Part shown: positions 1 to 56,062 of the stretch, in pieces
Position numbering within the stretch: position 1 is the first letter of the stretch
Layout of the letters: each line of letters opens with the position of its first letter
Assembly: GCA_002731275.1 (NCBI GenBank)
Contig: PCBK01000034.1
Coordinates: 1 to 56,062, forward strand
Origin: Deltaproteobacteria bacterium
GTDB taxonomy: Bacteria > Myxococcota_C > UBA6777
Direction of reading: 5' to 3'
DNA: 56,062 nt
Made by a program: the position numbers and the translations under genes
Notes under the pieces: generated by a model
What the model was told of the DNA's origin: nothing
The model's input: the letters and a program-made list of their open reading frames with translations, nothing else
Database searches by the model: none

Positions 1-190
1 TATAGCACTTGTAGGATTCCTGTCTCCTCGTTCGCCGAAACACAGCGAAGTCAGACGGAGAAAACTGCCGAAACAGTGAACAGCACGGCAAAACCGCACA
101 CCTGTTCAAGGAGCCTACATTTTCGATCTATCTCTTCAATTCTCAAAGATCACACTCCCCACCAAAGTGAGAAGGGACGATCTGTATACC
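1..190 (+). repeat. Dispersed repeat family C, copy 1
   Basis: Bases 1-91 are identical to 38603-38693, and similarity continues with scattered substitutions to about base 190. Bases 10-15 (TGTAGG) and 114-119 (CCTACA) form weak inverted ends of a ~110-bp core, but similarity runs past both. The left limit is unknown because the window starts inside the match. One frame is open through both copies, but most differences would change the amino acid, so coding is not supported. Both copies have the same orientation and lie 3' of a minus-strand gene. Bases 191-263 show nothing further. Confidence 0.85.
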
Positions 191-263
191 AAATACAAAA
201 CCTTCTCGCAACCTAATTCACAAACTATTTTCTATTTCTTTGATATGAATGCAATTCTTTTGT

Positions 264-1355
264 TCAGTGTTCCTCTGTGTAGAGGGGATAGTCAAGGTAT
301 CCTTCTTTTCCAGGGGTATAAAATGTTGCGCTGTGGGCTTTGGCCAGGGGATATTGGTGTTTGAGGCGTTCGACGAGATCGGGATTGCTGATGAATGCGC
401 GACCAAAGCCGATCAGATCAGCGCGCTTTTCGTCACCAAGAATCTTCTCTGCCGCTGCTGTGTCCATTCCTCCACACTCAATGAGTGTCCCAGAGAATGC
501 TTGTTTGATCGAGGCTTTGAGAGCATTTGGAACGTCAGGTGCACCCATCGCGCTGTGATCGACGAGGTGAATGAAGGCCAAGTTGTATGTCGCGAGCTCA
601 CTGGCAAGGTGCAGGAAGGTCGCGTCCATCTCTTCGAACATTTCCATTCCACCATAGACGCCGTAAGGAGAGAGACGAATCCCTGTGCGCTCTGGTCCAA
701 TCTCTTTTGCGATAGCTTCGGCGACTTCGAGGGCAAAACGACAACGATTTTCAATGGAGCCACCGTATATATCCGTGCGTTTGTTGGAGCCAGGGTTGAT
801 AAATTGATCGACAAGATACCCATTTGCGCCGTGGATTTCGATACCATCACAACCTGCAGTGATCGCGTTCTTTGCGGCTTGTACAAATGAATGTTTGGCC
901 TCTTGGATGTCGTCAATGCTCATCTCTGTGGGGATGGGGTGGGGTTGTGGACCCTCTTGATCTGTGAACATCTCACCAGGCGCTGTGATCGCTGAAGGGG
1001 CGACAATTCTTGCACCTTTAGGCATATTGAGTGGGTGCCCAACACGCCCTGTGTGCAAGAGCTGCATGAAGATCCTGCCTCCTCGTTGGTGTACGGTGTC
1101 TGTGACTTTTTTCCAACCTTCGATCTGCTCGTCTGTGTAAATCCCCGGAATCCTCGCATAGCCAAGTCCATTTGGACAGGGGGCTGTACCTTCTGTGATC
1201 AACAACCCTGCATCTGCTCTCATCGCATAGTACTCAGCCATCAACTCATTGGGGACATTTCCGATCGCTCGGCATCGCGTCATTGGAGCCATGATGATTC
1301 TATTTGGGAGAGTCAGAGAACCAAGTGTATATTCGGAAAAGAGTGCATTGCTCAT
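264..1355 (-). CDS. Old Yellow Enzyme family NADH:flavin oxidoreductase (NemA/alkene reductase-like)
   Basis: A 363-residue FMN-dependent oxidoreductase of the Old Yellow Enzyme family. It is expected to reduce activated C=C bonds or nitro compounds with NAD(P)H in the cytoplasm. The N-terminus has the family opening (TLPNRIIMAPMTRCRA). The substrate-site H-x-x-N-x-Y signature is intact in HGANGYLVDQF, followed by the YGGSIENR segment. The C-terminal DLIGFGRAFISNPDL stretch is the usual FMN phosphate-binding region. Length is typical. I chose ATG 1355 because AAAGGAA sits just upstream; an in-frame ATG 26 codons earlier would add a non-conserved leader. It stands alone, with a family C repeat beyond its stop. 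The family is clear; the physiological substrate cannot be told. Confidence 0.93.
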   Translation of the reverse strand: MSNALFSEYTLGSLTLPNRIIMAPMTRCRAIGNVPNELMAEYYAMRADAGLLITEGTAPCPNGLGYARIPGIYTDEQIEGWKKVTDTVHQRGGRIFMQLLHTGRVGHPLNMPKGARIVAPSAITAPGEMFTDQEGPQPHPIPTEMSIDDIQEAKHSFVQAAKNAITAGCDGIEIHGANGYLVDQFINPGSNKRTDIYGGSIENRCRFALEVAEAIAKEIGPERTGIRLSPYGVYGGMEMFEEMDATFLHLASELATYNLAFIHLVDHSAMGAPDVPNALKASIKQAFSGTLIECGGMDTAAAEKILGDEKRADLIGFGRAFISNPDLVERLKHQYPLAKAHSATFYTPGKEGYLDYPLYTEEH

Positions 1356-1548
1356 GTGGATTCCTTTGGTTTGGGTGGGGGTGTTTTGACGTTTTTCCAC
1401 GTAGAAGGTAATCGCAGTCATCCCACAAATCAAATGGCATTGGGGATCTTTTTGGCCGTTCTTTTTCGCGTCTGTTGTTCTTTTGTGGACTTGACAGGGG
1501 GGAGGCGTCGTTGCGACGATGAAGCTATCGTACCTTTTTGAGGAACAT

Positions 1549-2043
1549 ATGATGTTTGGAAGAGATTTACTGACGATTCGATATGCACGCCGAGAAGATG
1601 CTCGTGTGTTGGCGTCGATGACATCAGCGTTGATCGAGAGCGCTGTCTCTCAAAGAGGCACCTCACAGCGTTGGGGAGAGAGGCGTATTCTGGGACACAT
1701 GCGTTCACCTAACAGCATGGTGATCGTGGCACAAAGGCGAAACAGGATCGTGGGCTTTGCGGCGATGCTCTTTCACGATGAGGAGGCGCACCTGTTGTTG
1801 CTCGCAGTTACGCCAAGTGAACGTCGTCAGGGGGTTGGGCGACAGCTCTTGCAGTGGCTGGAGACATGTGCCTTAAACGCTGGTATATCGAGCGTTCATC
1901 TTGAGGTTGTGTTGGACAATCATGGCGCGCGTTTCTTTTACCTGGGGTCGGGGTACGAAGAGTTGGGTGTGATGCCACATTACTATGGACGGGGATATGC
2001 AGGGCTTCGGATGTGGAAGGAGCTTTGGAAGGACAATATGTGA
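1549..2043 (+). CDS. GNAT family N-acetyltransferase
   Basis: A 164-residue single-domain GNAT acetyltransferase, which transfers an acetyl group from acetyl-CoA to an amine. The acetyl-CoA pyrophosphate loop is visible in VTPSERRQGVGRQLL, preceded by the strand HLLLLAVTP. A later segment (FYLGSGYEELGVMPHYY) matches the usual C-terminal GNAT motif B region. GAGGAA at 1540-1545 precedes two adjacent ATG codons (1549 and 1552); an upstream in-frame ATG at 1519 has no ribosome site. It converges with the membrane protein gene on the other strand, with only four bases between the stops. The substrate is unknown; RimI-like protein acetylation and small-molecule acetylation are both possible. Confidence 0.85.
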   Translation: MMFGRDLLTIRYARREDARVLASMTSALIESAVSQRGTSQRWGERRILGHMRSPNSMVIVAQRRNRIVGFAAMLFHDEEAHLLLLAVTPSERRQGVGRQLLQWLETCALNAGISSVHLEVVLDNHGARFFYLGSGYEELGVMPHYYGRGYAGLRMWKELWKDNM

Positions 2044-2047
2044 GCAG

Positions 2048-3031
2048 TTAGTCTCGGCCTTCTTGTGAGGCGACGACGAGGACTGTCATACGGTCTGTGA
2101 GGTCGACGAAACGTTTGGGGTAATGGTGGTGTTTGATGGAGCGGGAGATACAACCCTTCAGTCTGCTATCTTGGATGGTGTTTTCGATAAATTTGAATTG
2201 GTTATGTGTGCCGCTCTGTCCGACTTTGATGGAGATGGTCATTTTTCCGTGCAGGTCGGGTTGGCGGTACTTGGCGTTTTCAATGCAACGCTGGATACTC
2301 GCGCGGAGGTGACGTGCGTTATGCTCTCGAAGCGCTTGTTGGTGTTTTTCTGGCTGGAGCGGTTGGATCGCGAGATCGTTGATTTTGAGTTGAGGGCGGT
2401 GAGAGATATGTTTGGGTTGTTGTGGTGTCTTGCTCTTTCGCAGGCCGAGCTGGTGGAGACCTGATGTCTTCAAGGCTTTGGCCTGGTGTTTTCTCTCACT
2501 GCGGACGTGGGCGTACTTGCTACCTTCTGTTGTTGCCTTTTGCTTGGGCGCTTTGCGTTTGGTGGGTGCCTTTTTTGTCGGTGTGTGTGGAGGGAGCTTG
2601 GCGGCACCGAATCGTTTGATGACGGAATGTTTGCGTGGAGTCGGTGTCACTTTCGCGTGGACGTTTGGCTTTGTACCAGCGTCTGTTTGTGGGGAAGGGT
2701 GAGTGTTGGAGCCAGGCAACTGCATCATAAAGAAGATCATCACAGCGGCGCCGATCGTCGACAGCTCTGCGAAGTGATTTTGTTTGATTTGTTGCCATAG
2801 TGTTGGGGATGTTCGCACGGGACGGAAGCGCTGTTCTTGTTGTTGCTGTTGTTTGTGGAGCATCTGTGCATACAGGTGCTCCATCAGCTCACGAGGAGGC
2901 TCTTCGCGTCCAAGCTCCTGGAAGTGCTGCTCCAGGGCAGTATCCAGGGGGATCTGGTGAGGTGATGGTTGTTGTTCAGCTGACACGGTCTTCGTTCCTA
3001 TACGAGCGGTTGTATGCCAAAGCTTGTTCAC
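2048..3031 (-). CDS. Anti-sigma-like single-pass membrane protein with C-terminal AgmX/TonB-like domain
   Basis: A 327-residue protein read directly after the ECF sigma factor and overlapping its end by 56 bases. The first ~85 residues are charged and Gln-rich, with PPRELMEHLYAQML resembling an anti-sigma cytoplasmic helix. One membrane segment follows (about residues 90-106), then a long Lys/Pro-rich stretch likely crossing the periplasm. The last ~90 residues (paired cysteines in IQRCIEN and LKGCISR, ending in a YPKRF motif) resemble the AgmX/PglI C-terminal or energy-transducer TonB fold common in myxobacteria. Position and topology suggest it holds the sigma factor at the membrane. The role is inferred; no classical zinc anti-sigma motif is visible. 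Confidence 0.72.
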   Translation of the reverse strand: MNKLWHTTARIGTKTVSAEQQPSPHQIPLDTALEQHFQELGREEPPRELMEHLYAQMLHKQQQQQEQRFRPVRTSPTLWQQIKQNHFAELSTIGAAVMIFFMMQLPGSNTHPSPQTDAGTKPNVHAKVTPTPRKHSVIKRFGAAKLPPHTPTKKAPTKRKAPKQKATTEGSKYAHVRSERKHQAKALKTSGLHQLGLRKSKTPQQPKHISHRPQLKINDLAIQPLQPEKHQQALREHNARHLRASIQRCIENAKYRQPDLHGKMTISIKVGQSGTHNQFKFIENTIQDSRLKGCISRSIKHHHYPKRFVDLTDRMTVLVVASQEGRD

Positions 3032-3704
3032 TCATAGGGTGAATATGCTGTTGAGTCGGCTCCGATGTCGCTGGAAACTCCTGCGCGTTCTCTGCATGTG
3101 TCGCGTAGTTGTTTCGTTTCGGTTGTTTGGTCTTTTGGAGCCGTTCCAGTTTTTCTTTGAGCATGGCTTTCGCGCGGTAGGTTCTCGATTTGACAGTTCC
3201 AGTTGCGAGCTGCAGGATCTCAGCCGTTTCATCCATGGAGAGTTCTTCCAAAAAGCGCAGTACAAGGACCTCCCGAAACTCAACAGGTAAACTTTGCATG
3301 GCCTGATGAAGGAGGTGTTTTTGTTCTTCGAGGATCATCTCAGCTTCCGGATTGGAGGGAGCATTGCGTGTGTAAAAACCCTTGAATTTTTCCACAAACG
3401 TCTTGGAGAGTGTCAACAAGCTGCGCTTTTTCTCTCCAAAGTGACGGCAACGCATGTTGTGAGCGATCCCGAAGATCCACGTTTTGAAAGATGAATCTCC
3501 ACGAAATTTGGGCAAAGAGTCGAACGCTGAGGCGAACGTTTCACTGACGAGATCTTCGACAACATCGGTCGCAAGACCCATGCCTCGAAAATACTTGTAG
3601 ACCATCGGGGCGTATGTATCGACGAGCATCTTTGACGCTTCGAAATCACCACCTTTGGCCCTCTCTACGAGCTCTTTTTCATCGCTCCAGTATGTCTCTG
3701 TCAT
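2976..3704 (-). CDS. ECF-type RNA polymerase sigma factor
   Basis: A 242-residue extracytoplasmic-function sigma-70 factor. Region 2 is clear (DVVEDLVSETFASAF through FKTWIFGIAHNMRCRHF, roughly residues 45-90). Region 4 with its helix-turn-helix follows (SLPVEFREVLVLRF, then LSMDETAEILQLATGTVKSR, roughly 138-180). About 60 extra low-complexity, Gln/Asn-rich residues follow region 4, and their coding sequence overlaps the start of the next gene by 56 bases. That arrangement implies translational coupling with the membrane protein downstream, its likely regulator. ATG 3704 has a purine-rich GAGAGAA upstream. The target promoters and signal cannot be read from the sequence. Confidence 0.92.
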   Translation of the reverse strand: MTETYWSDEKELVERAKGGDFEASKMLVDTYAPMVYKYFRGMGLATDVVEDLVSETFASAFDSLPKFRGDSSFKTWIFGIAHNMRCRHFGEKKRSLLTLSKTFVEKFKGFYTRNAPSNPEAEMILEEQKHLLHQAMQSLPVEFREVLVLRFLEELSMDETAEILQLATGTVKSRTYRAKAMLKEKLERLQKTKQPKRNNYATHAENAQEFPATSEPTQQHIHPMSEQALAYNRSYRNEDRVS

Positions 3705-4014
3705 GCTGTTCTCTCATGCTCGTTCGATAGCCATCTCATGTTATTTGTCAAACAAACCCACTTTGGGTTCCAAAAAAATATGAATGGCTTTTGATCCAGG
3801 TTGTGCAGACCTTGCAATCTTTGTCTCATTGACCGTACATACAAGTCTCTTGGGGCCGAAAAATTTATCAAAATAAATTGATACACATTTTCAACATCCA
3901 ACATCACACCAACTTGAATAGAAACCATCGTGAACGAAAAGTTCTCGCACGAAGGCGCTTTTTTTCGCGTGGATATGTGAAAAGACTGTTTTTATGGGGG
4001 AGATTGAGCGAGTG
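3705..4014. other. Intergenic region upstream of the sigma factor gene
   Basis: This 310-base stretch separates the sigma factor start from the stop of the acyl-CoA dehydrogenase gene. It is AT-rich in the middle, with a small dyad TATCAA-n6-TTGATA around 3867-3885. It should hold the sigma operon promoter, but I could not pick convincing -35/-10 boxes. Confidence 0.4.
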
Positions 4015-5799
4015 TCAGAAACTCTCTGTTGGCATCTTCAGGCAGGTCTCATCGAGGGATTGTAGCAGCTTGGCCCATGTTTTTGTGTGGGGTAGCTCCC
4101 ATCTGTAAAAATACTGACACGCGCGCATCTTGCCTTCTTTGTATGTCGCGTCTGTGTCATCCAGGCGCTGTAAAGCGACCGCCTGTTCTAGCCAGATCCA
4201 GGCGAGGACTGTGTGCCCAAACAAATTGAGATACACACTTGCGTTGGCTAGGTACAAATCGATCTCACCCTTCATCGCCGTCTGCATCAGGACCATCGTC
4301 GTCTGGACGACATCACCAAGTGCTTCTTTGAGGCTGGTGACGAATTCTTCGAGAGCTGGGATGTTGGACGCTTGCGCCAGCGTGGCTTCGACGCGTGCTT
4401 GTAATGCTTGAAGCGCTGCGCCTTGCTTCATCGTCACTTTGCGACCGAGGAGATCGAGCGCCTGGATACCGTTGGTCCCTTCATGGATTGGGTTGAGTCT
4501 GTTGTCTCTGTAAAATCGCTCTACGTGGTATTCTCTTGTGTACCCATACCCTCCGAGCACCTGGATCGCGAGCTTGTTGGCCTCCAGGCAATACTCCGAA
4601 GGCCAGGCCTTCGCGATAGGTGTCAGCAGATCGAGCAACAATCCAAGCTCAGCTTGTTCTTCTTGTGGGGCTGTCCGTTGTTGGTCAAAGAGTTTGGCGC
4701 AATACAGACAGAGCGCGAGCGCACCTTCTGCGTATGCTTTTTGTGCGAGCAGCATGCGTTTGACGTCAGCGTGTTCGATGATTGGGACAGGAGGCTGGGT
4801 GGGGTCTTTTGCGCCTGGATGTCTCCCTTGTGGGCGTTGTCGAGCGTACGCCAGGGAGTGCAAAAATCCCGTATAGCCAAGCATCGACGCCCCAAGGCCA
4901 ACTGCGATTCGGGCTTCGTTCATCATGTGGAACATATACCGCAAACCGTGGTGAGGCTCGCCGACAAGGTAGCCTACACAGCGCTCTTCTTCACCAAAGT
5001 TGAGGACCGTGTTGATCGTACCTCGATACCCCATCTTGTGGTTGATTCCTGCGAGTTGGACATCGTTACGTTGTCCAAGGGAGCCGTCCTTGTTGAGCAG
5101 GTATTTGGGGACGATGAACAAGGAGATCCCTTTCACACCTGCCGGTGCACCTGGAAGCCTTGCGAGGACGAGGTGGATGATGTTTTCACTCAGGTCGTGT
5201 TCACCACCAGAGATCCACATTTTGTTTCCGACGACACGATATGTTCCATCTTCGTGTGGGGTGGCTTTTGTGCGCAGGTCGGAGAGGGATGAACCTGCTT
5301 GTGGTTCGGAGAGGCACATCGTGCCGTAGAATCGGCCTTCAATCATGGGCAACATGTACGTGCTTTTTTGTTGCTCAGTGCCGTGGTGAGCGAGCAGATT
5401 GGCTGCGCCCATAGTGAGCATAGGGTAGCCTGCTGTGGAGACGTTGGCGGCGTAGAAGATGCCATTGCAAGCCTGTGAGATGGTGTAGGGGAGCTGCATA
5501 CCGCCCCACTCTGCGTCAAAGGACATTCCCAAAAATCCGGCCTCTGCGTGTGCATCGAGCGCTTCTTTGACTTCCGGGATGATGTGGACCTTCTCGCCGT
5601 CAAAGTGAGGTTCTTTTTCGTCGACTTTTTGGGCGTGAGGGAAGAACTTCTCTTCAGCGAGACGCTCGGCCATGTCGAGGATCATGTCGAAGGTCTCTCG
5701 ATCGTGCTCTTTGAAGAGGGGTTGCTCACACAGCGATTCGATATGTAACCAATCGTAAAGTAGGAATGCTAGATCCCGTCGATTTACCAATGTCGACAT
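4015..5799 (-). CDS. Acyl-CoA dehydrogenase, long form with C-terminal extension
   Basis: A 594-residue FAD-dependent acyl-CoA dehydrogenase that introduces the alpha-beta double bond in acyl-CoA beta-oxidation. Visible landmarks are MCLSEPQAGSSLSDLRTKA (flavin/substrate binding), VVGNKMWISGGEHD, and EYCLEANKLAIQVLGGYGYTRE split over the C-terminal helical domain. IHEGTNGIQALDLLGRK carries the glutamate expected to be the catalytic base. Residues from about 470 on form the extra C-terminal domain seen in FadE/DmdC-like long members. AAGGAGCC precedes ATG 5799. The gene lies 40 bases after a small membrane protein, so it may be the last cistron of a three-gene operon. Chain-length preference is unknown. 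Confidence 0.93.
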   Translation of the reverse strand: MSTLVNRRDLAFLLYDWLHIESLCEQPLFKEHDRETFDMILDMAERLAEEKFFPHAQKVDEKEPHFDGEKVHIIPEVKEALDAHAEAGFLGMSFDAEWGGMQLPYTISQACNGIFYAANVSTAGYPMLTMGAANLLAHHGTEQQKSTYMLPMIEGRFYGTMCLSEPQAGSSLSDLRTKATPHEDGTYRVVGNKMWISGGEHDLSENIIHLVLARLPGAPAGVKGISLFIVPKYLLNKDGSLGQRNDVQLAGINHKMGYRGTINTVLNFGEEERCVGYLVGEPHHGLRYMFHMMNEARIAVGLGASMLGYTGFLHSLAYARQRPQGRHPGAKDPTQPPVPIIEHADVKRMLLAQKAYAEGALALCLYCAKLFDQQRTAPQEEQAELGLLLDLLTPIAKAWPSEYCLEANKLAIQVLGGYGYTREYHVERFYRDNRLNPIHEGTNGIQALDLLGRKVTMKQGAALQALQARVEATLAQASNIPALEEFVTSLKEALGDVVQTTMVLMQTAMKGEIDLYLANASVYLNLFGHTVLAWIWLEQAVALQRLDDTDATYKEGKMRACQYFYRWELPHTKTWAKLLQSLDETCLKMPTESF

Positions 5800-5839
5800 C
5801 CTGGCTCCTTGTTTGTAGGTAGAGGGTTCGTTGATTCGG

Positions 5840-6061
5840 CTAAGGCTGGTTATTCTCTTGCATCAGTTGGGCGAGTTTTTTGAGCGCTTCAGTTTGTTCG
5901 CGTGTTGCGAGGATTTGCTCGGCGCTGATGAAAAACAACGCACCGATCAAGAAGAACACAAAGCTACCTGTTTGGGAGATGTCACTTTGTGCACCAAACA
6001 ACATGAATGAGCCTACAGCACAAGCGACTAAACCAATCATTCTAAATGTGTTCACTGGCAT
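5840..6061 (-). CDS. Small two-helix membrane protein
   Basis: A 73-residue protein with two hydrophobic segments: about residues 7-24 (MIGLVACAVGSFMLFGA) and 32-50 (GSFVFFLIGALFFISAEQI). A short charged tail ending in Gln/Asn follows. I do not recognise a family. AGGAG lies six bases before ATG 6061. Its start is 18 bases after the stop of the cysteine-ladder gene and its stop is 40 bases before the acyl-CoA dehydrogenase, which suggests cotranscription. Both termini are probably on the same side of the inner membrane. Nothing in the sequence indicates a catalytic role. Confidence 0.7.
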   Translation of the reverse strand: MPVNTFRMIGLVACAVGSFMLFGAQSDISQTGSFVFFLIGALFFISAEQILATREQTEALKKLAQLMQENNQP

Positions 6062-6079
6062 CTCTGCTCCTTTGTGGGC

Positions 6080-6505
6080 TCAGTATTCACAACGTCGTGC
6101 GCAGACTGATTCGTATACACATCGGTTGATGGGGTAACAGTATCGGCGAAAGGTGCAGCGCTTTTTGGTCGTACACTTGGGTTTGTACGTGCAATTTGTC
6201 TCACCGTATTTTTGCACACAGAGCTGTTCACGAAAACATTGTTTGTACGTATTGCAGTACTTTTTTGTGTAGCAGCGGGTGCTGTTGTAACACCTTCTGA
6301 CTTGTGAACATACACGTCTACAGTAGAGAGCTTCCTTTGGTTCTTTCGCTCTCTTTGTCGAGGGGGATGGTTTCTTCTGTTGCCTTGTTTTTGTGCGTTG
6401 CTTTGTCTTGGGTGGGGCGTCTTTTGCGTGGGCCTGCGCTCCGCCTGTTATGCAGCACAAAGTGAGGCCACCGAGCAAGGAGAGCAGATAGTTTCTCAAC
6501 AACAT
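6080..6505 (-). CDS. Secreted basic protein with a symmetric cysteine ladder
   Basis: A 141-residue protein opening with a signal peptide (MLLRNYLLSLLGGLTLCCITGG, cleavage likely after AQAHA). A Lys/Thr/Pro linker follows, then a ~80-residue C-terminal block with 14 cysteines. Spacings between successive cysteines are 3,5,5,5,5,5,8,5,5,5,5,5,3: a strict six-residue period, mirror-symmetric about the central gap. The residues between are mostly Arg, Lys, Tyr and Thr. I do not recognise the family; disulfide-stapled repeats or metal binding are both possible, and only the periodicity is seen. I chose ATG 6505 because it starts the signal peptide; an in-frame ATG 24 codons upstream would bury it. 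It is first of a likely operon with the small membrane protein. Confidence 0.78.
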   Translation of the reverse strand: MLLRNYLLSLLGGLTLCCITGGAQAHAKDAPPKTKQRTKTRQQKKPSPSTKRAKEPKEALYCRRVCSQVRRCYNSTRCYTKKYCNTYKQCFREQLCVQKYGETNCTYKPKCTTKKRCTFRRYCYPINRCVYESVCARRCEY

Positions 6506-6667
6506 GACGTTCTCTCTTCCGTGAGGATGTCTCGTGTCGCACGAGGTTGAAATGTTGGTACATTGGAGACAACCCATTCAATGGATGGGTTGTCGGCCAA
6601 AAAACGTAAAGAGTTTTGAAGGATCTTGCAAGTTGTTTGCGAAGGAAGAGAGGCTGAGAGGTGTGTG

Positions 6668-7831
6668 TTATGTGTAGATAAGGGAGATGTTTTCTTCGGG
6701 GAGTGGGGGCGCGTAGTATTTCCCCATCGCTGGTGAATGAAGACGAGAGGGTGCAGGCTCATTCAAGGAGATGTTGTGCAAAAGCTCATCGATACAACTG
6801 TAAAGCATGTTGTTTCCTTGAGGACGGTACCTCGACAACGCCCAGTCATACTGCGGCGTCTTGCGTAAGAACGCTTCGATATGTTCGGGCGTCAACTCGT
6901 AGGTCCAGTCTCCATACCCTAACTCTTTGACATAGTGGGCATTGAGGACCTGCTCGTACTGACTCTTGATGGGAACTGCGAGGATCGGCACGCGTAAGTG
7001 GACAGCTTCGCCGAGCAGCGAGAAACCACTGTTGGCCACGACAGCCTTGGCGGTTCGTAAGTCATCGATGAAACCTGTCTCCGAGAACCCACAAAATTGA
7101 ATATTTCCGTGGACGCCTTCTTCGCCTGCGCCGTAAATCTTGAAGGTATACGGGAGCTTTTGCAACGCTTCGAGGAACGAAGGGTTTTTGGCGGCAGATT
7201 GGTACACGAGGATATGATCCTGTGGTTCTCGTTTGGCGTCAAGCACGTGGGGACGCAGGATAGGTGGCAGCAGCGTCGTCCTTGGTTGTTTGACAGGCGG
7301 AAAGAAGAAGCTCGTCACGAGGTAGTGATATGCGTTCGGCATCTTCCCTTTGACGGCCATCTGGGTGAGGTGGTATGACAGGCCTTTTTGTTTGAATATA
7401 TCGCCTTCATGTTTGCACCGTGTGAGCGCTTGTTGGTTGTCAAAGCTGATCAACGGCAGGCGGTGGTTGAGCGCGTAAAGTTGTGTCCAACTCTCGAAGT
7501 CACTGAGCACGAGGTCGGGACGATAGCCTTCGTCACGCATTTTGTAGTAGAGGCGGATGTTTTTGGTCAGTCCTTGTGGAGCTTGGCTGATGTTGCTCCA
7601 GAGTGTCTTGGGCATATTCACTTTGTTGTCATCGAAGGCAAAATGAAGCCCAAAGATCTCTTCTATTTGTACGTTTGGATGGGATGCCAAACGTTTTGTC
7701 GTATATGGAAGTGCCTTCCCTGACGCGACGATGCGCACATGGTGGCCTTGTTGCAAGAGGTACTCGATAAGGACACCACTTCGTGTCGCGTGTCCAAGAC
7801 CTTCACCGACGATTCCGTAGAGGATGTTCAT
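6668..7831 (-). CDS. MJ1255/VC2487-type glycosyltransferase (GT-B fold)
   Basis: A 387-residue putative glycosyltransferase with the two-domain GT-B layout related to MurG and GT28. The N-terminal loop GIVGEGLGHATRSGVL is the acceptor-side glycine-rich motif. The C-terminal domain has VVANSGFSLLGEAVHLRVPILAVPI, matching the donor nucleotide-sugar site of the MJ1255/VC2487 family (uncharacterised enzymes named after genes of Methanocaldococcus and Vibrio). Length agrees with the family. AGGAG lies six bases before ATG 7831. It is monocistronic, with unrelated genes on both sides, so the acceptor cannot be inferred. About 45 C-terminal residues after the fold are Pro/Ser-rich and likely disordered. 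Confidence 0.85.
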   Translation of the reverse strand: MNILYGIVGEGLGHATRSGVLIEYLLQQGHHVRIVASGKALPYTTKRLASHPNVQIEEIFGLHFAFDDNKVNMPKTLWSNISQAPQGLTKNIRLYYKMRDEGYRPDLVLSDFESWTQLYALNHRLPLISFDNQQALTRCKHEGDIFKQKGLSYHLTQMAVKGKMPNAYHYLVTSFFFPPVKQPRTTLLPPILRPHVLDAKREPQDHILVYQSAAKNPSFLEALQKLPYTFKIYGAGEEGVHGNIQFCGFSETGFIDDLRTAKAVVANSGFSLLGEAVHLRVPILAVPIKSQYEQVLNAHYVKELGYGDWTYELTPEHIEAFLRKTPQYDWALSRYRPQGNNMLYSCIDELLHNISLNEPAPSRLHSPAMGKYYAPPLPEENISLIYT

Positions 7832-8116
7832 CGTTTTCTCCTTTTGGTATCAGCCGTTTGCGTTCTATGGGGACTTTCTTCTCATGATCTCGACAGTGCA
7901 TCACTGTGTTGCAAACGAGCCTGGTACGCTCCTGGAGAAAAGCGAGAACCATGCCAGGATCAACTCATTCATTGGATGTGTAGACAGGGGTTGGCGCAAG
8001 CAGCCTTTTTGGGGATAGGAGGGGGTGTCTTTAGGGGGCTTTTTTTGGGAACTTTCGCACGCAGTGGGTACTTTGGGTGGCACTGAGCTGGCCATTTTCG
8101 AAGCGTTGGGGGAAGC

Positions 8117-8839
8117 TCAGATGAGCGAGAGGTCGAGATCTCTGGTGAAGGATGTCAACGTGTCCTCTCCTTCAAAGGAGAAGTTGGTGATGGAGTTGTT
8201 GGTGAGATCGAGCACACTAAAAGCACTGGATTTTGTTGAGCAAAGGCAACCTGGATTGATAAACAGTGTCACACCAAAGTTTCGCACCATCGGAAGATGT
8301 GTGTGTCCACCGACGATCAAACCGTATTTACGTGAAGCGAGCAACTGCTCTAGATCAATGTTGGAGTTGAGCGCGTAGCCAATGTCGTCGGGTTTGAGGA
8401 GCGCCATGTCATTCTCGCCAATGCCGTGACACAGGAGCAGACTTCCTCGTTGGGTGTCGAATGTCAGTGTGGGTTTCATCTCGTCCAAATACTGTTTGGA
8501 GTGAGGTTGCAGCCCGAGTGTGGCGTTAGGAAGATCCCTCATTCTGTTTTCGAGATACCATCGATCGTGATTCCCTCGGACGGTGTATACTTGATATTGT
8601 TCCAGTAGCTCAAAGCACCGGTCGACTGAGCCAGTCCCGTCTACAATGTCTCCTGTACAAAGGATGTCGTCGACATCCTGCTCTGCCAGACACTTTAAGG
8701 CTCTCTCCAGGCGTTTGTCTTCTCCATGTACGTCACCTATCAGACCTATTTTTTCAAGTGTTGGCTCTGCATTTTCCACATTGCCAGTGATTTCGCTCGC
8801 GTTGTTCAAAGATTCGTTCCTCATCTGTTGTACAGACAT
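8117..8839 (-). CDS. Calcineurin-like metallophosphoesterase (YfcE/MPP-type)
   Basis: A 240-residue metal-dependent phosphoesterase. The full set of calcineurin-like metal ligands is visible in order: GDVHGE (Asp, His), GDIVDG (Asp), GNHDRW (Asn, His), a later LCHGIGE histidine, and GGHTHLP (His pair). Such small single-domain proteins act as phosphodiesterases or phosphatases on nucleotides or small substrates. The first ~25 residues are poorly conserved and ATG 8824 (Met6) is an alternative start; neither has a strong ribosome site. There is no operon partner within 280 bases on either side. The natural substrate is unknown. Confidence 0.9.
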   Translation of the reverse strand: MSVQQMRNESLNNASEITGNVENAEPTLEKIGLIGDVHGEDKRLERALKCLAEQDVDDILCTGDIVDGTGSVDRCFELLEQYQVYTVRGNHDRWYLENRMRDLPNATLGLQPHSKQYLDEMKPTLTFDTQRGSLLLCHGIGENDMALLKPDDIGYALNSNIDLEQLLASRKYGLIVGGHTHLPMVRNFGVTLFINPGCLCSTKSSAFSVLDLTNNSITNFSFEGEDTLTSFTRDLDLSLI

Positions 8840-9127
8840 ATCTTACAGCCAGTAGGTGGAGTCAATAATGACTTCATAGGATATGTCAAGAGGATCATAC
8901 CACAGGCGATCCATATGGTAAAAGAAAACCCTGCTCTAGGGTTTGATCCACGATCACACTGCTTTTGGCGAGGTGATCATCCTTTTGAGAAACCATCCCA
9001 AAAAAGGGTTCAACATCTTCTCTCTTTGTTGACCGCGAAGATGTCGTCAGCTATTTGTTTCTTATACGGAATGATTACAATTTTGTTGAGCGCGATGGCG
9101 ATTTTTCTTGGAAAAATGGGTGGGGAT

Positions 9128-9490
9128 TCAGTCATCCAGTTTGACAGTGTGTCCTTGTGGACAAGTCCCCAGTTGTTTTTCGTACCAGCAGGGGTGATCA
9201 TCTGCATATATCACCTGAATACGCCAGCATTTTTTGCAATAGGGTAGTTGGCAATGATCACAAAAGAACTTGTTCCCCTGTGGCGTCTTTAATTGGCGGA
9301 TGAGTGCCTCTGGATCGTCGCGCATCGCGTACATTTTCTCGAAGTTCTCTTTTGAGAGCGCTTCCCATCCATCCCCGACAGGAGAGTCTCGATGAGACAT
9401 TCCGTACGTTTCTCCCACTTGTTCAAAAGAAATACTTGCGCTCTTTTCTCCGCACCTGGCGCAATGGTAGTCTATCCATTTTTGCTGCAT
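9128..9490 (-). CDS. Small cysteine-rich zinc-ribbon-like protein
   Basis: A 120-residue protein with cysteine clusters at both ends: CARCGE near residue 10, then CDHCQLPYCKKCW around 76-88 and CPQGH near the C-terminus. These could form two treble-clef or zinc-ribbon sites. The middle is charged and carries no recognised enzyme motif. GGGAG precedes ATG 9490. It diverges from the YedK-like gene with a 185-base shared promoter region. I do not recognise a named family; a structural metal-binding role is the most that can be supported. Confidence 0.7.
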   Translation of the reverse strand: MQQKWIDYHCARCGEKSASISFEQVGETYGMSHRDSPVGDGWEALSKENFEKMYAMRDDPEALIRQLKTPQGNKFFCDHCQLPYCKKCWRIQVIYADDHPCWYEKQLGTCPQGHTVKLDD

Positions 9491-9675
9491 GGTCTTATCT
9501 CCCTTCAGCGAAAATCACTATACAAACGAGAAAGCAAATCCAACTCCATTCATCTTGCTTTTTTTTCGGACTTTTTCTAGTAGCCTTGTTGTCTTTGTGA
9601 TTTGTGTGAGATCTCTGGTATATAGTTGAAGTGTTCAGTTGCGTTCTTATTTCTTCGAAGACTTGGAGGCATTTC

Positions 9676-10383
9676 GTGTGTGGTCGATTTATCATGACTG
9701 GAAGCAGCAAGGACATTGTTGCTTCGTTTCAGGTAGATAAAGTGTTGTTTGACGCGCACCCAACTTGGAACGTTGCGCCTGCACAGAGTGTGCCTGTGCT
9801 TCTGCGGCCTGAAGGGGAGACGTTGTTGACTTGTTTTCAGTGGGGGTTGATCCCCCCTTGGGCCAAAGATCCATCCATAGGACACAAGATGATCAACGCC
9901 CGCTCCGAGTCAGTGATGGATAAGAAGAGTTTTCGTCAGGCTTTTTTGCAGAGACGTTGTTTGGTGATCGCCGATGGATTTTACGAGTGGAAAAAACGCG
10001 GTCGCCACAAACAGCCGCGTCTCTTTCACATGCGTTCCAAGCGATTCTTTGCAATGGCAGGGCTTTGGGAGCGATGGTTTCCTCCCCGTGGTGGTACGCT
10101 CGATACATTTACAATCCTGACGACGACACCCAACCCGCTCGTCGCGGATGTCCACGACAGGATGCCTGTGATCCTACCTCCAGAGCATCATCTCCCCTGG
10201 CTTGATCCTGGATTTCGCGATGTGATGGCGCTCAAATCATTCTTGCAGCCTTTTCCCGAAGACCAAATGGATGTTCATCCTGTTTCTTCCAAAATGAACA
10301 CGCCCCGGTACAACCAGCCTGATTGCGTTCTCCCCGTCGAAGATGAATTGAAGACTGTACCCACCCAACAATCACTCTTTTGA
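9676..10383 (+). CDS. SOS response-associated peptidase / abasic-site shield protein (YedK/HMCES family)
   Basis: A 235-residue SRAP-domain protein. In this family the cysteine at position 2, freed by Met removal, crosslinks to abasic sites in single-stranded DNA. The start is a GTG at 9676 giving V/M-C-G-R-F; GGAGG lies six bases upstream, and earlier ATG codons would misplace the essential Cys2. Other active-site landmarks are present: NVAPAQ, WGLIPPWAKD, NARSES, the glutamate in ADGFYEWKK, and the histidine in HDRMPVIL. Its last 12 bases overlap the convergent gene's 3' end. The function is well supported by family and residue conservation; I see no LexA box that I can defend. Confidence 0.94.
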   Translation: MCGRFIMTGSSKDIVASFQVDKVLFDAHPTWNVAPAQSVPVLLRPEGETLLTCFQWGLIPPWAKDPSIGHKMINARSESVMDKKSFRQAFLQRRCLVIADGFYEWKKRGRHKQPRLFHMRSKRFFAMAGLWERWFPPRGGTLDTFTILTTTPNPLVADVHDRMPVILPPEHHLPWLDPGFRDVMALKSFLQPFPEDQMDVHPVSSKMNTPRYNQPDCVLPVEDELKTVPTQQSLF

Positions 10384-10791
10384 ATTGCCTGCTTTTGCGA
10401 TCTCTTCGAGAGCTTGTGTGTGTTCGTTGAGCTGTGTGCGTTGTGCTTCGGAGATGTGCTGTGGAGAGGATAAATGAGAGAGGATTTTCTCTATCTCTCT
10501 TGCGTGGTGTTCGGCTTGGTGGAGCTGTTCATCACTTGTGTTGTTGTCTTGCCGGAGTGTGTCGTAGTGTGTTTTGGCTTTGTTGACGAGAAGATGCAGG
10601 TCATGTTGTTTGCGTCGCTTTTGCTTTCGTAGAAACAACCACGCACCAAGAAACATCAGGACAAGACCTGCGAGGCCTGGCCAGAGCCACCATGTGGGGA
10701 AAGATTCTTTGTAGCGGTAACGTGATGGAGGGACAAAGGGAGGTTTTCGTCGTGGGGGAGGTGGTTGTGTATGGGGAGCGTGTCGTTTCAT
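10372..10791 (-). CDS. Small single-pass membrane protein with charged helical tail
   Basis: A 139-residue protein: a Pro/Arg-rich N-terminus (TQPPPPRRKPPF), one membrane segment (about 30-50, WWLWPGLAGLVLMFLGAWLFL), a basic stop-transfer cluster (RKQKRRK), and a charged region likely to form a coiled coil. No family is recognised. I chose ATG 10791 because upstream in-frame sequence looks non-coding; no strong ribosome site is present, so the start is uncertain. Its last 12 bases overlap the convergent YedK-like gene. Confidence 0.55.
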   Translation of the reverse strand: MKRHAPHTQPPPPRRKPPFVPPSRYRYKESFPTWWLWPGLAGLVLMFLGAWLFLRKQKRRKQHDLHLLVNKAKTHYDTLRQDNNTSDEQLHQAEHHAREIEKILSHLSSPQHISEAQRTQLNEHTQALEEIAKAGNSKE

Positions 10792-11065
10792 GGTTATGAG
10801 CGTCAGGGTCCTGTTTGTTCCAGATATGGCTGCTGTGTTTGTGACTGTGTACACAAAACACTTGTAGTGTGTATGCCTTATTTTGGAGCACAAGGCAATC
10901 TGTCGCCTTGTGCGTATTGGATGGGTTGAGGTAAAGACGAGGGGAAGGCTTTGTCGAATATGGAATACATTTGGTGTCAAAAGCCCCTTGCCATTTGTGG
11001 TGGGAGAGTGCAAGTTAAAGGAGTGTCAATCCCAAAATCCGGTTCCGTGTTGTGAGGAGGATGAT

Positions 11066-11554
11066 ATGAACAGGAGTGTGTCGATGAGGAGTGTATGGTT
11101 GGTTTTGTGTCTGCTGTGTCTATTGGGTGGTGCTGTCGACGCGAAGAAGCGTCGTTCTTCCAGGAAGGGTTTTGGGAAGATCAAAATTGAGGTGAGTCAG
11201 CTCCGAAGTAACAAGGGACAGTTGTTGATCTTGCTCTTTGACAAGTCGAGAAAGAAGTGGTTCCCAGCTCGTCACAAGAAAGCCTTACGTCAGGCGTTTG
11301 TGCCGATTAAGAAGCGCAAAGGTTATTATGAATTCAAGAAGCTGCCTTACGGGACGTATGCTTTGTCGATTGTTCATGACGCCAATAAGAACTTTCGCCT
11401 TGAGGCAAATGTGCTCGGGATTCCAGAGGAAGGTTTTGCTGTCTCGAAGAACATCCGTGCTGTTTTTGGTCCACCTTCTTTTAAGGATGCTGGATTTCGA
11501 CTCAAGCGTCGAGCTGTGACTGTCCATATCAAAATGCACTACAATAAAAAATAG
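11066..11554 (+). CDS. DUF2141 family secreted protein
   Basis: A 162-residue protein with a signal peptide (SVWLVLCLLCLLGGAVDA) followed by a ~120-residue DUF2141 domain. Family hallmarks are the opening strand with GQLLILLFD, the LPYGTYALSIVHDANKN segment, PEEGFAVS, and FGPPSFKDAGF. The domain is an all-beta extracytoplasmic module of unknown function found in many Gram-negative bacteria. GAGGAGG at 11054-11060, five bases before ATG 11066, fixes the start and makes the signal peptide N-terminal. It diverges from the small membrane protein gene over a 274-base spacer and is followed by the giant kinase gene on the same strand after 214 bases. Confidence 0.88.
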   Translation: MNRSVSMRSVWLVLCLLCLLGGAVDAKKRRSSRKGFGKIKIEVSQLRSNKGQLLILLFDKSRKKWFPARHKKALRQAFVPIKKRKGYYEFKKLPYGTYALSIVHDANKNFRLEANVLGIPEEGFAVSKNIRAVFGPPSFKDAGFRLKRRAVTVHIKMHYNKK

Positions 11555-11768
11555 CCACACCACATCAATGGTGTTCGGTGTCGCTTGGATTCTTTTCCGA
11601 CCTTCTTTTTTCTATCCGACAGCCTAATTGTTTCCCTCCATCATTTTCTCATGTTGTACGACTTGACAGGGGAAAATTTCTTATGTTACCTTGTCAAATC
11701 CGCTCGTATACAATAGAGGAAATGCATTGTCCTGAGGTACTCGGACATCCCCATCTGGAGGTGCTTAC

Positions 11769-14700
11769 ATGCTCGGAAAGTTTTTGGAGGCAGGTTTACA
11801 GGTTGCGCTTCAAATTCCCCAATTTAAGCTAGGGGGAGGCAAAGATGAGAACATCTTTAGACTTCTCCATGACCATTTTTACCAATCAAGTCATGCTCTT
11901 GGGCAATCCTTTCAGCGCTCCTACCACAAAAGCATGATGGTGATCGCAGCGGCTCTTGCGCCTCCAACTTTTTACAAGACAGCCTGGACGACATTTGATT
12001 CGAGGGTGACAAAAGAAGCCGATCAACTTATCCAAACGCGCTACTTTACAACTTTTTGTGAGCGCGAGGGTCTCCTTGAAGAAGTCGATAAGAAGACATT
12101 TTGTAAACAAGCGATCAAGACTTATCGACAAGCTGCAAAACGCGCTGAAGAACTCTTTCCTCTCGGACAATTCGATGAACCCAAACTTCGTGATATGCTC
12201 ACAAATACAGAGGATTCCGAGGAACTCGGAAGAATCCTCTTGTCATCTATTCAAAATGAGATCAAGGATAACACACAGTTTAAGTTTTTAGCTTATGAAG
12301 GCCTACTCTTGCAGATGGTTTTCTTCTTTTTTCAGGAGGAGCTTAGGCGAGAGCCCAAAGTGGAGGTGATGTTGAACACTCTCCAGCAATCTGGTCTCAG
12401 GAGTGATATTCGCGATGTGGAGACAGCACGGCAAGTGTCTTCAGCGGCAATCGAGTCCCAACTCGCCGAGGTGAATGATCAAATCGGAAAGCTCCAGCGA
12501 CGTCTTACGCAAGAGACGGATGCGATGTTCATCCATATGATGCAGCAACAACGTGATCTGCTACAGGCAAAACAAGAAGCCTATCAGGAAGAGCTACAAG
12601 CTCTCTCTACGCAGCTCCAACAAGCCCAGCAACAATGGGAGATGTTTGGTCAAAAGCTCGACACCTTTCGAGGGGAGTTTGGTGAGTGGTGTGGGATGGT
12701 CGCCTCGCATATCTCGGAGCTTGATGCGAAACTCGACAAGGCGCTCTTGATTCTTGAAAAGGAGATCAAAATACTTCTTGGTGAGATTGGGGGTGATGTC
12801 AAAACCCTGATCAAACAAGTGCAGGCGATGATGAACCACATGGGGTTGGGCTCGCAAGTCTCGATCCGACACGAATTCACCATTCACACCAACACCAACG
12901 TGGAGCTGATCAGGCAGGCCGCTGAACGTCTCGAGAAGACGCCAACTTCGACAAAGGAGTTCAGTCATCTGGCGATCCAAATTGGTAGCGCGCTGTCTTC
13001 AACGGGAGAGCTTGCGTGGGCCAAGAAGTATTTTGATCGTGCGTATATGAGCGCAAAAGAACACGGTGACGATAAGTACTTGGCGCTCGCTTCATACAAT
13101 CTTTTTCAGGTCGAGCTTCGACAGGGAGCCTACGAAGATGCGTTGAAGGCGCTTAAAGAGTCGATGCAACTCGATCCAGCCAACTACATGCTGTTTAATG
13201 CCGAAAAATACCATCCTTTGAAGATATTAGGTGCTGGTGGGATGGGATGTGCCTTCTTGTGTCGAGATGTTTTTCTCGACGAACTCGTTGTCATCAAGAC
13301 TTTTTGGAACCCCAAAAAAGGTTCGCTCAAAGAGGTCTTCAACGAAGCGTTTATTATGAGGAATGTCGACGTGAAAGGTGAGTTTATCCCTCGCCCCTTG
13401 CACATCGACTACGCAAACAACCAGACCAATGAGCGTCCGTATATTATTATGGAGTACATCGCGGATGCGATCGACGGCGAGGACTTCCTTGTAAAGTATG
13501 GTGCTCTGGAACTCTCCGAGGGGATTGGCCTGGGGGTGCAGGTTGCCCGTGCGCTCCATAAGGCACATCAAAAACATATCTACCACCTCGATCTCAAACC
13601 CTCTAACTTACTCTTACGTCGTGACGAAGAAGGCAAACTTCACTTCAAGATTATCGACTTTGGTTTGGCCCGCGCAGGCGTCTCCTTGCGGATGGAGGCC
13701 GCGAAGCAAAGCCATAGCGCGAGCGGTATGAGCCTCTTTTCACGTAATGTCTTCGGAACACTTGATTACTCTCCTCCTGAACAAAGAGGGATGATCGAAT
13801 ACGGAGAACCCGGTCCAAAAAGCGATATCTTTGCCTTTGGCAAGACGCTTTATCGACTTTTGAGCTTTGAACCTCCTCAACAACTGTTCCCCGATCCGCT
13901 CGAAGACAATATGCAGCTGTATCAACTCTTGCTGAGATGTGTTCGGCCACAACCTGCACAGCGTCCTGCATCAGCCGAAGAGGTCGCGAACGTGCTCGAA
14001 GAGATTTTGCACTCTTTGAAGCCTGATACGTCAAGTGTTAGGATCTCCGAACCTCTTCGGTTATTACTTGAGCAAGCGTTCGATGACAAGCTCCTCGAAG
14101 AGACTGAAGAGGACATGTTGTGGACTGTTGCTCGTGGGTTTGGTGTCGCCCTTGATGACTTTCAGCAGCTTATCGATGATTGGTTACGTGAGCACAAAGC
14201 CCGCAGACAGGTTGCGCTCAGGATCCAGGCCTGGATGTCGACGCAAACACCCCAACGCTTCCATATCCACGTTCTTTGGGGGGCTGTTAGCGAGGTATAT
14301 CCAAAAGATTACACTCTGGATGGATGTCGAAGGCTCCCGTGGCTGACACCTTCGCAAATCCTCAACGCTGATCCGAAGTTCCTAACAGATGACGAGGTAC
14401 ATTATTGGTTCTCCGAGTGGGAGCTGCCGACGATGGAGCAAAAGCAGAAAGAAGGGGAAGACAGCTCCTCTGAGTTTGTGCCGTTTATACCGGACTCTTT
14501 GACTGTTGATCGATTTGTAAAGTATATCGCGATTGAGTACGGTATTTGGGTTCAGCCACGTGACCCAGAGACTGATACGCCCGCGATACCCTCTCTTACA
14601 CTGTCTGAATGTCGGGCAAAGCTGCCCCAAGAGGGGGAGTTTAAGCCACATGGTGTCAACCGTGTCGCCAAAGTAAAGAAGTCTCTTGAAAAGTTGACAG

Positions 14701-16658
14701 GGCTTAAGCTGTGCATCCTTGATCCTGAAGGACAACCTGCTGAGGAGAATGCGAGACTCGCACAAAATTATATCACTGGAGGCAAGTGGCTCTCTGGAAT
14801 GGGCGAGATGGTTTTCTTTTGGCTCAAACCTCCACGTAAAGGAAAAGACCCTATATGGAAGAGGAATGGTTATCTTAGTTTTGGGAAGCACTTCTCTTGG
14901 CTCTTGGAGGGAGAAGATGCTCCGATCTTTATCCAGTCTTCAGAAGGGCACTTTCACGCAAAGATCTATCGATCAAAGACGCGCTTTGCGAACCTCTCCG
15001 AACTTTTTGGAGCGCATCCCACATTGGAAGCCGGGGATGTTGTTTGTTTGACACATCATGGGAACAATATTTTCACCTTTGATGTGTTTCCACAAGACGG
15101 TGAAGCAGGAACAAAGCTCGATATTCTCGATACTGTTGCCCCAGATTTCGATGTCGATTTTCCACCCATCCAAGAGGAGGTTGTTGTGGAAACGCTGGCA
15201 GATGTTTCATCAGAGGACGAGCTGGTAGTTGAAGATGAAGATGAGTCCGAAGATGAAGATGAGTCCGACGAGTCTGAAGATGACGAGGAAGAGAGTACGG
15301 AAGAGGACTTGAAAACGGTGGAGGCCGCAGAGGAGATTCACGCTGAAGCACCAGATGCGCTCGAAGGAGAGGGAGCACAAGAGCGCATGAAGGTCTCGCG
15401 TTTTGTGCGTGAGTTTGCGATTGAGCATGGTATCTGGTTCGATATGATGGACCCAGAGACTGAAGTGGTCGCTTCACCAAGTGCTTTTGTCGAAGACTTA
15501 CGTGTGCAAGAGCCTGTCCCCATGGAGTTATCTTTTCACGGTCGCAACCGAATCAAAAAGGTCCGCAATCGGATGAAGAAAGCCACTGGTTTGATGGTGC
15601 AGGTTCGCTCTGGAGACGGTCGTCTCGCGTCAGATGACGAAAAGCTCGCGATGCACCGTCTCCACGGTAATTCCTTTCTCACATTGATGGGAGAGAGTGT
15701 CTTTTTCACACTCAAACCAGCCATTGCTTCCTCAAACGGCATTCCTTCTTGGCGCAAAAATGGTGTCCTGTCTTTTGGCTCTTTGAAAGAGCGCGTTTTT
15801 CCCGAACAAGAGCCTGGACCGATTGTCGTCGAATGTGAGCATGGGTCGTTTGAAGGGGCACTCTCTCGGAAGTCGAACAGGTTGAAAGGGTTGAAGAAGT
15901 TGTTTGCCTCTTTTCCGGAGCTCGAAGTCGGCGATGTGGTGTGTGTGACCCGTGTTGACGCGGGTGTCTTCACGTTGGAGACATTCTTGCGTTCGACCGA
16001 AGAGGACGTGGAAGAGCTCGAAGAGATTGTCGAAGATGATAGCACGACAGCTGACTATGAAGTGTTTGAATCTGACGAAGAAGAGGAGACTTACGTTGGA
16101 CAAGAAGCTGTCGTGGTCCTGGAGAAGGAGGCTGGAGACGATTCATTGGCCTTACTCGTCGAGAAGGCCAAGATGTATTTGGGAGCAGGGAAGATCCAGG
16201 ATGCGCTTGCCTGTTACGAAGCGATGCATCTTTACCACAGAGATGTGGTAGATGAAGAGGCTGAGCTTTCTCGTCGTGTGGCTGCGGCGTTGTTGTATAA
16301 GCAGGGGCTTGAGTTGCTAGAGTACGCGCCAGAACAAGCGTTAAACAAATTTGAAGCTTCCTACGCGCTTGATCCCGAGTTTTTCCCCAAAGAGATTATG
16401 CGGCAGATGACGACGCTGCGCGAGGCGAAGGAGAAACAGCGAAAGGTTCGTTTTATCGGGCTTTGTCGCGAAGGGCAACACCTCTCCAAAACAGACCCTG
16501 CGCGTGCCCTTGGTAAATTTAATTTGGCGTATCGTCTTGCACCACAATTTTGGACAGAGAATCACACGAAGTGGGTACAGTATCTTCAGAAACTTGTAGC
16601 GCTTCAAAAAGAACGAGCCCAACATGACTCTGTGAGACATCTTGAGCAGCAATCTTGA
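11769..16658 (+). CDS. Giant Ser/Thr protein kinase with coiled coil, TPR-like repeats and a tandemly duplicated unknown domain
   Basis: A 1629-residue multidomain protein. Residues ~1-215 are an all-helical domain I do not recognise; ~220-305 a Gln-rich coiled coil; ~395-475 TPR-like helices (ending YEDALKALKESMQLDPAN). Residues ~480-750 are a Hanks-type kinase with glycine loop GAGGMG, lysine in VVIKTF, catalytic HLDLKPSN (Leu where HRD kinases have Arg) and DFGLA. Residues ~910-1110 and ~1207-1410 are two copies of one ~200-residue domain sharing RFV-x5-IE-x-GIW, DPET, KRNG/RKNG-LSFG and EAGDVVC/EVGDVVC patterns, joined by a linker almost entirely Asp/Glu/Ser. The last ~170 residues are TPR-like. 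No membrane segment is seen, so it is probably cytoplasmic. GGAGGTG precedes ATG 11769. It appears monocistronic; substrates are unknown. Confidence 0.88.
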   Translation: MLGKFLEAGLQVALQIPQFKLGGGKDENIFRLLHDHFYQSSHALGQSFQRSYHKSMMVIAAALAPPTFYKTAWTTFDSRVTKEADQLIQTRYFTTFCEREGLLEEVDKKTFCKQAIKTYRQAAKRAEELFPLGQFDEPKLRDMLTNTEDSEELGRILLSSIQNEIKDNTQFKFLAYEGLLLQMVFFFFQEELRREPKVEVMLNTLQQSGLRSDIRDVETARQVSSAAIESQLAEVNDQIGKLQRRLTQETDAMFIHMMQQQRDLLQAKQEAYQEELQALSTQLQQAQQQWEMFGQKLDTFRGEFGEWCGMVASHISELDAKLDKALLILEKEIKILLGEIGGDVKTLIKQVQAMMNHMGLGSQVSIRHEFTIHTNTNVELIRQAAERLEKTPTSTKEFSHLAIQIGSALSSTGELAWAKKYFDRAYMSAKEHGDDKYLALASYNLFQVELRQGAYEDALKALKESMQLDPANYMLFNAEKYHPLKILGAGGMGCAFLCRDVFLDELVVIKTFWNPKKGSLKEVFNEAFIMRNVDVKGEFIPRPLHIDYANNQTNERPYIIMEYIADAIDGEDFLVKYGALELSEGIGLGVQVARALHKAHQKHIYHLDLKPSNLLLRRDEEGKLHFKIIDFGLARAGVSLRMEAAKQSHSASGMSLFSRNVFGTLDYSPPEQRGMIEYGEPGPKSDIFAFGKTLYRLLSFEPPQQLFPDPLEDNMQLYQLLLRCVRPQPAQRPASAEEVANVLEEILHSLKPDTSSVRISEPLRLLLEQAFDDKLLEETEEDMLWTVARGFGVALDDFQQLIDDWLREHKARRQVALRIQAWMSTQTPQRFHIHVLWGAVSEVYPKDYTLDGCRRLPWLTPSQILNADPKFLTDDEVHYWFSEWELPTMEQKQKEGEDSSSEFVPFIPDSLTVDRFVKYIAIEYGIWVQPRDPETDTPAIPSLTLSECRAKLPQEGEFKPHGVNRVAKVKKSLEKLTGLKLCILDPEGQPAEENARLAQNYITGGKWLSGMGEMVFFWLKPPRKGKDPIWKRNGYLSFGKHFSWLLEGEDAPIFIQSSEGHFHAKIYRSKTRFANLSELFGAHPTLEAGDVVCLTHHGNNIFTFDVFPQDGEAGTKLDILDTVAPDFDVDFPPIQEEVVVETLADVSSEDELVVEDEDESEDEDESDESEDDEEESTEEDLKTVEAAEEIHAEAPDALEGEGAQERMKVSRFVREFAIEHGIWFDMMDPETEVVASPSAFVEDLRVQEPVPMELSFHGRNRIKKVRNRMKKATGLMVQVRSGDGRLASDDEKLAMHRLHGNSFLTLMGESVFFTLKPAIASSNGIPSWRKNGVLSFGSLKERVFPEQEPGPIVVECEHGSFEGALSRKSNRLKGLKKLFASFPELEVGDVVCVTRVDAGVFTLETFLRSTEEDVEELEEIVEDDSTTADYEVFESDEEEETYVGQEAVVVLEKEAGDDSLALLVEKAKMYLGAGKIQDALACYEAMHLYHRDVVDEEAELSRRVAAALLYKQGLELLEYAPEQALNKFEASYALDPEFFPKEIMRQMTTLREAKEKQRKVRFIGLCREGQHLSKTDPARALGKFNLAYRLAPQFWTENHTKWVQYLQKLVALQKERAQHDSVRHLEQQS

Positions 16659-16736
16659 GCGTGGAAAGTCTTTGTATTCTTGCGTGGTGTGAAGGGGAAG
16701 GTGAGGCCGGGAGCTTTGGTGGATGGAACGAGTCCT

Positions 16737-17249
16737 CTATTTGAGGAAGCTCGGGACAAAATTGGGGTCATTCCACATCTTGTTGAATTTTCGCCCACGT
16801 TTTTTGCGGAACTTCTTGATGCGCTTCATGAAGTTCTTGATTTTTGTGCGCTGGACAGGTGTCAGGACATCTCTGGCTTGCAAGAGGTATGTGGTCTTGG
16901 AGAGCGCGATCTTCTTCGCTGTATCGAAGCCTTTGGCGACCAATTCATCGAGCTTTGTCTTGCTGGGGTTCTCTTCTGCCATCAACTTCTTGAGGCTGTC
17001 TTTGATGCCCTTCATTTGAGCTTTGTTCTGCACGACGTCTTTGCGAGCGTTCTTGAAGATGATGCGCAACCTCGCTTTTTGGTCTTGGGAGAGATCGAGC
17101 TTTTTGGCGATTCGTTTCATCAGCCAACCGTGTCGGTGCATCCGCTTGGCCACTGCGCTTGCGCCGAGACCTAACAGCATGAGGAATGCAAGCCCTCCGA
17201 GAATGAGTTTTCCTTTTTTAGATTGAACGGTGTTTCTCATTGTTTCCAT
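16737..17249 (-). CDS. Spy/CpxP-like periplasmic protein (LTxxQ type)
   Basis: A 170-residue protein with an N-terminal hydrophobic signal (KLILGGLAFLMLLGLGASAVA) and a long, strongly basic helical body. Two short repeats, LDLSQDQKARLR and LTPVQRTKIKNF, resemble the LTxxQ motifs of the Spy/CpxP family, whose members are periplasmic chaperones or sensors of envelope stress. The Lys/Arg-rich C-terminus is more basic than classical Spy. AAGGAGAA lies about six bases before ATG 17249. It converges with the kinase gene across 78 bases. The family assignment is reasonable; metal binding, as in CnrX/ZraP relatives, cannot be shown. Confidence 0.72.
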   Translation of the reverse strand: METMRNTVQSKKGKLILGGLAFLMLLGLGASAVAKRMHRHGWLMKRIAKKLDLSQDQKARLRIIFKNARKDVVQNKAQMKGIKDSLKKLMAEENPSKTKLDELVAKGFDTAKKIALSKTTYLLQARDVLTPVQRTKIKNFMKRIKKFRKKRGRKFNKMWNDPNFVPSFLK

Positions 17250-17970
17250 AACAACTTCTCCTTATGGAATGCTCATCATATGGAATGAACAGGTTGTGGT
17301 TGCGTTTGAGAGTGTTGTGTTCTCTCTGCTGACTACACTTCCCAATCTACAAGAGGTCTTTGAAGAAAGTATGTCGAAGCCGTTCACAAAATGTAAAAAG
17401 TGTGAAGACGGTGTAAGTGTTAAGGAGATGATCTAACTTCTTCTCTGAAGGTCTCTCGCGAGCAGCTCCAGCTGGTGCTTGGCCACTTTGGTCTGGATGT
17501 TCATCTTGAGGAGACGTTCTCCGGACACTCTCTCCCCTGATATACAGAGAGATGACGGTTCAACTGCATGGATGCAAGAGTGTCAAAGGCAAGCCCTCAC
17601 TCTTGTTGAAAATCGGGGTTGAGTCCAACTCTCCCAGGTTGCTTTGTCAACTCAAATAGAGATCAGACCGGTGTGTTTTTGTTGTTCGTTTTTCTGGCAA
17701 ATGATTGTTGACGGTGGGATTTTCTTGTTGTATGCTCTGCGCGTGAACACTTTAGTGAGGTGCCGATAGATGCGGTAATTCTGTGCTTTTTGAAGCTTTA
17801 AAAAGCACAGAGTCACGTCTGTCTTTGTGGAGGTTGCTTTGAATGCACTTTTCGCCTCCCCAAACATTTGAAGGTCTGAGATATTTACTCTAGGGAGCTG
17901 AGAGTATTTCTCGTGGAGTGGCTTGTTGGTGAGTGTGCATTGTTGTTTTTACAATGAAAGGTTGTTTTGA
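17250..17970. other. Long intergenic region with a 30-bp palindrome
   Basis: This 721-base stretch separates the Spy-like gene (reading left) from the thiol operon (reading right), so it should hold both promoters. I find no supported gene in it. The notable structures are the palindrome at 17781-17810 and a looser inverted repeat around 17572-17606 (GCAAGAGTG / CACTCTTGTT). AAAGG at 17957-17961 is the likely ribosome site for the operon's first gene. Confidence 0.5.
17781..17810. promoter_or_regulatory. 30-bp near-perfect palindrome upstream of the thiol operon
   Basis: The left half CTGTGCTTTTTGAAG and right half CTTTAAAAAGCACAG are reverse complements with one mismatch and no spacer. It lies 160 bases before the PIG-L start. 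A spacerless symmetric site of this length suits a dimeric regulator; as RNA it could also form a hairpin, but no T-tract follows on either strand. Confidence 0.5.
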
Positions 17971-20900
17971 ATGATCGAACAAAGCGAAGAGCTCTTTTAT
18001 CAACTGAGGGGATTAGGGATGTGTGGCACGGTGTTGCATATTGGTGCTCACCCCGATGATGAAGAGATAGGCATGCTTTCCTACCTGACCCGTAAGTTTG
18101 GTGTTCGGGTGGTGTATTGGTCGGCGACGCGTGGTGAAGGTGGACAAAACAAAGCAGGACCATATACAGGTGATGGGCTGGGTATTTTCCGGACATGGGA
18201 GAGCGAAGAGGCGCGCAAAGAAGACGGAGGCGAGTGTCTTTTTGGACCTTTTGTCGACTTTGGTTTCTCCAAACATGGACAGGAGGGCTTTGATCGATGG
18301 GGGAGAACAGCCTTGGTGCGCGAGCTCGTACGGGCTATTCGCATGTCTCAGCCTCATATCGTAATCTCACGATGGACGGGAACACACATCGATGGACACG
18401 GACATCACGAGACAGTCGGGCAGGTCACAGAAGAAGCTTTTTATGCGGCGGCAGATCCCACTCAATTTCGAGAACTTGAAGCACAAGGTCTATACAGTTG
18501 GCGACCTCTCAAGCTCTATCTCTCTGAGATGAAGATCGGACATATTATGCCCGGGACGGTCCATCTGTTTGGTGCGTATCAAGAAGAACTAGAACGGCCG
18601 GGCGTTGTTCGTATTAACTGTGGTGAGTATGATCCTGTCTCAGGAAAAACATACCAGGAGCGCGCATGGTTAGCATATAACAAGCACCGCTCACAAGCGA
18701 TGGGATGGCTCCCCGAGCCAGGGGATTTTTACTATTACTTTAGCTTGCTGAAGAGTCTTATCCCCGTCCCTGAGAAAGAAGAGACTTTTTTCGAAGGGTT
18801 TGATCCTACGATAACAGGGCTTGCGACTTTGTGTGAAGGCGCTAAAGATGACACAAAAGCTGCGATTGCCGAACAACTCACACTGGCAAAGTCCTCTCTT
18901 CAGGTCGCGCTCGAAAACTTCCGCAGCAGTGATCCTCTCGACACAGTCATGCCACTGCTCGATGCTCATATCGCGCTTAAAACGACACAACAACTCATCT
19001 CCAACAACCCGACCCTGGATGATGACACCAAAGGTAGCGTCCTCTATTACCTGGAGCAGAAAGTGACGGCGCTGGAGGCTGTCACGATCAATTGCCTCGG
19101 CTTACAACTCGAAGCTCTTGGACCCCATCCTCGCACGACTCCTGGCGCAGCGCTGACTCTTGATATGCGCTTGTGGAATCATAGACACATTCCTCTCAAT
19201 AAGATCGCCTTTGACCTACAGGTTCCAGAGGGTTGGGATTACGAAGCGCGTGACGCTGTGCAGAGTCATTCTTCGAACTCAAACCGTCAGACCTTTGATG
19301 TCCAAGTCGCGAAAGACGCTGAACTCAGTTGTCCTTATTGGTTGTCAAAACCACGTGTGAATCCAAATGTCTTCGAGTGGCCGGAGGGAGAACCGAGCGG
19401 TCGTCCGATGGAACCCGCTCCTGTTATCGCCCACTGTGAGGTGATATACAAGGGGCATCATTTACATATGCAACAGGCATTCTCCTGTCGTGAGGCGTTC
19501 CCCGGTGGATTTCGAGAGCTGGCGGTCAAAGTTGTGGCTCCAATCTCTCTTACACCCAACACAAATCTCGAACTCCTCGCATGTTCATCTTCTGAACAAG
19601 TCCAGAGACTCCACATTCATGTTGAAAATAATAGATATGAAACGACAAAGGGCGAACTTTCCATTGTTGTTCCTCCTCATTGGAGAGTCGTTCCAGAGCG
19701 TCTGCCCGTTCAATTTGAAACCTGTGGTGAGAGTCAGAATGTGGCCTTTGATGTGCATATTCCAGGGGGGACATCTCCAGGGGATTACACTGTTGAGGTG
19801 CATCTTGACAGTGAAGGTCGAACATATCGGACATTTGCAGAGCCAGTGCGGATGGCGGCGCCTGGGCTGACTGAGCACTCGGCGAGTAAGTGTGTCGAAG
19901 AGACATTTATCCTGACGACGGCTGATATAAAATTCTCTATCCTGGATATCCGTTTTGTCTCCGGCTTGCGTTACGCTTACCTCGAAGGAGTGACCCAAAA
20001 GATCACAGATGTCTTGGAGGCTTTTGGTATCCGATGCGAAAAGTTGACGGATCGAGAGCTCGCGACAGTTGAGCTCAGTGTGTACGACGCGATCATCGTT
20101 GGTCAGAACGGGTATCTGGTCCGCGAAGCCATCAAGAAGTATGGACAAAGACTGCTCGATTATACATTCAATGGTGGCACGTTAATCGTCGAATTTCAGG
20201 GGTACGCATATCAAAATCAAGAGAACGCGCCGTATCCCTTTACATTCACGAAGCCACGGGATCGGGTTGTCAACGAGAACGCCGAGGTCACGTTGCTCAA
20301 CCCCGAACACTTTCTCTTTCAGTATCCAAACCAGATCACGAGCGAAGATTTTGAACGTTGGGTGACGGACAGAGGGCTCTACTTTTTTGGAGAGTGGGAC
20401 TCTCGCTACACGCCATTGATGTCTTGCGCAGACCCCGGAGAATCCCAGAAAGAGGGTGGGTTGTTGCTCGCTCATTATGGGAAGGGGACATTTTTGTACA
20501 ACGCCTATTCATTTTTCCGGCAGCTTCCTGCGGGGGTTCCGGGAGCGTTGCGTTTGTTCGCCAACATCTTGGCGCTCCCAGATGCCCGCATTCGAGAACG
20601 GATGAAGGTTTTGCAGAGTGTCGATATCTTCGAATCTCTATCCGAGACAGAGTTACGCGCAGTCGCACGGCAGGTGTCGGAAAGATGGGCCGAGCAAGAT
20701 GAAATCATCTGTCATAAGGGCGATCAAGGTGACTCCTTGTACATCGTTTACGCCGGCGCAATTGATATCGTCAACGAGGAAGGGCGCGTCGTGTACTGTG
20801 CAGGGCCAGGCGAATGTATCGGAGAACTTGCCGTCTTGTGTGACATCCCTCGTACCGCGATGATGAAAGCCCACAGGCAAACACAACTCCTCGAACTCAA

Positions 20901-21003
20901 AAGGGAGTCCGTCAACGCTCTGCTCGATCTCTATCCAAAGATGGCCCGCGAATTTATCCAAGTGCTTGTGCACCGTTTGTACGTCTCAGGAGATGACAAG
21001 TGA
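17971..21003 (+). CDS. PIG-L (BshB-like) N-acetylglucosaminyl deacetylase fused to a C-terminal cyclic-nucleotide-binding domain
   Basis: A 1010-residue fusion. Residues ~18-250 are a PIG-L zinc deacetylase: the HPDDE motif is at about 26-31 and the matching HIDGHGHHETVG motif near 140, so zinc ligands are intact. In the bacillithiol pathway such enzymes (BshB) deacetylate GlcNAc-malate. The middle (~380-650) contains beta-rich segments resembling NEW3-type accessory domains, then a GATase-like region (~660-860). Residues ~880-1000 form a CRP-type cyclic-nucleotide-binding domain with a phosphate cassette (GECIGELAVLCDIPRTA). No signal peptide is visible. It is the first gene of the operon; its stop overlaps the next GTG start by four bases. 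Allosteric control by cAMP or cGMP is an inference. Confidence 0.85.
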   Translation: MIEQSEELFYQLRGLGMCGTVLHIGAHPDDEEIGMLSYLTRKFGVRVVYWSATRGEGGQNKAGPYTGDGLGIFRTWESEEARKEDGGECLFGPFVDFGFSKHGQEGFDRWGRTALVRELVRAIRMSQPHIVISRWTGTHIDGHGHHETVGQVTEEAFYAAADPTQFRELEAQGLYSWRPLKLYLSEMKIGHIMPGTVHLFGAYQEELERPGVVRINCGEYDPVSGKTYQERAWLAYNKHRSQAMGWLPEPGDFYYYFSLLKSLIPVPEKEETFFEGFDPTITGLATLCEGAKDDTKAAIAEQLTLAKSSLQVALENFRSSDPLDTVMPLLDAHIALKTTQQLISNNPTLDDDTKGSVLYYLEQKVTALEAVTINCLGLQLEALGPHPRTTPGAALTLDMRLWNHRHIPLNKIAFDLQVPEGWDYEARDAVQSHSSNSNRQTFDVQVAKDAELSCPYWLSKPRVNPNVFEWPEGEPSGRPMEPAPVIAHCEVIYKGHHLHMQQAFSCREAFPGGFRELAVKVVAPISLTPNTNLELLACSSSEQVQRLHIHVENNRYETTKGELSIVVPPHWRVVPERLPVQFETCGESQNVAFDVHIPGGTSPGDYTVEVHLDSEGRTYRTFAEPVRMAAPGLTEHSASKCVEETFILTTADIKFSILDIRFVSGLRYAYLEGVTQKITDVLEAFGIRCEKLTDRELATVELSVYDAIIVGQNGYLVREAIKKYGQRLLDYTFNGGTLIVEFQGYAYQNQENAPYPFTFTKPRDRVVNENAEVTLLNPEHFLFQYPNQITSEDFERWVTDRGLYFFGEWDSRYTPLMSCADPGESQKEGGLLLAHYGKGTFLYNAYSFFRQLPAGVPGALRLFANILALPDARIRERMKVLQSVDIFESLSETELRAVARQVSERWAEQDEIICHKGDQGDSLYIVYAGAIDIVNEEGRVVYCAGPGECIGELAVLCDIPRTAMMKAHRQTQLLELKRESVNALLDLYPKMAREFIQVLVHRLYVSGDDK

Positions 21004-22175
21004 ATATCGGAATGATGTGCCATTCCAGCCTGGGGGGGAGCGCCCGGGTGGCCACGGAACTTGCGATGATGTTGGTCCAGAGGGGCCACAAGGTGTGGAT
21101 CTTTTCGAAAACACCGCCTGTCACACAGCTTATGCGACATCCCAATCTGCGTCTCTGCTCGCTCCTGCCGATACCTGACGACACATACGATCATGCTGTT
21201 TTGCGTACTGAGTGGAGTGCAGACGAGCAGGAAGTGTTTGTGCAGAAGTTGTGTGCAGCGATCCGCAAAGAACGCATCGAGCTGCTACATTTTCACTACG
21301 CGCTTCCTTTTGCGGACATCGCAAAACGCGTGCGAGAGCGCCTTGGTTTCGTGGGGCCGAAGATTGTTGGTACGCTCCATGGTACAGACGTGACAAAGCT
21401 GGCAAAGGTACCTTCTTTGGCCAAGCAAGTGGGCGAAGCGTTGGGAACTGCTGACGTTGTCACGACGGTCTCTCATGCACATGCCAGGCTCTCACAGATG
21501 TATCTGCCGACACTCACTCCCCCCATTGTGATCCCGAATTTTATCGATGTGCAGCGCTTCTTTCCTTCTTTACGACGTGCTCAAAACCAACCTCTTGTCG
21601 TGCTCCACGCTTCCAATTTCCGAGCGATCAAGCAGCCTCTGGTTGTCGCGAAGATCTTTCTGGGGTTGCAAGAAAAGCTAAAGGCCGATGTCCAATTGCA
21701 ATTGATGGGGACAGGGCCTGAATTACACAGTACGATTGACTTTCTCAAGCGGGCAGGGGTGGGAGATAAAGTCAAAGCGCTGGGGTTTCGTACCGACGTG
21801 ACGGGCGCTTTTCAGGAGGCTGACCTTGTCGTGATCGCGAGTCAATATGAGAGCTTTAGTCTCGTCGCGCTCGAAGCAATGGCGTGTGGTACACCTGTCC
21901 TTGCGCCTGCTGTCGGTGGTATCCCTGAAGTCGTCAAAAATGGCGATACTGGAGCCTTATACAGACCCAATGACATCGATGAAGCTGTCCATCAAGGCGT
22001 CGGCCTGTTGTCCTGCCAGCGAGGTCGTGAGCGTCTTCGTTGGCTCTCAGCACTTCACGCCCGTGACTTCGACGCGGAGCGAGTGATCCCACAATATATC
22101 GATATATATCGACATCTTCTTGCTATTCGGGAGCCTCTACTGGCTTCGTCACCCATTGTCGTGGAGTCTGTTTGA
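21000..22175 (+). CDS. bshA: GT4 glycosyltransferase, BshA-like (GlcNAc-malate synthase of bacillithiol pathway)
   Basis: A 391-residue GT-B glycosyltransferase. It matches BshA, which joins GlcNAc from UDP-GlcNAc to L-malate as the first step of bacillithiol synthesis. From memory of Bacillus BshA, the shared blocks are GGSA-x3-ATEL near the start, the HYALP motif, TLHGTDVT, the NFID loop, HASNFRAIK, and the donor-site run ESFSLVALEAMACGTPV followed by GGIPEVVKNG. Length matches the family. The start is GTG 21000, within the preceding gene's stop (GTGA), with AGGAG seven bases upstream. The following gene starts on its stop (TGATG). Being between a PIG-L deacetylase and a BshC-like protein strongly supports the assignment over a generic GT4. 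Confidence 0.85.
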   Translation: MNIGMMCHSSLGGSARVATELAMMLVQRGHKVWIFSKTPPVTQLMRHPNLRLCSLLPIPDDTYDHAVLRTEWSADEQEVFVQKLCAAIRKERIELLHFHYALPFADIAKRVRERLGFVGPKIVGTLHGTDVTKLAKVPSLAKQVGEALGTADVVTTVSHAHARLSQMYLPTLTPPIVIPNFIDVQRFFPSLRRAQNQPLVVLHASNFRAIKQPLVVAKIFLGLQEKLKADVQLQLMGTGPELHSTIDFLKRAGVGDKVKALGFRTDVTGAFQEADLVVIASQYESFSLVALEAMACGTPVLAPAVGGIPEVVKNGDTGALYRPNDIDEAVHQGVGLLSCQRGRERLRWLSALHARDFDAERVIPQYIDIYRHLLAIREPLLASSPIVVESV

Positions 22176-23332
22176 TGAGGGCCCTTAGCCAACTTTTACA
22201 CAGTCCGAAAGATCTCGATTTTTTACAAACACGTGGCGTCTTTGTCGAGCTTGAGACGTTTTTGTCGGAGCTGAAGCCTGTAACTCTTTGCTCTACACTT
22301 CGTCCTCTTGAGACGTCCGAGGATACACCCAAGCGTCAGCTCGTGTGGGCAGGGCAGCAATTGTACGTCGATTACCGGTGCTCTGTCGTCAGCAAGTTGC
22401 TCCTCCTGGACGCGCTCAATCATCAGCCCGGCGTGACGCCTTTTTTTGTCGGTGCGGATACGGATCGTTCAGGCTCTGACAAGGCGATTACGACGATTCA
22501 GTGGCCTCTACCTGACGCCGTTGGTAATATCCGGGTCGCTGCACCGCGTGCCGCAAAGCATACGGAGACGCGTTTCGTGATGAGCGCGTTTGCACAACGG
22601 CAAGAAGCGATGCGCAAGCTGGAGATATATCTTCGTCAAACGGTCGAGAACTTTCAGGCTGTGGCGTCTCGCTTTGAACGCCTCAAGCAGATCTTCCTCG
22701 ATGAAACCGAGATGACCCTCGCAACATTAAACGCAAAGATCACACGCTTGTTGATGGATCACCTGCGATTGCGACTTCCTCTGTTTTTCCTCTCGTCATT
22801 TTTAGAAGATGGGTGTCTAACGGCGAGTCTCAATCAGTGGCTTCGTCATCGAGACGCTTGTATTGCCGCATTTAACGAGGCTATCGATGAGTTGAGGCGA
22901 TATGATATCAATCCTGTGGTCAAGCCATTGCCGGAAGATTACCTGCCGCTCAATTACTCATGCCCTGAAGATAACTCACGATGCAGACTCTCCTACGAAC
23001 GACAAGGGAACGAGCATTTTGCTGTTGGCAAGAATCGTGCGGGGAAAGTGTATCGTTTCTCTTTGGGGCAGGGGGAATTGTCTCTTGATGAACTCGATCA
23101 GACAGGGCGTTGGAGTCCTGATGTTTGTTTTCCGGTCTTTTTGAACAGGCATGTTTCAGGCTGTGTTGTGGGGAAAAGTTCGGCTCTGTATGGTCTGGTG
23201 ATGAACCGGGTGCTTGAAAGAGGACTTGGTGAGCGCCCTGTTCCCATGATTATCCCCGATCTTGTCGAGGAGATTGAGATACCGTCACATGAGAGTGTGT
23301 TGTTTGATTATTTGACCCAGACGACACATTGA
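22175..23332 (+). CDS. Short BshC-like protein (putative cysteine-adding enzyme of bacillithiol pathway)
   Basis: A 385-residue protein that I assign tentatively to the BshC family, which attaches cysteine to glucosaminyl-malate. Support comes from three places. An early VWAGQQLYVDYRCSVVSKLL block parallels the GQQ-x-G-x4-YK signature of BshC. VTPFFVGADTDRSGSDKA sits where BshC has its PVFW-x3-EDHD segment. A late block (WSPDVCFPVFLNRHVSGCVV then ERPVPMII) parallels BshC's LRPVVQD and PMVLPR region. A helical stretch (~135-215) fits its coiled coil. BshC is usually ~540 residues, so this is markedly shorter, and some motif residues differ. ATG 22175 overlaps the bshA stop (TGATG). The family call rests on patterns plus operon context; a structural search would settle it. 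Confidence 0.62.
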   Translation: MRALSQLLHSPKDLDFLQTRGVFVELETFLSELKPVTLCSTLRPLETSEDTPKRQLVWAGQQLYVDYRCSVVSKLLLLDALNHQPGVTPFFVGADTDRSGSDKAITTIQWPLPDAVGNIRVAAPRAAKHTETRFVMSAFAQRQEAMRKLEIYLRQTVENFQAVASRFERLKQIFLDETEMTLATLNAKITRLLMDHLRLRLPLFFLSSFLEDGCLTASLNQWLRHRDACIAAFNEAIDELRRYDINPVVKPLPEDYLPLNYSCPEDNSRCRLSYERQGNEHFAVGKNRAGKVYRFSLGQGELSLDELDQTGRWSPDVCFPVFLNRHVSGCVVGKSSALYGLVMNRVLERGLGERPVPMIIPDLVEEIEIPSHESVLFDYLTQTTH

Positions 23333-23420
23333 TCCAAACACAAGGAAAGGAGAGGCATCCTTCCTTTCGTGGCTCGACACGCAGCGCCGAACCACAAGGG
23401 GCTTGCTGCCTTTGTGTCAC

Positions 23421-25643
23421 ATGAAAACGAAAACCACCTCTGTCACTCCAAATCACTCATCTTTGCTTCAGGATATGCTTGCGGGGCCGATCGTTGCGGT
23501 TCTTTCGGCGGGCTTGATTTCGGGGATCATCACGACGATTTTTACGATCTCGCTTGTCAGCTTGATCTTTAGCGGTAAGCTCGCGAAGTTTGTCCCCTAC
23601 GGCGTCGGTTGGTTTTTGGTGGGGGCTGTGGTGCTAGGGCTGTGGATCGCGCTCTCTAGCTCCTACCGAGGGAACGTCGCATCTCCACAAGGCAAGCCCG
23701 CGGTCGTGTTGGTCTTGTCGGCGGCGGCGATATCGGCGAGTGTGAATGCCGTGCAATTGCTGCCAACAGTCTGTATGCTCATCGTCGTGACGTCTCTGGT
23801 GACGGGGATCTGCTTGTATTTGTTAGGTTACTTTCGGATGGGGAACCTGACGCGATTTATCCCTTTCCCTGTGATCGGTGGATTCCAGGTTGGGACGGGT
23901 TGGTTGATCGTCGTCGGTGCGTTCTCCGTGCTCACTGGACACAAATTGAGCATCGCGAATCTCGCGACCTTGTCGACGCCGGAAATGCTTTGGAGGTGGG
24001 TCCCTGCTTTATTGTATGCCATCGTGATGTTGTTGGTGTTGCGTTACAAAGCTCACTTTATGTCGTTGTTTGTGTTGTTACTGGGAGGGATCCTCTTGTT
24101 CCACCTTGTCGTGTGGGGGATGGGGGCATCGTATCTCGAACTTCGTCAGGCTCGGTGGCTGTTGGGTCCTTTTCCAAAGGGGAGTTTGTGGCAGCTTCCG
24201 ACGATGCAACATGTCTCTTGGGGGGCGATATCTTCTCAGACACCGACGATTCTCGTTGTCGTCTTATTTGCGGCGACGGACGTGTTGTTGAACGCTGTCG
24301 CAATTGAGGTCGCGACAGAAGAACGACTCGATTTGGATCAGGAGCTGAAGTCAACGGGCCTTGCCAACTTTGCATCTGGCTGGGTTGGAGGACTGACCGG
24401 TTACTGTGCGATCAGTTTATGTTTGCTCAACCATAAGATCGGCGCAAGTAGCCGATTGACTGCTGTGATGAGCGCTGTTGTCTGCGGGGTCTTTTTGCTG
24501 TGGGGGATCCCGCTGCTCGATTATTTTCCCGTGCAGGTGTTGGGTGGACTGCTTTTGTTTATTGGTTTCTCCTTCATGAAAGAGTGGTTGTGGGGAGGTT
24601 GGTCTCGTCTTCACACGATTGACTATCTCTTGTTGCTCTTGATCCTCGTCTTCATCGCGAGCTGGGGGTTTCTCGAAGGAGTGAGTGCTGGGCTGCTCAT
24701 CGCAATGGCGATCTTTATCGTCAATTATAGCCGGACCAACGTGATCAAGTTGGAGCTTTCTGGAGCTGAGCTTCGTAGCAATCGAGAACGTCGCCCTGAA
24801 GAAACTCTCGTGTTGGACGAGAAAGGTCAACAGATCCACGTGATGAAGTTACAGGGATTTGTGTTCTTTGGGACTGCCAATCATTTGCTCGAACAGTACA
24901 GGGATTTGTTTGAAACAGAGACTGGACGCAAGCTTCCTCTTCGTTTTGTGATCCTCGACTTTCGTGCGGTTACGGGGATCGACTCATCGGCGACAGCCAG
25001 CTTTCGTCAGATGATTCAATCTTCTTCTGCCTATGAAACCCAGCTACTTTTTGCGAACGTCTCCGAAGATATCGGGCGTATTTTGGACGCACAGGGGCTG
25101 CGGGCCACCACACTCTCGCTGCTGGGTGACAAAACCCATCTCAACGATTGTTTGGAGTGGTGTGAGGAGCAGCTTCTCCTGGAAGCCAGTCACACCGCCC
25201 CAAAAGAGCACTCCTTCGCGTTGGTGCTGGCGGACATGTTTCGGGAGGAAGATGTCGAACATTTCCGCGATGTGCTCATTCGCAAAGAGTTCGCAGAAGG
25301 TGAAGTCCTTTTCACGGAGAACGCAGAGAGTGACGCGTTGTACTTTATCGAAAAAGGTCAAGTCGCTGCCTGGATCTCCAATCCATTTGGTCAGCAAGAG
25401 AGGATTCGGAGCTTTGGTGTTGGCGCGATTATCGGTGAAATGGGTTTGTACACACAGGCACCACGCTCTGCGACTTTGATCGCCGTCGAAGACTCCGTAT
25501 TGTTCCTCCTAACAAAAGAAACCCTCGATCAGCTCGAAAAAGAGCAGCCACTGTTGGCGAGTTCATTTCACCATTATATAGCCCGCGTGTTGGCCGAACG
25601 TCTGGGACAGGCCAACAATGTACTCAAATTTTTGCTCAAGTGA
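23421..25643 (+). CDS. SulP family anion transporter with STAS and C-terminal cyclic-nucleotide-binding domain
   Basis: A 740-residue inner-membrane transporter. About residues 20-440 hold 10 or more hydrophobic segments with SulP landmarks (RFIPFPVIGGFQVGTGWL; ELKSTGLANFASGWVGG). A STAS domain follows (~470-570; LRFVILDFRAVTGIDSSA). Residues ~605-735 are a CRP-like nucleotide-binding domain with an intact cassette (GAIIGEMGLYTQAPRSA). SulP proteins move sulfate, bicarbonate or C4-dicarboxylates. In this operon sulfate (for cysteine) or malate (BshA substrate) would both make sense, but the substrate cannot be read. Start is uncertain: ATG 23421 has no ribosome site, and TTG 23403 is possible. 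It lies 88 bases after the BshC-like gene and 14 before the next gene. Confidence 0.88.
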   Translation: MKTKTTSVTPNHSSLLQDMLAGPIVAVLSAGLISGIITTIFTISLVSLIFSGKLAKFVPYGVGWFLVGAVVLGLWIALSSSYRGNVASPQGKPAVVLVLSAAAISASVNAVQLLPTVCMLIVVTSLVTGICLYLLGYFRMGNLTRFIPFPVIGGFQVGTGWLIVVGAFSVLTGHKLSIANLATLSTPEMLWRWVPALLYAIVMLLVLRYKAHFMSLFVLLLGGILLFHLVVWGMGASYLELRQARWLLGPFPKGSLWQLPTMQHVSWGAISSQTPTILVVVLFAATDVLLNAVAIEVATEERLDLDQELKSTGLANFASGWVGGLTGYCAISLCLLNHKIGASSRLTAVMSAVVCGVFLLWGIPLLDYFPVQVLGGLLLFIGFSFMKEWLWGGWSRLHTIDYLLLLLILVFIASWGFLEGVSAGLLIAMAIFIVNYSRTNVIKLELSGAELRSNRERRPEETLVLDEKGQQIHVMKLQGFVFFGTANHLLEQYRDLFETETGRKLPLRFVILDFRAVTGIDSSATASFRQMIQSSSAYETQLLFANVSEDIGRILDAQGLRATTLSLLGDKTHLNDCLEWCEEQLLLEASHTAPKEHSFALVLADMFREEDVEHFRDVLIRKEFAEGEVLFTENAESDALYFIEKGQVAAWISNPFGQQERIRSFGVGAIIGEMGLYTQAPRSATLIAVEDSVLFLLTKETLDQLEKEQPLLASSFHHYIARVLAERLGQANNVLKFLLK

Positions 25644-25657
25644 AGGAAGGTTGTACC

Positions 25658-27160
25658 ATGTCGTCATTTTCCGTTGTGATATTTGCCTCCGAAAATATGA
25701 CACGCCGCTATCCAATGCGTTGGTTGCGGATCGCTCTTTGCAAACAATTACTCTCTTCCGAACACATTGAGATCAAAGGGCTCTTTATTGATCGTCCTCC
25801 TGCGGCGCCTGCCAAAAGCTTGGAGCGTTATAAGAAAAAATACGGTGAAGAAGCGTTTTATCAATTTTTGGAGCTGCAAGCTCTTGAGCCATCGGACACA
25901 GAGACACCATTTTCGTATGTCGATGCCTGTCAGGCCTTGGACATTCCTTGCTATGAGATGGATCTCAATTCGGATGAGACTCACGCGCTGCTCACGGAGC
26001 TTCAGCCTGATCTTGGGGTTTTGTTTGGTTGTCGGATCTTGCACGAGTCGATCGTCGATGCCCCGACCTTTGGGACGCTTAATTTTCACGCAAGAGATGC
26101 TGAGAAGTTCCGTGGAGGAGGTGCTCTGGGGTACTGGGAGCTGCTCGAAGATGAGCGTGATATCCAGATCACGATCCACCGTGCAGTGGCGAAGGTCGAT
26201 GCTGGACAACTCCTTACGACATCTCGTCTTGAGATCGAGCCTTGTGACACACTCGAAAGTCTCCTGTTAAAGACGGTCATCCGAGGCGTCGATGTCTACG
26301 CGCAAAGCATCATTCGTTTTGCCGAGGGACATCGAGAGATGAGTCCACAACAGACGGAACAGGCGAAAACATATCGACGTGACCTGCTCGCAGAAACTTT
26401 CTTTCGTAAAGAGCGCCAACAAGTCCTCTCCCAAATGGATCGTTATCGGGATAAAAAACTTCCGGAACTGTGGGCTCCTGCCCCCAAACAAGTGACACCT
26501 ACACAACCTACAGTGTTTATCTTGTCCTACCCGCTCATTGCCAATCATCCGAGTCATCCGACAAACATCCCGTACGAAGTGTTCGTCGGTCAATTGCAGT
26601 GGCTTCAACGTTACTTTCGATGTATTTCGTTGTCGGACGCCTTGAAGCAACTTCGAGGAGAGGATGTGCCCAGCGACAATGGGATCTCCTTTGTGCTTAC
26701 ATTGGATGGAGGGTTTGCGCAGGATAGTGTCGTGGTCCTTCCTTTTCTTCGTGCTTTCGAGCTACCTGCGACGTTGCTTGTCTCTCCTCAGTCTATCGAA
26801 GACTCTAGAACAATGTGTGGACAAGCGCTCTTCGAGTGGGAGGCTCTCTATGCGGAGGTCGAGCGTGCTAGTTTGGATGTTGGGTTGCTCTCACCGACAC
26901 ACTTTGATCATGAACAACTCGATTCATTCGACTTTGTAGGTGAGCAAACGTTGTTGGAGAGTTGGCTTCGTCGCAAGTGTGAGGTCGCAGCGCTCCCGTA
27001 CAAATGCAACAAGGACATACCCGAAGGGCCAGGAATATGGCTTCGCACTCATGAAGCACCAAATACGCCAGCGCATTTTGATGGGCGTCAGTTGGCTCGT
27101 ATCGTTGCGCCTTCGTCTGTTGGGGAGCTTGCTGAGAGGATCGAGGGGATGTTCTGGTAG
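25658..27160 (+). CDS. Formyltransferase domain fused to a degenerate NodB/polysaccharide deacetylase-like domain
   Basis: A 500-residue fusion. Residues ~1-230 follow the 10-formyl-THF-dependent formyltransferase fold: the catalytic Asn and His are in GTLNFHARDAEKFRGGGA and the aspartate in AKVDAGQLL, so this half looks active. Residues ~285-490 resemble a NodB deacetylase. However, the TFDDG metal motif reads TLDGG, losing the second Asp, and the usual S-H-x3-H motif keeps only its second histidine (LLSPTH), so deacetylation is doubtful. AAGGAAGG seven bases before ATG 25658 sets the start. It is 14 bases behind sulP, so likely the operon's last gene. A plausible role is N-formylation of an amino sugar; the link to thiol synthesis is only positional. 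Confidence 0.8.
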   Translation: MSSFSVVIFASENMTRRYPMRWLRIALCKQLLSSEHIEIKGLFIDRPPAAPAKSLERYKKKYGEEAFYQFLELQALEPSDTETPFSYVDACQALDIPCYEMDLNSDETHALLTELQPDLGVLFGCRILHESIVDAPTFGTLNFHARDAEKFRGGGALGYWELLEDERDIQITIHRAVAKVDAGQLLTTSRLEIEPCDTLESLLLKTVIRGVDVYAQSIIRFAEGHREMSPQQTEQAKTYRRDLLAETFFRKERQQVLSQMDRYRDKKLPELWAPAPKQVTPTQPTVFILSYPLIANHPSHPTNIPYEVFVGQLQWLQRYFRCISLSDALKQLRGEDVPSDNGISFVLTLDGGFAQDSVVVLPFLRAFELPATLLVSPQSIEDSRTMCGQALFEWEALYAEVERASLDVGLLSPTHFDHEQLDSFDFVGEQTLLESWLRRKCEVAALPYKCNKDIPEGPGIWLRTHEAPNTPAHFDGRQLARIVAPSSVGELAERIEGMFW

Positions 27161-27211
27161 AACTGTATCATCTGATTGGGCCCATCGTGAGGACGCCCAT
27201 TTCGTAACCTC

Positions 27212-27322
27212 AGTGGTCCTCTCGCGAAAAGGACATACGCTATCGAGGTTGGACACAAGGCCCGACCCTACGGGGAAAAATGCAATGTCATGCTCATGCG
27301 CTTACTTCGCGAGAGGACCACT
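27212..27322. mobile_element. MITE-like repeat family A, copy 1
   Basis: A 111-bp element bounded by 17-bp perfect inverted ends: AGTGGTCCTCTCGCGAA at 27212 and its reverse complement at 27306-27322. An internal hairpin arm pair (GGTTGG / CCGACC) lies near the centre. It is closely similar to 46311-46420. It has no coding capacity and no clear target duplication. Small size and inverted ends suggest a miniature transposable element or a REP-type hairpin. Confidence 0.85.
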
Positions 27323-27324
27323 TA

Positions 27325-27496
27325 GGCCATCGGATGGAAAAAAGGATACAGAAAAAGAAAGGTCCGCAGAGGTTGTTGCTGAAGCCCCAAGCATCGTGAT
27401 GCGTCGTTGCAATAGCGCTGCGATTGCGCCTTCTCATGCAAGGCCTGAGACTCCATCACCGACCCTCTTACGTACGCTTTTTTCCATCCAACGGCC
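27325..27496. mobile_element. MITE-like repeat family B, copy 1
   Basis: A ~172-bp element with ~20-bp inverted ends. The left end starts GGCCATCGGATGGAAAAAAG; the right end, reverse-complemented, starts GGCCGTTGGATGGAAAAAAG. TTA flanks both ends. It begins only two bases after family A copy 1. It resembles 35584-35740 over the ends and an internal CGTCGTTG...GCCT block. The rest of 27497-27725 is the upstream region of the YchJ-like gene; I see no gene in it. Confidence 0.7.
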
Positions 27497-27725
27497 TTAT
27501 TCCATCCTGGAAATCTTTCGATTTGGGAGCGATGTACACCTTGTCAATACTCGAATTTTTCGGGCATTGGCACATGTCTGGTGTTCCGTTTGACAACCAT
27601 TGTGGGGTATTGTACAAAAAGCAATCGCCGACCCAATTGGAATTTGATACTTACTTCGTTGTGGGAGTAGTGTATCAACTCCCTTTGGGGATCCCTCAAC
27701 CCTTGTGCCCTATATAGGAAAGTCC

Positions 27726-28148
27726 ATGTCCGCTGATATCTCTAACGAACCTTGCCCTTGTGGTGGAGGTTTATTCACTCGTTGTTGCCAACCTATTCTT
27801 CGGGAGCATAGTAAGGCTCAAACAGCAGAGCAGCTTATGCGTGCACGTTACACTTCATTTTGTAAGCAAGATCTAGACTTTCTGCTCAAGAGCTATCTCA
27901 CGACCAAGCCCAAAGAAACGATCATCACTAACTTCAACAAAATGTTTCGCGAACGAAGTTGGGTCCGCTTGGAGATTCAAGAGTGTGTCGATGGTCTTGC
28001 GTCCGACCAGACAGGGATTGTTCAGTTTCTCGCGGTGTACACGACACATGATGACCCTGAGACAGAGCAATGGGCTCATGAGCGCTCATCATTCACAAAA
28101 GAAGAGGATGGGTGTTGGTATTTTCGAAGCTCTGAACGACCCACCTAA
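27726..28148 (+). CDS. YchJ-like UPF0225 protein
   Basis: A 140-residue protein of the YchJ/UPF0225 family. The N-terminal cysteine motif EPCPCGGGLFTRCCQPIL is the SEC-C-like zinc-binding module. The conserved MRARYTSFCKQDLDFLLKSY segment follows, then an NTF2-like beta-rich body (VQFLAVYTT, SSFTKEEDGCWYF). Function is not established; SEC-C motifs in other proteins bind zinc and partner proteins. AGGAAAG precedes ATG 27726. It is the first gene after the repeat-filled gap and precedes the two-component system by 92 bases. The C-terminus is slightly shorter than E. coli YchJ. Confidence 0.88.
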   Translation: MSADISNEPCPCGGGLFTRCCQPILREHSKAQTAEQLMRARYTSFCKQDLDFLLKSYLTTKPKETIITNFNKMFRERSWVRLEIQECVDGLASDQTGIVQFLAVYTTHDDPETEQWAHERSSFTKEEDGCWYFRSSERPT

Positions 28149-28240
28149 AGTATGAAGAAAGTGTAAAAGAGCTTTCGTCGTTGGGGTGTGGTGTTTATGC
28201 TCATGTGAGGCATGTATGGTTTCAAAAGGAGGCATCCCAC

Positions 28241-28984
28241 ATGGCGCAATTACTATTGATCGAAGACGACATCGCTCTTGCAGAGACAACGTGCGAGTAT
28301 CTGGAGAACTTTGGTTTCTCTGTTCGTCATGCTGCAGATGGACAGGCCGGCCTCGACGCAGTCGAGGCGCAACTTCCAGAGCTTATCCTGCTCGACTTGA
28401 TGCTCCCTCATGTCGATGGTTTGGAGATCTGTCGAAGACTGCGCGCTGATGATGAGACCAAATCCGTTCCCATCCTGATGCTGACTGCGAGAGACGATGA
28501 AACCGATCGCGTTGTGGGCCTGGAGTTGGGGGCCGATGATTATCTCAGCAAGCCATACAGTCTTCGTGAACTCGTTGCCAGGATTAGAGCGATCCTAAGG
28601 CGTGTTGAGATGATGCAGAGCGAGACGCTTGATGCCCCAAAAGATGCGCCTGTGCCCTCCGAAGATATCATCCATTTCGAACACCTCACCATCAATCGTC
28701 TGTCCCGCTTTGTCGAATTATACGAGCAGTCTATTGAGTTTACTGCGACCGAGTTTGAGCTGTTGTGGTTGCTCGCGACGCGACCCGGACAGGTGCTCAG
28801 TCGTGAACAATTACTCGATCAAGTCCGTGGTCGCGAATTTGAAGTTTTTGATCGTTCAATCGATGTACACATCAGCAAGCTGCGAAAAAAACTCGAAAAA
28901 AATCCCAAACAACCAACGCTGATCAAGACCGTATGGGGTGTCGGCTATCGTTTTGAGCCCGAGACCCTGAAGGAAGAGAGTTGA
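28241..28984 (+). CDS. OmpR/PhoB-type response regulator
   Basis: A 247-residue two-component response regulator. The receiver domain (~1-120) has the acidic pocket (LIEDDI), phospho-accepting aspartate in LILLDLMLP, the switch threonine in ILMLTARDDE, and the lysine in DDYLSKPYS. A ~25-residue linker leads to a winged-helix DNA-binding domain (~150-240) ending KTVWGVGYRFE. AAGGAGG precedes ATG 28241. The stop overlaps the histidine kinase start (TGATG), so the two are translationally coupled and surely partners. Targets are unknown; no direct-repeat site was identified nearby. Confidence 0.95.
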   Translation: MAQLLLIEDDIALAETTCEYLENFGFSVRHAADGQAGLDAVEAQLPELILLDLMLPHVDGLEICRRLRADDETKSVPILMLTARDDETDRVVGLELGADDYLSKPYSLRELVARIRAILRRVEMMQSETLDAPKDAPVPSEDIIHFEHLTINRLSRFVELYEQSIEFTATEFELLWLLATRPGQVLSREQLLDQVRGREFEVFDRSIDVHISKLRKKLEKNPKQPTLIKTVWGVGYRFEPETLKEES

Positions 28985-30678
28985 TGTTCCGCGGAAAGCA
29001 TCGCCATAAACGAAGGCATCGAAAACACCGAAAAAAACATGGCTGCAAAAGGGGTCTACTCAAACACCTGTATCGCACACTGAAAGAATGGATCACTGCG
29101 CGGCTATATCGGAAGATGGTGTTTGGTTTCTTTGCCGTTTTGATCGCGCTGTTGATCTTTGCGACGGCGATCGTCGGCTGGATCTATGGTCGGCATATGA
29201 GAGCCCTGATCAGACAACGATTCATGGCCCAAACGCTGATCGAGGTCGAACACCTTCGTAGCGATCTGATGGCTGTGAAGAAAGTCTCTACAAGACCTGC
29301 ACTGCGGCCTGTTCAAAAAGAGAAGGTGCCATTTTCATCGAGAAAGGCACAATACGATCCTTGGGTTCCTGTGCTCAAAAGGCGGATGAAGGAGACCGCG
29401 CTGTTGCTTGGCGCGCGGGTCAGCATCAAGCTCCCTGACGGTCGATGTTTATTACAAGCACAACCTCCCAAAGGCTTGATCTACAAACACGAAGATATTG
29501 TGCGTGGAGGGTGGGGGAAATCCCACTGGCGAATCAAACCGAAATCCCTCACAATGCATCGGCTGGGTGCGCTCTCTCGTGTGCGCTTCCACTCGTCTCG
29601 TGACGGTCAATGCCTTTACATGAAGGGAGGACGATGGAAACGACACTGGCATCGTAAGCGCCTTCAAAAAAGTGGTCTTTTGCGGACCTATCCTATCCTC
29701 GGTGGCCAACTTCGAGTTACCTATCATCTGCTCTCGCCCTTTCCCAAAAAAGCTGGCGGGATCTTATTTGGTGTCTATCTGTCCATGTTGTTTCTCGGGA
29801 CCGCATTGCTCACTGTGCCTCTTAGTCGGAATATCACACAGTATTTGAGAGAGCTGCGTGAATCTGTTCAAAAGATTCAACAGGGAGATCTCGACCAAGA
29901 GGTCATCGTAAAGGGACACGATGAAGTCAGTGATCTCGCCCTCGCTATCGAAGATATGCGTGTATCTCTTGAAACCCTCAGCAAAGAGCGAAAGGCTTTG
30001 TTGTCAGACGTCTCCCACGAGATACGTACGCCACTTGCGCGGATTCGCACTGTCGCAGAGTCGATCGCCGATGGTCTGATGAGAGAACCTGAGCGTTTGA
30101 CAAAGGCGATGGATGGGATCTGTGCACAAGTCGATGAGGTCGGTCAATTGCTCGGTGATTTGATCGATATTGCGCGCTTTGAGTTGCCCGACCAGCGATT
30201 GGATTACACAACAGTCGATCTACAACAGGTCCTCAAAGAGATGCTCAGTCACCTCGAACCTGCCACCAACAGTCACTCCCTTCAGTTACACCTACCTTCC
30301 AAAACCCTCCCGCTGATCGAGGTGGATTTGCGACGCTTTCGTCAGGTCGTGAACAATATCCTCCAAAACGCCATCCGCTATTCACCTGAGGGAGGCACTG
30401 TGAGCGTGGATGTCCATTACGACGAAGATGAGGACATGATGTGTCTTGAGATCAGCGATCAAGGTCCAGGGATCCCAGAGGAAGAGCGTGAGAAGATCTT
30501 TGAGCGTCTATATCGCGTCGATCCATCCCGTTCAAGACAGACTGGCGGGATGGGTTTGGGGCTCGCGATTACAAAGAAGATCGTCCAGGCACACGGTGGG
30601 GAGATTGGTGTGAAAGACGCGCCTAGTGGGGGGGCGTTGTTTTGGGTGATGCTCCCTGTTGGACGAGAGGAGCCATAG
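28984..30678 (+). CDS. Membrane sensor histidine kinase with His/Arg-rich N-terminus
   Basis: A 564-residue inner-membrane sensor kinase. The cytoplasmic N-terminus is extraordinary: six histidines and about fifteen Lys/Arg in the first 28 residues. The first membrane helix is ~46-67 (FGFFAVLIALLIFATAIVGW). A ~190-residue periplasmic sensor domain follows, also very basic, then a second helix (ILFGVYLSMLFLGTALL). A HAMP segment (~285-330) leads to the phospho-accepting histidine in DVSHEIRTPLARIR and an ATPase domain with DQGPGIPEEE (G1) and GMGLGLAITKKI (G2). Start ATG 28984 overlaps the regulator's stop. The histidine-rich tail could bind metal or acidic lipid; this is inference only. Confidence 0.93.
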   Translation: MFRGKHRHKRRHRKHRKKHGCKRGLLKHLYRTLKEWITARLYRKMVFGFFAVLIALLIFATAIVGWIYGRHMRALIRQRFMAQTLIEVEHLRSDLMAVKKVSTRPALRPVQKEKVPFSSRKAQYDPWVPVLKRRMKETALLLGARVSIKLPDGRCLLQAQPPKGLIYKHEDIVRGGWGKSHWRIKPKSLTMHRLGALSRVRFHSSRDGQCLYMKGGRWKRHWHRKRLQKSGLLRTYPILGGQLRVTYHLLSPFPKKAGGILFGVYLSMLFLGTALLTVPLSRNITQYLRELRESVQKIQQGDLDQEVIVKGHDEVSDLALAIEDMRVSLETLSKERKALLSDVSHEIRTPLARIRTVAESIADGLMREPERLTKAMDGICAQVDEVGQLLGDLIDIARFELPDQRLDYTTVDLQQVLKEMLSHLEPATNSHSLQLHLPSKTLPLIEVDLRRFRQVVNNILQNAIRYSPEGGTVSVDVHYDEDEDMMCLEISDQGPGIPEEEREKIFERLYRVDPSRSRQTGGMGLGLAITKKIVQAHGGEIGVKDAPSGGALFWVMLPVGREEP

Positions 30679-30768
30679 GGGACTGGGGATTGACCCTTGT
30701 GATTCAGCGATGTATACCTCATAGGCGAGATTGTTGCGTTGTTGATTCATCTTTGCTTGGGGAACATC

Positions 30769-32205
30769 ATGTCGTCCAAAAAACAGAAGCCATCCTCACA
30801 ATCCTCGTCTTCTGCTGCACCTGAACAGGTCAAAGCTGTCGTAGAGCCATTCCCAAATGCGTTCCTCATTACGTTGGTCGTCGCTGTGATCGCGGGACTT
30901 GGTGGGAGCTGGTTGTTCCGACCCAAAGCGACAAGCACACCCCCAACACAGCGCAATCGTGCGAATGTGCTTGATCCTGCGAATGGTACCTCCAACGGGG
31001 CCACAGCCGCGCCGAAAAACCTCAAAGACAAACTCAAACAACTCGATGACGCGAGGCGCGCAAATGAGAAGCGTCTCCAAGATATGCAACAAAGACAAAG
31101 TGATGTAGAGATGCGCTATCAGGCGCTCAAAAAGCGAGAAGCTTCCAGCCAAAAACAACTCGCAGGCCTGTTGAAACGCGAGAGACTTCGACAAAAACGA
31201 GAAACAGAGGGGCGGAAGAAGCTCGCGACACTTCAAAAGCAAAATGTCGAGCTTTCACAACGCCTGCAACAGGTGAGAGAACAACAAGAGCGCTCACAAA
31301 AGGAAGCGGCGCAATTTGCACGAGCATTCCAGACATTGCAAAAGAAGACCCAAAATCTCCCTCAATTACGCGCTCGTGTCGTCAAAATGATGCAGGAGAT
31401 GAAGACAAACAACAAACAAACACAGCAACAACTGCAGCGCCTCTCGAAGCTCGATTTGGGACTCAAAGATGTACGCAAGCAGACACGTTTGCTGCGAGGT
31501 GTCCAACGAGATCAACAGGGAAAAATGAACGCCCTCGCCCAAACTGATCGGACGCTGGCGGCCAAACTCAAAGGTGTGCAAAAGACTGTTGGGGCGCTCT
31601 CTACAGACTTCCAAAAACAACAACTGCGGACTGTAAAGCAAGCCCATAAGCTCGCAACGTTACAAAAGATATTGCTACCTCTGCCCAAACAACTCAAGCA
31701 GGTCAAAGAAAACATTCAGCGCCATCAAAAGGGACTCTTACTCGCTTCGAAAACACTGCGGGCACTACACTCACAATCCCTCAAGCTCTCCAAGCAATTG
31801 ACTGACCACAAACAACAGATCAAGAAGATCGGTAAGACCGTCCCCTCCATGCAGGGCACACTCAAAAAGTTGACCAAGAAAGTCGATCAGCACCAAGGGA
31901 AGCTCAAGAAAGTCGGTCAGATCGTAGAACCCATGCAAAAGCAGATCTTGTTTTTGCAGCAAAAGACACACTGGGTGACCAAACAGATCCATACGCTTGA
32001 CCAAAGGAGCCACAACTCCGAACAAAACCTCGCCAAGTTGCGCTCCAAGTTAAACCCACTGCTCTCACAGCTCAAGACATTGCGCAAAACGAGCGCTACC
32101 TTTTCCCATAAAATCAACGCTCTCGACAAACAAATCAAAGCCCTTAAGCGTCAATTTGATCGCCCCATTGGAAATGGCTTTGATCCTGGCAACCTCCGTA
32201 AATAA
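30769..32205 (+). CDS. Membrane-anchored long coiled-coil protein
   Basis: A 478-residue protein: a Ser/Gln-rich N-terminus, one membrane helix (~28-48, AFLITLVVAVIAGLGGSWLF), then about 400 residues of nearly uninterrupted Gln/Lys/Leu heptads typical of an extended coiled coil projecting into the periplasm. The sequence is highly basic and low in complexity, so family assignment is unreliable; it resembles filament-like or tape-measure-like scaffolds only in composition. GGGGAA precedes ATG 30769. The stop is nine bases before dusB, suggesting cotranscription, though a shared role is not evident. Confidence 0.75.
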   Translation: MSSKKQKPSSQSSSSAAPEQVKAVVEPFPNAFLITLVVAVIAGLGGSWLFRPKATSTPPTQRNRANVLDPANGTSNGATAAPKNLKDKLKQLDDARRANEKRLQDMQQRQSDVEMRYQALKKREASSQKQLAGLLKRERLRQKRETEGRKKLATLQKQNVELSQRLQQVREQQERSQKEAAQFARAFQTLQKKTQNLPQLRARVVKMMQEMKTNNKQTQQQLQRLSKLDLGLKDVRKQTRLLRGVQRDQQGKMNALAQTDRTLAAKLKGVQKTVGALSTDFQKQQLRTVKQAHKLATLQKILLPLPKQLKQVKENIQRHQKGLLLASKTLRALHSQSLKLSKQLTDHKQQIKKIGKTVPSMQGTLKKLTKKVDQHQGKLKKVGQIVEPMQKQILFLQQKTHWVTKQIHTLDQRSHNSEQNLAKLRSKLNPLLSQLKTLRKTSATFSHKINALDKQIKALKRQFDRPIGNGFDPGNLRK

Positions 32206-32214
32206 GAACGACAT

Positions 32215-33330
32215 ATGAAAGACATGACAACCTCTGCTTCTATCACCCACATGACACTTACTCTACCTGAAGAACTCCGCACTCGTGAACCCCTTGAGAT
32301 CGGTGGTGTCGTGTGTGATCCACCTGTCATCCTCGCGCCCATGGCCGCTGTGACCAACCCTCCATTCCGTCTGATTTGTCGTGAGATGGGGGCTGGGATG
32401 GTTGTGACGGAGATGGTCTCAGCCCGTTCACTCGTCAATGAACCTGTCAAGCAACGTTGGCGTCTCGATATCCGCGAAGATGAACATCCTGTCTGTGTAC
32501 AGCTTTTTGGCGGTGATCCTGACGAAATGGCGAGGGCTGCGGCGCTTGTCGAAGATGTCGGTGCTGATATGGTCGACATCAACATGGGCTGTCCTATGAA
32601 GAAGGTCGTCCAAAGTGGCTATGGCGCTGCGCTGCTCAAAGATCCCGGAAAAGTCGAAAGAATGGTCAAGGCGATGACGGACGCTGTCGATATCCCTGTG
32701 ACTGTGAAAATGCGGGCTGGTTGGGAAGATACCAACGCCTGTGACGTCGCGAGAGCTGTCGAGAATGGCGGTGGAGCAGCCGTAACCATTCATGGTCGTA
32801 CAAGACAAGATATGTTTGAGGGGCTGCCTGATCTGGACATCATCGCGACGTTAAAAGAAACAGTGGCGATCCCAGTCATTGGTAATGGTGACGTGAGGGA
32901 CGTGCAGAGCGCCAGAGAGATGTTGATGAAGACCAGCTGTGACGCCGTGATGGTCGCACGTGGTTGTATGGGCTATCCCTGGATTTTTCGTGAATTGGCT
33001 GCGGCTTTTTCAGGTCGTCCGATCCCAGGCGAGCCAGACATCGAAGAGCGACGACGTGTGATGTTCCTCCATCTCGATTTGTATATGGAGACCTATGGGT
33101 TACGCAAGACGATGTTGGAGATCCGCAAACATCTTTTGTGGTACTTCAAGGGGACGCCAGGCGAGAGAGAGCTGAAGCGACGCTTCTCTTCGTTTGTCGA
33201 TGTGTCTTCTGTAAGGGGTGCGATTGAGGCGGCGATAGAAGCCTGTCTTTGTACTGATGAGGTGGTGACCTTTCCTCGTGGGTTAAAAAAACATCCAAAC
33301 CGTCGACAAGCAGAGAAAAAATGTGCTTGA
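32215..33330 (+). CDS. dusB: tRNA-dihydrouridine synthase (DusB type)
   Basis: A 371-residue FMN-dependent tRNA-dihydrouridine synthase, which reduces uridines in the tRNA D-loop. Signatures are the opening LAPMAAVTNPPFRLICRE, VQLFGGDPDEM, the catalytic cysteine in VDINMGCPMKKV, the KMRAGW motif, VTIHGRTRQDMFEG, and the FMN-phosphate motif IGNGDVRD plus VMVARGCMGYPWIF. The C-terminal helical domain (~280-360) is present. The sequence fits DusB better than DusA or DusC, though the subfamily call is by eye. It lies nine bases after the coiled-coil gene. Confidence 0.94.
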   Translation: MKDMTTSASITHMTLTLPEELRTREPLEIGGVVCDPPVILAPMAAVTNPPFRLICREMGAGMVVTEMVSARSLVNEPVKQRWRLDIREDEHPVCVQLFGGDPDEMARAAALVEDVGADMVDINMGCPMKKVVQSGYGAALLKDPGKVERMVKAMTDAVDIPVTVKMRAGWEDTNACDVARAVENGGGAAVTIHGRTRQDMFEGLPDLDIIATLKETVAIPVIGNGDVRDVQSAREMLMKTSCDAVMVARGCMGYPWIFRELAAAFSGRPIPGEPDIEERRRVMFLHLDLYMETYGLRKTMLEIRKHLLWYFKGTPGERELKRRFSSFVDVSSVRGAIEAAIEACLCTDEVVTFPRGLKKHPNRRQAEKKCA

Positions 33331-33357
33331 GGTAAGTGGAGGGATGGAGGTTCAAAG

Positions 33358-33429
33358 GTTTGGGTGAAAAAGTAGGGTGTGATATTTTGTGTCCTCAGGG
33401 GAAAGAGTAGATATCCAGAGCGCCCAAAC
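33358..33429. repeat. Small inverted-end repeat family D, copy 1
   Basis: A ~72-bp element starting GTTTGGGTGAAAAA and ending CGCCCAAAC, so its ends are inverted. It shares the start and the 17-mer AGGGTGTGATATTTTGT with the reverse complement of 41864-41905. It sits between dusB and the acyltransferase gene. A weaker third resemblance may lie at 38158-38195. Confidence 0.55.
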
Positions 33430-33532
33430 AAATGTCTCTTGTGGTTTCGTAGGCATCTTGAATTGGTGAGGCTAATGAACCTTGTCCATGATATGGGTGT
33501 TCTATATCCCTCGACATTGTGGAAGTTTGAAT

Positions 33533-35575
33533 ATGAAGTATCGCCCTGATATTGATGGATTACGTGCGATCGCGATCATCCCTGTTGTAGTGTTTCATGC
33601 CTCTCTGCCTGTTTTCTCCTCCAATGTGGGAGAAGACGCTGTCGGTTTTCTCTCAGGCGGCTTTGTTGGGGTGGATATCTTCTTCGTGATATCAGGTTTT
33701 TTGATCACCTCGTTGATATGGCAGGAGGTCACAGCGGGGACATTCTCGTTTCTTCGCTTTTATGAACGTCGAGCCCGTCGGCTATTACCGGCATTATATG
33801 CGATGATGCTCACCTCGTTGGGGCTTGGTGTGTGTCTGTTATACGCTGATGAGATGAAAGCCTTGGCAGCGTCTGTGTTTTCTGCGCTTTGTTTTGCGGC
33901 GAATATTCACTTCTTTATGGAGGTCAATTACTTCGCGTCATCTGTCGAGTTCATGCCGATGTTGCACAATTGGTCGTTGGCTGTGGAGGAACAGTTTTAT
34001 GTGTTGTGGCCTTTTGTGCTCTTTGCGGGATGGTCACTGACTCACAAATTCAAGAGGCGAAGGCTGGCGTTTTGGGCGGGGGGTGCGCTCATTCTTTTGT
34101 CATTTGGGGCTTCAGTGTGGGGTGTGTTGTCTGCACCGAGTGCTGGATTTTATTTCTTGCCATTTCGTCTCTGGGAGCTCGCGGTTGGAGGGTTGTTGGC
34201 GTTTGTGATGATCGAGTACGAAGAGGCAGTCACCACGAGTATCTCAGGGTGGAGAGGGGAGCTTTCGTTCTGGGTGGGCTGTGTGGGGATGTGTCTGCCG
34301 ATGTTTGTCCTCGATCACACCTCTTCTTTTCCTGGGTTTCATGCGCTGCCTGTGGTCTTTGGCGCTGTGCTCGTGCTCGCCTCAGGAGGCCAACCTGGAC
34401 ATCGTTCCAGTCGCCTTTTGACTGTCGGGCCGCTCGTTTGGATTGGCAAAATCTCGTACAGTTTGTATTTGATCCACTGGCCACTGTTTTCGTTTTTTCG
34501 GATCTACAGACAGAGGACGTACCTGCTTTTGTGGGAAGGGCTGAGCTTGATATGTCTTTCCATTGTGCTGGCTGTCTGTAGCTACCATTTGATCGAGAAT
34601 CCTGTTCGCTACAGAGCGTCTCGGTCTTTTGTCTTTCACTTTGCAGCCTCTGGTGGTGTGTTGCTCATGTTGCTCTCTGTGGGAGTGTTGTACGCAGGAG
34701 GGGTCTCTTTACGCAAACCGATGCCTACGTATGCGAGAAGCCACAAGGTGATGTGGCGATGGCCATGTCAGGAGCGTTTGGTGAAGGGGTTGGCCTCACA
34801 AAAGGTCTGCATCTTCGGCGAGTCTTGGGAGACTGCGAAGAAGCGGATTGTGCTGTGGGGGGATTCACACGCCGAGCATTACGCTCCGCTTGTGAAGCGA
34901 GCGCTCGCAGGACGTGATATGTCCGTGCTGTTGTGGAAGAGAAGTCCTCCTCATATCGATCACATTGGCGTCAAAAGATGGCTGAAGGGTTCATTGGCGT
35001 TTTCACAGGCTGCGGGGAAAAGGCACGAAGAGATGCTTCGTTGGCTTCGGACTCATCACCGAAAAGTCGATATGCTGCTCCTCGCAGGTGCGTGGACTGG
35101 GTATGTGAAAGATCTATTCGTGCATAATTGGCGCAAAAGGAGCCGGGAGCGTGGTCGTTTCTTGACAATGAAGGGGCTCTCCACGTTGATCGGCAAGTTA
35201 GACGCAAAGCTACCTGTGTTCATCTTCGCTGAGATCCCTCGTCCAAACGTCAGGTTGGTTCGTTGTGTGTTCGAAGATGTGCGGAGGAGCAATCCATTGT
35301 GTAAAGGGCTCCCTCGTGCTCGGATTGACCGTTGGCATCAGCCGATGAACGCTGCTCTGCAGCGTTTGGTCATGCGCTTTAAAAATGTGCGTATGCTCAA
35401 CGCCGTCGAGAAACTGTGTTCAAAACAGCGCTGTCCAGTGTTTGTGCGTGGACGGATTCTGTACAGCGATGCCAACCATCTGAGGCGAAATTTTCGCAAA
35501 GATGAGCTGGATGTATTGGTGGGGAAGTTGGGGTTGCGAGAGATGTTATTGCAGGTTTTGAAGGGGGGTGTATGA
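33533..35575 (+). CDS. OafA/YrhL-type membrane acyltransferase with C-terminal SGNH domain
   Basis: A 680-residue inner-membrane O-acyltransferase that modifies surface polysaccharide or peptidoglycan. The Acyl_transf_3 part (~1-390) begins with the diagnostic YRPDIDGLRAIAIIPVVVFH, which carries the active-site His. It continues with FFVISGFLITSLI, FYERRARRLLPAL and the NWSLAVEEQFYVLWP block, over about ten membrane helices. The C-terminal ~290 residues form a periplasmic SGNH hydrolase-like domain (nucleophile motif WGDSHAEHY, late Asp-His in YSDANHLRRNF). GGAAG precedes ATG 33533; an earlier in-frame ATG at 33482 lacks support. It may decorate the polysaccharide made by the cluster 3.3 kb downstream, but it is not in that operon. 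Confidence 0.93.
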   Translation: MKYRPDIDGLRAIAIIPVVVFHASLPVFSSNVGEDAVGFLSGGFVGVDIFFVISGFLITSLIWQEVTAGTFSFLRFYERRARRLLPALYAMMLTSLGLGVCLLYADEMKALAASVFSALCFAANIHFFMEVNYFASSVEFMPMLHNWSLAVEEQFYVLWPFVLFAGWSLTHKFKRRRLAFWAGGALILLSFGASVWGVLSAPSAGFYFLPFRLWELAVGGLLAFVMIEYEEAVTTSISGWRGELSFWVGCVGMCLPMFVLDHTSSFPGFHALPVVFGAVLVLASGGQPGHRSSRLLTVGPLVWIGKISYSLYLIHWPLFSFFRIYRQRTYLLLWEGLSLICLSIVLAVCSYHLIENPVRYRASRSFVFHFAASGGVLLMLLSVGVLYAGGVSLRKPMPTYARSHKVMWRWPCQERLVKGLASQKVCIFGESWETAKKRIVLWGDSHAEHYAPLVKRALAGRDMSVLLWKRSPPHIDHIGVKRWLKGSLAFSQAAGKRHEEMLRWLRTHHRKVDMLLLAGAWTGYVKDLFVHNWRKRSRERGRFLTMKGLSTLIGKLDAKLPVFIFAEIPRPNVRLVRCVFEDVRRSNPLCKGLPRARIDRWHQPMNAALQRLVMRFKNVRMLNAVEKLCSKQRCPVFVRGRILYSDANHLRRNFRKDELDVLVGKLGLREMLLQVLKGGV

Positions 35576-35583
35576 GGCGGGTT

Positions 35584-35740
35584 AGGCCAAAAGATGAAAA
35601 AAGGAATACGTGAGGGCTTGGGTGAAGGCGAGCAAGTTCGCCGTTCGTCGTTGGCAGAGCGTTGCTATGCCGCCTCCTCACGCCTGCTTGCTGGCTCTTG
35701 AGCCTGCGCCCCTACGTATGCTTTTTTCGATCTTCTGACC
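35584..35740. mobile_element. MITE-like repeat family B, copy 2
   Basis: A ~157-bp element with imperfect inverted ends (left GGCCAAAAGATGAAAAAAGG; right, reverse-complemented, GGTCAGAAGATCGAAAAAAG). Both ends continue into a TACGT-type block. TTA flanks each side. It shares the ends and an internal CGTCGTTG...GCC block with 27325-27496. It fills the gap between the acyltransferase stop and the small basic protein stop. Confidence 0.65.
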
Positions 35741-35950
35741 TTAGAGTTTGATGTTGGCGTTTTTCAGCTCTGCTTCGTACCACTTGGCGATCGAGTACCT
35801 GACGACGTAGCGTCCATTCTCTTGATCGACGAGCACATGAGAGATGTGTTCATGTGTTCGCAGCAAAGTGGCGCGTGAACGGGCTTCACGTCCGCTCTCG
35901 AAGCTCTCTTTTTTCTTGGACCAGTAACCTTTGACTCGTTGACGTTTCAT
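35741..35950 (-). CDS. Small basic protein of unknown function
   Basis: A 69-residue protein, Lys/Arg-rich at the N-terminus (KRQRVKGYWSKKKE) with a more ordinary second half (HVLVDQENGRYVVRYSIAKWYEAEL). No cysteines, signal or membrane segment. GGAG eight bases before ATG 35950 supports this start; upstream in-frame sequence looks non-coding. No family is recognised. Nucleic-acid binding would fit the charge but is not shown. Confidence 0.55.
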   Translation of the reverse strand: MKRQRVKGYWSKKKESFESGREARSRATLLRTHEHISHVLVDQENGRYVVRYSIAKWYEAELKNANIKL

Positions 35951-36565
35951 CTTGGAAACTCCGTTTCGTTTGGGTGTAGAGCTTCCCTGCATCGCAATCC
36001 GCACGGGTGCATGTCTTGTTTGTGTGGTGGAGCTGGTGTGGATTGGATGGGGGAGGCTGACAAAGAGATGAGTGGGTTGTGGATCCGTGCCCTGAAAAGT
36101 CGCGCATATGTTTGGACTTTTTACTTTTTGAGATGACGGGCATGTCGACGGACGACGCGGATCATCTGGACTCACACGTATGGGGTATCAGCACATCATT
36201 CCCATCACTGAGAGTTACATGAACTCAGTGACGTTTTTCTCGACTATCAAAGTCGGAGAAACAGATGCGCGATCCATTTGTGGAGGGATAACTCATCACT
36301 CTCCCAGGCCTCCTATGTTGTTGGATCTCGACGATCCTGTTGGGTTGAGGGGGGACGCAGATCTTTACTTTGGATCTTGCGTTTGCAGTCAACATACGTG
36401 TGAAGGTGTTGTGGGGTTCATTCTTTTTCTCTCCACTGGCCTGAGGTATGGCTTGACGTTCGCTGGTCTTTTCTCTACCATCAAGGGCCATTGAACTGGA
36501 AACCAAGAGAATGAGCCGATTGAAGCGATAAAGTGGGCTTTTGAGAAAACGGAGGTGTGAAGCTG
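35951..36565. other. Intergenic region between divergent genes
   Basis: A 615-base gap between the small basic protein (left-reading) and the Arg/Tyr-repeat lipoprotein (right-reading), so it should hold both promoters. I see no supported gene. One hairpin, CACTGAG-n11-CTCAGTG at 36206-36230 followed by ACGTTTTT, looks terminator-like on the plus strand, although no plus-strand gene ends before it. Confidence 0.45.
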
Positions 36566-38152
36566 ATGGCCGCGCGTGCGAAGATGATATCCAGGATATG
36601 TTTGGTCCTTTTGTTGGGGATCGTTGTAGGTTGGGGGTGCGACAGTAAGCCCACAAAAGGCATTTTTCGACTGAAGGTCAAAGTGGCGAATATGGAGGGA
36701 CAAGGAATCGCTGACGCAAAGATCATGGTCAATGGCGAATCCGTAGGTTCGACAGATGAGACTGGTGCGTATCTCGGGAGTATCAAGGGCTCCGTGAATG
36801 CCAAGGTCAAGATCACCATCTCAAAAGGTGTTTCGAAGACGACAACCACCCAACGCCTCAAAGCCAAAAAGATCAAGGGACGTTGGCGTACTGTAGACGT
36901 TATCGTCGATACGACCATCGACGCAGCGTCCTCGGCACCTCCTGTTGCTGCTGCGGAGCCGGTCAACGTCGATGCAGGCGAACCCAAAACTGACGTTGTC
37001 GATCCTCCTGTGCGACGTCGTGTTGTTGAGCGACGTAGAGCACCTGTTTATAGAAGACGATATGTCCCAAGACGTCGATATGTCCCAAGACGTCGATATG
37101 TTCCAAGACGTCGATATGTTCCAAGAAGGCGTCGTGTGATTGTCAGACGATATGTCCCAAGACGTCGAATCGTTGTCAGAAGATTTGTCCCAAGACGTCG
37201 AAAAGTTGCGATGGTCCGTCGGATTGTCCCGCCACCAGTGAGACGGGTTATTGAGCGTCGTTTGCCACCTCCGCCACGTATCGATCGCCGACCTCCTCCT
37301 CCCCGCGTGAGCGCAAAGAAGGTGCTCAAGTTAAAGCCCAAGTGTCTTCGTCGGTATCGTCGCAGACGTTCTCGTGTTGTGTTGTTGACGGCGACTGCTG
37401 GGACGACCCTTCGTTTGAAGGGAGACCACTGTAACGTGTCGTTGGCGAAACTTCGCGCAGGGCAAGTGATTGAGATCAAGCTGCCTGTTGGGCCATTTCA
37501 TCGAATTAACGCGACAAAAGGTAGCTTGACACAGAACAAGGTCTTTCAAGTCAGCTCTGGCTCCAGACCCAAGAAAATCCACATCAGTATGGGGTCTTCT
37601 GGGTGCAATATCGCGACCATTATGAAAGATATCCAGCGCGGACGTAGCGTCTCTTCTAGCAAACTGTCTTGTCTGACCAAGATCAACTACGGTCAACCCA
37701 AACATCTCGACGCACATCTCTCCGCAGCAGGGTACTACTGCAAGAAAAAGCGATACCCACAAGGCAAGATGCTCTTGAAGAAATTGACCCGATACCCGAA
37801 GTACAAGTTCCGTCCGTACTCCGCGATGAAGCTGGGTGTCTATCTTGGGCGTTGCAAAGATTACAGAAATGCCCTGCAGATGCTGCGAAAAGTTACACGG
37901 ATGACGATGCGCTTCAGCAGCCGCGATCGCTATCGCAACACCAAGGCGCTGTATCGAGCATTGGCACAGCTTTACGAGCAGAGCTTTTACCGCACGAAAA
38001 ATGCCTTGGACCTGACCAGAGCCGTGAAAGCCCAGCAGCGACTTGTTGACATCGTTCGCTCATCAGACAGACGCGAGAAGTCTCGCGCGCGCAAAGAACT
38101 CAAGCGATACAAAAAGCTCGCGAAAGAGAAAGGTGCACTCGAAACGGAGTAG
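36566..38152 (+). CDS. Arg/Tyr-repeat lipoprotein
   Basis: A 528-residue predicted lipoprotein. The signal (CLVLLLGIVVGWGC) ends in a cysteine, although Trp at -2 makes the lipobox unusual. A carboxypeptidase-like beta domain follows (~25-105; GQGIADAKIMVNGESVGSTDETGAY). Next comes a strikingly basic repeat region (~140-240) built on RRRYVP hexapeptides, then a Pro-rich stretch, a PEGA-like beta segment (~265-330) and a TPR-like helical C-terminus (~375-528). GGAGG lies ten bases before ATG 36566; a GTG at 36557 is too close to it. The repeat lies between ordinary domains, so it may be an electrostatic tether to an acidic polymer such as LPS or DNA; this is speculation. Confidence 0.78.
   Translation: MAARAKMISRICLVLLLGIVVGWGCDSKPTKGIFRLKVKVANMEGQGIADAKIMVNGESVGSTDETGAYLGSIKGSVNAKVKITISKGVSKTTTTQRLKAKKIKGRWRTVDVIVDTTIDAASSAPPVAAAEPVNVDAGEPKTDVVDPPVRRRVVERRRAPVYRRRYVPRRRYVPRRRYVPRRRYVPRRRRVIVRRYVPRRRIVVRRFVPRRRKVAMVRRIVPPPVRRVIERRLPPPPRIDRRPPPPRVSAKKVLKLKPKCLRRYRRRRSRVVLLTATAGTTLRLKGDHCNVSLAKLRAGQVIEIKLPVGPFHRINATKGSLTQNKVFQVSSGSRPKKIHISMGSSGCNIATIMKDIQRGRSVSSSKLSCLTKINYGQPKHLDAHLSAAGYYCKKKRYPQGKMLLKKLTRYPKYKFRPYSAMKLGVYLGRCKDYRNALQMLRKVTRMTMRFSSRDRYRNTKALYRALAQLYEQSFYRTKNALDLTRAVKAQQRLVDIVRSSDRREKSRARKELKRYKKLAKEKGALETE
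37058..37129 (+). repeat. Four tandem 18-bp in-frame repeats (RYVPRR)
   Basis: Unit CGATATGTCCCAAGACGT, four head-to-tail copies with one C/T change in the third and fourth. Each codes RYVPRR within the lipoprotein. Degenerate copies continue to about 37200. Near identity suggests recent expansion by slippage or unequal exchange. Confidence 0.9.
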
Positions 38153-38421
38153 TCTTGGGGCGAAAAAGGGGGGATTTTTAGTGTCTCAGAGGTGAGAGAG
38201 GGAAGAAAGAGATCGAACACGTAGCGTAAAAATACCCTACAATGAGCGTGTGGCGACGATGGCGGCCAAGATGATCGCTTTGTGTGGGCATGTACATTCG
38301 CGAATGACGACGTCTTCATAGCTGCAAGTGTATGATTATACTTAGTTTGTCTATGAGTGTCGGTCTTGATATTGCCGTGTACACTTCGCCGCGGGTTTTT
38401 TTTCATATAGAGGGGGGCGTC

Positions 38422-38607
38422 ATGAAGAACTGGATCAGTACCGGGGGGGGAGCTGTCCTGGAACGCACTGCGTGTCTTCTCTATGTGGGTGTTGGGAGAG
38501 TGGGGGATAACGGGGGAGCTGATGAAGCTGTTACCCTTAAACCACTTCGCACGCCCTGTTTCAGCTACACGCCCTGCACCGACGTCGACGAAGACACGTC
38601 CCTATAG
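38422..38607 (+). CDS. Possible small ORF ending inside repeat C
   Basis: A 61-residue reading frame beginning MKNWISTGGGAVLERTACLL. GAGGGGGG five bases upstream is a good ribosome site. A homopolymer of eight G lies in it, and the next frame is open across the same stretch into the repeat, so a frameshifted remnant is equally likely. No family is recognised. Confidence 0.25.
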   Translation: MKNWISTGGGAVLERTACLLYVGVGRVGDNGGADEAVTLKPLRTPCFSYTPCTDVDEDTSL

Positions 38608-38792
38608 CACTTGTAGGATTCCTGTCTCCTCGTTCGCCGAAACACAGCGAAGTCAGACGGAGAAAACTGCCGAAACAGTGAACAGCACGGCAACGCCGCA
38701 CACCTGTTCAAGGAGCCTACATGTTCGATGTCTCTCTTCTATTCTCAAAGAACACACTCCCCACCAAAGCGAGGAGGAGTCATCTGTATATC
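38603..38792 (+). repeat. Dispersed repeat family C, copy 2
   Basis: Matches window bases 1-190; the first 91 bases are identical, then about a dozen substitutions and no gaps. It lies about 75 bases beyond the stop of the stand-alone Gfo/Idh/MocA gene. Sequence left of 38603 cannot be compared because copy 1 is cut by the window edge. Confidence 0.85.
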
Positions 38793-38868
38793 AGGTGTGC
38801 GAATATTTGGCAAGAAGCTGGTGATAGGCGATGATGGAGTTCTTTCTGTCGGTTGTTGTTTGGTTTCG

Positions 38869-40020
38869 TTATGGTTGGTTGAGCGCTTCAGGAGAGAAGG
38901 GGTGGATCGTGAGCGTACGTCCTGTTTCACAGGCTTCTTTTGTCTTGAGGAAGAGTTGCGCGGATTCCCAGACGTAGGGGATGGAGTAGCCTTGTCCACC
39001 ATGAAGGAGTTGGTAACTCTTTTCGATGGAGGCTTTGTGTCCATGATCTCTAAATTGCAATTGCTTTTTGGTCTTTTGTGCGACCTCTTCGATGGTCAGG
39101 TGTTGGAAATCATCGAGGAACAGCAGGACATTTCCCTTGTGTGCTGAGAATCGTTCACGAACACCTTCGAAGGTGTGTCCTTTGGCGGAAAATGTAATCG
39201 TGGCGAGTGAGCCGTCACCAAATGTGTAGTTGACGATGATGTCACAGTCTGACTTGTCCCATCTTGTGGGTGTAATTTTGATCGGATAGCGATGCTCTTC
39301 GGGGATCAAAGAGAAGGTGAAGTCCGTCCAGTGGCAAAGATTTCCGAGGATGCGTCCACCTTCCTTCTCCGAAAAGTACCAGTGATCGCCGGGAATCTCG
39401 TGCCCTGCGACGAACCAGTTAAGCATGGAGGGGCCGTCTTGTGCATCGAGCTGTTCGCGGACCATGCGGCCAAGAGGACTCAGTGGGCGATTGAATCCAA
39501 GTGATACGTTGCCTTTGCTGTTTTGCATGGCGCGACAAAGTGCGATGAGTTGGTCTTCGTTGACGACGTGTGGCTTCTCGATATGGACGTGTTTTCCGAG
39601 CATGAGCGCCTGTGCAGCGTACTCCGCGTGGCTGGCGTGGTTGGAGGCGATGTAGATCAATTCGATGTCTGGATCGTGGAGGAGGCGCTGTACATCGTCG
39701 GTATAGTATCGCGCGCCGTAAGATTGGTAGAGTGACGCAGCCTTGTGAATGTCTATATCCATGACGCCGCGTATCTCGTTCGATGCACCTATCTTTTTCA
39801 GGTAGTATGCGATCGCGCTGTGTGAAAACTTTCCACACCCGATGATTCCAATGCGCCCTCCTGTTGGTGCAGGAGAACGCAAAGGGGGGAGTGTGTCGTA
39901 CTCTTTTTTCATGTGGTATTGAGCGCGTATCTTCGCCCATGTCCTCGAAGGTCCATATAATTGGATGTACCTTGTGGCTTTTTGAAGCTGAAAGAAGAGC
40001 GAGCTTTTTGTGTAATCCAT
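38869..40020 (-). CDS. Gfo/Idh/MocA family NAD(P)-dependent sugar oxidoreductase
   Basis: A 383-residue dehydrogenase. After a ~50-residue basic lead, the Rossmann dinucleotide loop is IGIIGCGKFSHSAIA. IEKPHVVNEDQL contains the Glu-Lys-Pro motif with the conserved lysine, and a C-terminal alpha/beta domain (~180-330) carries GGRILGNLCHWTDF with the His typical of the substrate site. Such enzymes oxidise or reduce hydroxyl groups of nucleotide sugars. AGGAAC lies seven bases before ATG 40020. It is the last gene of a three-gene left-reading group behind the acetyltransferase and a GT4, and its C-terminal half resembles the second domain of the bi-domain dehydrogenase in the same cluster. Confidence 0.9.
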   Translation of the reverse strand: MDYTKSSLFFQLQKATRYIQLYGPSRTWAKIRAQYHMKKEYDTLPPLRSPAPTGGRIGIIGCGKFSHSAIAYYLKKIGASNEIRGVMDIDIHKAASLYQSYGARYYTDDVQRLLHDPDIELIYIASNHASHAEYAAQALMLGKHVHIEKPHVVNEDQLIALCRAMQNSKGNVSLGFNRPLSPLGRMVREQLDAQDGPSMLNWFVAGHEIPGDHWYFSEKEGGRILGNLCHWTDFTFSLIPEEHRYPIKITPTRWDKSDCDIIVNYTFGDGSLATITFSAKGHTFEGVRERFSAHKGNVLLFLDDFQHLTIEEVAQKTKKQLQFRDHGHKASIEKSYQLLHGGQGYSIPYVWESAQLFLKTKEACETGRTLTIHPFSPEALNQP

Positions 40021-40079
40021 CTATTTGTTCCTACTTTAAGAGATGCAAAGGGCCTCAACTCTTTTTTCTTGCAGTCGCC

Positions 40080-40571
40080 CTATCTGAGTTTTCGAATGAT
40101 CTTCGCTGGAACACCTGCGGCGAGTGTGTCTGCCGGGATGTCTTTACTCACGACACTTCCTGCTGCGATGACCGCGCCCTGTCGGATATGTACGCCTGGC
40201 AATACGATCGAACGGGCACCTAGCCAGACGCCATCCTCGATGCAAACGTCTTGTGAGACATGTTGGTGAGCAGGGTATCTTTGCTCGATATCCAGACCCC
40301 CTGTCAGGACCATAGAGCCGTAAGAGAGCGTGACATCTGAGCCTATGTTAATCTGGGCGCCTTCACAGGATTGAAGCAGCACCAACTCGTTGAGTGTCAC
40401 ACGATCACCCAGGGATATGTGATGTGCGTCCATGATGTAGACTGGCATACAAAATTGGCAACCTGTGCCCAGCGCTCTTAATTGTGTTGCGAACCACACT
40501 CTATAACATCGACGCTTTGCGCCTCTGACGAGTCTGAGTGTGTGTCGTGCGATGTGTTGTGAAAGAGACAT
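40080..40571 (-). CDS. Left-handed beta-helix O-acetyltransferase
   Basis: A 163-residue hexapeptide-repeat acyltransferase (maltose/serine acetyltransferase or WbbJ type), likely acetylating a sugar of the surface polysaccharide using acetyl-CoA. Repeated [LIV]-G-x4 turns run through ISLGDRVTLNE, INIGSDVTLSYGS and IEDGVWLGARSIVLPGV. The C-terminal GSVVSKDIPADTLAAGVPAK cap is the classic ending. Its ATG overlaps the stop of the upstream glycosyltransferase (TAATG), so translation is coupled. An in-frame start nine bases earlier is possible. Confidence 0.92.
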   Translation of the reverse strand: MSLSQHIARHTLRLVRGAKRRCYRVWFATQLRALGTGCQFCMPVYIMDAHHISLGDRVTLNELVLLQSCEGAQINIGSDVTLSYGSMVLTGGLDIEQRYPAHQHVSQDVCIEDGVWLGARSIVLPGVHIRQGAVIAAGSVVSKDIPADTLAAGVPAKIIRKLR

Positions 40572-41782
40572 TATGCACATCTTCTTTTGGTTGAAGCGAC
40601 CTCTTCGAGGACATGGTAGAGTGCTTTTCCCCAGGTCTGCTTCCATGTGAATTGTTCGAGGACGGCTTGTCTCGCGGCCAGACCGAGTGCTTTTCGTTGC
40701 GTCGGGGACTGTGCGAGCGTGACAAGTGTCTCTGCGAGTGATTGGGGATCGTGTGGGCGAAAAAAAGCCCCCGTTTGATGGACTTTCAGGACTTCGTGGT
40801 GACATGCGTAATCAGGGACGACAGAAGGAAGCTCCATCGCCATATACTCTTGTACTTTGATCGGGCAGATGATGTCTGTCGATCCTGGAAGAACCGCGAT
40901 GTCCATCGCAGAGAGCATGTCTGGTACGGCATCTGCTTCCACAGGAGAGTGCATCATTAAGATCGTGTCGAGGACATTGAGTTTACGCGCCAATTGATGC
41001 GCATCTTCGTATTGTTTCCCTGCACCCACCATGATGATCTTGATCGGCACGTTGGACTTCATCTGCTGAATGTGCGAGGCCGCTCGCACGAGGCATTCAG
41101 TATCATGGTAGAAGGCATAACTTCCTAGATAACCGATGAGCACTGTTTGTTCATCAACACCAAGGGCCTGTCTCAACTCAGCTCGCTTGTGTTGGGAGGG
41201 ACGAAATCGCTCGGGATCGACCGCATTTTGTGCGACGAGGATTTTTTGGTTGGGGACACCTTCTGCCCTAAGTTCTTCTCGCAGACGTTCGGATTCGACG
41301 ATCAGATAATCCGCTTGCTGGTTTTTCTTCTGTTCAAGTCGAAGTCCAGCAGGACGAAAGAGCGAGTGGGGGTAAGAGAGCAGGTGATCTTTCCATTCAA
41401 GGACGTAGGGGAGCCCACGACTTTTTGCATATTGTAAGCCGGCGGAGTGGAGGCGAGAAGAGCGTTCCCAGATCAAATCGATGGGGGTGTCTCGAAGATG
41501 CTCTTCGAGATACCGAGCGAGTTGGCGATCGTGTTGAATGTCTTTCCACTCCGAATACGAATGAACGAGAGGCTGCAAAGAAGGGCGTTTTCGATACCAT
41601 GAGGTGTAGGTTTTTTGCGCCCCATATGAACGCTCTGAGGGTTGTCCGAGTATGTCACCACCACATAGATGGGTGACTGTGTGACCTTCTGCGCGCCAAC
41701 ATCGGACGACCTCTCCTATTTTTCTTCCTGGTTGAGAAGAGTGAAAACTACGACCTGCACATAGATATAAGATATGGGACAT
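40571..41782 (-). CDS. GT4 family glycosyltransferase
   Basis: A 403-residue GT-B glycosyltransferase. The N-terminal domain has SFHSSQPGRKIGEVVRCWRA; the C-terminal GT4 domain has IGYLGSYAFYHDTECLVRA, IIMVGAGKQYEDA and the donor-site region DIAVLPGSTDIICPIKVQEYMA, where the usual E-x7-E glutamates are partly replaced. It is the first gene of a left-reading group followed by coupled acetyltransferase and Gfo/Idh/MocA genes. The divergent GT gene begins 230 bases away. Sugar specificity cannot be read. Confidence 0.9.
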   Translation of the reverse strand: MSHILYLCAGRSFHSSQPGRKIGEVVRCWRAEGHTVTHLCGGDILGQPSERSYGAQKTYTSWYRKRPSLQPLVHSYSEWKDIQHDRQLARYLEEHLRDTPIDLIWERSSRLHSAGLQYAKSRGLPYVLEWKDHLLSYPHSLFRPAGLRLEQKKNQQADYLIVESERLREELRAEGVPNQKILVAQNAVDPERFRPSQHKRAELRQALGVDEQTVLIGYLGSYAFYHDTECLVRAASHIQQMKSNVPIKIIMVGAGKQYEDAHQLARKLNVLDTILMMHSPVEADAVPDMLSAMDIAVLPGSTDIICPIKVQEYMAMELPSVVPDYACHHEVLKVHQTGAFFRPHDPQSLAETLVTLAQSPTQRKALGLAARQAVLEQFTWKQTWGKALYHVLEEVASTKRRCA

Positions 41783-41805
41783 CCTTTAGGCTTCTCCATA
41801 AGGCC

Positions 41806-41905
41806 GTTGGGTGAGAAAAAGTCTGCTCCTTGTCAATATGTCGTATAGAATACATATGTGTTTACAAAATATCACACCCTCCTCACATCTTTTTTTCACC
41901 CAAAC
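41806..41905. repeat. Small inverted-end repeat family D, copy 2
   Basis: A ~100-bp element with imperfect inverted ends (GTTGGGTGAGAAAAAG at 41806; CTTTTTTTCACCCAAAC at 41889-41905) lying in the promoter region between two divergent glycosyltransferase genes. Read on the minus strand it shares GTTTGGGTGAAAAA and the 17-mer AGGGTGTGATATTTTGT with 33358-33390. Confidence 0.55.
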
Positions 41906-42012
41906 AGATCGACATGTGAGTGTGATAATGTTCTGCTTCCATAGAAACATAGAAGACTACATTCTTTTGTCGGTTTTTCCTTGCTGTGGCCCAATCTTTA
42001 TCAGGAACCATT

Positions 42013-43164
42013 ATGAAGATCATCGTTAACGCATTGAGCGCCGGGAGTGGCGGCGCAAAATCATACATTCGTTATCTGCTCCCCAAACTCGTCAGGCGTG
42101 TTCACGAGTCTGATGAACACACCATCACATTACTCTTTTATAAAGAACAACTGGAGCTTTTAGGCGGAGAGGAGCTTCCTTCATGGTGCACTGAGGTTGT
42201 GCCATCACACACAAGCACTCTCTCACGTATTGCGTGGGCGTCCCTTTCTCTTCCTCGTTATTTGGAGGAGAGTGGTGCGGATGTGTGCTTTACGCCTTAT
42301 CAGGTGAATTGGCGCGCCTTCAGGCACCAACACACGCGCTGTAAAGATGTGCTTATGATCAGGAACATGGAACCTTTTCACTTTCGCCGATACCAGTACA
42401 GTCCAAAGACTTGGGGCAGAAATATGTTGCTCAAGAAGCTCTCGGATATTTCGCTCAAGCGGGCGGAGCGTGTGATCGCAGTGTCCCAATTTGCAGAAGA
42501 TTATCTCTCCCATACACTCGGTCTGGGACCGGATAGAATGAAAAAAGTGTACCACGGTCGACATCCTGGTTTCTCTGCTGCTGGAGATGAACATGCGGAT
42601 CAGTCGCTGTGTGAGGCGCTTGGAGTGTGGAGACCGTTTATTCTGATGTGCGGATCTCTGCTCCCATACCGTCGATGTGAAGACCTACTTGAAGCCTATA
42701 AACGTTTTCACGAGCGGTGGAATGTCGATCTTGTGATCGCTGGGACGGGGACCGATTCGCAGTATCGCGCACAACTCGAAGCGCTCAGGCTTAGGAGCGG
42801 AGTAGCGCATCGTATTCACTTTGTGGGGCACGTCAATCGCGAGACGATCCAGGCGCTCTACAGGAGAACAAAGGTGTGTGTCTTTACCACAGAGATCGAA
42901 GCCTGTCCGAATGTTGCGATCGAGGCGATGTCCTCTGGGTGTGTCAATGTTTCCTCCGCGTGTCCTCCACTACCAGAGATCTTTGCGGGAGCATCTGTAT
43001 TCTATAAGCCCAGAGACATCGATGATCTTGGACGTCAAGTGGAGCGTGCTTTGCACGATGACGCTCTTCGCCGTGAACTTCGCAACAGAGCTCTGGCCCG
43101 TGCTGAAGAGTTTTCTTGGGAACGTTGTGCTGACGAGACATTCTACGCGCTGACATCCTGGTGA
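42013..43164 (+). CDS. GT4 family glycosyltransferase (opposite strand in cluster)
   Basis: A 383-residue GT-B glycosyltransferase, the only right-reading gene inside an otherwise left-reading polysaccharide cluster. Key blocks are NALSAGSGGAKSYIRYLLP (acceptor side), VIAVSQFAEDYLSH, MCGSLLPYRRCEDLLEAY, and the donor site VFTTEIEACPNVAIEAMSSG with both glutamates. AGGA precedes ATG 42013; an earlier in-frame start at 41986 has no site. The last codons form one arm of the terminator-like hairpin shared with the convergent neighbour. Its orientation and own promoter region suggest separate control or later insertion. Confidence 0.92.
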   Translation: MKIIVNALSAGSGGAKSYIRYLLPKLVRRVHESDEHTITLLFYKEQLELLGGEELPSWCTEVVPSHTSTLSRIAWASLSLPRYLEESGADVCFTPYQVNWRAFRHQHTRCKDVLMIRNMEPFHFRRYQYSPKTWGRNMLLKKLSDISLKRAERVIAVSQFAEDYLSHTLGLGPDRMKKVYHGRHPGFSAAGDEHADQSLCEALGVWRPFILMCGSLLPYRRCEDLLEAYKRFHERWNVDLVIAGTGTDSQYRAQLEALRLRSGVAHRIHFVGHVNRETIQALYRRTKVCVFTTEIEACPNVAIEAMSSGCVNVSSACPPLPEIFAGASVFYKPRDIDDLGRQVERALHDDALRRELRNRALARAEEFSWERCADETFYALTSW

Positions 43165-43180
43165 AGATGTCAGCGCGTAG
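43143..43180. terminator. Bidirectional terminator-like hairpin at convergent gene ends
   Basis: CTACGCGCTGACATC (43143-43157) and GATGTCAGCGCGTAG (43166-43180) are perfect 15-base complements around an 8-base loop; the stem extends further with one mismatch. One arm lies in the last codons of the right-reading glycosyltransferase, the loop holds its stop, and the other arm fills the 20-base gap before the convergent stop. No T-tract follows on either side. Confidence 0.7.
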
Positions 43181-43184
43181 AGTG

Positions 43185-44381
43185 TCAGCGGACAATGTCT
43201 GGAAGGTGTGTCAGGAGGGTGTCGCGTAAGCGTGCTTTTTGATGTGTGTGTGTCGAACGTCTCGCGAGTTCGAGTCCTTTCTCTATGTACCGTGCTCTCA
43301 ATTGTGGGTGATGGAGCAGGTGGTTGAGCGCTTGTGAGAGCGCTGCTGCGTTGGCGGGTGGGACAACCATGCCGTACTCCCCGTCCTGAAGGAGGTGTCG
43401 GCTGCTTCCTATATCTGTTGAGATCACAGGAACACCTTGTGTCATCGCTTCCATGAGGACTTTGGGGACGCCTTCGCCTGAGACGGAGGGCAATACGAGC
43501 ACGTCGGCCGCTCTATAGAGTGTGTGAAGTGCGGCACCATGTTGTACATAGCCGTGAAGTGTGAGGGCGTGTGTGAGAGCGTGTTTCTCTGCGAACGAGA
43601 CGATCTTCTGTTTGAGCGCCCCTTCGCCGATGAAGTGTAGGTGCAGGTCTTGTCCTGCTTGGCGGCTTTGTCGAAAGGCATCGAGTAGGTAGGGTACGCC
43701 CTTTCTTTGTGAGAGATCTCCCACAAATAGGACGTTGTATGGGCCTGTTTGACGAGGTGGAGGGGGAGTGGTGAGGATGTCGGCGTCTTCGTGTAAGAAG
43801 TTTGCAAAGATCGCGTGTGGCCGACCTGGTGTGCCATAGAGGTCGTACAGCGCTTGTCCCACAAAGAAACAGATCGCGCTGTGGCCTGCAATCCGTCTTT
43901 GGTATGCGTCTATATACCGGGCATACATATTGTTGAGGTGTGTGTTGAGACCTGTATTTTGTTTGTTTCTGTATGTACTCGCCCAATCTCCATGGAAGGA
44001 GGTGATGATCTTCTTCCCTTTTGAACGCGCGTATTCAAAGATGGGCAAACACGGCTGCCAGGGGAGCCGTAGATACACAACATCACTGTCTTCGACAGCG
44101 GCCTTGATCTCCTTCGTTAGTCCGTGTCCTCGAAGAAAAAGTGTGCGCAGTTTTTGCCGCACACCGGCCATCGGCGCGATGGTTTGTATCCGTGTGGTGT
44201 CTGGGATGGGATGGCGAAGTGTTTCGTCTGTCGGGCGTGATTCATGAAGAAGCAATGGATCTTCGAAGTGATCGATGAAAAGACGCAACATCCCCCAATG
44301 CCTCTTTTGGACATAATGGGTCCCTTGCAAGGTGCGGTAAGCGCCTCCGACGACCAGGACTGAACCTTTCGAGCGTTTCAT
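43185..44381 (-). CDS. GT4 family glycosyltransferase
   Basis: A 398-residue GT-B glycosyltransferase. The C-terminal domain shows NVLFVGDLSQRKGVPYLLDAF, LHFIGEGALKQKI and the donor motif LPSVSGEGVPKVLMEAMTQGVPVI with the E-x7-E pair. ATG 44381 overlaps the asnB stop by four bases (ATGA), so the two are translationally coupled, which puts it last in the long left-reading polysaccharide operon. Sugar and linkage are unknown. Confidence 0.92.
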   Translation of the reverse strand: MKRSKGSVLVVGGAYRTLQGTHYVQKRHWGMLRLFIDHFEDPLLLHESRPTDETLRHPIPDTTRIQTIAPMAGVRQKLRTLFLRGHGLTKEIKAAVEDSDVVYLRLPWQPCLPIFEYARSKGKKIITSFHGDWASTYRNKQNTGLNTHLNNMYARYIDAYQRRIAGHSAICFFVGQALYDLYGTPGRPHAIFANFLHEDADILTTPPPPRQTGPYNVLFVGDLSQRKGVPYLLDAFRQSRQAGQDLHLHFIGEGALKQKIVSFAEKHALTHALTLHGYVQHGAALHTLYRAADVLVLPSVSGEGVPKVLMEAMTQGVPVISTDIGSSRHLLQDGEYGMVVPPANAAALSQALNHLLHHPQLRARYIEKGLELARRSTHTHQKARLRDTLLTHLPDIVR

Positions 44382-46252
44382 GCGCAGCGCTCCTTTGGTC
44401 TGGGAAGGAGCCTGTTTTGTTCCCAGAGAGAGAGCGCCGCAAGGTTCCAGAGCGTGTGTGTGTCGAGATAGGGGAGCAACGCGTTGATGGCCTTCTTGTG
44501 CAACGTCTCGCTGTGTAGAGGGGAGTCGGAGAGTTCTTTTTGTAGTTGGAGCTTGAGCCGTTGGGAGGCAGGCATTCCAAAGCCTTTTTTGGGTCTGTTG
44601 ATGAAGGCGCGGGGAAATGTTGACTCCAAGTACGTGCGCAAGATCCGCTTCGTGTTGTGGGCTCCCAACCCCGATTGTTTTTGTGAGCAGGGTAAGGACG
44701 CTGCAAATTCGACGATACGATGGTCAAGGAAGGGGACTCTTACCTCTAGGCTGTGGGCCATACTCGTCACATCGACTTTGGTGAGCATTTGTGCTGGGAG
44801 TCCAAAGCGTTGGTCGAGATACAAGTAAGCGTTGATCGGGTCGGAGATCCTCGCGGTCTGTAATTCATCCCGCATCATTTGATAGTACGTCTCGATCGCA
44901 TCGAGTGGTCGCGTATCTTTTGGGAAGAACATCTTCACCTGTGGTTTCATGAGTTGGGCCCGACCAGCGACGTAGCAAGTCGGGAGATCTTGGAGTGCGT
45001 GTTCAAAGATCTCGTGAATGTGTGAGTGGTGATTGACCTTGTGTGTCAGATATTTGGCGATCTTTGCGATGGACACACCGCTCTTGAGAGCTGACGAGGG
45101 AAGACGTCGAAGAGCCGAAGCGATCTGGTGTTTGCGCAGATGGTATCCTGCAAACACTTCATCGCCACCGTCTCCAGAGAGCGCGACGGTGCAATGTTTT
45201 CTGATCTGTTTTGAGATCAAGGCGTTTGGTACAGCGGCTGAGTCTCCAAAAGGTTCGGGAAATTGAGAGAGTGTTTCTGTGAAGTGTTGGAGCGGTGCCT
45301 TCGATATGTGGAGCAAATGGTTGGAGGTCTGTAACCGTTCGGCAGCCTGCTGGGCGTAAGCCGTCTCATCTGCTTCGGGATCGTCAAAGGCCGCCGTGAA
45401 GGTCCGCAATGAGTGGGTGTGTTTGGAGGCGGCTTGTACCACGGCGGTTGAGTCGATACCACCGCTCAAAAAGGCTCCGAGTGGGACGTCTGCTTGTAGA
45501 TGTTGTTGGACAACCTGCTCGAAGAGTTCCGTAAAAGCCTCCAAGTGTTGTTGATTGGTTCGGTGAGTCTGTTGGAACCGCAGCTCCCAGTACGTTTTTT
45601 TCTGGAAGGTGTGAGGGGTGATGAGCGCCATCTCTGCAGGGCGCAGCTTTTGAATCCCTTTGTAGATACTCCACGGGGCAGGGACATGCCCGAGGTGGAG
45701 ATAGAGCGCGAGTGCTTCTTGATCGAGAGTCGGGGGAGTGTTGAGGATCGGTAGCAGCGCACGTGGAGCAGAGGCAAAGCCAACGGAGCTGCCTTCTTGA
45801 AAGAAGTAGAGAGGTTTGATCCCCATGCGATCTCTCGCGAGCAAAAGAGTCTGTCTCTTTTTATCCCAGATCGCGAGGCCAAACATCCCAGCGAGGTGAT
45901 GCAGGACGCGCTCACCCCATTGTGCATACCCGTGGACGATCACCTCTGTGTCTGAGCGTGTCCGAAAGACATGCCCGTGTCCCTCAAGTTGTGTACGAAG
46001 CTCTTTGTGGTTGTAAATTTCGCCGTTGAAAACGACCCAGATATCTTGTGTTTGGTTGGACATGGGCTGATGACCAGCTCCCACGTCGATGATGGATAGT
46101 CGCCGGAAACTGAAAGATAGACCATCATCATCGAGGTGAAAACCAGTGTCGTCAGGACCACGACTGTACATGATATCGGTACATCTTCGAATCTCTTCAA
46201 TCTCTAAACGCTTTTTTTTATCACGAGACCAAAATCCCCATACTCCACACAT
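44378..46252 (-). CDS. asnB: Asparagine synthase (glutamine-hydrolysing) type amidotransferase
   Basis: A 624-residue class II glutamine amidotransferase. The nucleophile is Cys2 (MCGVWGF), followed by RGPDD and NGEIYNH in the glutaminase half. The synthetase half has the PP-loop SGGIDST, SGDGGDEVFAGYH and VDVTSMAHSLEVRVPFLDH. Cluster-borne AsnB homologues usually amidate sugar carboxylates or amino-acid substituents of polysaccharides rather than supply cellular asparagine; that use here is inference from neighbours. AGAGAGG precedes ATG 46252. The downstream glycosyltransferase overlaps by four bases; the family A repeat separates it from wecB upstream. Confidence 0.94.
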   Translation of the reverse strand: MCGVWGFWSRDKKKRLEIEEIRRCTDIMYSRGPDDTGFHLDDDGLSFSFRRLSIIDVGAGHQPMSNQTQDIWVVFNGEIYNHKELRTQLEGHGHVFRTRSDTEVIVHGYAQWGERVLHHLAGMFGLAIWDKKRQTLLLARDRMGIKPLYFFQEGSSVGFASAPRALLPILNTPPTLDQEALALYLHLGHVPAPWSIYKGIQKLRPAEMALITPHTFQKKTYWELRFQQTHRTNQQHLEAFTELFEQVVQQHLQADVPLGAFLSGGIDSTAVVQAASKHTHSLRTFTAAFDDPEADETAYAQQAAERLQTSNHLLHISKAPLQHFTETLSQFPEPFGDSAAVPNALISKQIRKHCTVALSGDGGDEVFAGYHLRKHQIASALRRLPSSALKSGVSIAKIAKYLTHKVNHHSHIHEIFEHALQDLPTCYVAGRAQLMKPQVKMFFPKDTRPLDAIETYYQMMRDELQTARISDPINAYLYLDQRFGLPAQMLTKVDVTSMAHSLEVRVPFLDHRIVEFAASLPCSQKQSGLGAHNTKRILRTYLESTFPRAFINRPKKGFGMPASQRLKLQLQKELSDSPLHSETLHKKAINALLPYLDTHTLWNLAALSLWEQNRLLPRPKERCA

Positions 46253-46310
46253 GGTTACGAACCTCTCTTATGTGAACTCTTCTTTTCCACTTTGCGACGA
46301 TACTCAGCCT

Positions 46311-46420
46311 AGTGGTTCTCTCGCGAAAAGGACATGGAATATTGAGGTCGGACACAAGGACCGACCCTACGGAAGAAATGCAACATCATGCTCATGCGCT
46401 TACTTCGCGAGAGGACCACT
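46311..46420. mobile_element. MITE-like repeat family A, copy 2
   Basis: A 110-bp copy of family A: AGTGGTTCTCTCGCGAA at 46311-46327 and TTCGCGAGAGGACCACT at 46404-46420 (one mismatch between ends). The internal hairpin GGTCGG / CCGACC is perfect here. Its last base is the third base of the wecB stop codon read on the minus strand (TAA, 46422-46420), and its other end is 58 bases from the asnB start. Confidence 0.85.
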
Positions 46421-47514
46421 TATGCGTATCGTTGGTGAATGATCTCGGCGATCCTGTTCGCGGTGTTCCCATCCCACAAGGGAGGTCTTTGTGGAGGAGG
46501 GAGTGTACCGTCTACGACGCGGTTGTATGCGTTGAGGATATCTTGTGTCTGTGTGCCCACGAGTTGGTTACTTCCTATTTCACAGGTGATCGGTCGCTCT
46601 GTGTTCTCGCGCAGCGTGATACAGGGGACTTGGAGATACGTCGTCTCCTCTTGAATACCCCCTGAGTCCGTCAGGACAACTTTTGCCTCGGACATCAAGT
46701 GTAAAAAGTGCAGGTAGTCCTGTGGGGCGATCAGGCGCAACCCCTTCATCTCTTCAATACGTGTTTTGAATGCGCTCTTTTCGAGATTCTTCTTGGTGCG
46801 TGGATGGAGGGGGAACAAGATCGGGATGTCGTTTTGGATCACCTGGAGCGCGTCGAGGATCCGACCAAATGTCTCGGGATGATCGACATTGGAAGGGCGA
46901 TGGAGCGTGAGCAGCGCGTAGGCTCCAGGTTGAAGATCCCACAGTGAGAGAGTTTCGAGCCCTTCGAGCTTTTTCTGTTGCTTGACGAGGGTGTCGATCA
47001 TGACATTTCCTACGAGATGGATGTTCTCTTTGTCTTTTCCCTCTTCGATGAGCTGTGTGACGCCGGATGGTTCGGTGCAAAAAAGTTCATTGCTCAATGC
47101 GTCTGTGACGATTCGGTTGATCTCTTCGGGCATGTGGCGATCGTGGGAGCGGAGTCCTGCTTCGACGTGAAGGACGGGGATGTGCAACTTGGCAGCGACG
47201 AGGCTGCAAGCGACGGTGCTGTTGACGTCACCGACGACGAGGACAGCGCCAGGATTGTGTGTGAGCAGGATCGGCTCGAAGGTCTTCATGATCGCAGCGG
47301 TTTGTTGGGCATGTGTCGCGCTCCCAACACCAAGTGAGATGTCAGGGGCCCGGATACCCAGCGTCTGAAAGAAGGAGTCACTCATCATCTTGTCATAGTG
47401 TTGTCCTGTGTGGACGAGGATCGCTTCGATATCGTCATACGCCTTAAAGGCTTCCAGGATTGGGGCAATTTTGACAAAGTTAGGTCGCGCGCCGACGACA
47501 CAGATGATCTTCAT
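46420..47514 (-). CDS. wecB: UDP-N-acetylglucosamine 2-epimerase (non-hydrolysing)
   Basis: A 364-residue epimerase converting UDP-GlcNAc to UDP-ManNAc for surface polysaccharide. Diagnostic blocks are GARPNFVKIAPIL, HTGQHYDKMMSDSFF, VEAGLRSHDRHMPEEINR, LLTLHRPSNVD and the late DSGGIQEETTYL active-site segment. Length is typical. ATG 47514 overlaps the upstream glycosyltransferase stop by four bases, with GGAGAC upstream. The stop codon coincides with the edge of repeat A. No WecC-type UDP-ManNAc dehydrogenase is obvious nearby, so the product sugar may be ManNAc itself or be processed by the Gfo-type enzymes. Confidence 0.95.
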   Translation of the reverse strand: MKIICVVGARPNFVKIAPILEAFKAYDDIEAILVHTGQHYDKMMSDSFFQTLGIRAPDISLGVGSATHAQQTAAIMKTFEPILLTHNPGAVLVVGDVNSTVACSLVAAKLHIPVLHVEAGLRSHDRHMPEEINRIVTDALSNELFCTEPSGVTQLIEEGKDKENIHLVGNVMIDTLVKQQKKLEGLETLSLWDLQPGAYALLTLHRPSNVDHPETFGRILDALQVIQNDIPILFPLHPRTKKNLEKSAFKTRIEEMKGLRLIAPQDYLHFLHLMSEAKVVLTDSGGIQEETTYLQVPCITLRENTERPITCEIGSNQLVGTQTQDILNAYNRVVDGTLPPPQRPPLWDGNTANRIAEIIHQRYA

Positions 47515-48791
47515 GGGGCTGTCTCCACTCGTTGGGATCGTTGGTTTGTTCGTTTCTTTTTCGTCTCTCCAGTGATCTCAGACAGCAGGCGCAGATAGGT
47601 GTGAGCGAGTGTGTCTCTGTTGTAGTGCGCTTGCATGTATTGTCTGCCTTGGATGCCATATTGTGTTCGACGCGCTGGTTGTGCTTCTAATTGCAGGAGC
47701 GCATCGACAAGCTCTTCTGCATTTTCAGGTTCGATACAGAGGCCCGCTTGTGCATCTTCCAGGAGCCTGGCACTTTCACCTTCTACGCCTAAAATAATCG
47801 GCCTCTGCATACCCGCAGCTTCGAAGATCTTCGAGGGCAATACTGTTCGGAAGAGGTCTGTTTTTTTCAGATGTACCAGGCTGACATCGCTGATGGAGAG
47901 AACGTCAGGTATATATTTCTTCTCGATCAGACCCGTAAATATCACGCTCTCTAATTTTTTTTCTTTGGCTTGCTGTTGAAGCGCAACTCTTTGTGCACCG
48001 TCTCCCACGAGCAAGAAGGCGATATCATCCCGTCCTTGCTCGCGCAATTGCGCCGCACTCTCAAGCACGACCTGAAGCCCACAGGCCATGCCAATGGTCC
48101 CAACGTAGCTACAGACAAAGGGTTGCGTGATACCCCATCTTTGCTTGAGCTGTGTTGCAGGTGGGCGAGGGGTAAAGACGTCGAGGTCCACTCCATTTGG
48201 GATCACGGAGAGCTTATCTTCTGGGACGCCCTTTTTCAGAAGTTCTTTTTTGTAACCCGCTCCCACTGTGACGATATGATCTGCGCGGTGGTACATCCAG
48301 TCTTCGAGTACGTAAAGGGCTTTCAACAGAACGGTGTCATTCATCGCGCCGACAGCTTTGATCGAGTCGGGCCATAGATCGCGTATTTCGAGGATCAGCG
48401 GAACATCGTGCCAGAGTTTGCTGAAGACACCTGCCCAGCCGCAAAAGAATTGTGGTGAGGTCGCGATCATCACGTCAGGTCTTGTGCAGCCAAGGCTTCC
48501 TATCAGTGCGCTGGCCATGTACGAGGTGAAGTTGAGCACCCTGCGCAGGAAGCCTTTGTTTGGCGCGACGTAGGTCCAGACCCTGATCACCTTGATGCCC
48601 TCGATCTCTTCGACCTGATAGGGGAGGTTGTTGTATCCTTTGTAGATGACACCGTGGGGACTGTTGGGGACACCTGTGATCACTGTGACATCATGTCCCG
48701 CAGCGCTCCAGCGTCGGCAGTTCTCGAAGGTTCTCGTTGCAGGAGCGTTTCCTTCGGGCGGAAAATAGTGTGTGAAAAAGAGGATCTTCAC
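47511..48791 (-). CDS. WbuB-like GT4 glycosyltransferase
   Basis: A 426-residue glycosyltransferase of the GT4 WbuB/FnlB-neighbour type. The start HYFPPEGNAPATRTFENCRRW is typical, as is EIRDLWPDSIKAVGAM. The donor-side blocks are PNGVDLDVF, YVGTIGMACGLQVVLE and LPSKIFEAAGMQRPIILGV. WbuB enzymes in O-antigen loci commonly add amino sugars early in the repeat unit. The start is GTG 48791, one base after the heparinase-like stop. It overlaps wecB by four bases, giving tight coupling. Confidence 0.93.
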   Translation of the reverse strand: MKILFFTHYFPPEGNAPATRTFENCRRWSAAGHDVTVITGVPNSPHGVIYKGYNNLPYQVEEIEGIKVIRVWTYVAPNKGFLRRVLNFTSYMASALIGSLGCTRPDVMIATSPQFFCGWAGVFSKLWHDVPLILEIRDLWPDSIKAVGAMNDTVLLKALYVLEDWMYHRADHIVTVGAGYKKELLKKGVPEDKLSVIPNGVDLDVFTPRPPATQLKQRWGITQPFVCSYVGTIGMACGLQVVLESAAQLREQGRDDIAFLLVGDGAQRVALQQQAKEKKLESVIFTGLIEKKYIPDVLSISDVSLVHLKKTDLFRTVLPSKIFEAAGMQRPIILGVEGESARLLEDAQAGLCIEPENAEELVDALLQLEAQPARRTQYGIQGRQYMQAHYNRDTLAHTYLRLLSEITGETKKKRTNQRSQRVETAP

Positions 48792-48792
48792 G

Positions 48793-50478
48793 TCATGACT
48801 CCCACGTGATCTTGTATCCCATATCGAGCTGCGTCCCTTCTGCTCGAAATCTGAGCGCTGTGTTGGGTTGTGATACGGAGAACTGGGGAAAGTATTGTGT
48901 TTCTTGTGCGTCTCTCGTCATGTCGAGCGTTCCGTGTCCAAAGAACTCGATACGGAGGGTCTGTTTGTGGGTCGTTAACAGAGCTGTTTGTTCGTCGAGC
49001 AGTTGGACAAAGACGGAGGGGTGGAGGTGGATGCGCGATATTGCAGTGATCGACGCACGTGCGCTGAGCTGATCATGGACTCGAAAGGAACGTTCGCCTG
49101 ACCACACAAATTGTCTCGTATGTCGCACCTGTTTTCCTTGCAACCTCATGTACCCATCGTGAGAGGCTCGCAAGGAGAAGCGCGTCTGCTCTGGTGACCA
49201 AGTGGTCCCTAGTATACGGGCTCTTCGTCCGACTCGAAAGCTCCCCCAAAACTCACATTGATCTGAATGTTCGACCTCGACGGTGTTGTGCGCGCGTGTT
49301 GAGCGACTGTATCTTCGGTGTTCTGTGTCTTCGTAGTCAAATACGCCGCTGTCGACGATGATACGTTGACCTTTGAGGGATAACTCGTAGGAGAAGATGT
49401 CACCATGGGCGTGCCCAGGTATGTAATCGGGCCCGATAGGGCCGGCATCACAGATGATCGCGTCGCCATCTTTTGTGTGCGCGCCAAAGTAGCCTGCATC
49501 AGGAAGAGACCACACACCGGTCGTGGGTTGGGTGTGGATGTGTAGAGCCTGTGCGTACTGCGTGAGCTGTTGGGGGCCTGGGTAGATCCCGATCGCGCTA
49601 TCGTTGAGTAAGGCAATATCCCCGTCTGGGTGTGCCGTCTTGTGCATGGCGTCGAGCATATTGGGGAGCAGTTGTTTGATGTGCTTCTTGGCTTCTGGGC
49701 GGCCTTGTTGGGCGAGGAGCAGGCTCAAATAAACGACGCGCAGATGGTACATGGGGGAGCGCTCAAAGTGCATCCCATCTGTGAGGATTTGTTCTGATAA
49801 CTCGCGCTTGAGGAGTGTATACCCGATGCGATACCAGCGCGCGCCGTGTTCACCGCGAAACAGGCTCCCAAGGAGTGTCAGCGCGAAGGCATTCTCCAAC
49901 AGGTGGTTTCCCATCAGGTGGTATTCGAGATGGTAACACAGCCAGTCTGCTTGCTCTTTGATGCTCAACCACAGCTTCTCGTAGAAGGCCTTTTCAGTGG
50001 ATTGGACGTTGTACATGGAGAGAAAGACACCACACCAATTCATGAGCCGAAGGGACGTTGGGTAAGGATCCCATGCGATATGTTCGGGCTGTCGTTTGGC
50101 AAAGTCCATCCAATCTTCTGTCACGAGGATGGCTTGCTCAGGTTCAAGTGACCACAACCAATCGAAGTAATGTTGGTTGTATTGCCATAACATCGGTGCT
50201 TCTGATTGTTGCCATATTGGCGGCCATTGGACGTGACGTGTCCTGTTGATAAAGGTCATGTACCCGTGGCGAATGCGGCTGTGTTGGTGTGTGTCGAGGA
50301 GAGGACAGAACCAGCCGGGCGTGACATGGCATCGTTCGCTGTGGGCGGCACTGCTCGTCTGTTGTCTGAGCCAGGGGCGCCAAAGTGAACGGGCTCTCAT
50401 CCAGAGCTGTCCGGCGATTTGTGCTGGACGAAGATGGGAGAGTGTGTGCATGTAGAGGGAGCTTCTTTCGAGCATCAT
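48793..50478 (-). CDS. Heparinase II/III-fold polysaccharide lyase-like protein
   Basis: A 561-residue protein. The N-terminal ~300 residues form an alpha-barrel (NQHYFDWLWSL, HLMGNHLLENAFALTLLGSLF). The C-terminal half is the heparinase II/III beta-sandwich with GPDYIPGHAHGDIFSYELS, whose His pair and the Tyr-rich RRYSRSTRAHNTVEV segment fit the catalytic groove. Such proteins in polysaccharide clusters may cleave or trim uronate-containing chains, or act as uronate-type modifying enzymes. No signal peptide is convincing, which is odd for a lyase acting on exported polymer. Adjacent ATGs at 50478 and 50475 follow a weak GAGG. It is 12 bases behind the bi-domain dehydrogenase. Confidence 0.88.
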   Translation of the reverse strand: MMLERSSLYMHTLSHLRPAQIAGQLWMRARSLWRPWLRQQTSSAAHSERCHVTPGWFCPLLDTHQHSRIRHGYMTFINRTRHVQWPPIWQQSEAPMLWQYNQHYFDWLWSLEPEQAILVTEDWMDFAKRQPEHIAWDPYPTSLRLMNWCGVFLSMYNVQSTEKAFYEKLWLSIKEQADWLCYHLEYHLMGNHLLENAFALTLLGSLFRGEHGARWYRIGYTLLKRELSEQILTDGMHFERSPMYHLRVVYLSLLLAQQGRPEAKKHIKQLLPNMLDAMHKTAHPDGDIALLNDSAIGIYPGPQQLTQYAQALHIHTQPTTGVWSLPDAGYFGAHTKDGDAIICDAGPIGPDYIPGHAHGDIFSYELSLKGQRIIVDSGVFDYEDTEHRRYSRSTRAHNTVEVEHSDQCEFWGSFRVGRRARILGTTWSPEQTRFSLRASHDGYMRLQGKQVRHTRQFVWSGERSFRVHDQLSARASITAISRIHLHPSVFVQLLDEQTALLTTHKQTLRIEFFGHGTLDMTRDAQETQYFPQFSVSQPNTALRFRAEGTQLDMGYKITWES

Positions 50479-50490
50479 GTCGATCTAACC

Positions 50491-52710
50491 TCAAGGATGA
50501 AGGGGGCTGTATGGCTCTGTTTCTGTACGCTGTGTATGTGTTGGCGTCGTCATCTCTGGTATCGTGAGCGTTTGCGCGATGTCGATGAATCGACGTTCTT
50601 TTGCGGATTGGAGGGCTGCGAAACTAGCGCGGGTGACATTGACGAGCTGTGGTAGGGGGATGGGCGATGTCCCTCCTCTTTGGAGGACCTGAACGAAGGC
50701 TTGAAGTTCTTCTTTGTGACCTTTTTCCTGTTTGAGGGTCCGAAGAGTACGGAAAGACGGAACACCATACGCCTTCGTTTTGCGAAAGTTGTCCATCTTG
50801 ATCACCTTTTGGTCGAAAAAGAGTTCGAGTTGTTCTTTAGGGAAGAGTTTACTGCCGTTTGAGAAGTAGTGGAGCGTCCCAATGGAACCGTCAGCCATGT
50901 GGAGATTGATGGACATTTTGTCTTCTCTCAGCTCCGCACCGTCACCGATCATCATGGCGGAGACACAAGTGATTGGGCTGTCTGCGAGATAGGTCATCAG
51001 ATCGATGAAGTGACAGGCTTCACCGATGATTCTGCCTCCTCCTCTGTTGGGATCTTGTGTCCAGTGATCCGAAGGGATATGGCCGGCGTTGACGGTTATT
51101 TGCATACAGAGCGCACCTTTCCGATGTCGAAGGGCTTGTTTGATGCGTTGTGTGTGTGGGCTGAATCGGCGGTTAAATCCAACCATCACGATCTGCTGTG
51201 GTGCTGCGAGCGCGTGTTGGACGACCTCTTGAAGTTCTTGTTCGTTGAGCGCGAGTGGTTTCTCGACAAAGACGTGCTTGCCTGCTGACAGAGCGCCACA
51301 GACCTGTTTTGCGTGTGCGTGATGACCGGTCGCGTAGAGGATCGCGTCGACATATGGATCGTGTAAGAGCGCGTCTGGATCTGTCATCGCCCTGCAAGCC
51401 TTGAATTTGCGCGCGGCGTGTTGTGCTGTGTGTGACTTGCTGTCGACGACGGCGTCGAGTTGGGCGGTCGTTTTTTGTAACTCTGGGAGCAACACGCCGA
51501 GCGCAAATTGTCCGGCACCGACGAGGCTGATACGAGTGGTTTCTCGGCCTGCTGCTTGTGCGTGTGCTGGGTAGAGGAGCTCTGGTGTCTCTGCTGTCGT
51601 CTCTTGAGGGTAGGTAAGCAGCATACCGAGCGCATCGGATGCATGACGTAGCTGTTTGTAAGCGTCTTCGGCTTTGTGGATATCGTAACGGTGTGTGATC
51701 AGAGGGTTGAGTTTGAGCTGTCCTTTTGCCATCGAGGCGAGGATCGCCTCAAAGTTTCTTTGCTCTGTCCAGCGAACGTGTCCGAGTGGGTAGTCCTGTC
51801 CTTGTAGTTCGTAGGCGTCATCGTAACGACCTGGACCGTATGAGCAAGATACCTGGAAGGTGAGCTCCTTTTCGTAGAAGTCACTTCGTTGGAGGGAGAG
51901 TCCTACAGCCCCAACGAGGATAATGCGACCTCTCTTTCGACAAGCGGACGCTGCCTGGTGTACGATTTCGTCGGTCTCTGCGGAGGCTGTGATCATAACG
52001 CCGTCGACACCGTGCGCTTGTGTGAGTAAGTGTGCGGTCGTCACCGGATCTTCTTCTTCGCCGATGTTGACGGTATGTGCGCCGAAGGTCGCTGCGAGCT
52101 TGAGACGATCTTTGTGCAGATCCACCGCGATGACTTCACATCCATTGGCTCGGAGCAGTTGGACTGTCAACAGCCCCAGCAGCCCAACACCAAAGACCAT
52201 GAAGGTCTCTCCAAATGTAGGCTGCGCGAGCCGTAGACCTTGTAAGGCGATGCTTCCGAGTGTCGTAAAGGCAGCTTGTTCATCGCTCACGTGTTCGGGG
52301 ATTTTTGCGATGAGGTGACGTGGAACACAGACGAACTCTGCATGGTGTCCGTTGCTCGCGACGCGATCTCCTACCTCTATATCCGTGACCCCTTCACCAA
52401 CCTGCACGACGACACCTGCGTTGGAGTAACCTAATGGAAGGGGTTGATCGAGCTTTCTAAGGACGGCTTCTGCTGTGCGAAGAACGCCATCTGTTTGTAG
52501 TTTGGCGAGGACCTGCTTGACTTTTTCTGGTTGTGAGCGGGCTTTTTCGAGCAGGTTGGCGTTGCCAAAGTTGACGAGCATACGCTCTGTCCCTGCTGAT
52601 ATAAGGGAGACACGAGTCTTGATTAAGACACATCCTTTTTTGAGGCGTGGGGTAGGGACATCAGCGACTTCGAGCTGACCATGGCGCAAGTGTTGAAGGA
52701 CCTGTTTCAT
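50491..52710 (-). CDS. Bi-domain oxidoreductase: zinc-type alcohol dehydrogenase fused to Gfo/Idh/MocA
   Basis: A 739-residue fusion. Residues ~1-355 are a medium-chain dehydrogenase (VSLISAGTERMLV, LGYSNAGVVVQVG, GVGLLGLLTVQLLRANGCEVIAVD). The classical catalytic zinc Cys at the usual position is not evident. Residues ~385-720 are a Gfo/Idh/MocA unit with VGAGQFALGVLLPEL, EKPLALNEQELQEV and GGGRIIGEACHFIDL. This fusion recurs in exopolysaccharide loci next to heparinase-fold proteins; its reaction is not established. GGAGAC six bases before ATG 52710 fixes the start; upstream in-frame sequence is AT-rich non-coding. It is the first gene of the long left-reading operon. Confidence 0.9.
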   Translation of the reverse strand: MKQVLQHLRHGQLEVADVPTPRLKKGCVLIKTRVSLISAGTERMLVNFGNANLLEKARSQPEKVKQVLAKLQTDGVLRTAEAVLRKLDQPLPLGYSNAGVVVQVGEGVTDIEVGDRVASNGHHAEFVCVPRHLIAKIPEHVSDEQAAFTTLGSIALQGLRLAQPTFGETFMVFGVGLLGLLTVQLLRANGCEVIAVDLHKDRLKLAATFGAHTVNIGEEEDPVTTAHLLTQAHGVDGVMITASAETDEIVHQAASACRKRGRIILVGAVGLSLQRSDFYEKELTFQVSCSYGPGRYDDAYELQGQDYPLGHVRWTEQRNFEAILASMAKGQLKLNPLITHRYDIHKAEDAYKQLRHASDALGMLLTYPQETTAETPELLYPAHAQAAGRETTRISLVGAGQFALGVLLPELQKTTAQLDAVVDSKSHTAQHAARKFKACRAMTDPDALLHDPYVDAILYATGHHAHAKQVCGALSAGKHVFVEKPLALNEQELQEVVQHALAAPQQIVMVGFNRRFSPHTQRIKQALRHRKGALCMQITVNAGHIPSDHWTQDPNRGGGRIIGEACHFIDLMTYLADSPITCVSAMMIGDGAELREDKMSINLHMADGSIGTLHYFSNGSKLFPKEQLELFFDQKVIKMDNFRKTKAYGVPSFRTLRTLKQEKGHKEELQAFVQVLQRGGTSPIPLPQLVNVTRASFAALQSAKERRFIDIAQTLTIPEMTTPTHTQRTETEPYSPLHP

Positions 52711-53197
52711 CAAAAGTCTCCAATATGTGTTCGGCCATATGTTTGGCTTGGATTGTTGTAAGAATAAGTAGCAACCTGCAAAAGGCACCCATATGTGTCG
52801 TGCTGTTGTATACTCTTCGATAGGTATTACTTGGGATGTCGAAAAAGTGCACAGGTTCATCTTAAATAAAATTAAATGCATGTTTAAATGTTCGTAATGT
52901 ATTGTGTTTTGGGTTTGTGTTGAATTTTTTTGTGTATCAAGTGTACTTTTTGGGGGGGTTCTCTGTACTACATGGTAGCAGATAGACTTACATAGGTTTG
53001 TGGGGAGATGAGAGAAAAAGATGTACCGGGTAAGGATAGGCATATCTTGCGTCTTGGTGACATGTCTCTATAGGTGCATCTTTTTAGGTCGTTGAGAAAA
53101 ATCATATACTGGATCTAAACGAACATTTTATAGATCTTGCGATGGATTGGTGCATCTTGTGCCAGCCTTTGTGAGGCGAAAAGAGTTGGATAAGACA
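52711..53197. promoter_or_regulatory. AT-rich divergent promoter region of the polysaccharide cluster
   Basis: A 487-base gap between the left-reading operon and the right-reading wecA-like gene, much richer in A/T than its surroundings (for example 52860-52945). It must carry at least two promoters and probably operator sites. I cannot pick -35/-10 pairs with confidence and see no gene in it. Confidence 0.55.
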
Positions 53198-54724
53198 ATG
53201 ACCTATGTCTTCGCCTGTATCTTGGGGTTAGTGCTCACCTACATCTTTACGTTTGCGACAAAGAAGCTCGCCTTCTCTGTTGGGGCGATCGCCTACGCTG
53301 GGGGGAGGTCGATCCACCGGGAACCTACGCCTTTACTCGGTGGTTTGGCGATTTATATGGCGTTTCTGTTGACCTCTCTCTTCATCGTCGTGTGGGGAGA
53401 TACATCTGTGATGTCATCTGTTTGGCGTTCTGGGTGGAAGCTCGTGGGTCTTTTTTTGGGAGCGACGTGTATCCTCGTTGTTGGCCTTGTTGACGATCTC
53501 AAGCCGATGAGGGCGCGTACTAAGCTCGCAGGGCAGATCGTCTCAGCGCTACTCTGTGTGGGGTGTGGATATACGATCCACGCGGTTGATCTTCCTTTTA
53601 TGAAGAGTTTTGCGCTTGGCTGGTTTGGGCCTGTTGTGTTTGTGATGTGGGTGGTGAGTATCGTGAACGCCATCAACTTGATCGATGGTATGGATGGATT
53701 GGCTTCGACAGTCTCTCTCTTTGCGGCGATCGGTAATGGTCTCATCGCGTGGTGGTTGGGGCATCCATTTATTGCGCTCTTTTCATTTATACTGGCTGGG
53801 AGTCTTGTTGGGTTTTTGTTCCATAATTTTCCACCTGCGAGGATCTTTTTGGGAGATACAGGCAGCATGTTACTCGGTTTTCTACTCGCGGTGATCGTCG
53901 TGGAGAGCAACACACAAAAGCGGGGAACAGCTCTTGTCTTGTTGGCACCTTGTTTGTTACTTGGGTTTTCGCTGCTGGATGTGTTTTTGTCTGTGATCAG
54001 GCGAGCTCTACGTGGAAAACCTATCATGTCCTCTGACCTCGGGCACATCCATCATCGGTTGATGAATCGGTTCAAGTATCCCAGACGTGTGTTGCTCGTC
54101 GTGGGTGTCTTTTCGTTCTTTACGATGTGCATCTCGATCGGGATCCAATACTGTCGTTTGTATGCTCCGCTTTTGACTTGGCCGCTTCTCTCTGTGGCTG
54201 GCGTTGGGCTCTTTGTCTTTGTGTTCATACTTGGCTATCTGCGTATCGATTGGGTGCGCGCGGCGCTTCATGATCGTGTGGACAACAAATTTATGTTCTC
54301 CCTCCTTGCGTATCTGCCAAAGGCACTCAAAGGGGTCGATTCGAAAGAGGAGCTGATCGGAGAGCTTGATTGGGTGTGTCATGCACTCAAACCGTATGAG
54401 GTCGCTGTCTACGATGAATCAAACGATCTCGTTTACTTTTACACACCAAATGAGCCCATGACAGAAGACCAACCGTTTCATCAGGAGTCCTTTCGGAAAG
54501 AAGAGGTCGTCTTGCGTTGGAAGATCCCCATCCGCCATGACAACCCCAAACACTGTGATCTGCGCTTGATATGGCATCGTTTGTTGGCGCTCTTTGTCAC
54601 GAGATATTGTGTTTTGCACGAGTCTTTGGAGGCATACTCTGTAGGACATCACACTTCTGAAGGGCAAGAGGTCCCCAACCATCCTTACCAACCCCCACAA
54701 ATTACGAGTTTTCCGCTCTCTTGA
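53198..54724 (+). CDS. WecA-like undecaprenyl-phosphate sugar-1-phosphate transferase with long cytoplasmic tail
   Basis: A 508-residue polyprenyl-phosphate glycosyl-1-phosphate transferase that starts polysaccharide repeat assembly on undecaprenyl phosphate at the inner membrane. Motifs are HREPTPLLGGLAIY, GLVDDLKPM (Mg-binding Asp pair), VNAINLIDGMDGLAS, FLGDTGSMLLGF and HIHHRL. About ten membrane helices end near residue 350. The last ~160 residues are soluble, which E. coli WecA (367 residues) lacks. ATG 53198 is chosen; GTG 53171 and TTG 53147 are in frame without clear ribosome sites. It diverges from the big operon and converges with the siderophore-interacting gene across 14 bases. 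Confidence 0.92.
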   Translation: MTYVFACILGLVLTYIFTFATKKLAFSVGAIAYAGGRSIHREPTPLLGGLAIYMAFLLTSLFIVVWGDTSVMSSVWRSGWKLVGLFLGATCILVVGLVDDLKPMRARTKLAGQIVSALLCVGCGYTIHAVDLPFMKSFALGWFGPVVFVMWVVSIVNAINLIDGMDGLASTVSLFAAIGNGLIAWWLGHPFIALFSFILAGSLVGFLFHNFPPARIFLGDTGSMLLGFLLAVIVVESNTQKRGTALVLLAPCLLLGFSLLDVFLSVIRRALRGKPIMSSDLGHIHHRLMNRFKYPRRVLLVVGVFSFFTMCISIGIQYCRLYAPLLTWPLLSVAGVGLFVFVFILGYLRIDWVRAALHDRVDNKFMFSLLAYLPKALKGVDSKEELIGELDWVCHALKPYEVAVYDESNDLVYFYTPNEPMTEDQPFHQESFRKEEVVLRWKIPIRHDNPKHCDLRLIWHRLLALFVTRYCVLHESLEAYSVGHHTSEGQEVPNHPYQPPQITSFPLS

Positions 54725-54738
54725 TCCACACGGAGCTG

Positions 54739-55476
54739 TTAGTTTTTGAGTTGTGTGCGTTCGAGTTGTTTTCTGTCGGCTTTTCCTTTGATACTCCAGT
54801 AGGGTTTGATCAGCAATTGGCTGCGTTCAAGTCCCTGTGAGAGGAAGAATGTCCGCAATGAGAGGACAGTGTTGGCTTCGCCTGAGAGCCAGATCGCGCC
54901 ATCTCCTTCTGGGATCGTGAGTTGTTTTGCGTGTTGAAGCAGCGTTGTGCCGTGGATACCTTCTCGAATAATCGGTTGTATCGAGATGGGAAGTTGCTTG
55001 AGGGCGTCTTGATCTTCAGCTTCGAGTTCGATTGCGATGTGCATCTCGACGTCTGTGGGGAGGGCGTCTTTGAGCGCTTGTGCCAGCCCTATTGTCGTCT
55101 CATCACCGAAAAACATGGTCCAGGGGCGGTGTGTGGTGATGGATGCCATGCTCTTGGCAGGTCCCATAAAGTACGTCTCCTCGCCACCTTTCAGAGAAGA
55201 AGCCCACTCAGAGGCTGGTCCATTGCCGTGGAGGTGAAAGATCAGGTCCATCCATTTTTCTGTGGGATTGAATTGTGCGGGGGTGTAGCTGCGCATGTTC
55301 CCATCTCCCACGTGTAGCTTGATTTTATCTCCCGGAGACCACGCGAGTTGGTCAAATTGTTCACCTTCGATGCGAACACGTAGAATGTGTTTGGAGAGTC
55401 TTTCGACGTGTGTCACATTGGCTTGCTTTGCGATCTTTGCGGTGGCTTTTCCTGCGATTCGTTTCAACATGGACAT
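54739..55476 (-). CDS. Siderophore-interacting protein (FAD/NAD(P)H ferric-reductase family)
   Basis: A 245-residue flavoprotein of the SIP family, which reduces ferric siderophores or related substrates with NAD(P)H in the cytoplasm. The FAD site RSYTPAQFNP is followed by the family block HLHGNGPASEWASSLKGGEETYFMGP. The NAD(P)-binding half has FFGDETTIGLAQAL and IWLSGEANTVLSLRTFF. AGGAGC six bases before ATG 55476 fixes the start. A 20-bp perfect hairpin lies immediately upstream of that ribosome site. No Fur box or siderophore genes are visible, so an iron role rests on family alone. Confidence 0.9.
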   Translation of the reverse strand: MSMLKRIAGKATAKIAKQANVTHVERLSKHILRVRIEGEQFDQLAWSPGDKIKLHVGDGNMRSYTPAQFNPTEKWMDLIFHLHGNGPASEWASSLKGGEETYFMGPAKSMASITTHRPWTMFFGDETTIGLAQALKDALPTDVEMHIAIELEAEDQDALKQLPISIQPIIREGIHGTTLLQHAKQLTIPEGDGAIWLSGEANTVLSLRTFFLSQGLERSQLLIKPYWSIKGKADRKQLERTQLKN

Positions 55477-55490
55477 AGAGAGCTCCTGTA

Positions 55491-55545
55491 CACATCGCGC
55501 AATTGCTTGTTCACACTTTGAGAGCACAAGCAATTGCGCGATGTG
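55491..55545 (-). promoter_or_regulatory. Perfect 20-bp inverted repeat next to the ribosome site of the siderophore-interacting gene
   Basis: CACATCGCGCAATTGCTTGT at 55491-55510 and its exact reverse complement at 55526-55545, with a 15-base spacer. In the gene's transcript this hairpin would end one or two bases before the AGGAGC ribosome site, so it could block or expose translation. It could instead be a DNA operator. Confidence 0.7.
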
Positions 55546-55595
55546 AGATGATTGATGTTGGGTGTGTTGTACGTAGCCCAACGTGTTTTTTTGAT

Positions 55596-55690
55596 GGTTG
55601 TTGGGTGCTTGCAAACGAGGTTGGCAGGTGAGCTGTTTTGCAAAACACCGAATTGCACGATGAACACACGTTTGCAAACATCCAACAACC
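55596..55690. repeat. Nested dyad: 22-bp inverted arms around a GTTTTGCAAAAC palindrome
   Basis: Arms at 55596-55617 and 55669-55690 are reverse complements at 20 of 22 positions (outer part GGTTGTTGG, inner part TTGCAAACG). A 12-bp perfect palindrome GTTTTGCAAAAC lies near 55635-55646. No gene lies within it. It may be a small palindromic element or part of the control region for the siderophore-interacting gene. Confidence 0.65.
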
Positions 55691-55848
55691 AAAAGTTGTC
55701 TGGAGGCAATCTAGTCACGAATGGGGAGATTTGTATGTGAAGAATGCAAAAAAAATGTAAAGACACAGCCGAATGGCTTGGGATAAGGGGGGATACATAC
55801 CCCCTATGTCATCGTTTTTGCTGACACCTTCTTCGACTTCATTTCATT

Positions 55849-56062
55849 GGCAAGGGGAGTGATGCAAAAGAGGGAAGGGAGCAGGCCCCCCTCAGTTGGG
55901 CTTTGCCCGCCAGCTCCCCCTATGGACCTGCGCTTTACTTTGGTCAACAAGGGGATCGGTGTAAGAACCCCCTCAGTCCGAGCAAATGCTCGTCCAGCTC
56001 CCCCTGTGCGACCTTCGCTCCGCTCCTGTCGGCAAGGGGAGCGATGCAAAAGAGGGAACAGG
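55849..56062. repeat. Palindromic CCCCTCAG...CAGCTCCCC array reaching the window edge
   Basis: Two hairpin units at 55885-55921 and 55968-56005 share CCCCCTCAG and CAGCTCCCCCT flanks around unrelated short palindromes (GGGCTTTGCCC; CGAGCAAATGCTCG). A 28-base block GGCAAGGGGAGYGATGCAAA... occurs at 55849-55876 and 56031-56058 with one mismatch, a 182-base period. Similar palindromes are known from intergenic DNA of diverse bacteria. The array continues past the window. Confidence 0.8.

Follow-up and report, generated by a model that had tools for sequence, protein, structure and literature searches.

A gene on the minus strand of the window (the whole 56,062-nucleotide stretch of DNA analyzed here) encodes a 141-aa secreted protein whose 14 cysteines form a mirror-symmetric ladder. 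On the strength of structure models this ladder very probably adopts the fold of a long β-hairpin, and we regard the ladder proteins as a new family in which a structural idea already known is greatly extended. The complete explanation that we favor, in which a cationic hairpin rod laced by disulfides acts as a polyanion-binding tether, has about an even chance of being correct, and our judgment of its inferred components, namely the disulfide state, the binding partner and the role as a tether, is just as finely balanced.

The gene and its cysteine ladder

The gene, its parts and its downstream neighbor are as follows:

6080..6505, minus strand: gene for the 141-aa secreted, putative disulfide-ladder protein (ORF list, homologs, purifying selection in the family)
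6425..6505, minus strand: signal peptide, residues 1-27 (MLLRNYLLSLLGGLTLCCITGGAQAHA), recognized by eye from its hydrophobic core and A-x-A site
6326..6424, minus strand: basic linker rich in Lys/Arg/Pro/Thr, residues 28-60 (33 residues), from the sequence
6218..6322, minus strand: ladder arm 1, residues 62-96, with Cys 62, 66, 72, 78, 84, 90 and 96 (cysteine positions; predicted strand)
6194..6217, minus strand: central loop VQKYGETN, residues 97-104 (8 residues), with the turn at Y100-G101 taken from AlphaFold2
6089..6193, minus strand: ladder arm 2, residues 105-139, with Cys 105, 111, 117, 123, 129, 135 and 139 (cysteine positions; predicted strand)
5840..6061, minus strand: ORF for a 73-aa small membrane protein, 18 nt downstream of the ladder gene (ORF list)

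The coding region of the ladder gene (6083-6505) begins with an ATG at 6505 and ends at a stop codon at 6082-6080. As judged by eye, the signal peptide is cleaved between AHA and KD, and signal peptides recognized in the same way are apparent at the start of all family members, including the homologs L009 (cleavage between ASA and NT) and L002 (between AHA and SE). In both of these the basic linker is missing and the ladder directly follows the signal peptide. The ladder region of the window protein, residues 61-141, has a net charge of +16 (K+R minus D+E) and 11 tyrosines. The 73-aa downstream ORF, whose Pfam matches are all sub-threshold, is possibly co-transcribed with the ladder gene.

The 14 cysteines lie within 78 residues (62-139) at spacings of 3,5,5,5,5,5,8,5,5,5,5,5,3, a perfect palindrome in which the residue numbers of mirror partners sum to 201; the ladder described in the initial annotation is thus exact. 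If 14 cysteines are placed at random in this span with the ends fixed, the exact chance of obtaining any palindrome is 8.9e-8, and in a simulation of 400,000 such placements neither a palindrome nor an arrangement with at least ten equal spacings arose. Reordering the same spacings gives a palindrome in 6 of 858 orders (0.7%), and the core pattern of eight cysteines occurs once in the window as against none in 100 dinucleotide shuffles.

Distribution and selection

Searches of Pfam, NCBIfam, PHROGs and PDB sequences matched the ladder to no family, and the earlier statement that it could not be matched to a known family therefore holds in these libraries; plasmid and phage searches also returned nothing credible for it. 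The PDB sequence matches reflected histone-tail composition or were otherwise insignificant, and were discarded. Profile searches recovered relatives in all five genomes examined from the home phylum, and none in ~970 genomes sampled outside it (~381 domain-wide, plus 195 and 396 of two other phyla, the last two sets having no positive control within them; the same profile does match in the home phylum). For the genome-wide scan a protein profile replaced Cys-only DNA patterns, which were swamped by simple repeats (in viral_contigs and in the phylum's genomes) and by unrelated Cys-rich proteins with C-x5-C-x5-C. When 84,980 species genomes were scanned with one conserved motif as such a profile, only two MAGs, labeled 'Myxococcota bacterium', were found, and their ladders match those of the genomes G002 and G004, already known. 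The Cys-rich repeat proteins L031, L023 and L170 match the ladder profile weakly; the C-x5-C-x5-C-x4-C-x3-C units of the Cys-rich repeats common in these genomes do not occur in the ladder.

The family is conserved across three genera, and the spacing is identical to that of the window protein in L009/L010 and in L002. L009 and L010 differ at 24 of 109 codons, with 23 synonymous changes and a single nonsynonymous one, which indicates a real gene under purifying selection. This codon pattern, together with the conservation across genera, refutes a spurious ORF or low-complexity artefact and leaves that explanation next to no probability, even though period-six cysteine patterns do arise in simple repeats, both in viral_contigs and in a shadow frame at window position 37,054. 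The latter match was rejected because it lies in a shadow frame of the gene at 36557-38152 (plus strand), whose secreted product of 531 aa contains a PRRRYV repeat rich in Arg; read in that frame, the gene mimics a C-x5-C array. L003 (on C199) was not counted as independent, as C199 and C40 share 99.98% identity across 4.5 kb (L216 versus L209 in G000). The two sequences diverge within the ladder-CAP gene past the 12th cysteine, which may reflect strain variation, recombination or an assembly chimera.

Paired cysteine losses

The conservation of spacing among homologs, proposed earlier as a check, is exact in three lineages and altered in others, mostly symmetrically. L012 lacks C7 and C8 (F and N instead), L027 lacks C4 and C11 (Y and S), leaving spacings of 3,5,11,5,5,9,5,5,11,5,3 that remain a palindrome, and L016 lacks both C3 and C12 and C7 and C8. 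The chance that the losses in these three proteins are all mirror pairs is ~5e-4 (a conservative count with the shared C7/C8 loss taken once), and L226, a PLA2-type member with Ile and Val in place of the middle pair of a three-rung ladder (spacing 11,8,11), would add roughly a factor of 5, since 3 of 15 possible pairs are mirror pairs; with small counts and related members, these values are guides and not formal p-values. In L018, seven-residue (x7) segments occupy mirror positions of the two arms. The asymmetric exceptions are the outer arms of L016 (11 versus 8) and L168 (9 versus 8). An antiparallel hairpin in which Ci is bonded to C(15-i) would be expected to lose its cysteines in such pairs.

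This pattern bears directly on disulfide-rich arrangements of another topology, either small hairpins in series or a β-solenoid with intra-turn disulfides. L208 fits solely as two consecutive three-rung hairpins, the PLA2 branch also reads well in this manner, and the long-hairpin reading of L018 and L168 is ambiguous, as tandem units can be read in them too. A period of six would suit solenoid repeats as well, and there is an insignificant PDB sequence match to a thermal hysteresis protein (E 2.5). However, the C4/C11 and C3/C12 losses link distant parts of the chain, where pairing between neighboring turns predicts none, and both AlphaFold2 models are of one hairpin, making these topologies decidedly improbable for the family.

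Of the two possibilities raised in the initial annotation, the disulfide-laced rod gains support from the mirror-paired losses, the turn glycines, the two AlphaFold2 hairpins and the oxidizing export machinery. The other, a repeat-built metal binder, would correspond to a metallothionein-like protein with Cys-thiolate ligands, and 14 cysteines in 78 residues are in keeping with it. It is nevertheless very unlikely: the protein is secreted by organisms whose genomes encode VKOR/DsbA oxidants, the strongly cationic ladder has no CxC or CxxC (the spacings being 3, 5 and 8 only), and metal binding predicts neither losses as mirror pairs nor a one-faced β register.

Turn, register and predicted fold

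Nine of the ten central 8-residue loops have a glycine at position 4 or 5, the exception being TRKFRRKI, the first loop of L225. Where the loop has 9 or 21 residues, the glycine is exactly the third residue of a three-residue turn (IFG, KDG, SDG), and the same register is kept. In antiparallel sheets, disulfides between strands favor non-hydrogen-bonded pairs. If the turn at the mirror center comprises two residues, all seven cysteine pairs fall at such positions and on one face (in steps of 6 and 4).

This mirror pairing was stated before the structure predictions came back. AlphaFold2 modeled the window protein (three aligned sequences) as one long hairpin with strands 3-41/44-82 and pLDDT 88.2, and a homolog (single sequence) likewise as one long hairpin with strands 2-41/44-83 and pLDDT 85.6; the respective pTM of 0.37 and 0.31 may be expected to be low for a twisted ribbon, yet limits certainty. 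The turn at model Y42-G43 gives the register i+j=85, which corresponds to every mirror cysteine pair. One of five models in the run with aligned sequences and three of five in the single-sequence run fell below 50 pLDDT. The best matches from Foldseek and VIA-align were generic long hairpins, those of pore-toxin stems and of phage tails, with low Z (best VIA-align Z 4.2, rmsd 9.4 over 83 residues); among the matches listed no solved multi-disulfide long hairpin was recognized, although this does not prove that none exists. Stem hairpins such as those of the β-pore toxins lysenin, protective antigen and CDTb thus resemble the predicted ladder at the level of shape only, as long β-hairpins, but they are parts of large oligomeric proteins. 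We know of no disulfide ladder in them.

Domain architectures and functional inference

The ladder stands alone in the window protein, in L009/L010 and in L208 (as two consecutive short ladders); the window protein has no Pfam match, and so neither a CAP nor a PLA2 domain. It is followed by a CAP domain (PF00188) in L002 (E 5e-19), L016 (3e-15) and, weakly, L012 (0.006). Animal CRISPs also join a Cys-rich domain to CAP. L002 resembles these in its pairing of the two, but its Cys-rich part is an N-terminal 14-cysteine ladder and not the C-terminal domain of CRISPs, and the window gene is without CAP. In L018, L168, L161, L225 and L226 a PLA2-like domain precedes the ladder; the Pfam PLA2 matches of these fusions are weak (best 3e-5), and the YGxWCG and CxxHD motifs are visible in most. 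These are secreted proteins with a very basic ladder tail, of net charge +26 to +38 in three of the five, and L018 additionally matches phrog_11353 (function unknown). Further architectures include a three-rung ladder with an AgmX/PglI C-terminal domain (L177) and a ladder with a coiled-coil/repeat tail (L027).

No conserved gene neighborhood was seen around the ladder genes, so the reading of function rests on charge and fusions. The mature window protein would consist of the basic linker and a single antiparallel β-hairpin of ~39 residues per strand, ~13 nm in length (39 x 3.3 Å). Its seven cross-strand disulfides would join Ci to C(15-i) (62-139, 66-135, 72-129, 78-123, 84-117, 90-111 and 96-105), with all rungs on the same face and spaced two or three non-hydrogen-bonded pairs apart. 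Oxidation after export by the VKOR/DsbA of the cell would then yield a rigid, protease-resistant, strongly cationic rod rich in Tyr and Arg, occurring alone, as in the window gene, or joined to secreted CAP, PLA2-like and AgmX/PglI-C domains. We propose that such a rod serves as a durable polyanion-binding tether by which secreted proteins would be retained at LPS, exopolysaccharide, membranes or extracellular DNA.

The nearest rival takes the same ladder hairpin to be a passive mechanical element, that is, a stiff projection or spacer, or a unit from which a cross-linked extracellular matrix or surface layer is built, with no specific binding to polyanions. Its fusion to several unrelated domains (CAP, PLA2-like, AgmX/PglI-C and the coiled-coil/repeat tail of L027) and the predicted rod shape would agree with this, and the many tyrosines could cross-link. 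However, the members counted are all strongly basic, with net charges (+12 to +38) beyond what a spacer would require, and the adjoining N and C ends of a hairpin could not simply separate domains joined there. With its two ends side by side, the rod would stick out from the attached domains rather than separate them, which favors binding or anchoring over a spacer. We consider a passive role rather unlikely on these grounds.

Oxidizing machinery

Each of the genomes encodes VKOR and contains 14-25 matches to DSBA domains. In each of the five genomes VKOR is fused to DSBA-type domains (e.g. L221:887-2293, G000:C13; G002:C113:8976-10580). A further observation concerns ORFs, here termed poly-DsbA, each of which alone contains four to eight DSBA (PF01323) domains at regular intervals:

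L220:1745-6850 (G003:C54): poly-DsbA ORF
L219:713-4993 (G002:C128): poly-DsbA ORF
L217:693-4196 (G000:C36): poly-DsbA ORF
L218:1219-3735 (G000:C1): poly-DsbA ORF

Their CPFC/CPYC motifs lie ~180-215 residues apart, with eight motifs within one 1701-aa frame, and most have an N-terminal membrane anchor. A literature search found no description of such proteins.

Relationship to known disulfide ladders

Like tachyplesin, protegrin and capitellacin, the ladder would be a cationic hairpin rich in Arg and aromatic residues with laddered disulfides, which in its case are predicted; its C-x3-C ends with Arg and aromatics are similar to tachyplesin-type hairpins. This likeness raises the possibility of a giant analog of β-hairpin antimicrobial peptides that harms the membranes of competitors or prey, alone or with its fused PLA2-like or CAP partner. 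Laddered disulfides and LPS binding are known in that class (PMC7761999, PMC13001179), and the fused PLA2-like domains retain the CxxHD motif. The known peptides are, however, short and membrane-active with one to four disulfides (PMC13001179, PMC7761999), and the ladder, with ~80 residues and seven potential disulfides, lies outside their size. Analysis of its faces shows no hydrophobic one, and no immunity gene or neighborhood was found; an antimicrobial role is accordingly improbable.

As described in PMC6327110 (citing Conibear 2012) and PMC13001179, θ-defensins are cationic and consist of two antiparallel strands with parallel cross-strand disulfides. The ladder may share this plan, as suggested by its predicted hairpin and mirror-pair losses. 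However, θ-defensins are 18-residue, end-to-end cyclic primate peptides with three rungs, whereas the window ladder would have seven rungs over 78 residues of a linear 141-aa bacterial ORF, with paralogs fused to domains and no sequence relation shown. The cystine-ladder-like motif of algal HAP2 is likewise a ladder-like module with three parallel disulfides, but it has EGF-like connectivity and an inserted 37-residue loop, and is eukaryotic. No longer natural disulfide ladder was found in the open-access literature.

Returning to the tether, we suggest tentatively, at somewhat less than an even chance, that the ladder constitutes a new lineage-specific extracellular domain, namely an extensible hairpin whose length is set by the simultaneous gain or loss of cysteine pairs in the two strands (3, 6 or 7 rungs), which one phylum employs as a modular cationic rod and matures with poly-DsbA proteins containing as many as eight tandem catalytic domains. 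Should the pairing be correct, it would be a natural disulfide-laced β-ribbon having over twice as many rungs as the textbook cystine ladder, with an architecture that can be read and extended from cysteine spacing alone. It would then also provide a scaffold that is cationic, stiff and resistant to proteases as it stands, allow the evolution of paired cysteines to be tested cleanly, and link a secretome rich in disulfides to the unusual tandem DsbA proteins of a barely studied phylum.

Elsewhere in the window (11769-16658, plus strand), a 1629-aa protein combines an apparent Ser/Thr protein kinase core with coiled coils and, toward the C terminus, a pair of repeated segments around acidic stretches.

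Follow-up and report, generated by a model that had tools for sequence, protein, structure and literature searches.

PknG is a kinase with TPR and, together with the other Hanks-type bacterial Ser/Thr kinases, is among the described proteins closest to the one presented here; others are MAD6 of MADS, PglW of BREX, and proteins with pseudobarrel domains of the B3 type. In the available part of PMC2688026, the B3 domain is described as having seven strands and two helices, and the β1-β2 and β4-β5 loops are proposed as its DNA-contact loops. The starts of the corresponding two arms of AtABI3 are 46 residues apart, at 576 and 622 (PMC8398556, available sections). In R.NgoAVII and R.CglI, the B3-like domain guides the nuclease or restriction complex (PMC4267653, available sections).

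Here we describe a bacterial kinase gene in which parts of these known kinds appear to be joined in a new combination. Our literature searches returned nothing on kinases with a B3-like domain by title or abstract opening, with most subscription papers outside their coverage. As far as such searches tell, the suggestion of a first-pass annotation of this DNA that the architecture is undescribed stands.

Overall architecture

The DNA analysed is a stretch of 56,062 nucleotides (the window) from a 10.75-Mb genome (G000) assembled in 200 contigs, with 94.65% completeness and 5.5% contamination. The gene lies at 11769..16658 on the forward strand, which carries all of its parts given below, and is one uninterrupted open frame with an ATG start. 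It encodes 1629 aa with a PF00069 match at residues 481-748, so the 1629-residue kinase announced by the first-pass annotation was recovered as a single open reading frame. The highest mean of any 19-residue Kyte-Doolittle segment in the whole protein was 1.42, and no membrane span was evident. Our best reading is a soluble, cytosolic Hanks-type Ser/Thr kinase scaffold, and we judged the scaffold-like architecture proposed earlier to be supported.

An all-helical N-terminal domain (NTD, residues 1-214, 11769..12410) is followed by a coiled coil (residues 215-360, 12411..12848), which was recognized by its composition and by weak matches to coiled-coil-type families, such as FH2 and DUF4407, below the Pfam cut-off. 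Helical repeats resembling TPR come next (residues 361-475, 12849..13193). TPR families stayed below cut-off in this region (TPR_12, 19.4 bits against 30.1 in Pfam), and designed TPR proteins matched it at E 1.1e-5. TPR-like ends had been claimed for the protein. The repeats on the N-terminal side look TPR-like, but they are located at about residues 402-472, directly before the kinase, and not at the N terminus. The C-terminal tail (about residues 1459-1629, 16143..16655) had no Pfam match and is TPR-like by eye only; over tail residues 8-174 it is 33% identical to the tail of the relative in genome G004. Between the kinase and the first of two repeated units is a post-kinase region (residues 749-904, 14013..14480).

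The two units are separated by an acidic linker (residues 1117-1200, 15117..15368), and a second acidic stretch with 19 D/E in 43 residues follows the second unit (residues 1416-1458, 16014..16142). The linker had been described as almost wholly acidic; with 41 D/E and 2 K/R in the 90 residues from 1117 to 1206 it is strongly acidic, which is less than that wording implied. We considered the linker as a DNA mimic blocking the B3 face and dropped this reading because the G004 linker has 36 D/E in 181 residues. Around residues 1235-1270 of the G004 protein (1805 aa, locus L040), that linker holds two occurrences of a Thr-rich motif, SETFEPTA.DST, which is conceivable as a phosphorylation or FHA-binding site.

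The kinase domain

The kinase domain (residues 481-748, 13209..14012) matched PF00069 with an E value of 1.5e-26 and 93.8 bits, against a cut-off of 31.7 (Pfam). Its motifs are GAGGMG at 488, VVIK at 507-510, NEAF at 525, HLD at 606-608, DFG at 630 and PPEQ at 669. The catalytic motifs are thus present, and kinase activity is predicted from them. The arginine of the HRD motif is replaced by Leu in the window kinase (HLD) and by Phe in the G004 relative (HFD), and the kinase is therefore of the non-RD type. At least 151 protein kinase matches were found in the genome; among the 30 best-scoring loci, HRD was read in 29 and YRD in 1. Since this sample represents the best-scoring end of the matches, a rarity of non-RD kinases in the genome does not follow from it.

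The duplicated unit in sequence

Copy A (residues 905-1116, 14481..15116) and copy B (residues 1201-1415, 15369..16013) align with 77 of 207 positions identical (37%), 3 gaps and an E value of 3e-46 (BLASTP), far beyond chance. The conserved blocks follow one another identically in copies A and B: RFV (915 and 1211), GIW (925 and 1221), DPET (932 and 1228), NGYLSFG at 1033 in copy A with NGVLSFG at 1331 in copy B, and GDVVC (1089 and 1388). The two copies of about 200 residues with shared motif blocks were thus found exactly as first reported, with every motif present. An internal repeat seen by eye in the N-terminal half of the unit was not supported by a shuffle test, in which 189, 378, 371 and 44 of 500 shuffles reached the score for the four copies (the two of the window and the two of G004).

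In Pfam, no family matched any of the four copies at E values up to 10. No NCBIfam family matched the unit, no PADLOC model lay over it, and there was no match among PDB sequences up to E 10. One PHROGs family matched a single copy of the four at E 0.29, which we dismissed as chance. The description of the unit as being of unknown family is accordingly correct for sequence, and it fails for the C-terminal half, for which the B3 DNA-binding pseudobarrel, a fold already described, is predicted; the unit is for this reason not wholly unknown.

Of the five genomes sampled from the phylum (G000-G004), two contain the unit, and a bacteria-wide search with the unit profile found it in 2 of 386 genomes, the same G000 and G004. 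Within G000 it was found only in the window gene, other rows being at E 0.3 or worse. The G004 relative, the one other full-length protein found, is 1805 aa long and has both units and the same domain order. Identity between the two proteins is 46% in the kinase, 23% in the NTD, 28-29% in the units, 32-33% in the C-terminal tail and 27% in the post-kinase region (residues 751-900). In G001, the NTD and coiled coil run up to the contig end, which cuts the gene, and neither its kinase part nor its units were found; G002 and G003 had no unit match. A weak match in genome G046 (57 positions, E 0.0055) was dropped, as it was absent among the matches listed with the four-copy profile. A scan of genome contigs with one pattern yielded 30 candidate stretches and one confirmed hit, the G004 record. 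The unit without a kinase, a search proposed in the first-pass annotation, was encountered nowhere among the 386 genomes or in the genome-contig, viral, phage and plasmid collections searched. Independent duplication in the two lineages is one possible reading of a tree in which the copies group by genome (ultrafast bootstrap 83%), but neither alternative is rejected in an AU test (0.174 and 0.199).

Fold of the unit

AlphaFold2 was run on copy A with an alignment of the four known copies. The best model had a pLDDT of 89.0 and a pTM of 0.83, and the five models spanned pLDDT 83.5-89.0. In this model, the second half (unit residues 104-208, 14790..15104) is, with high confidence, a B3-like DNA-binding pseudobarrel, and the first half is predicted to be an alpha/beta domain. 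The elements run β1-loop-β2-helix-β3-β4-loop-β5-helix-β6-β7, the same order as that given for the B3 domain in the available part of PMC2688026; copy A is thus modelled as an open barrel of seven strands and two helices, arranged as in B3. Copy B probably adopts the same fold as copy A, judging from 36-37% identity, with its B3-like half at about 15678-15998 by alignment.

Structural searches agreed with this assignment. In Foldseek against the PDB, ranks 1-29 were all B3 or restriction-enzyme pseudobarrels, with a best E value of 2.4e-3, a probability of 1.00 for the top six and no match reaching E 0.001. In VIA-align, rows 1-28 were all of the B3-type fold, most of them aligned to about unit residues 107-208 and some beginning earlier. 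The highest Z scores were those of 1yel (10.0, rmsd 2.5, 92 residues aligned), VRN1 (4i1k; 9.9, rmsd 2.4, 92 aligned) and LlaJI.R1 (6c5d; 9.4, rmsd 2.8, 96 aligned), and BfiI (7.5), EcoRII (6.8), NgoAVII (6.0) and UbaLAI (5.0) scored lower; 19 rows had Z of 8.0 or more, and a Z under 8 may reflect a common arrangement. Row 29 (Z 4.4, 59 residues) aligned the N-terminal half of the unit with ubiquitin-like proteins, at Z scores of at most 4.4, which are within the range of unrelated folds.

No similarity of the unit to B3 was detected at the sequence level (Pfam, PDB sequences). PF02362 (B3) had no match over cut-off in the whole genome and none at the window gene, and because the unit copies have no match to this profile we use the term B3-like fold and not B3 family member. 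Three LlaJI loci, from 3 of the 386 genomes, provided no usable set of B3 domains for a profile comparison, and a literature search returned nothing on LlaJI. A 96-aa protein of Erwinia phage Ea35-70 with unknown function (BFVD W6B1I5) matched the unit model over 98 alignment columns in Foldseek, with probability 1.00, E 0.025 and TM 0.62 by target length; it is possibly a small phage B3-like protein.

The putative DNA-contact loops

The loops of the unit that match the two proposed contact loops start 47 residues apart (unit residues 116-131 and 163-170), with boundaries set by hand. Over the four copies, these two loops contain 27 K/R and 8 D/E and the rest of the half 25 K/R and 46 D/E, with a Fisher p of 6.7e-5 that is optimistic because the loop boundaries were hand-set and the rows are related. 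When the same spacing was slid along as a control, 3 of 158 placements reached the observed score: the observed placement itself, the same placement moved by two residues, and one that starts, and largely lies, in the other half. The loop charges are +5 and +3 in one window copy and +3 and +4 in the other, so both loops are basic in both. The G004 copies have charges of -1 and +4 in one case and +2 and -1 in the other, leaving one non-basic loop per copy. On balance, the data therefore favour, but do not establish, contact of the window protein with DNA, and we infer DNA binding by the B3-like units.

The main rival to DNA contact holds that the barrels are modules for binding proteins or peptides, through which substrates or partners would be brought to the kinase with no part for DNA. 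Besides the non-basic loops of G004, the net charges of the B3-like halves (0, +1, -2 and -1 in the four copies) speak for it, being neutral overall, as does the fact that this half is here always joined to a second alpha/beta half. The kinase is also flanked by TPR-like and coiled-coil regions, which are typical of protein assembly. The nearest fold matches point both ways: for the B3 protein 1yel, with the top Z, DNA binding has been doubted, but VRN1, second in Z, is reported to have non-specific DNA binding in vitro although its loops are reduced (both in the available part of PMC2688026). The basic charge, in both window copies, of the loops that in B3 domains face DNA likewise argues against a pure protein-binding role. 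We regard protein binding as a genuine possibility, and still give DNA contact by the B3-like units a tentative preference.

Gene neighbourhood

Upstream on the same strand are a SRAP gene (9631-10383) and, at a distance of 214 bases from the start codon, a DUF2141 gene (10883-11554). Downstream, a small protein is encoded on the opposite strand (16737-17249), and an unrelated gene series starts at 17971. No operon partner was evident for the kinase gene. No RNA families were found in the window, and a promoter and terminator scan gave counts close to those of shuffled sequence. In the downstream series, the product of 17971-21003 (+; PIG-L and NEW3) and that of 23403-25643 (+; SulP transporter and STAS) both end in a cyclic-nucleotide-binding domain, for which these are unusual fusion partners. 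PADLOC matches to TIR effectors at these two genes cover only the nucleotide-binding part.

The protein had also been likened to a conflict-type sensor, for which nothing specific emerged. As a sensor kinase of conflict or phage defence, it would recognize invading DNA through its B3-like modules and turn on the kinase. The bacterial B3-like structures matched do come from restriction enzymes, and the kinase domain has hits to kinase models of PADLOC (mad6, E 7.2e-37). However, the MADS and PglW profile matches are confined to the generic kinase domain and far below cut-offs (NCBIfam MAD6, 77.1 against 460), and no defence gene was recognized among the neighbours scanned, 18 with Pfam and 5 with PADLOC. 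The unit was also not found in the viral, phage or plasmid collections searched (16 candidate stretches in viral contigs, none confirmed; none in plasmids and phages). We consider a defence role improbable.

Behind the G004 gene come a vWA gene, a PP2C gene and another kinase, the last having matches to HHH and PEGA (L040:11919-16416, +); we take this series to resemble the TerY-P triad. A stress-signalling kinase working with such a triad is suggested by this arrangement, but no vWA or PP2C gene was recognized beside the window gene, and the neighbourhood is therefore not conserved with G004; this explanation is more improbable still. Since no neighbour was recognized as common to G000 and G004, the neighbourhood assigns no function.

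The N-terminal domain and FHA proteins

The N-terminal helical domain had been listed as unrecognised, and it drew no convincing match from Foldseek or VIA-align. Its model is all-helical (pLDDT 75, pTM 0.74). The best Foldseek E value was 0.36 and the best VIA-align Z was 5.0 at an rmsd of 12.1, so no fold is claimed; the missing match is no sign of a new fold. An RPW8 match in one of seven members (E 0.19) was at chance level and was discarded. A profile built from residues 1-214 and six relatives matched 5 of 5 genomes of the phylum and 0 of 381 others.

The NTD also heads a second type of protein, with a coiled coil and FHA domains, in G000 (672 aa, C3:83729-85747), G002, G003 and G004 (L046:8730-10748, -; L047:8576-10549, -; L059:1432-3276, +; L061:157-2151, -). 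Pfam confirmed the FHA assignment for the proteins of G000 and G002, and for those of G003 and G004 it was read from similarity alone. A kinase gene adjoins the FHA protein in G000 (PF00069, C3:82571-83194) and, as read by eye, in G002, and WD40-like repeats were read by eye at both kinase genes. The NTD-FHA protein and this WD40-like kinase are a possible kinase-reader pair in these two genomes. Two similar, secreted-looking proteins are encoded in tandem beside the FHA protein at L046:11226-13699 (+), and single genes related to them adjoin the FHA protein in G002, G003 and G004. The presence of the NTD, which these searches met only within one small phylum, in both the window kinase and the FHA protein marks the two as a candidate kinase-reader pair.

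Proposed mode of action

Taken as a whole, we tentatively favour a soluble kinase scaffold whose tandem B3-like units touch DNA and whose NTD pairs it with an FHA partner. The B3-like pseudobarrel of each unit would most likely touch DNA, so that the kinase would be held at DNA, or its activity or substrate access set by DNA. Through the flexible linker, the two modules could grip two nearby DNA sites. The NTD and coiled coil may assemble the protein and pair the kinase with the FHA protein bearing the same NTD, and the FHA domains of this partner might read phosphothreonine marks made by the kinase. DNA contact and the two-site grip are suggested by the fold, loops and linker, and shared domains are the single line of evidence for NTD pairing and FHA read-out.

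A bolder version, which we offer as speculation and think rather doubtful, is that the kinase reads DNA directly: the tandem B3-like modules would recognize DNA and place or switch the eukaryote-type, non-RD kinase, and its marks would be read by the NTD-sharing FHA protein. If true, a phospho-signalling pathway would be wired to DNA in a little-known lineage, and the B3-like module would have a third setting besides the two in which our searches encountered it, plant regulators and restriction enzymes.

Comparison with known systems

With MAD6 of MADS and PglW of BREX, the window protein shares a kinase domain; it differs in that the scores are far below cut-offs and the match is limited to the kinase region. 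The likeness to Hanks-type bacterial Ser/Thr kinases, including PknG, extends to the kinase fold, the catalytic motifs and the position of the kinase beside TPR-like repeats. Unlike them, the window protein has HLD for HRD, the NTD, a coiled coil and duplicated B3-like units. With plant B3 domains (VRN1 4i1k, At1g16640/REM14 1yel, FUS3, VAL1 and ARFs), the C-terminal half of the unit shares the predicted fold and element order, whereas sequence similarity is not detectable and the half is fused to a kinase and, on its N-terminal side, to an additional alpha/beta half. The B3-like domains of the restriction enzymes LlaJI.R1, BfiI, EcoRII, R.NgoAVII and UbaLAI have the same fold and are bacterial, with Z from 9.4 to 5.0; in contrast to these enzymes, the window protein includes a kinase, and Pfam detected no nuclease domain in it. 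If the units do bind DNA, the B3 fold would serve here in a role beyond those of transcription factor and restriction enzyme, and phospho-signalling of the eukaryote type and a DNA-recognition fold would be joined in one bacterial chain.

Follow-up and report, generated by a model that had tools for sequence, protein, structure and literature searches.

Does a five-gene locus in a Deltaproteobacteria bacterium encode a pathway of bacillithiol synthesis, and could that pathway answer to a cyclic nucleotide? The canonical bacillithiol pathway, in which BshA, BshB and BshC act, is known from Bacillota, Bacteroidota and Deinococcota. The locus occupies positions 17971-27160 of the stretch of DNA analysed here (56,062 nucleotides, called the window), which is contig 39 of a host genome of 10.75 Mb in 200 contigs. 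The initial annotation had described a PIG-L deacetylase, a BshA-like glycosyltransferase and a BshC-like protein as the three steps of bacillithiol synthesis in one operon, and had placed the deacetylase and a downstream SulP transporter under one second messenger. We found five co-directional genes, in the following order.

17971..21003, + strand: long PIG-L (LmbE-like) hydrolase fused to a CNBD (Pfam cNMP_binding), 1010 aa; Pfam, NCBIfam.
21000..22175, + strand: BshA-II, a divergent N-acetylglucosaminyl L-malate synthase-like GT4 glycosyltransferase, 391 aa, GTG start; TIGR03999, tree, PDB matches.
22175..23332, + strand: ORF3, compact remote relative of BshC, 385 aa from the ATG at 22175 (the frame opens at 22172); hhalign.
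23421..25643, + strand: SulP-STAS-CNBD anion transporter, from the ATG at 23421 (the longest frame starts from the TTG at 23403); Pfam.
25640..27160, + strand: formyltransferase-like protein, likely ATG at 25658; Pfam Formyl_trans_N, 32.3 bits.

The annotated gene overlaps are present in the sequence: the PIG-L and glycosyltransferase genes share 4 bp (GTGA), and the glycosyltransferase gene and ORF3 share 1 bp (TGATG). The ATG of the SulP gene lies about 90 bp after ORF3, and the fifth gene overlaps the SulP gene or nearly does so. We infer that the five genes are co-transcribed. A promoter scan of the window found 6 candidates against 6.9 expected; terminator-like matches numbered 20 against 11.0 in shuffles and lay mostly within genes, and an Rfam scan of the window returned no element. 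The fifth protein combines a formyltransferase N-terminus with a degenerate polysaccharide-deacetylase-like C-terminus, of which residues 307-381 weakly match PgaB. Its plasmid relatives match the formyltransferase part only, so that no further identity was gained, and the membership of this gene in the system is uncertain. Both the fifth gene and a canonical bsh operon elsewhere in the genome were absent from the initial annotation.

That canonical operon is located on contig 2 and contains genes for BshC (419.6 bits), BshB1 (258.9 bits) and BshA (436.5 bits), as well as for a long PIG-L with an N-terminal signal-peptide-like hydrophobic stretch and a sodium symporter. The gene order is the same in the relative G003, and bshC, bshB1, bshA and a partial long PIG-L gene follow each other in this order in the relative G002. 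Since the bshC-bshB1-bshA operon on contig 2 is complete, the window operon is a second, additional set of bacillithiol type beside the canonical one, divergent from it, with firm homologies and a putative product. Contamination or recent acquisition of foreign DNA was considered and rejected, because in composition the operon fits the host, with a tetranucleotide correlation of r 0.94 to contig 2.

The first step of the annotated pathway is well supported, though the score of BshA-II with TIGR03999 (258.1 bits, NCBIfam) is under the equivalog cut-off of 273.7; its relatives from 'Candidatus Entotheonella' are above it (286-287 bits). In a tree with seven GT4 outgroups, BshA-II falls inside the BshA family (support 99/98) and groups with the two BshAs of Entotheonella (100/99); the host's canonical BshA lies outside this group. 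It also matches BshA sequences from PDB with E about 1e-50. Malate is likely its acceptor, because the HYAxPxA, HGTDxT, NFRxxK and ESFxLVxLEAMACG stretches agree with those of solved BshA sequences.

The third step stood only as remote homology. ORF3 was recognised by none of the Pfam, NCBIfam and PDB sequence searches, and gave no match to TIGR03998, the model that defines BshC (cut-off 265.8; the BshC of contig 2 scores 419.6). Comparison of two profiles by hhalign, one built from the window protein and two relatives and the other from 28 BshC proteins, resulted in a score of 63.0 (E 9.7e-8, 281 columns). Controls stayed far lower: the best of 30 column shuffles reached 21.7, the reversed profile 20.6 and the best of five unrelated families 22.1. 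Taken singly, the three ORF3-type sequences still hit the BshC profile, with E from 7.8e-5 to 5.6e-6. The ORF3 proteins have QQ where BshC has GQQ, the preceding G being present in the window protein alone; they also share with BshC the P.F strand, the RxRL hairpin's Arg and one glycine within the last Rossmann-like part. No clear conservation is seen at the EDHD, R-P and E346 positions of BshC, where the alignment could be off by a few residues. ORF3 stops where the C-terminal region of BshC, with its conserved PxxxxQER, would start. An AlphaFold2 model made from the three sequences (pLDDT 43.7) was too poor for fold searches. The profile comparisons support ORF3 as a remote compact homologue of BshC, which the defining model does not accept as a BshC; the annotated kinship is thus upheld, whereas the match to the BshC model, the C-terminal region and several conserved residues are missing.

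Carriers of ORF3 among the 386 sampled genomes are the host and two sponge 'Candidatus Entotheonella' metagenome-assembled genomes (MAGs) only. ORF3 was absent from the four examined genomes of the host's family, and scans of viral contigs and plasmids gave no relatives. Two ORF3-like matches, in the genomes G108 and G123, were short and stop-ridden and were discarded. The ORF3 family was represented by three sequences, and the comparison within the host's group covered five genomes. One Entotheonella cluster (OX639990.1, L018) consists of genes for BshA-II, a PNPOx-like protein, BshB1, ORF3 and a divergently transcribed long PIG-L. The other (OY282375.1, L047) consists of genes for a long PIG-L, SulP, ORF3, BshB1 (279 bits, above its cut-off) and a PNPOx-like protein, with SulP between ORF3 and the long PIG-L. 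SulP adjoins ORF3 in two genomes only. Both clusters resemble the window in ORF3, BshA-II and a signal-peptide-free long PIG-L, and one of the two in SulP beside ORF3; they differ from it in having their own BshB1, a PIG-L without CNBD and a degenerate CNBD region of SulP.

In both MAGs, no BshA other than the type-II sequence exceeds the cut-off. Unlike the window host, OX639990.1 (G099), a single contig with an estimated completeness of 92%, gave no match to canonical BshC at E<=1. At least in OX639990.1, ORF3 is thus the strongest candidate for the absent BshC-step ligase. Our literature search returned nothing tying bacillithiol to Entotheonella.

The second step, which had been assigned to the PIG-L protein as a BshB, is unsupported. 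Pfam domains of this protein are PIG-L (residues 22-156, E 6.6e-15), NEW3 (NPCBM_assoc) and cNMP_binding (residues 905-986, E 2.4e-16). Its AHPDDE and DGHGHH stretches align with those of other long PIG-Ls, and the metal-site motifs (HxDD and the distal His), as defined for LmbE-like proteins (PMC4101496), are intact. The scores are 29.1 bits with BshB1 (cut-off 182.5) and 12.5 bits with BshB2 (cut-off 195.25). In contig 2, G003, G002 and Entotheonella, long PIG-Ls are accompanied by a true BshB1 encoded separately. Since the window PIG-L is not a BshB by profile and its family stands beside BshB1 elsewhere, another enzyme or a deacetylase acting in trans probably performs step 2, and the claim that the operon holds all three steps of bacillithiol synthesis is unsupported. 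We read the window PIG-L as a putative amidase or substitute deacetylase. No signal peptide was seen in the long PIG-Ls of the window and Entotheonella, which suits a cytosolic CNBD. Among the homologues examined, the PIG-L-CNBD fusion occurs in the window only (the search for plasmid relatives used the CNBD-free part).

The PIG-L might be a bacillithiol-S-conjugate amidase (Bca/Mca-like), and the operon would then serve thiol turnover or detoxification and not complete synthesis: BshA-II and ORF3 would remake the thiol, PIG-L would cut its conjugates, and SulP would move sulfur-containing anions. The thiol-S-conjugate amidases Mca and Bca (PMC4101496) share with the long PIG-Ls a PIG-L domain with HPDD and the distal His. 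The presence of a separate BshB1 next to the long PIG-Ls argues for this explanation, as does the weak affinity of most tested long PIG-Ls to the Mca profile, with scores slightly higher on Mca than on BshB1 (50.5/29.2, 31.1/26.2 and 44.3/15.9 bits). Alphaproteobacterial plasmids carry a long PIG-L gene with genes for importers and an ArgH-like lyase, a neighbourhood that looks catabolic. However, every Mca score is far under the cut-off of 277.15 (the contig 2 homologue has 50.5 bits), and the window PIG-L shows no clear preference between BshB1 (29.1) and Mca (27.4 bits). Mca and Bca have about 280 aa, whereas the long PIG-L is a multidomain protein of about 870 aa to which the CNBD is added. 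Besides, BshB1 is not encoded in the window operon, and its PIG-L may therefore have taken over step 2. We regard the amidase explanation as possible but somewhat doubtful.

The claim of CNBDs with intact phosphate cassettes on both PIG-L and SulP proved correct. The SulP protein contains Sulfate_transp (113.2 bits), STAS (43.3 bits) and cNMP_binding (residues 628-711, E 4.2e-19) domains. The scores with cNMP_binding (PF00027) are 59.9 bits for PIG-L and 68.8 bits for SulP against a gathering threshold of 27.5. The phosphate-binding cassettes, GELAVLCDIPRTA in PIG-L and GEMGLYTQAPRSA in SulP, are intact: both fit GE(L/M)...PR(T/S)A and keep the Glu and the Arg. Class III cyclase domains are encoded in five genes of the host genome (six matches), and about 22 other CNBD stretches are present there. 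Therefore a cAMP or cGMP signal in the host is plausible. The CNBDs may bind such a ligand and regulate PIG-L and SulP.

SulP-STAS-CNBD is a common architecture and is not novel in the window. Seven plasmid records align with the window SulP over at least 80% of its length, and the best five have 34-36% identity. The proteins of Gloeothece, Kovacikia and Caballeronia align over more than 90% of the length with 34-36% identity, and that of Gloeothece has a CNBD and the same set of Pfam domains as the window SulP. For fungal SulP-like proteins, too, a domain legend lists a CNBD (PMC5541321). Only the placement of the window SulP beside a bacillithiol-type operon is unusual.

The two CNBDs could be structural or sense something other than cAMP or cGMP, in which case no shared second-messenger control would exist. 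The commonness of SulP-STAS-CNBD proteins, with no known gating here, is consistent with this, and so are the numerous other CNBD stretches of the genome. The C-terminus of the Entotheonella SulP aligns with the CNBD and has lost the Glu and the Arg of the cassette. Weighing in the other direction are the intact window cassettes with their scores on PF00027, and the cyclase domains encoded in the genome. We hold the absence of shared control to be a tentative reading with an appreciable chance of being right. Since the Entotheonella PIG-L has no CNBD and the SulP cassette there is degenerate, the system as a whole does not conserve cyclic-nucleotide control; if real, such control would be a trait of the window lineage. 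Judged by titles and the beginnings of abstracts, the literature returned nothing relevant tying bacillithiol to cyclic nucleotides.

Compared with the canonical pathway, the window also has a BshA-family glycosyltransferase with HYAxPxA, HGTD(V/I)T and ESFxLVxLEAMACG motifs, a BshC-related gene directly downstream of that for BshA, and a gene of the PIG-L superfamily alongside. Unlike the canonical pathway, its BshA belongs to a separate clade just under the equivalog cut-off, ORF3 fails the BshC model and has no C-terminal region, the operon has no BshB1, and PIG-L is fused to a CNBD. What is new in the locus is the pair of divergent BshA- and BshC-like proteins, together with the fusion of PIG-L to a CNBD.

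With a probability of about one half, we propose that the operon encodes a second, divergent bacillithiol-type pathway, which acts alongside the canonical one and combines synthesis by BshA-II and ORF3 with import by SulP and tuning by the CNBDs. The substrates and the product are predicted from homology. BshA-II would join UDP-GlcNAc and L-malate. Deacetylation would fall either to the canonical BshB1, acting in trans, or to the long PIG-L encoded in the operon, and ORF3 would attach cysteine or a different amino acid to the resulting GlcN-malate. SulP would import sulfate or another anion. A cyclic nucleotide, acting through the CNBDs of PIG-L and SulP, may tune turnover or deacetylation jointly with anion uptake. 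A more far-reaching version seems to us rather unlikely: ORF3 would found a family of compact BshC-type ligases that stands in for BshC in Entotheonella and acts with BshA-II and the long PIG-L to make bacillithiol or a similar compound, and the window pathway would be under direct cyclic-nucleotide control through the fused CNBDs, beside the canonical pathway. We know of no cyclic-nucleotide-gated step in low-molecular-weight thiol metabolism, and such a step would be new.

The product does not have to be a thiol if ORF3 couples a non-cysteine amino acid or another acid; the GlcN-malate conjugate would then have some other purpose, for example as a secondary metabolite. Such a change of substrate could agree with the absence from ORF3 of the C-terminal region and of several residues conserved in BshC, with the canonical BshC that the host already has and with the formyltransferase-like gene at the operon end. 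The arrangement in OX639990.1 points the opposite way, since with no canonical BshC found there, ORF3 beside true BshB1 and BshA fits ordinary bacillithiol synthesis; the SulP neighbour also suggests sulfur. We consider a non-thiol product unlikely. It is very improbable that the operon is a non-functional duplicate in decay. The host does have a complete canonical operon, and conserved BshC residues are missing from ORF3, which none of the four same-family genomes examined carries; but all frames are open over 9 kb with tight gene overlaps, the catalytic and cassette motifs are retained, and genes of these divergent types are found again in another phylum.

The preferred reading, a second divergent bacillithiol-type pathway, bears on how bacillithiol producers are counted. 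Surveys define producers by the presence of BshA, BshB and BshC orthologues (PMC6282198, PMC12719100). If ORF3 does the job of BshC, such surveys would miss some producers, for example the Entotheonella symbiont OX639990.1. It would also mean that the ligase core works without the C-terminal region, which bears on the mechanism of BshC.

The fifth gene of the operon, with an N-terminus and a C-terminus of different likeness, and the other genes considered here are as follows.

Window 11769-16658: protein of 1629 aa containing a Ser/Thr kinase domain
Window 25640-27160: formyltransferase-like N-terminus fused to a polysaccharide-deacetylase-like C-terminus
Window 36557-38152: open frame of 531 aa
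Window 40571-54724: several glycosyltransferases, proteins resembling asparagine synthase and heparinase, an ADH/GFO-IDH-MocA fusion protein, and a WecA-like member of glycosyltransferase family 4
L047 ('Candidatus Entotheonella', OY282375.1) 6578-8743: SulP, C-terminus alignable with the window's cyclic-nucleotide-binding domain
L018 ('Candidatus Entotheonella', OX639990.1) 7721-8371 and L047 10895-11545: PNPOx/Nim-like flavin protein

In the fifth gene, the customary formyltransferase triad (N, H, D) can be made out, and the TFDD motif of the deacetylase-like part is degenerate (TLDG). The kinase domain of the 1629-aa protein is central, with acidic stretches toward the C-terminus. The 531-aa frame had no Pfam match at E<=0.001. 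The genes at 40571-54724 probably constitute a surface-polysaccharide cluster.

The C-terminus of the L047 SulP has lost the Glu and Arg of the phosphate-binding cassette and is apparently a decayed sensor domain. The flavin protein is conserved next to the bsh-type cluster in both Entotheonella genomes.

Long PIG-L genes on plasmids L112, L113, and L114 (Thalassospira, Parasedimentitalea, and Aminobacter) are adjoined by a ROK regulator and a sugar ABC transporter; their neighbours also include an ArgH/fumarase-superfamily lyase and, in two of the three plasmids, a sugar kinase. We infer that these loci could serve bacillithiol scavenging, with cleavage to GlcN-malate, which would in turn be split into glucosamine and fumarate.
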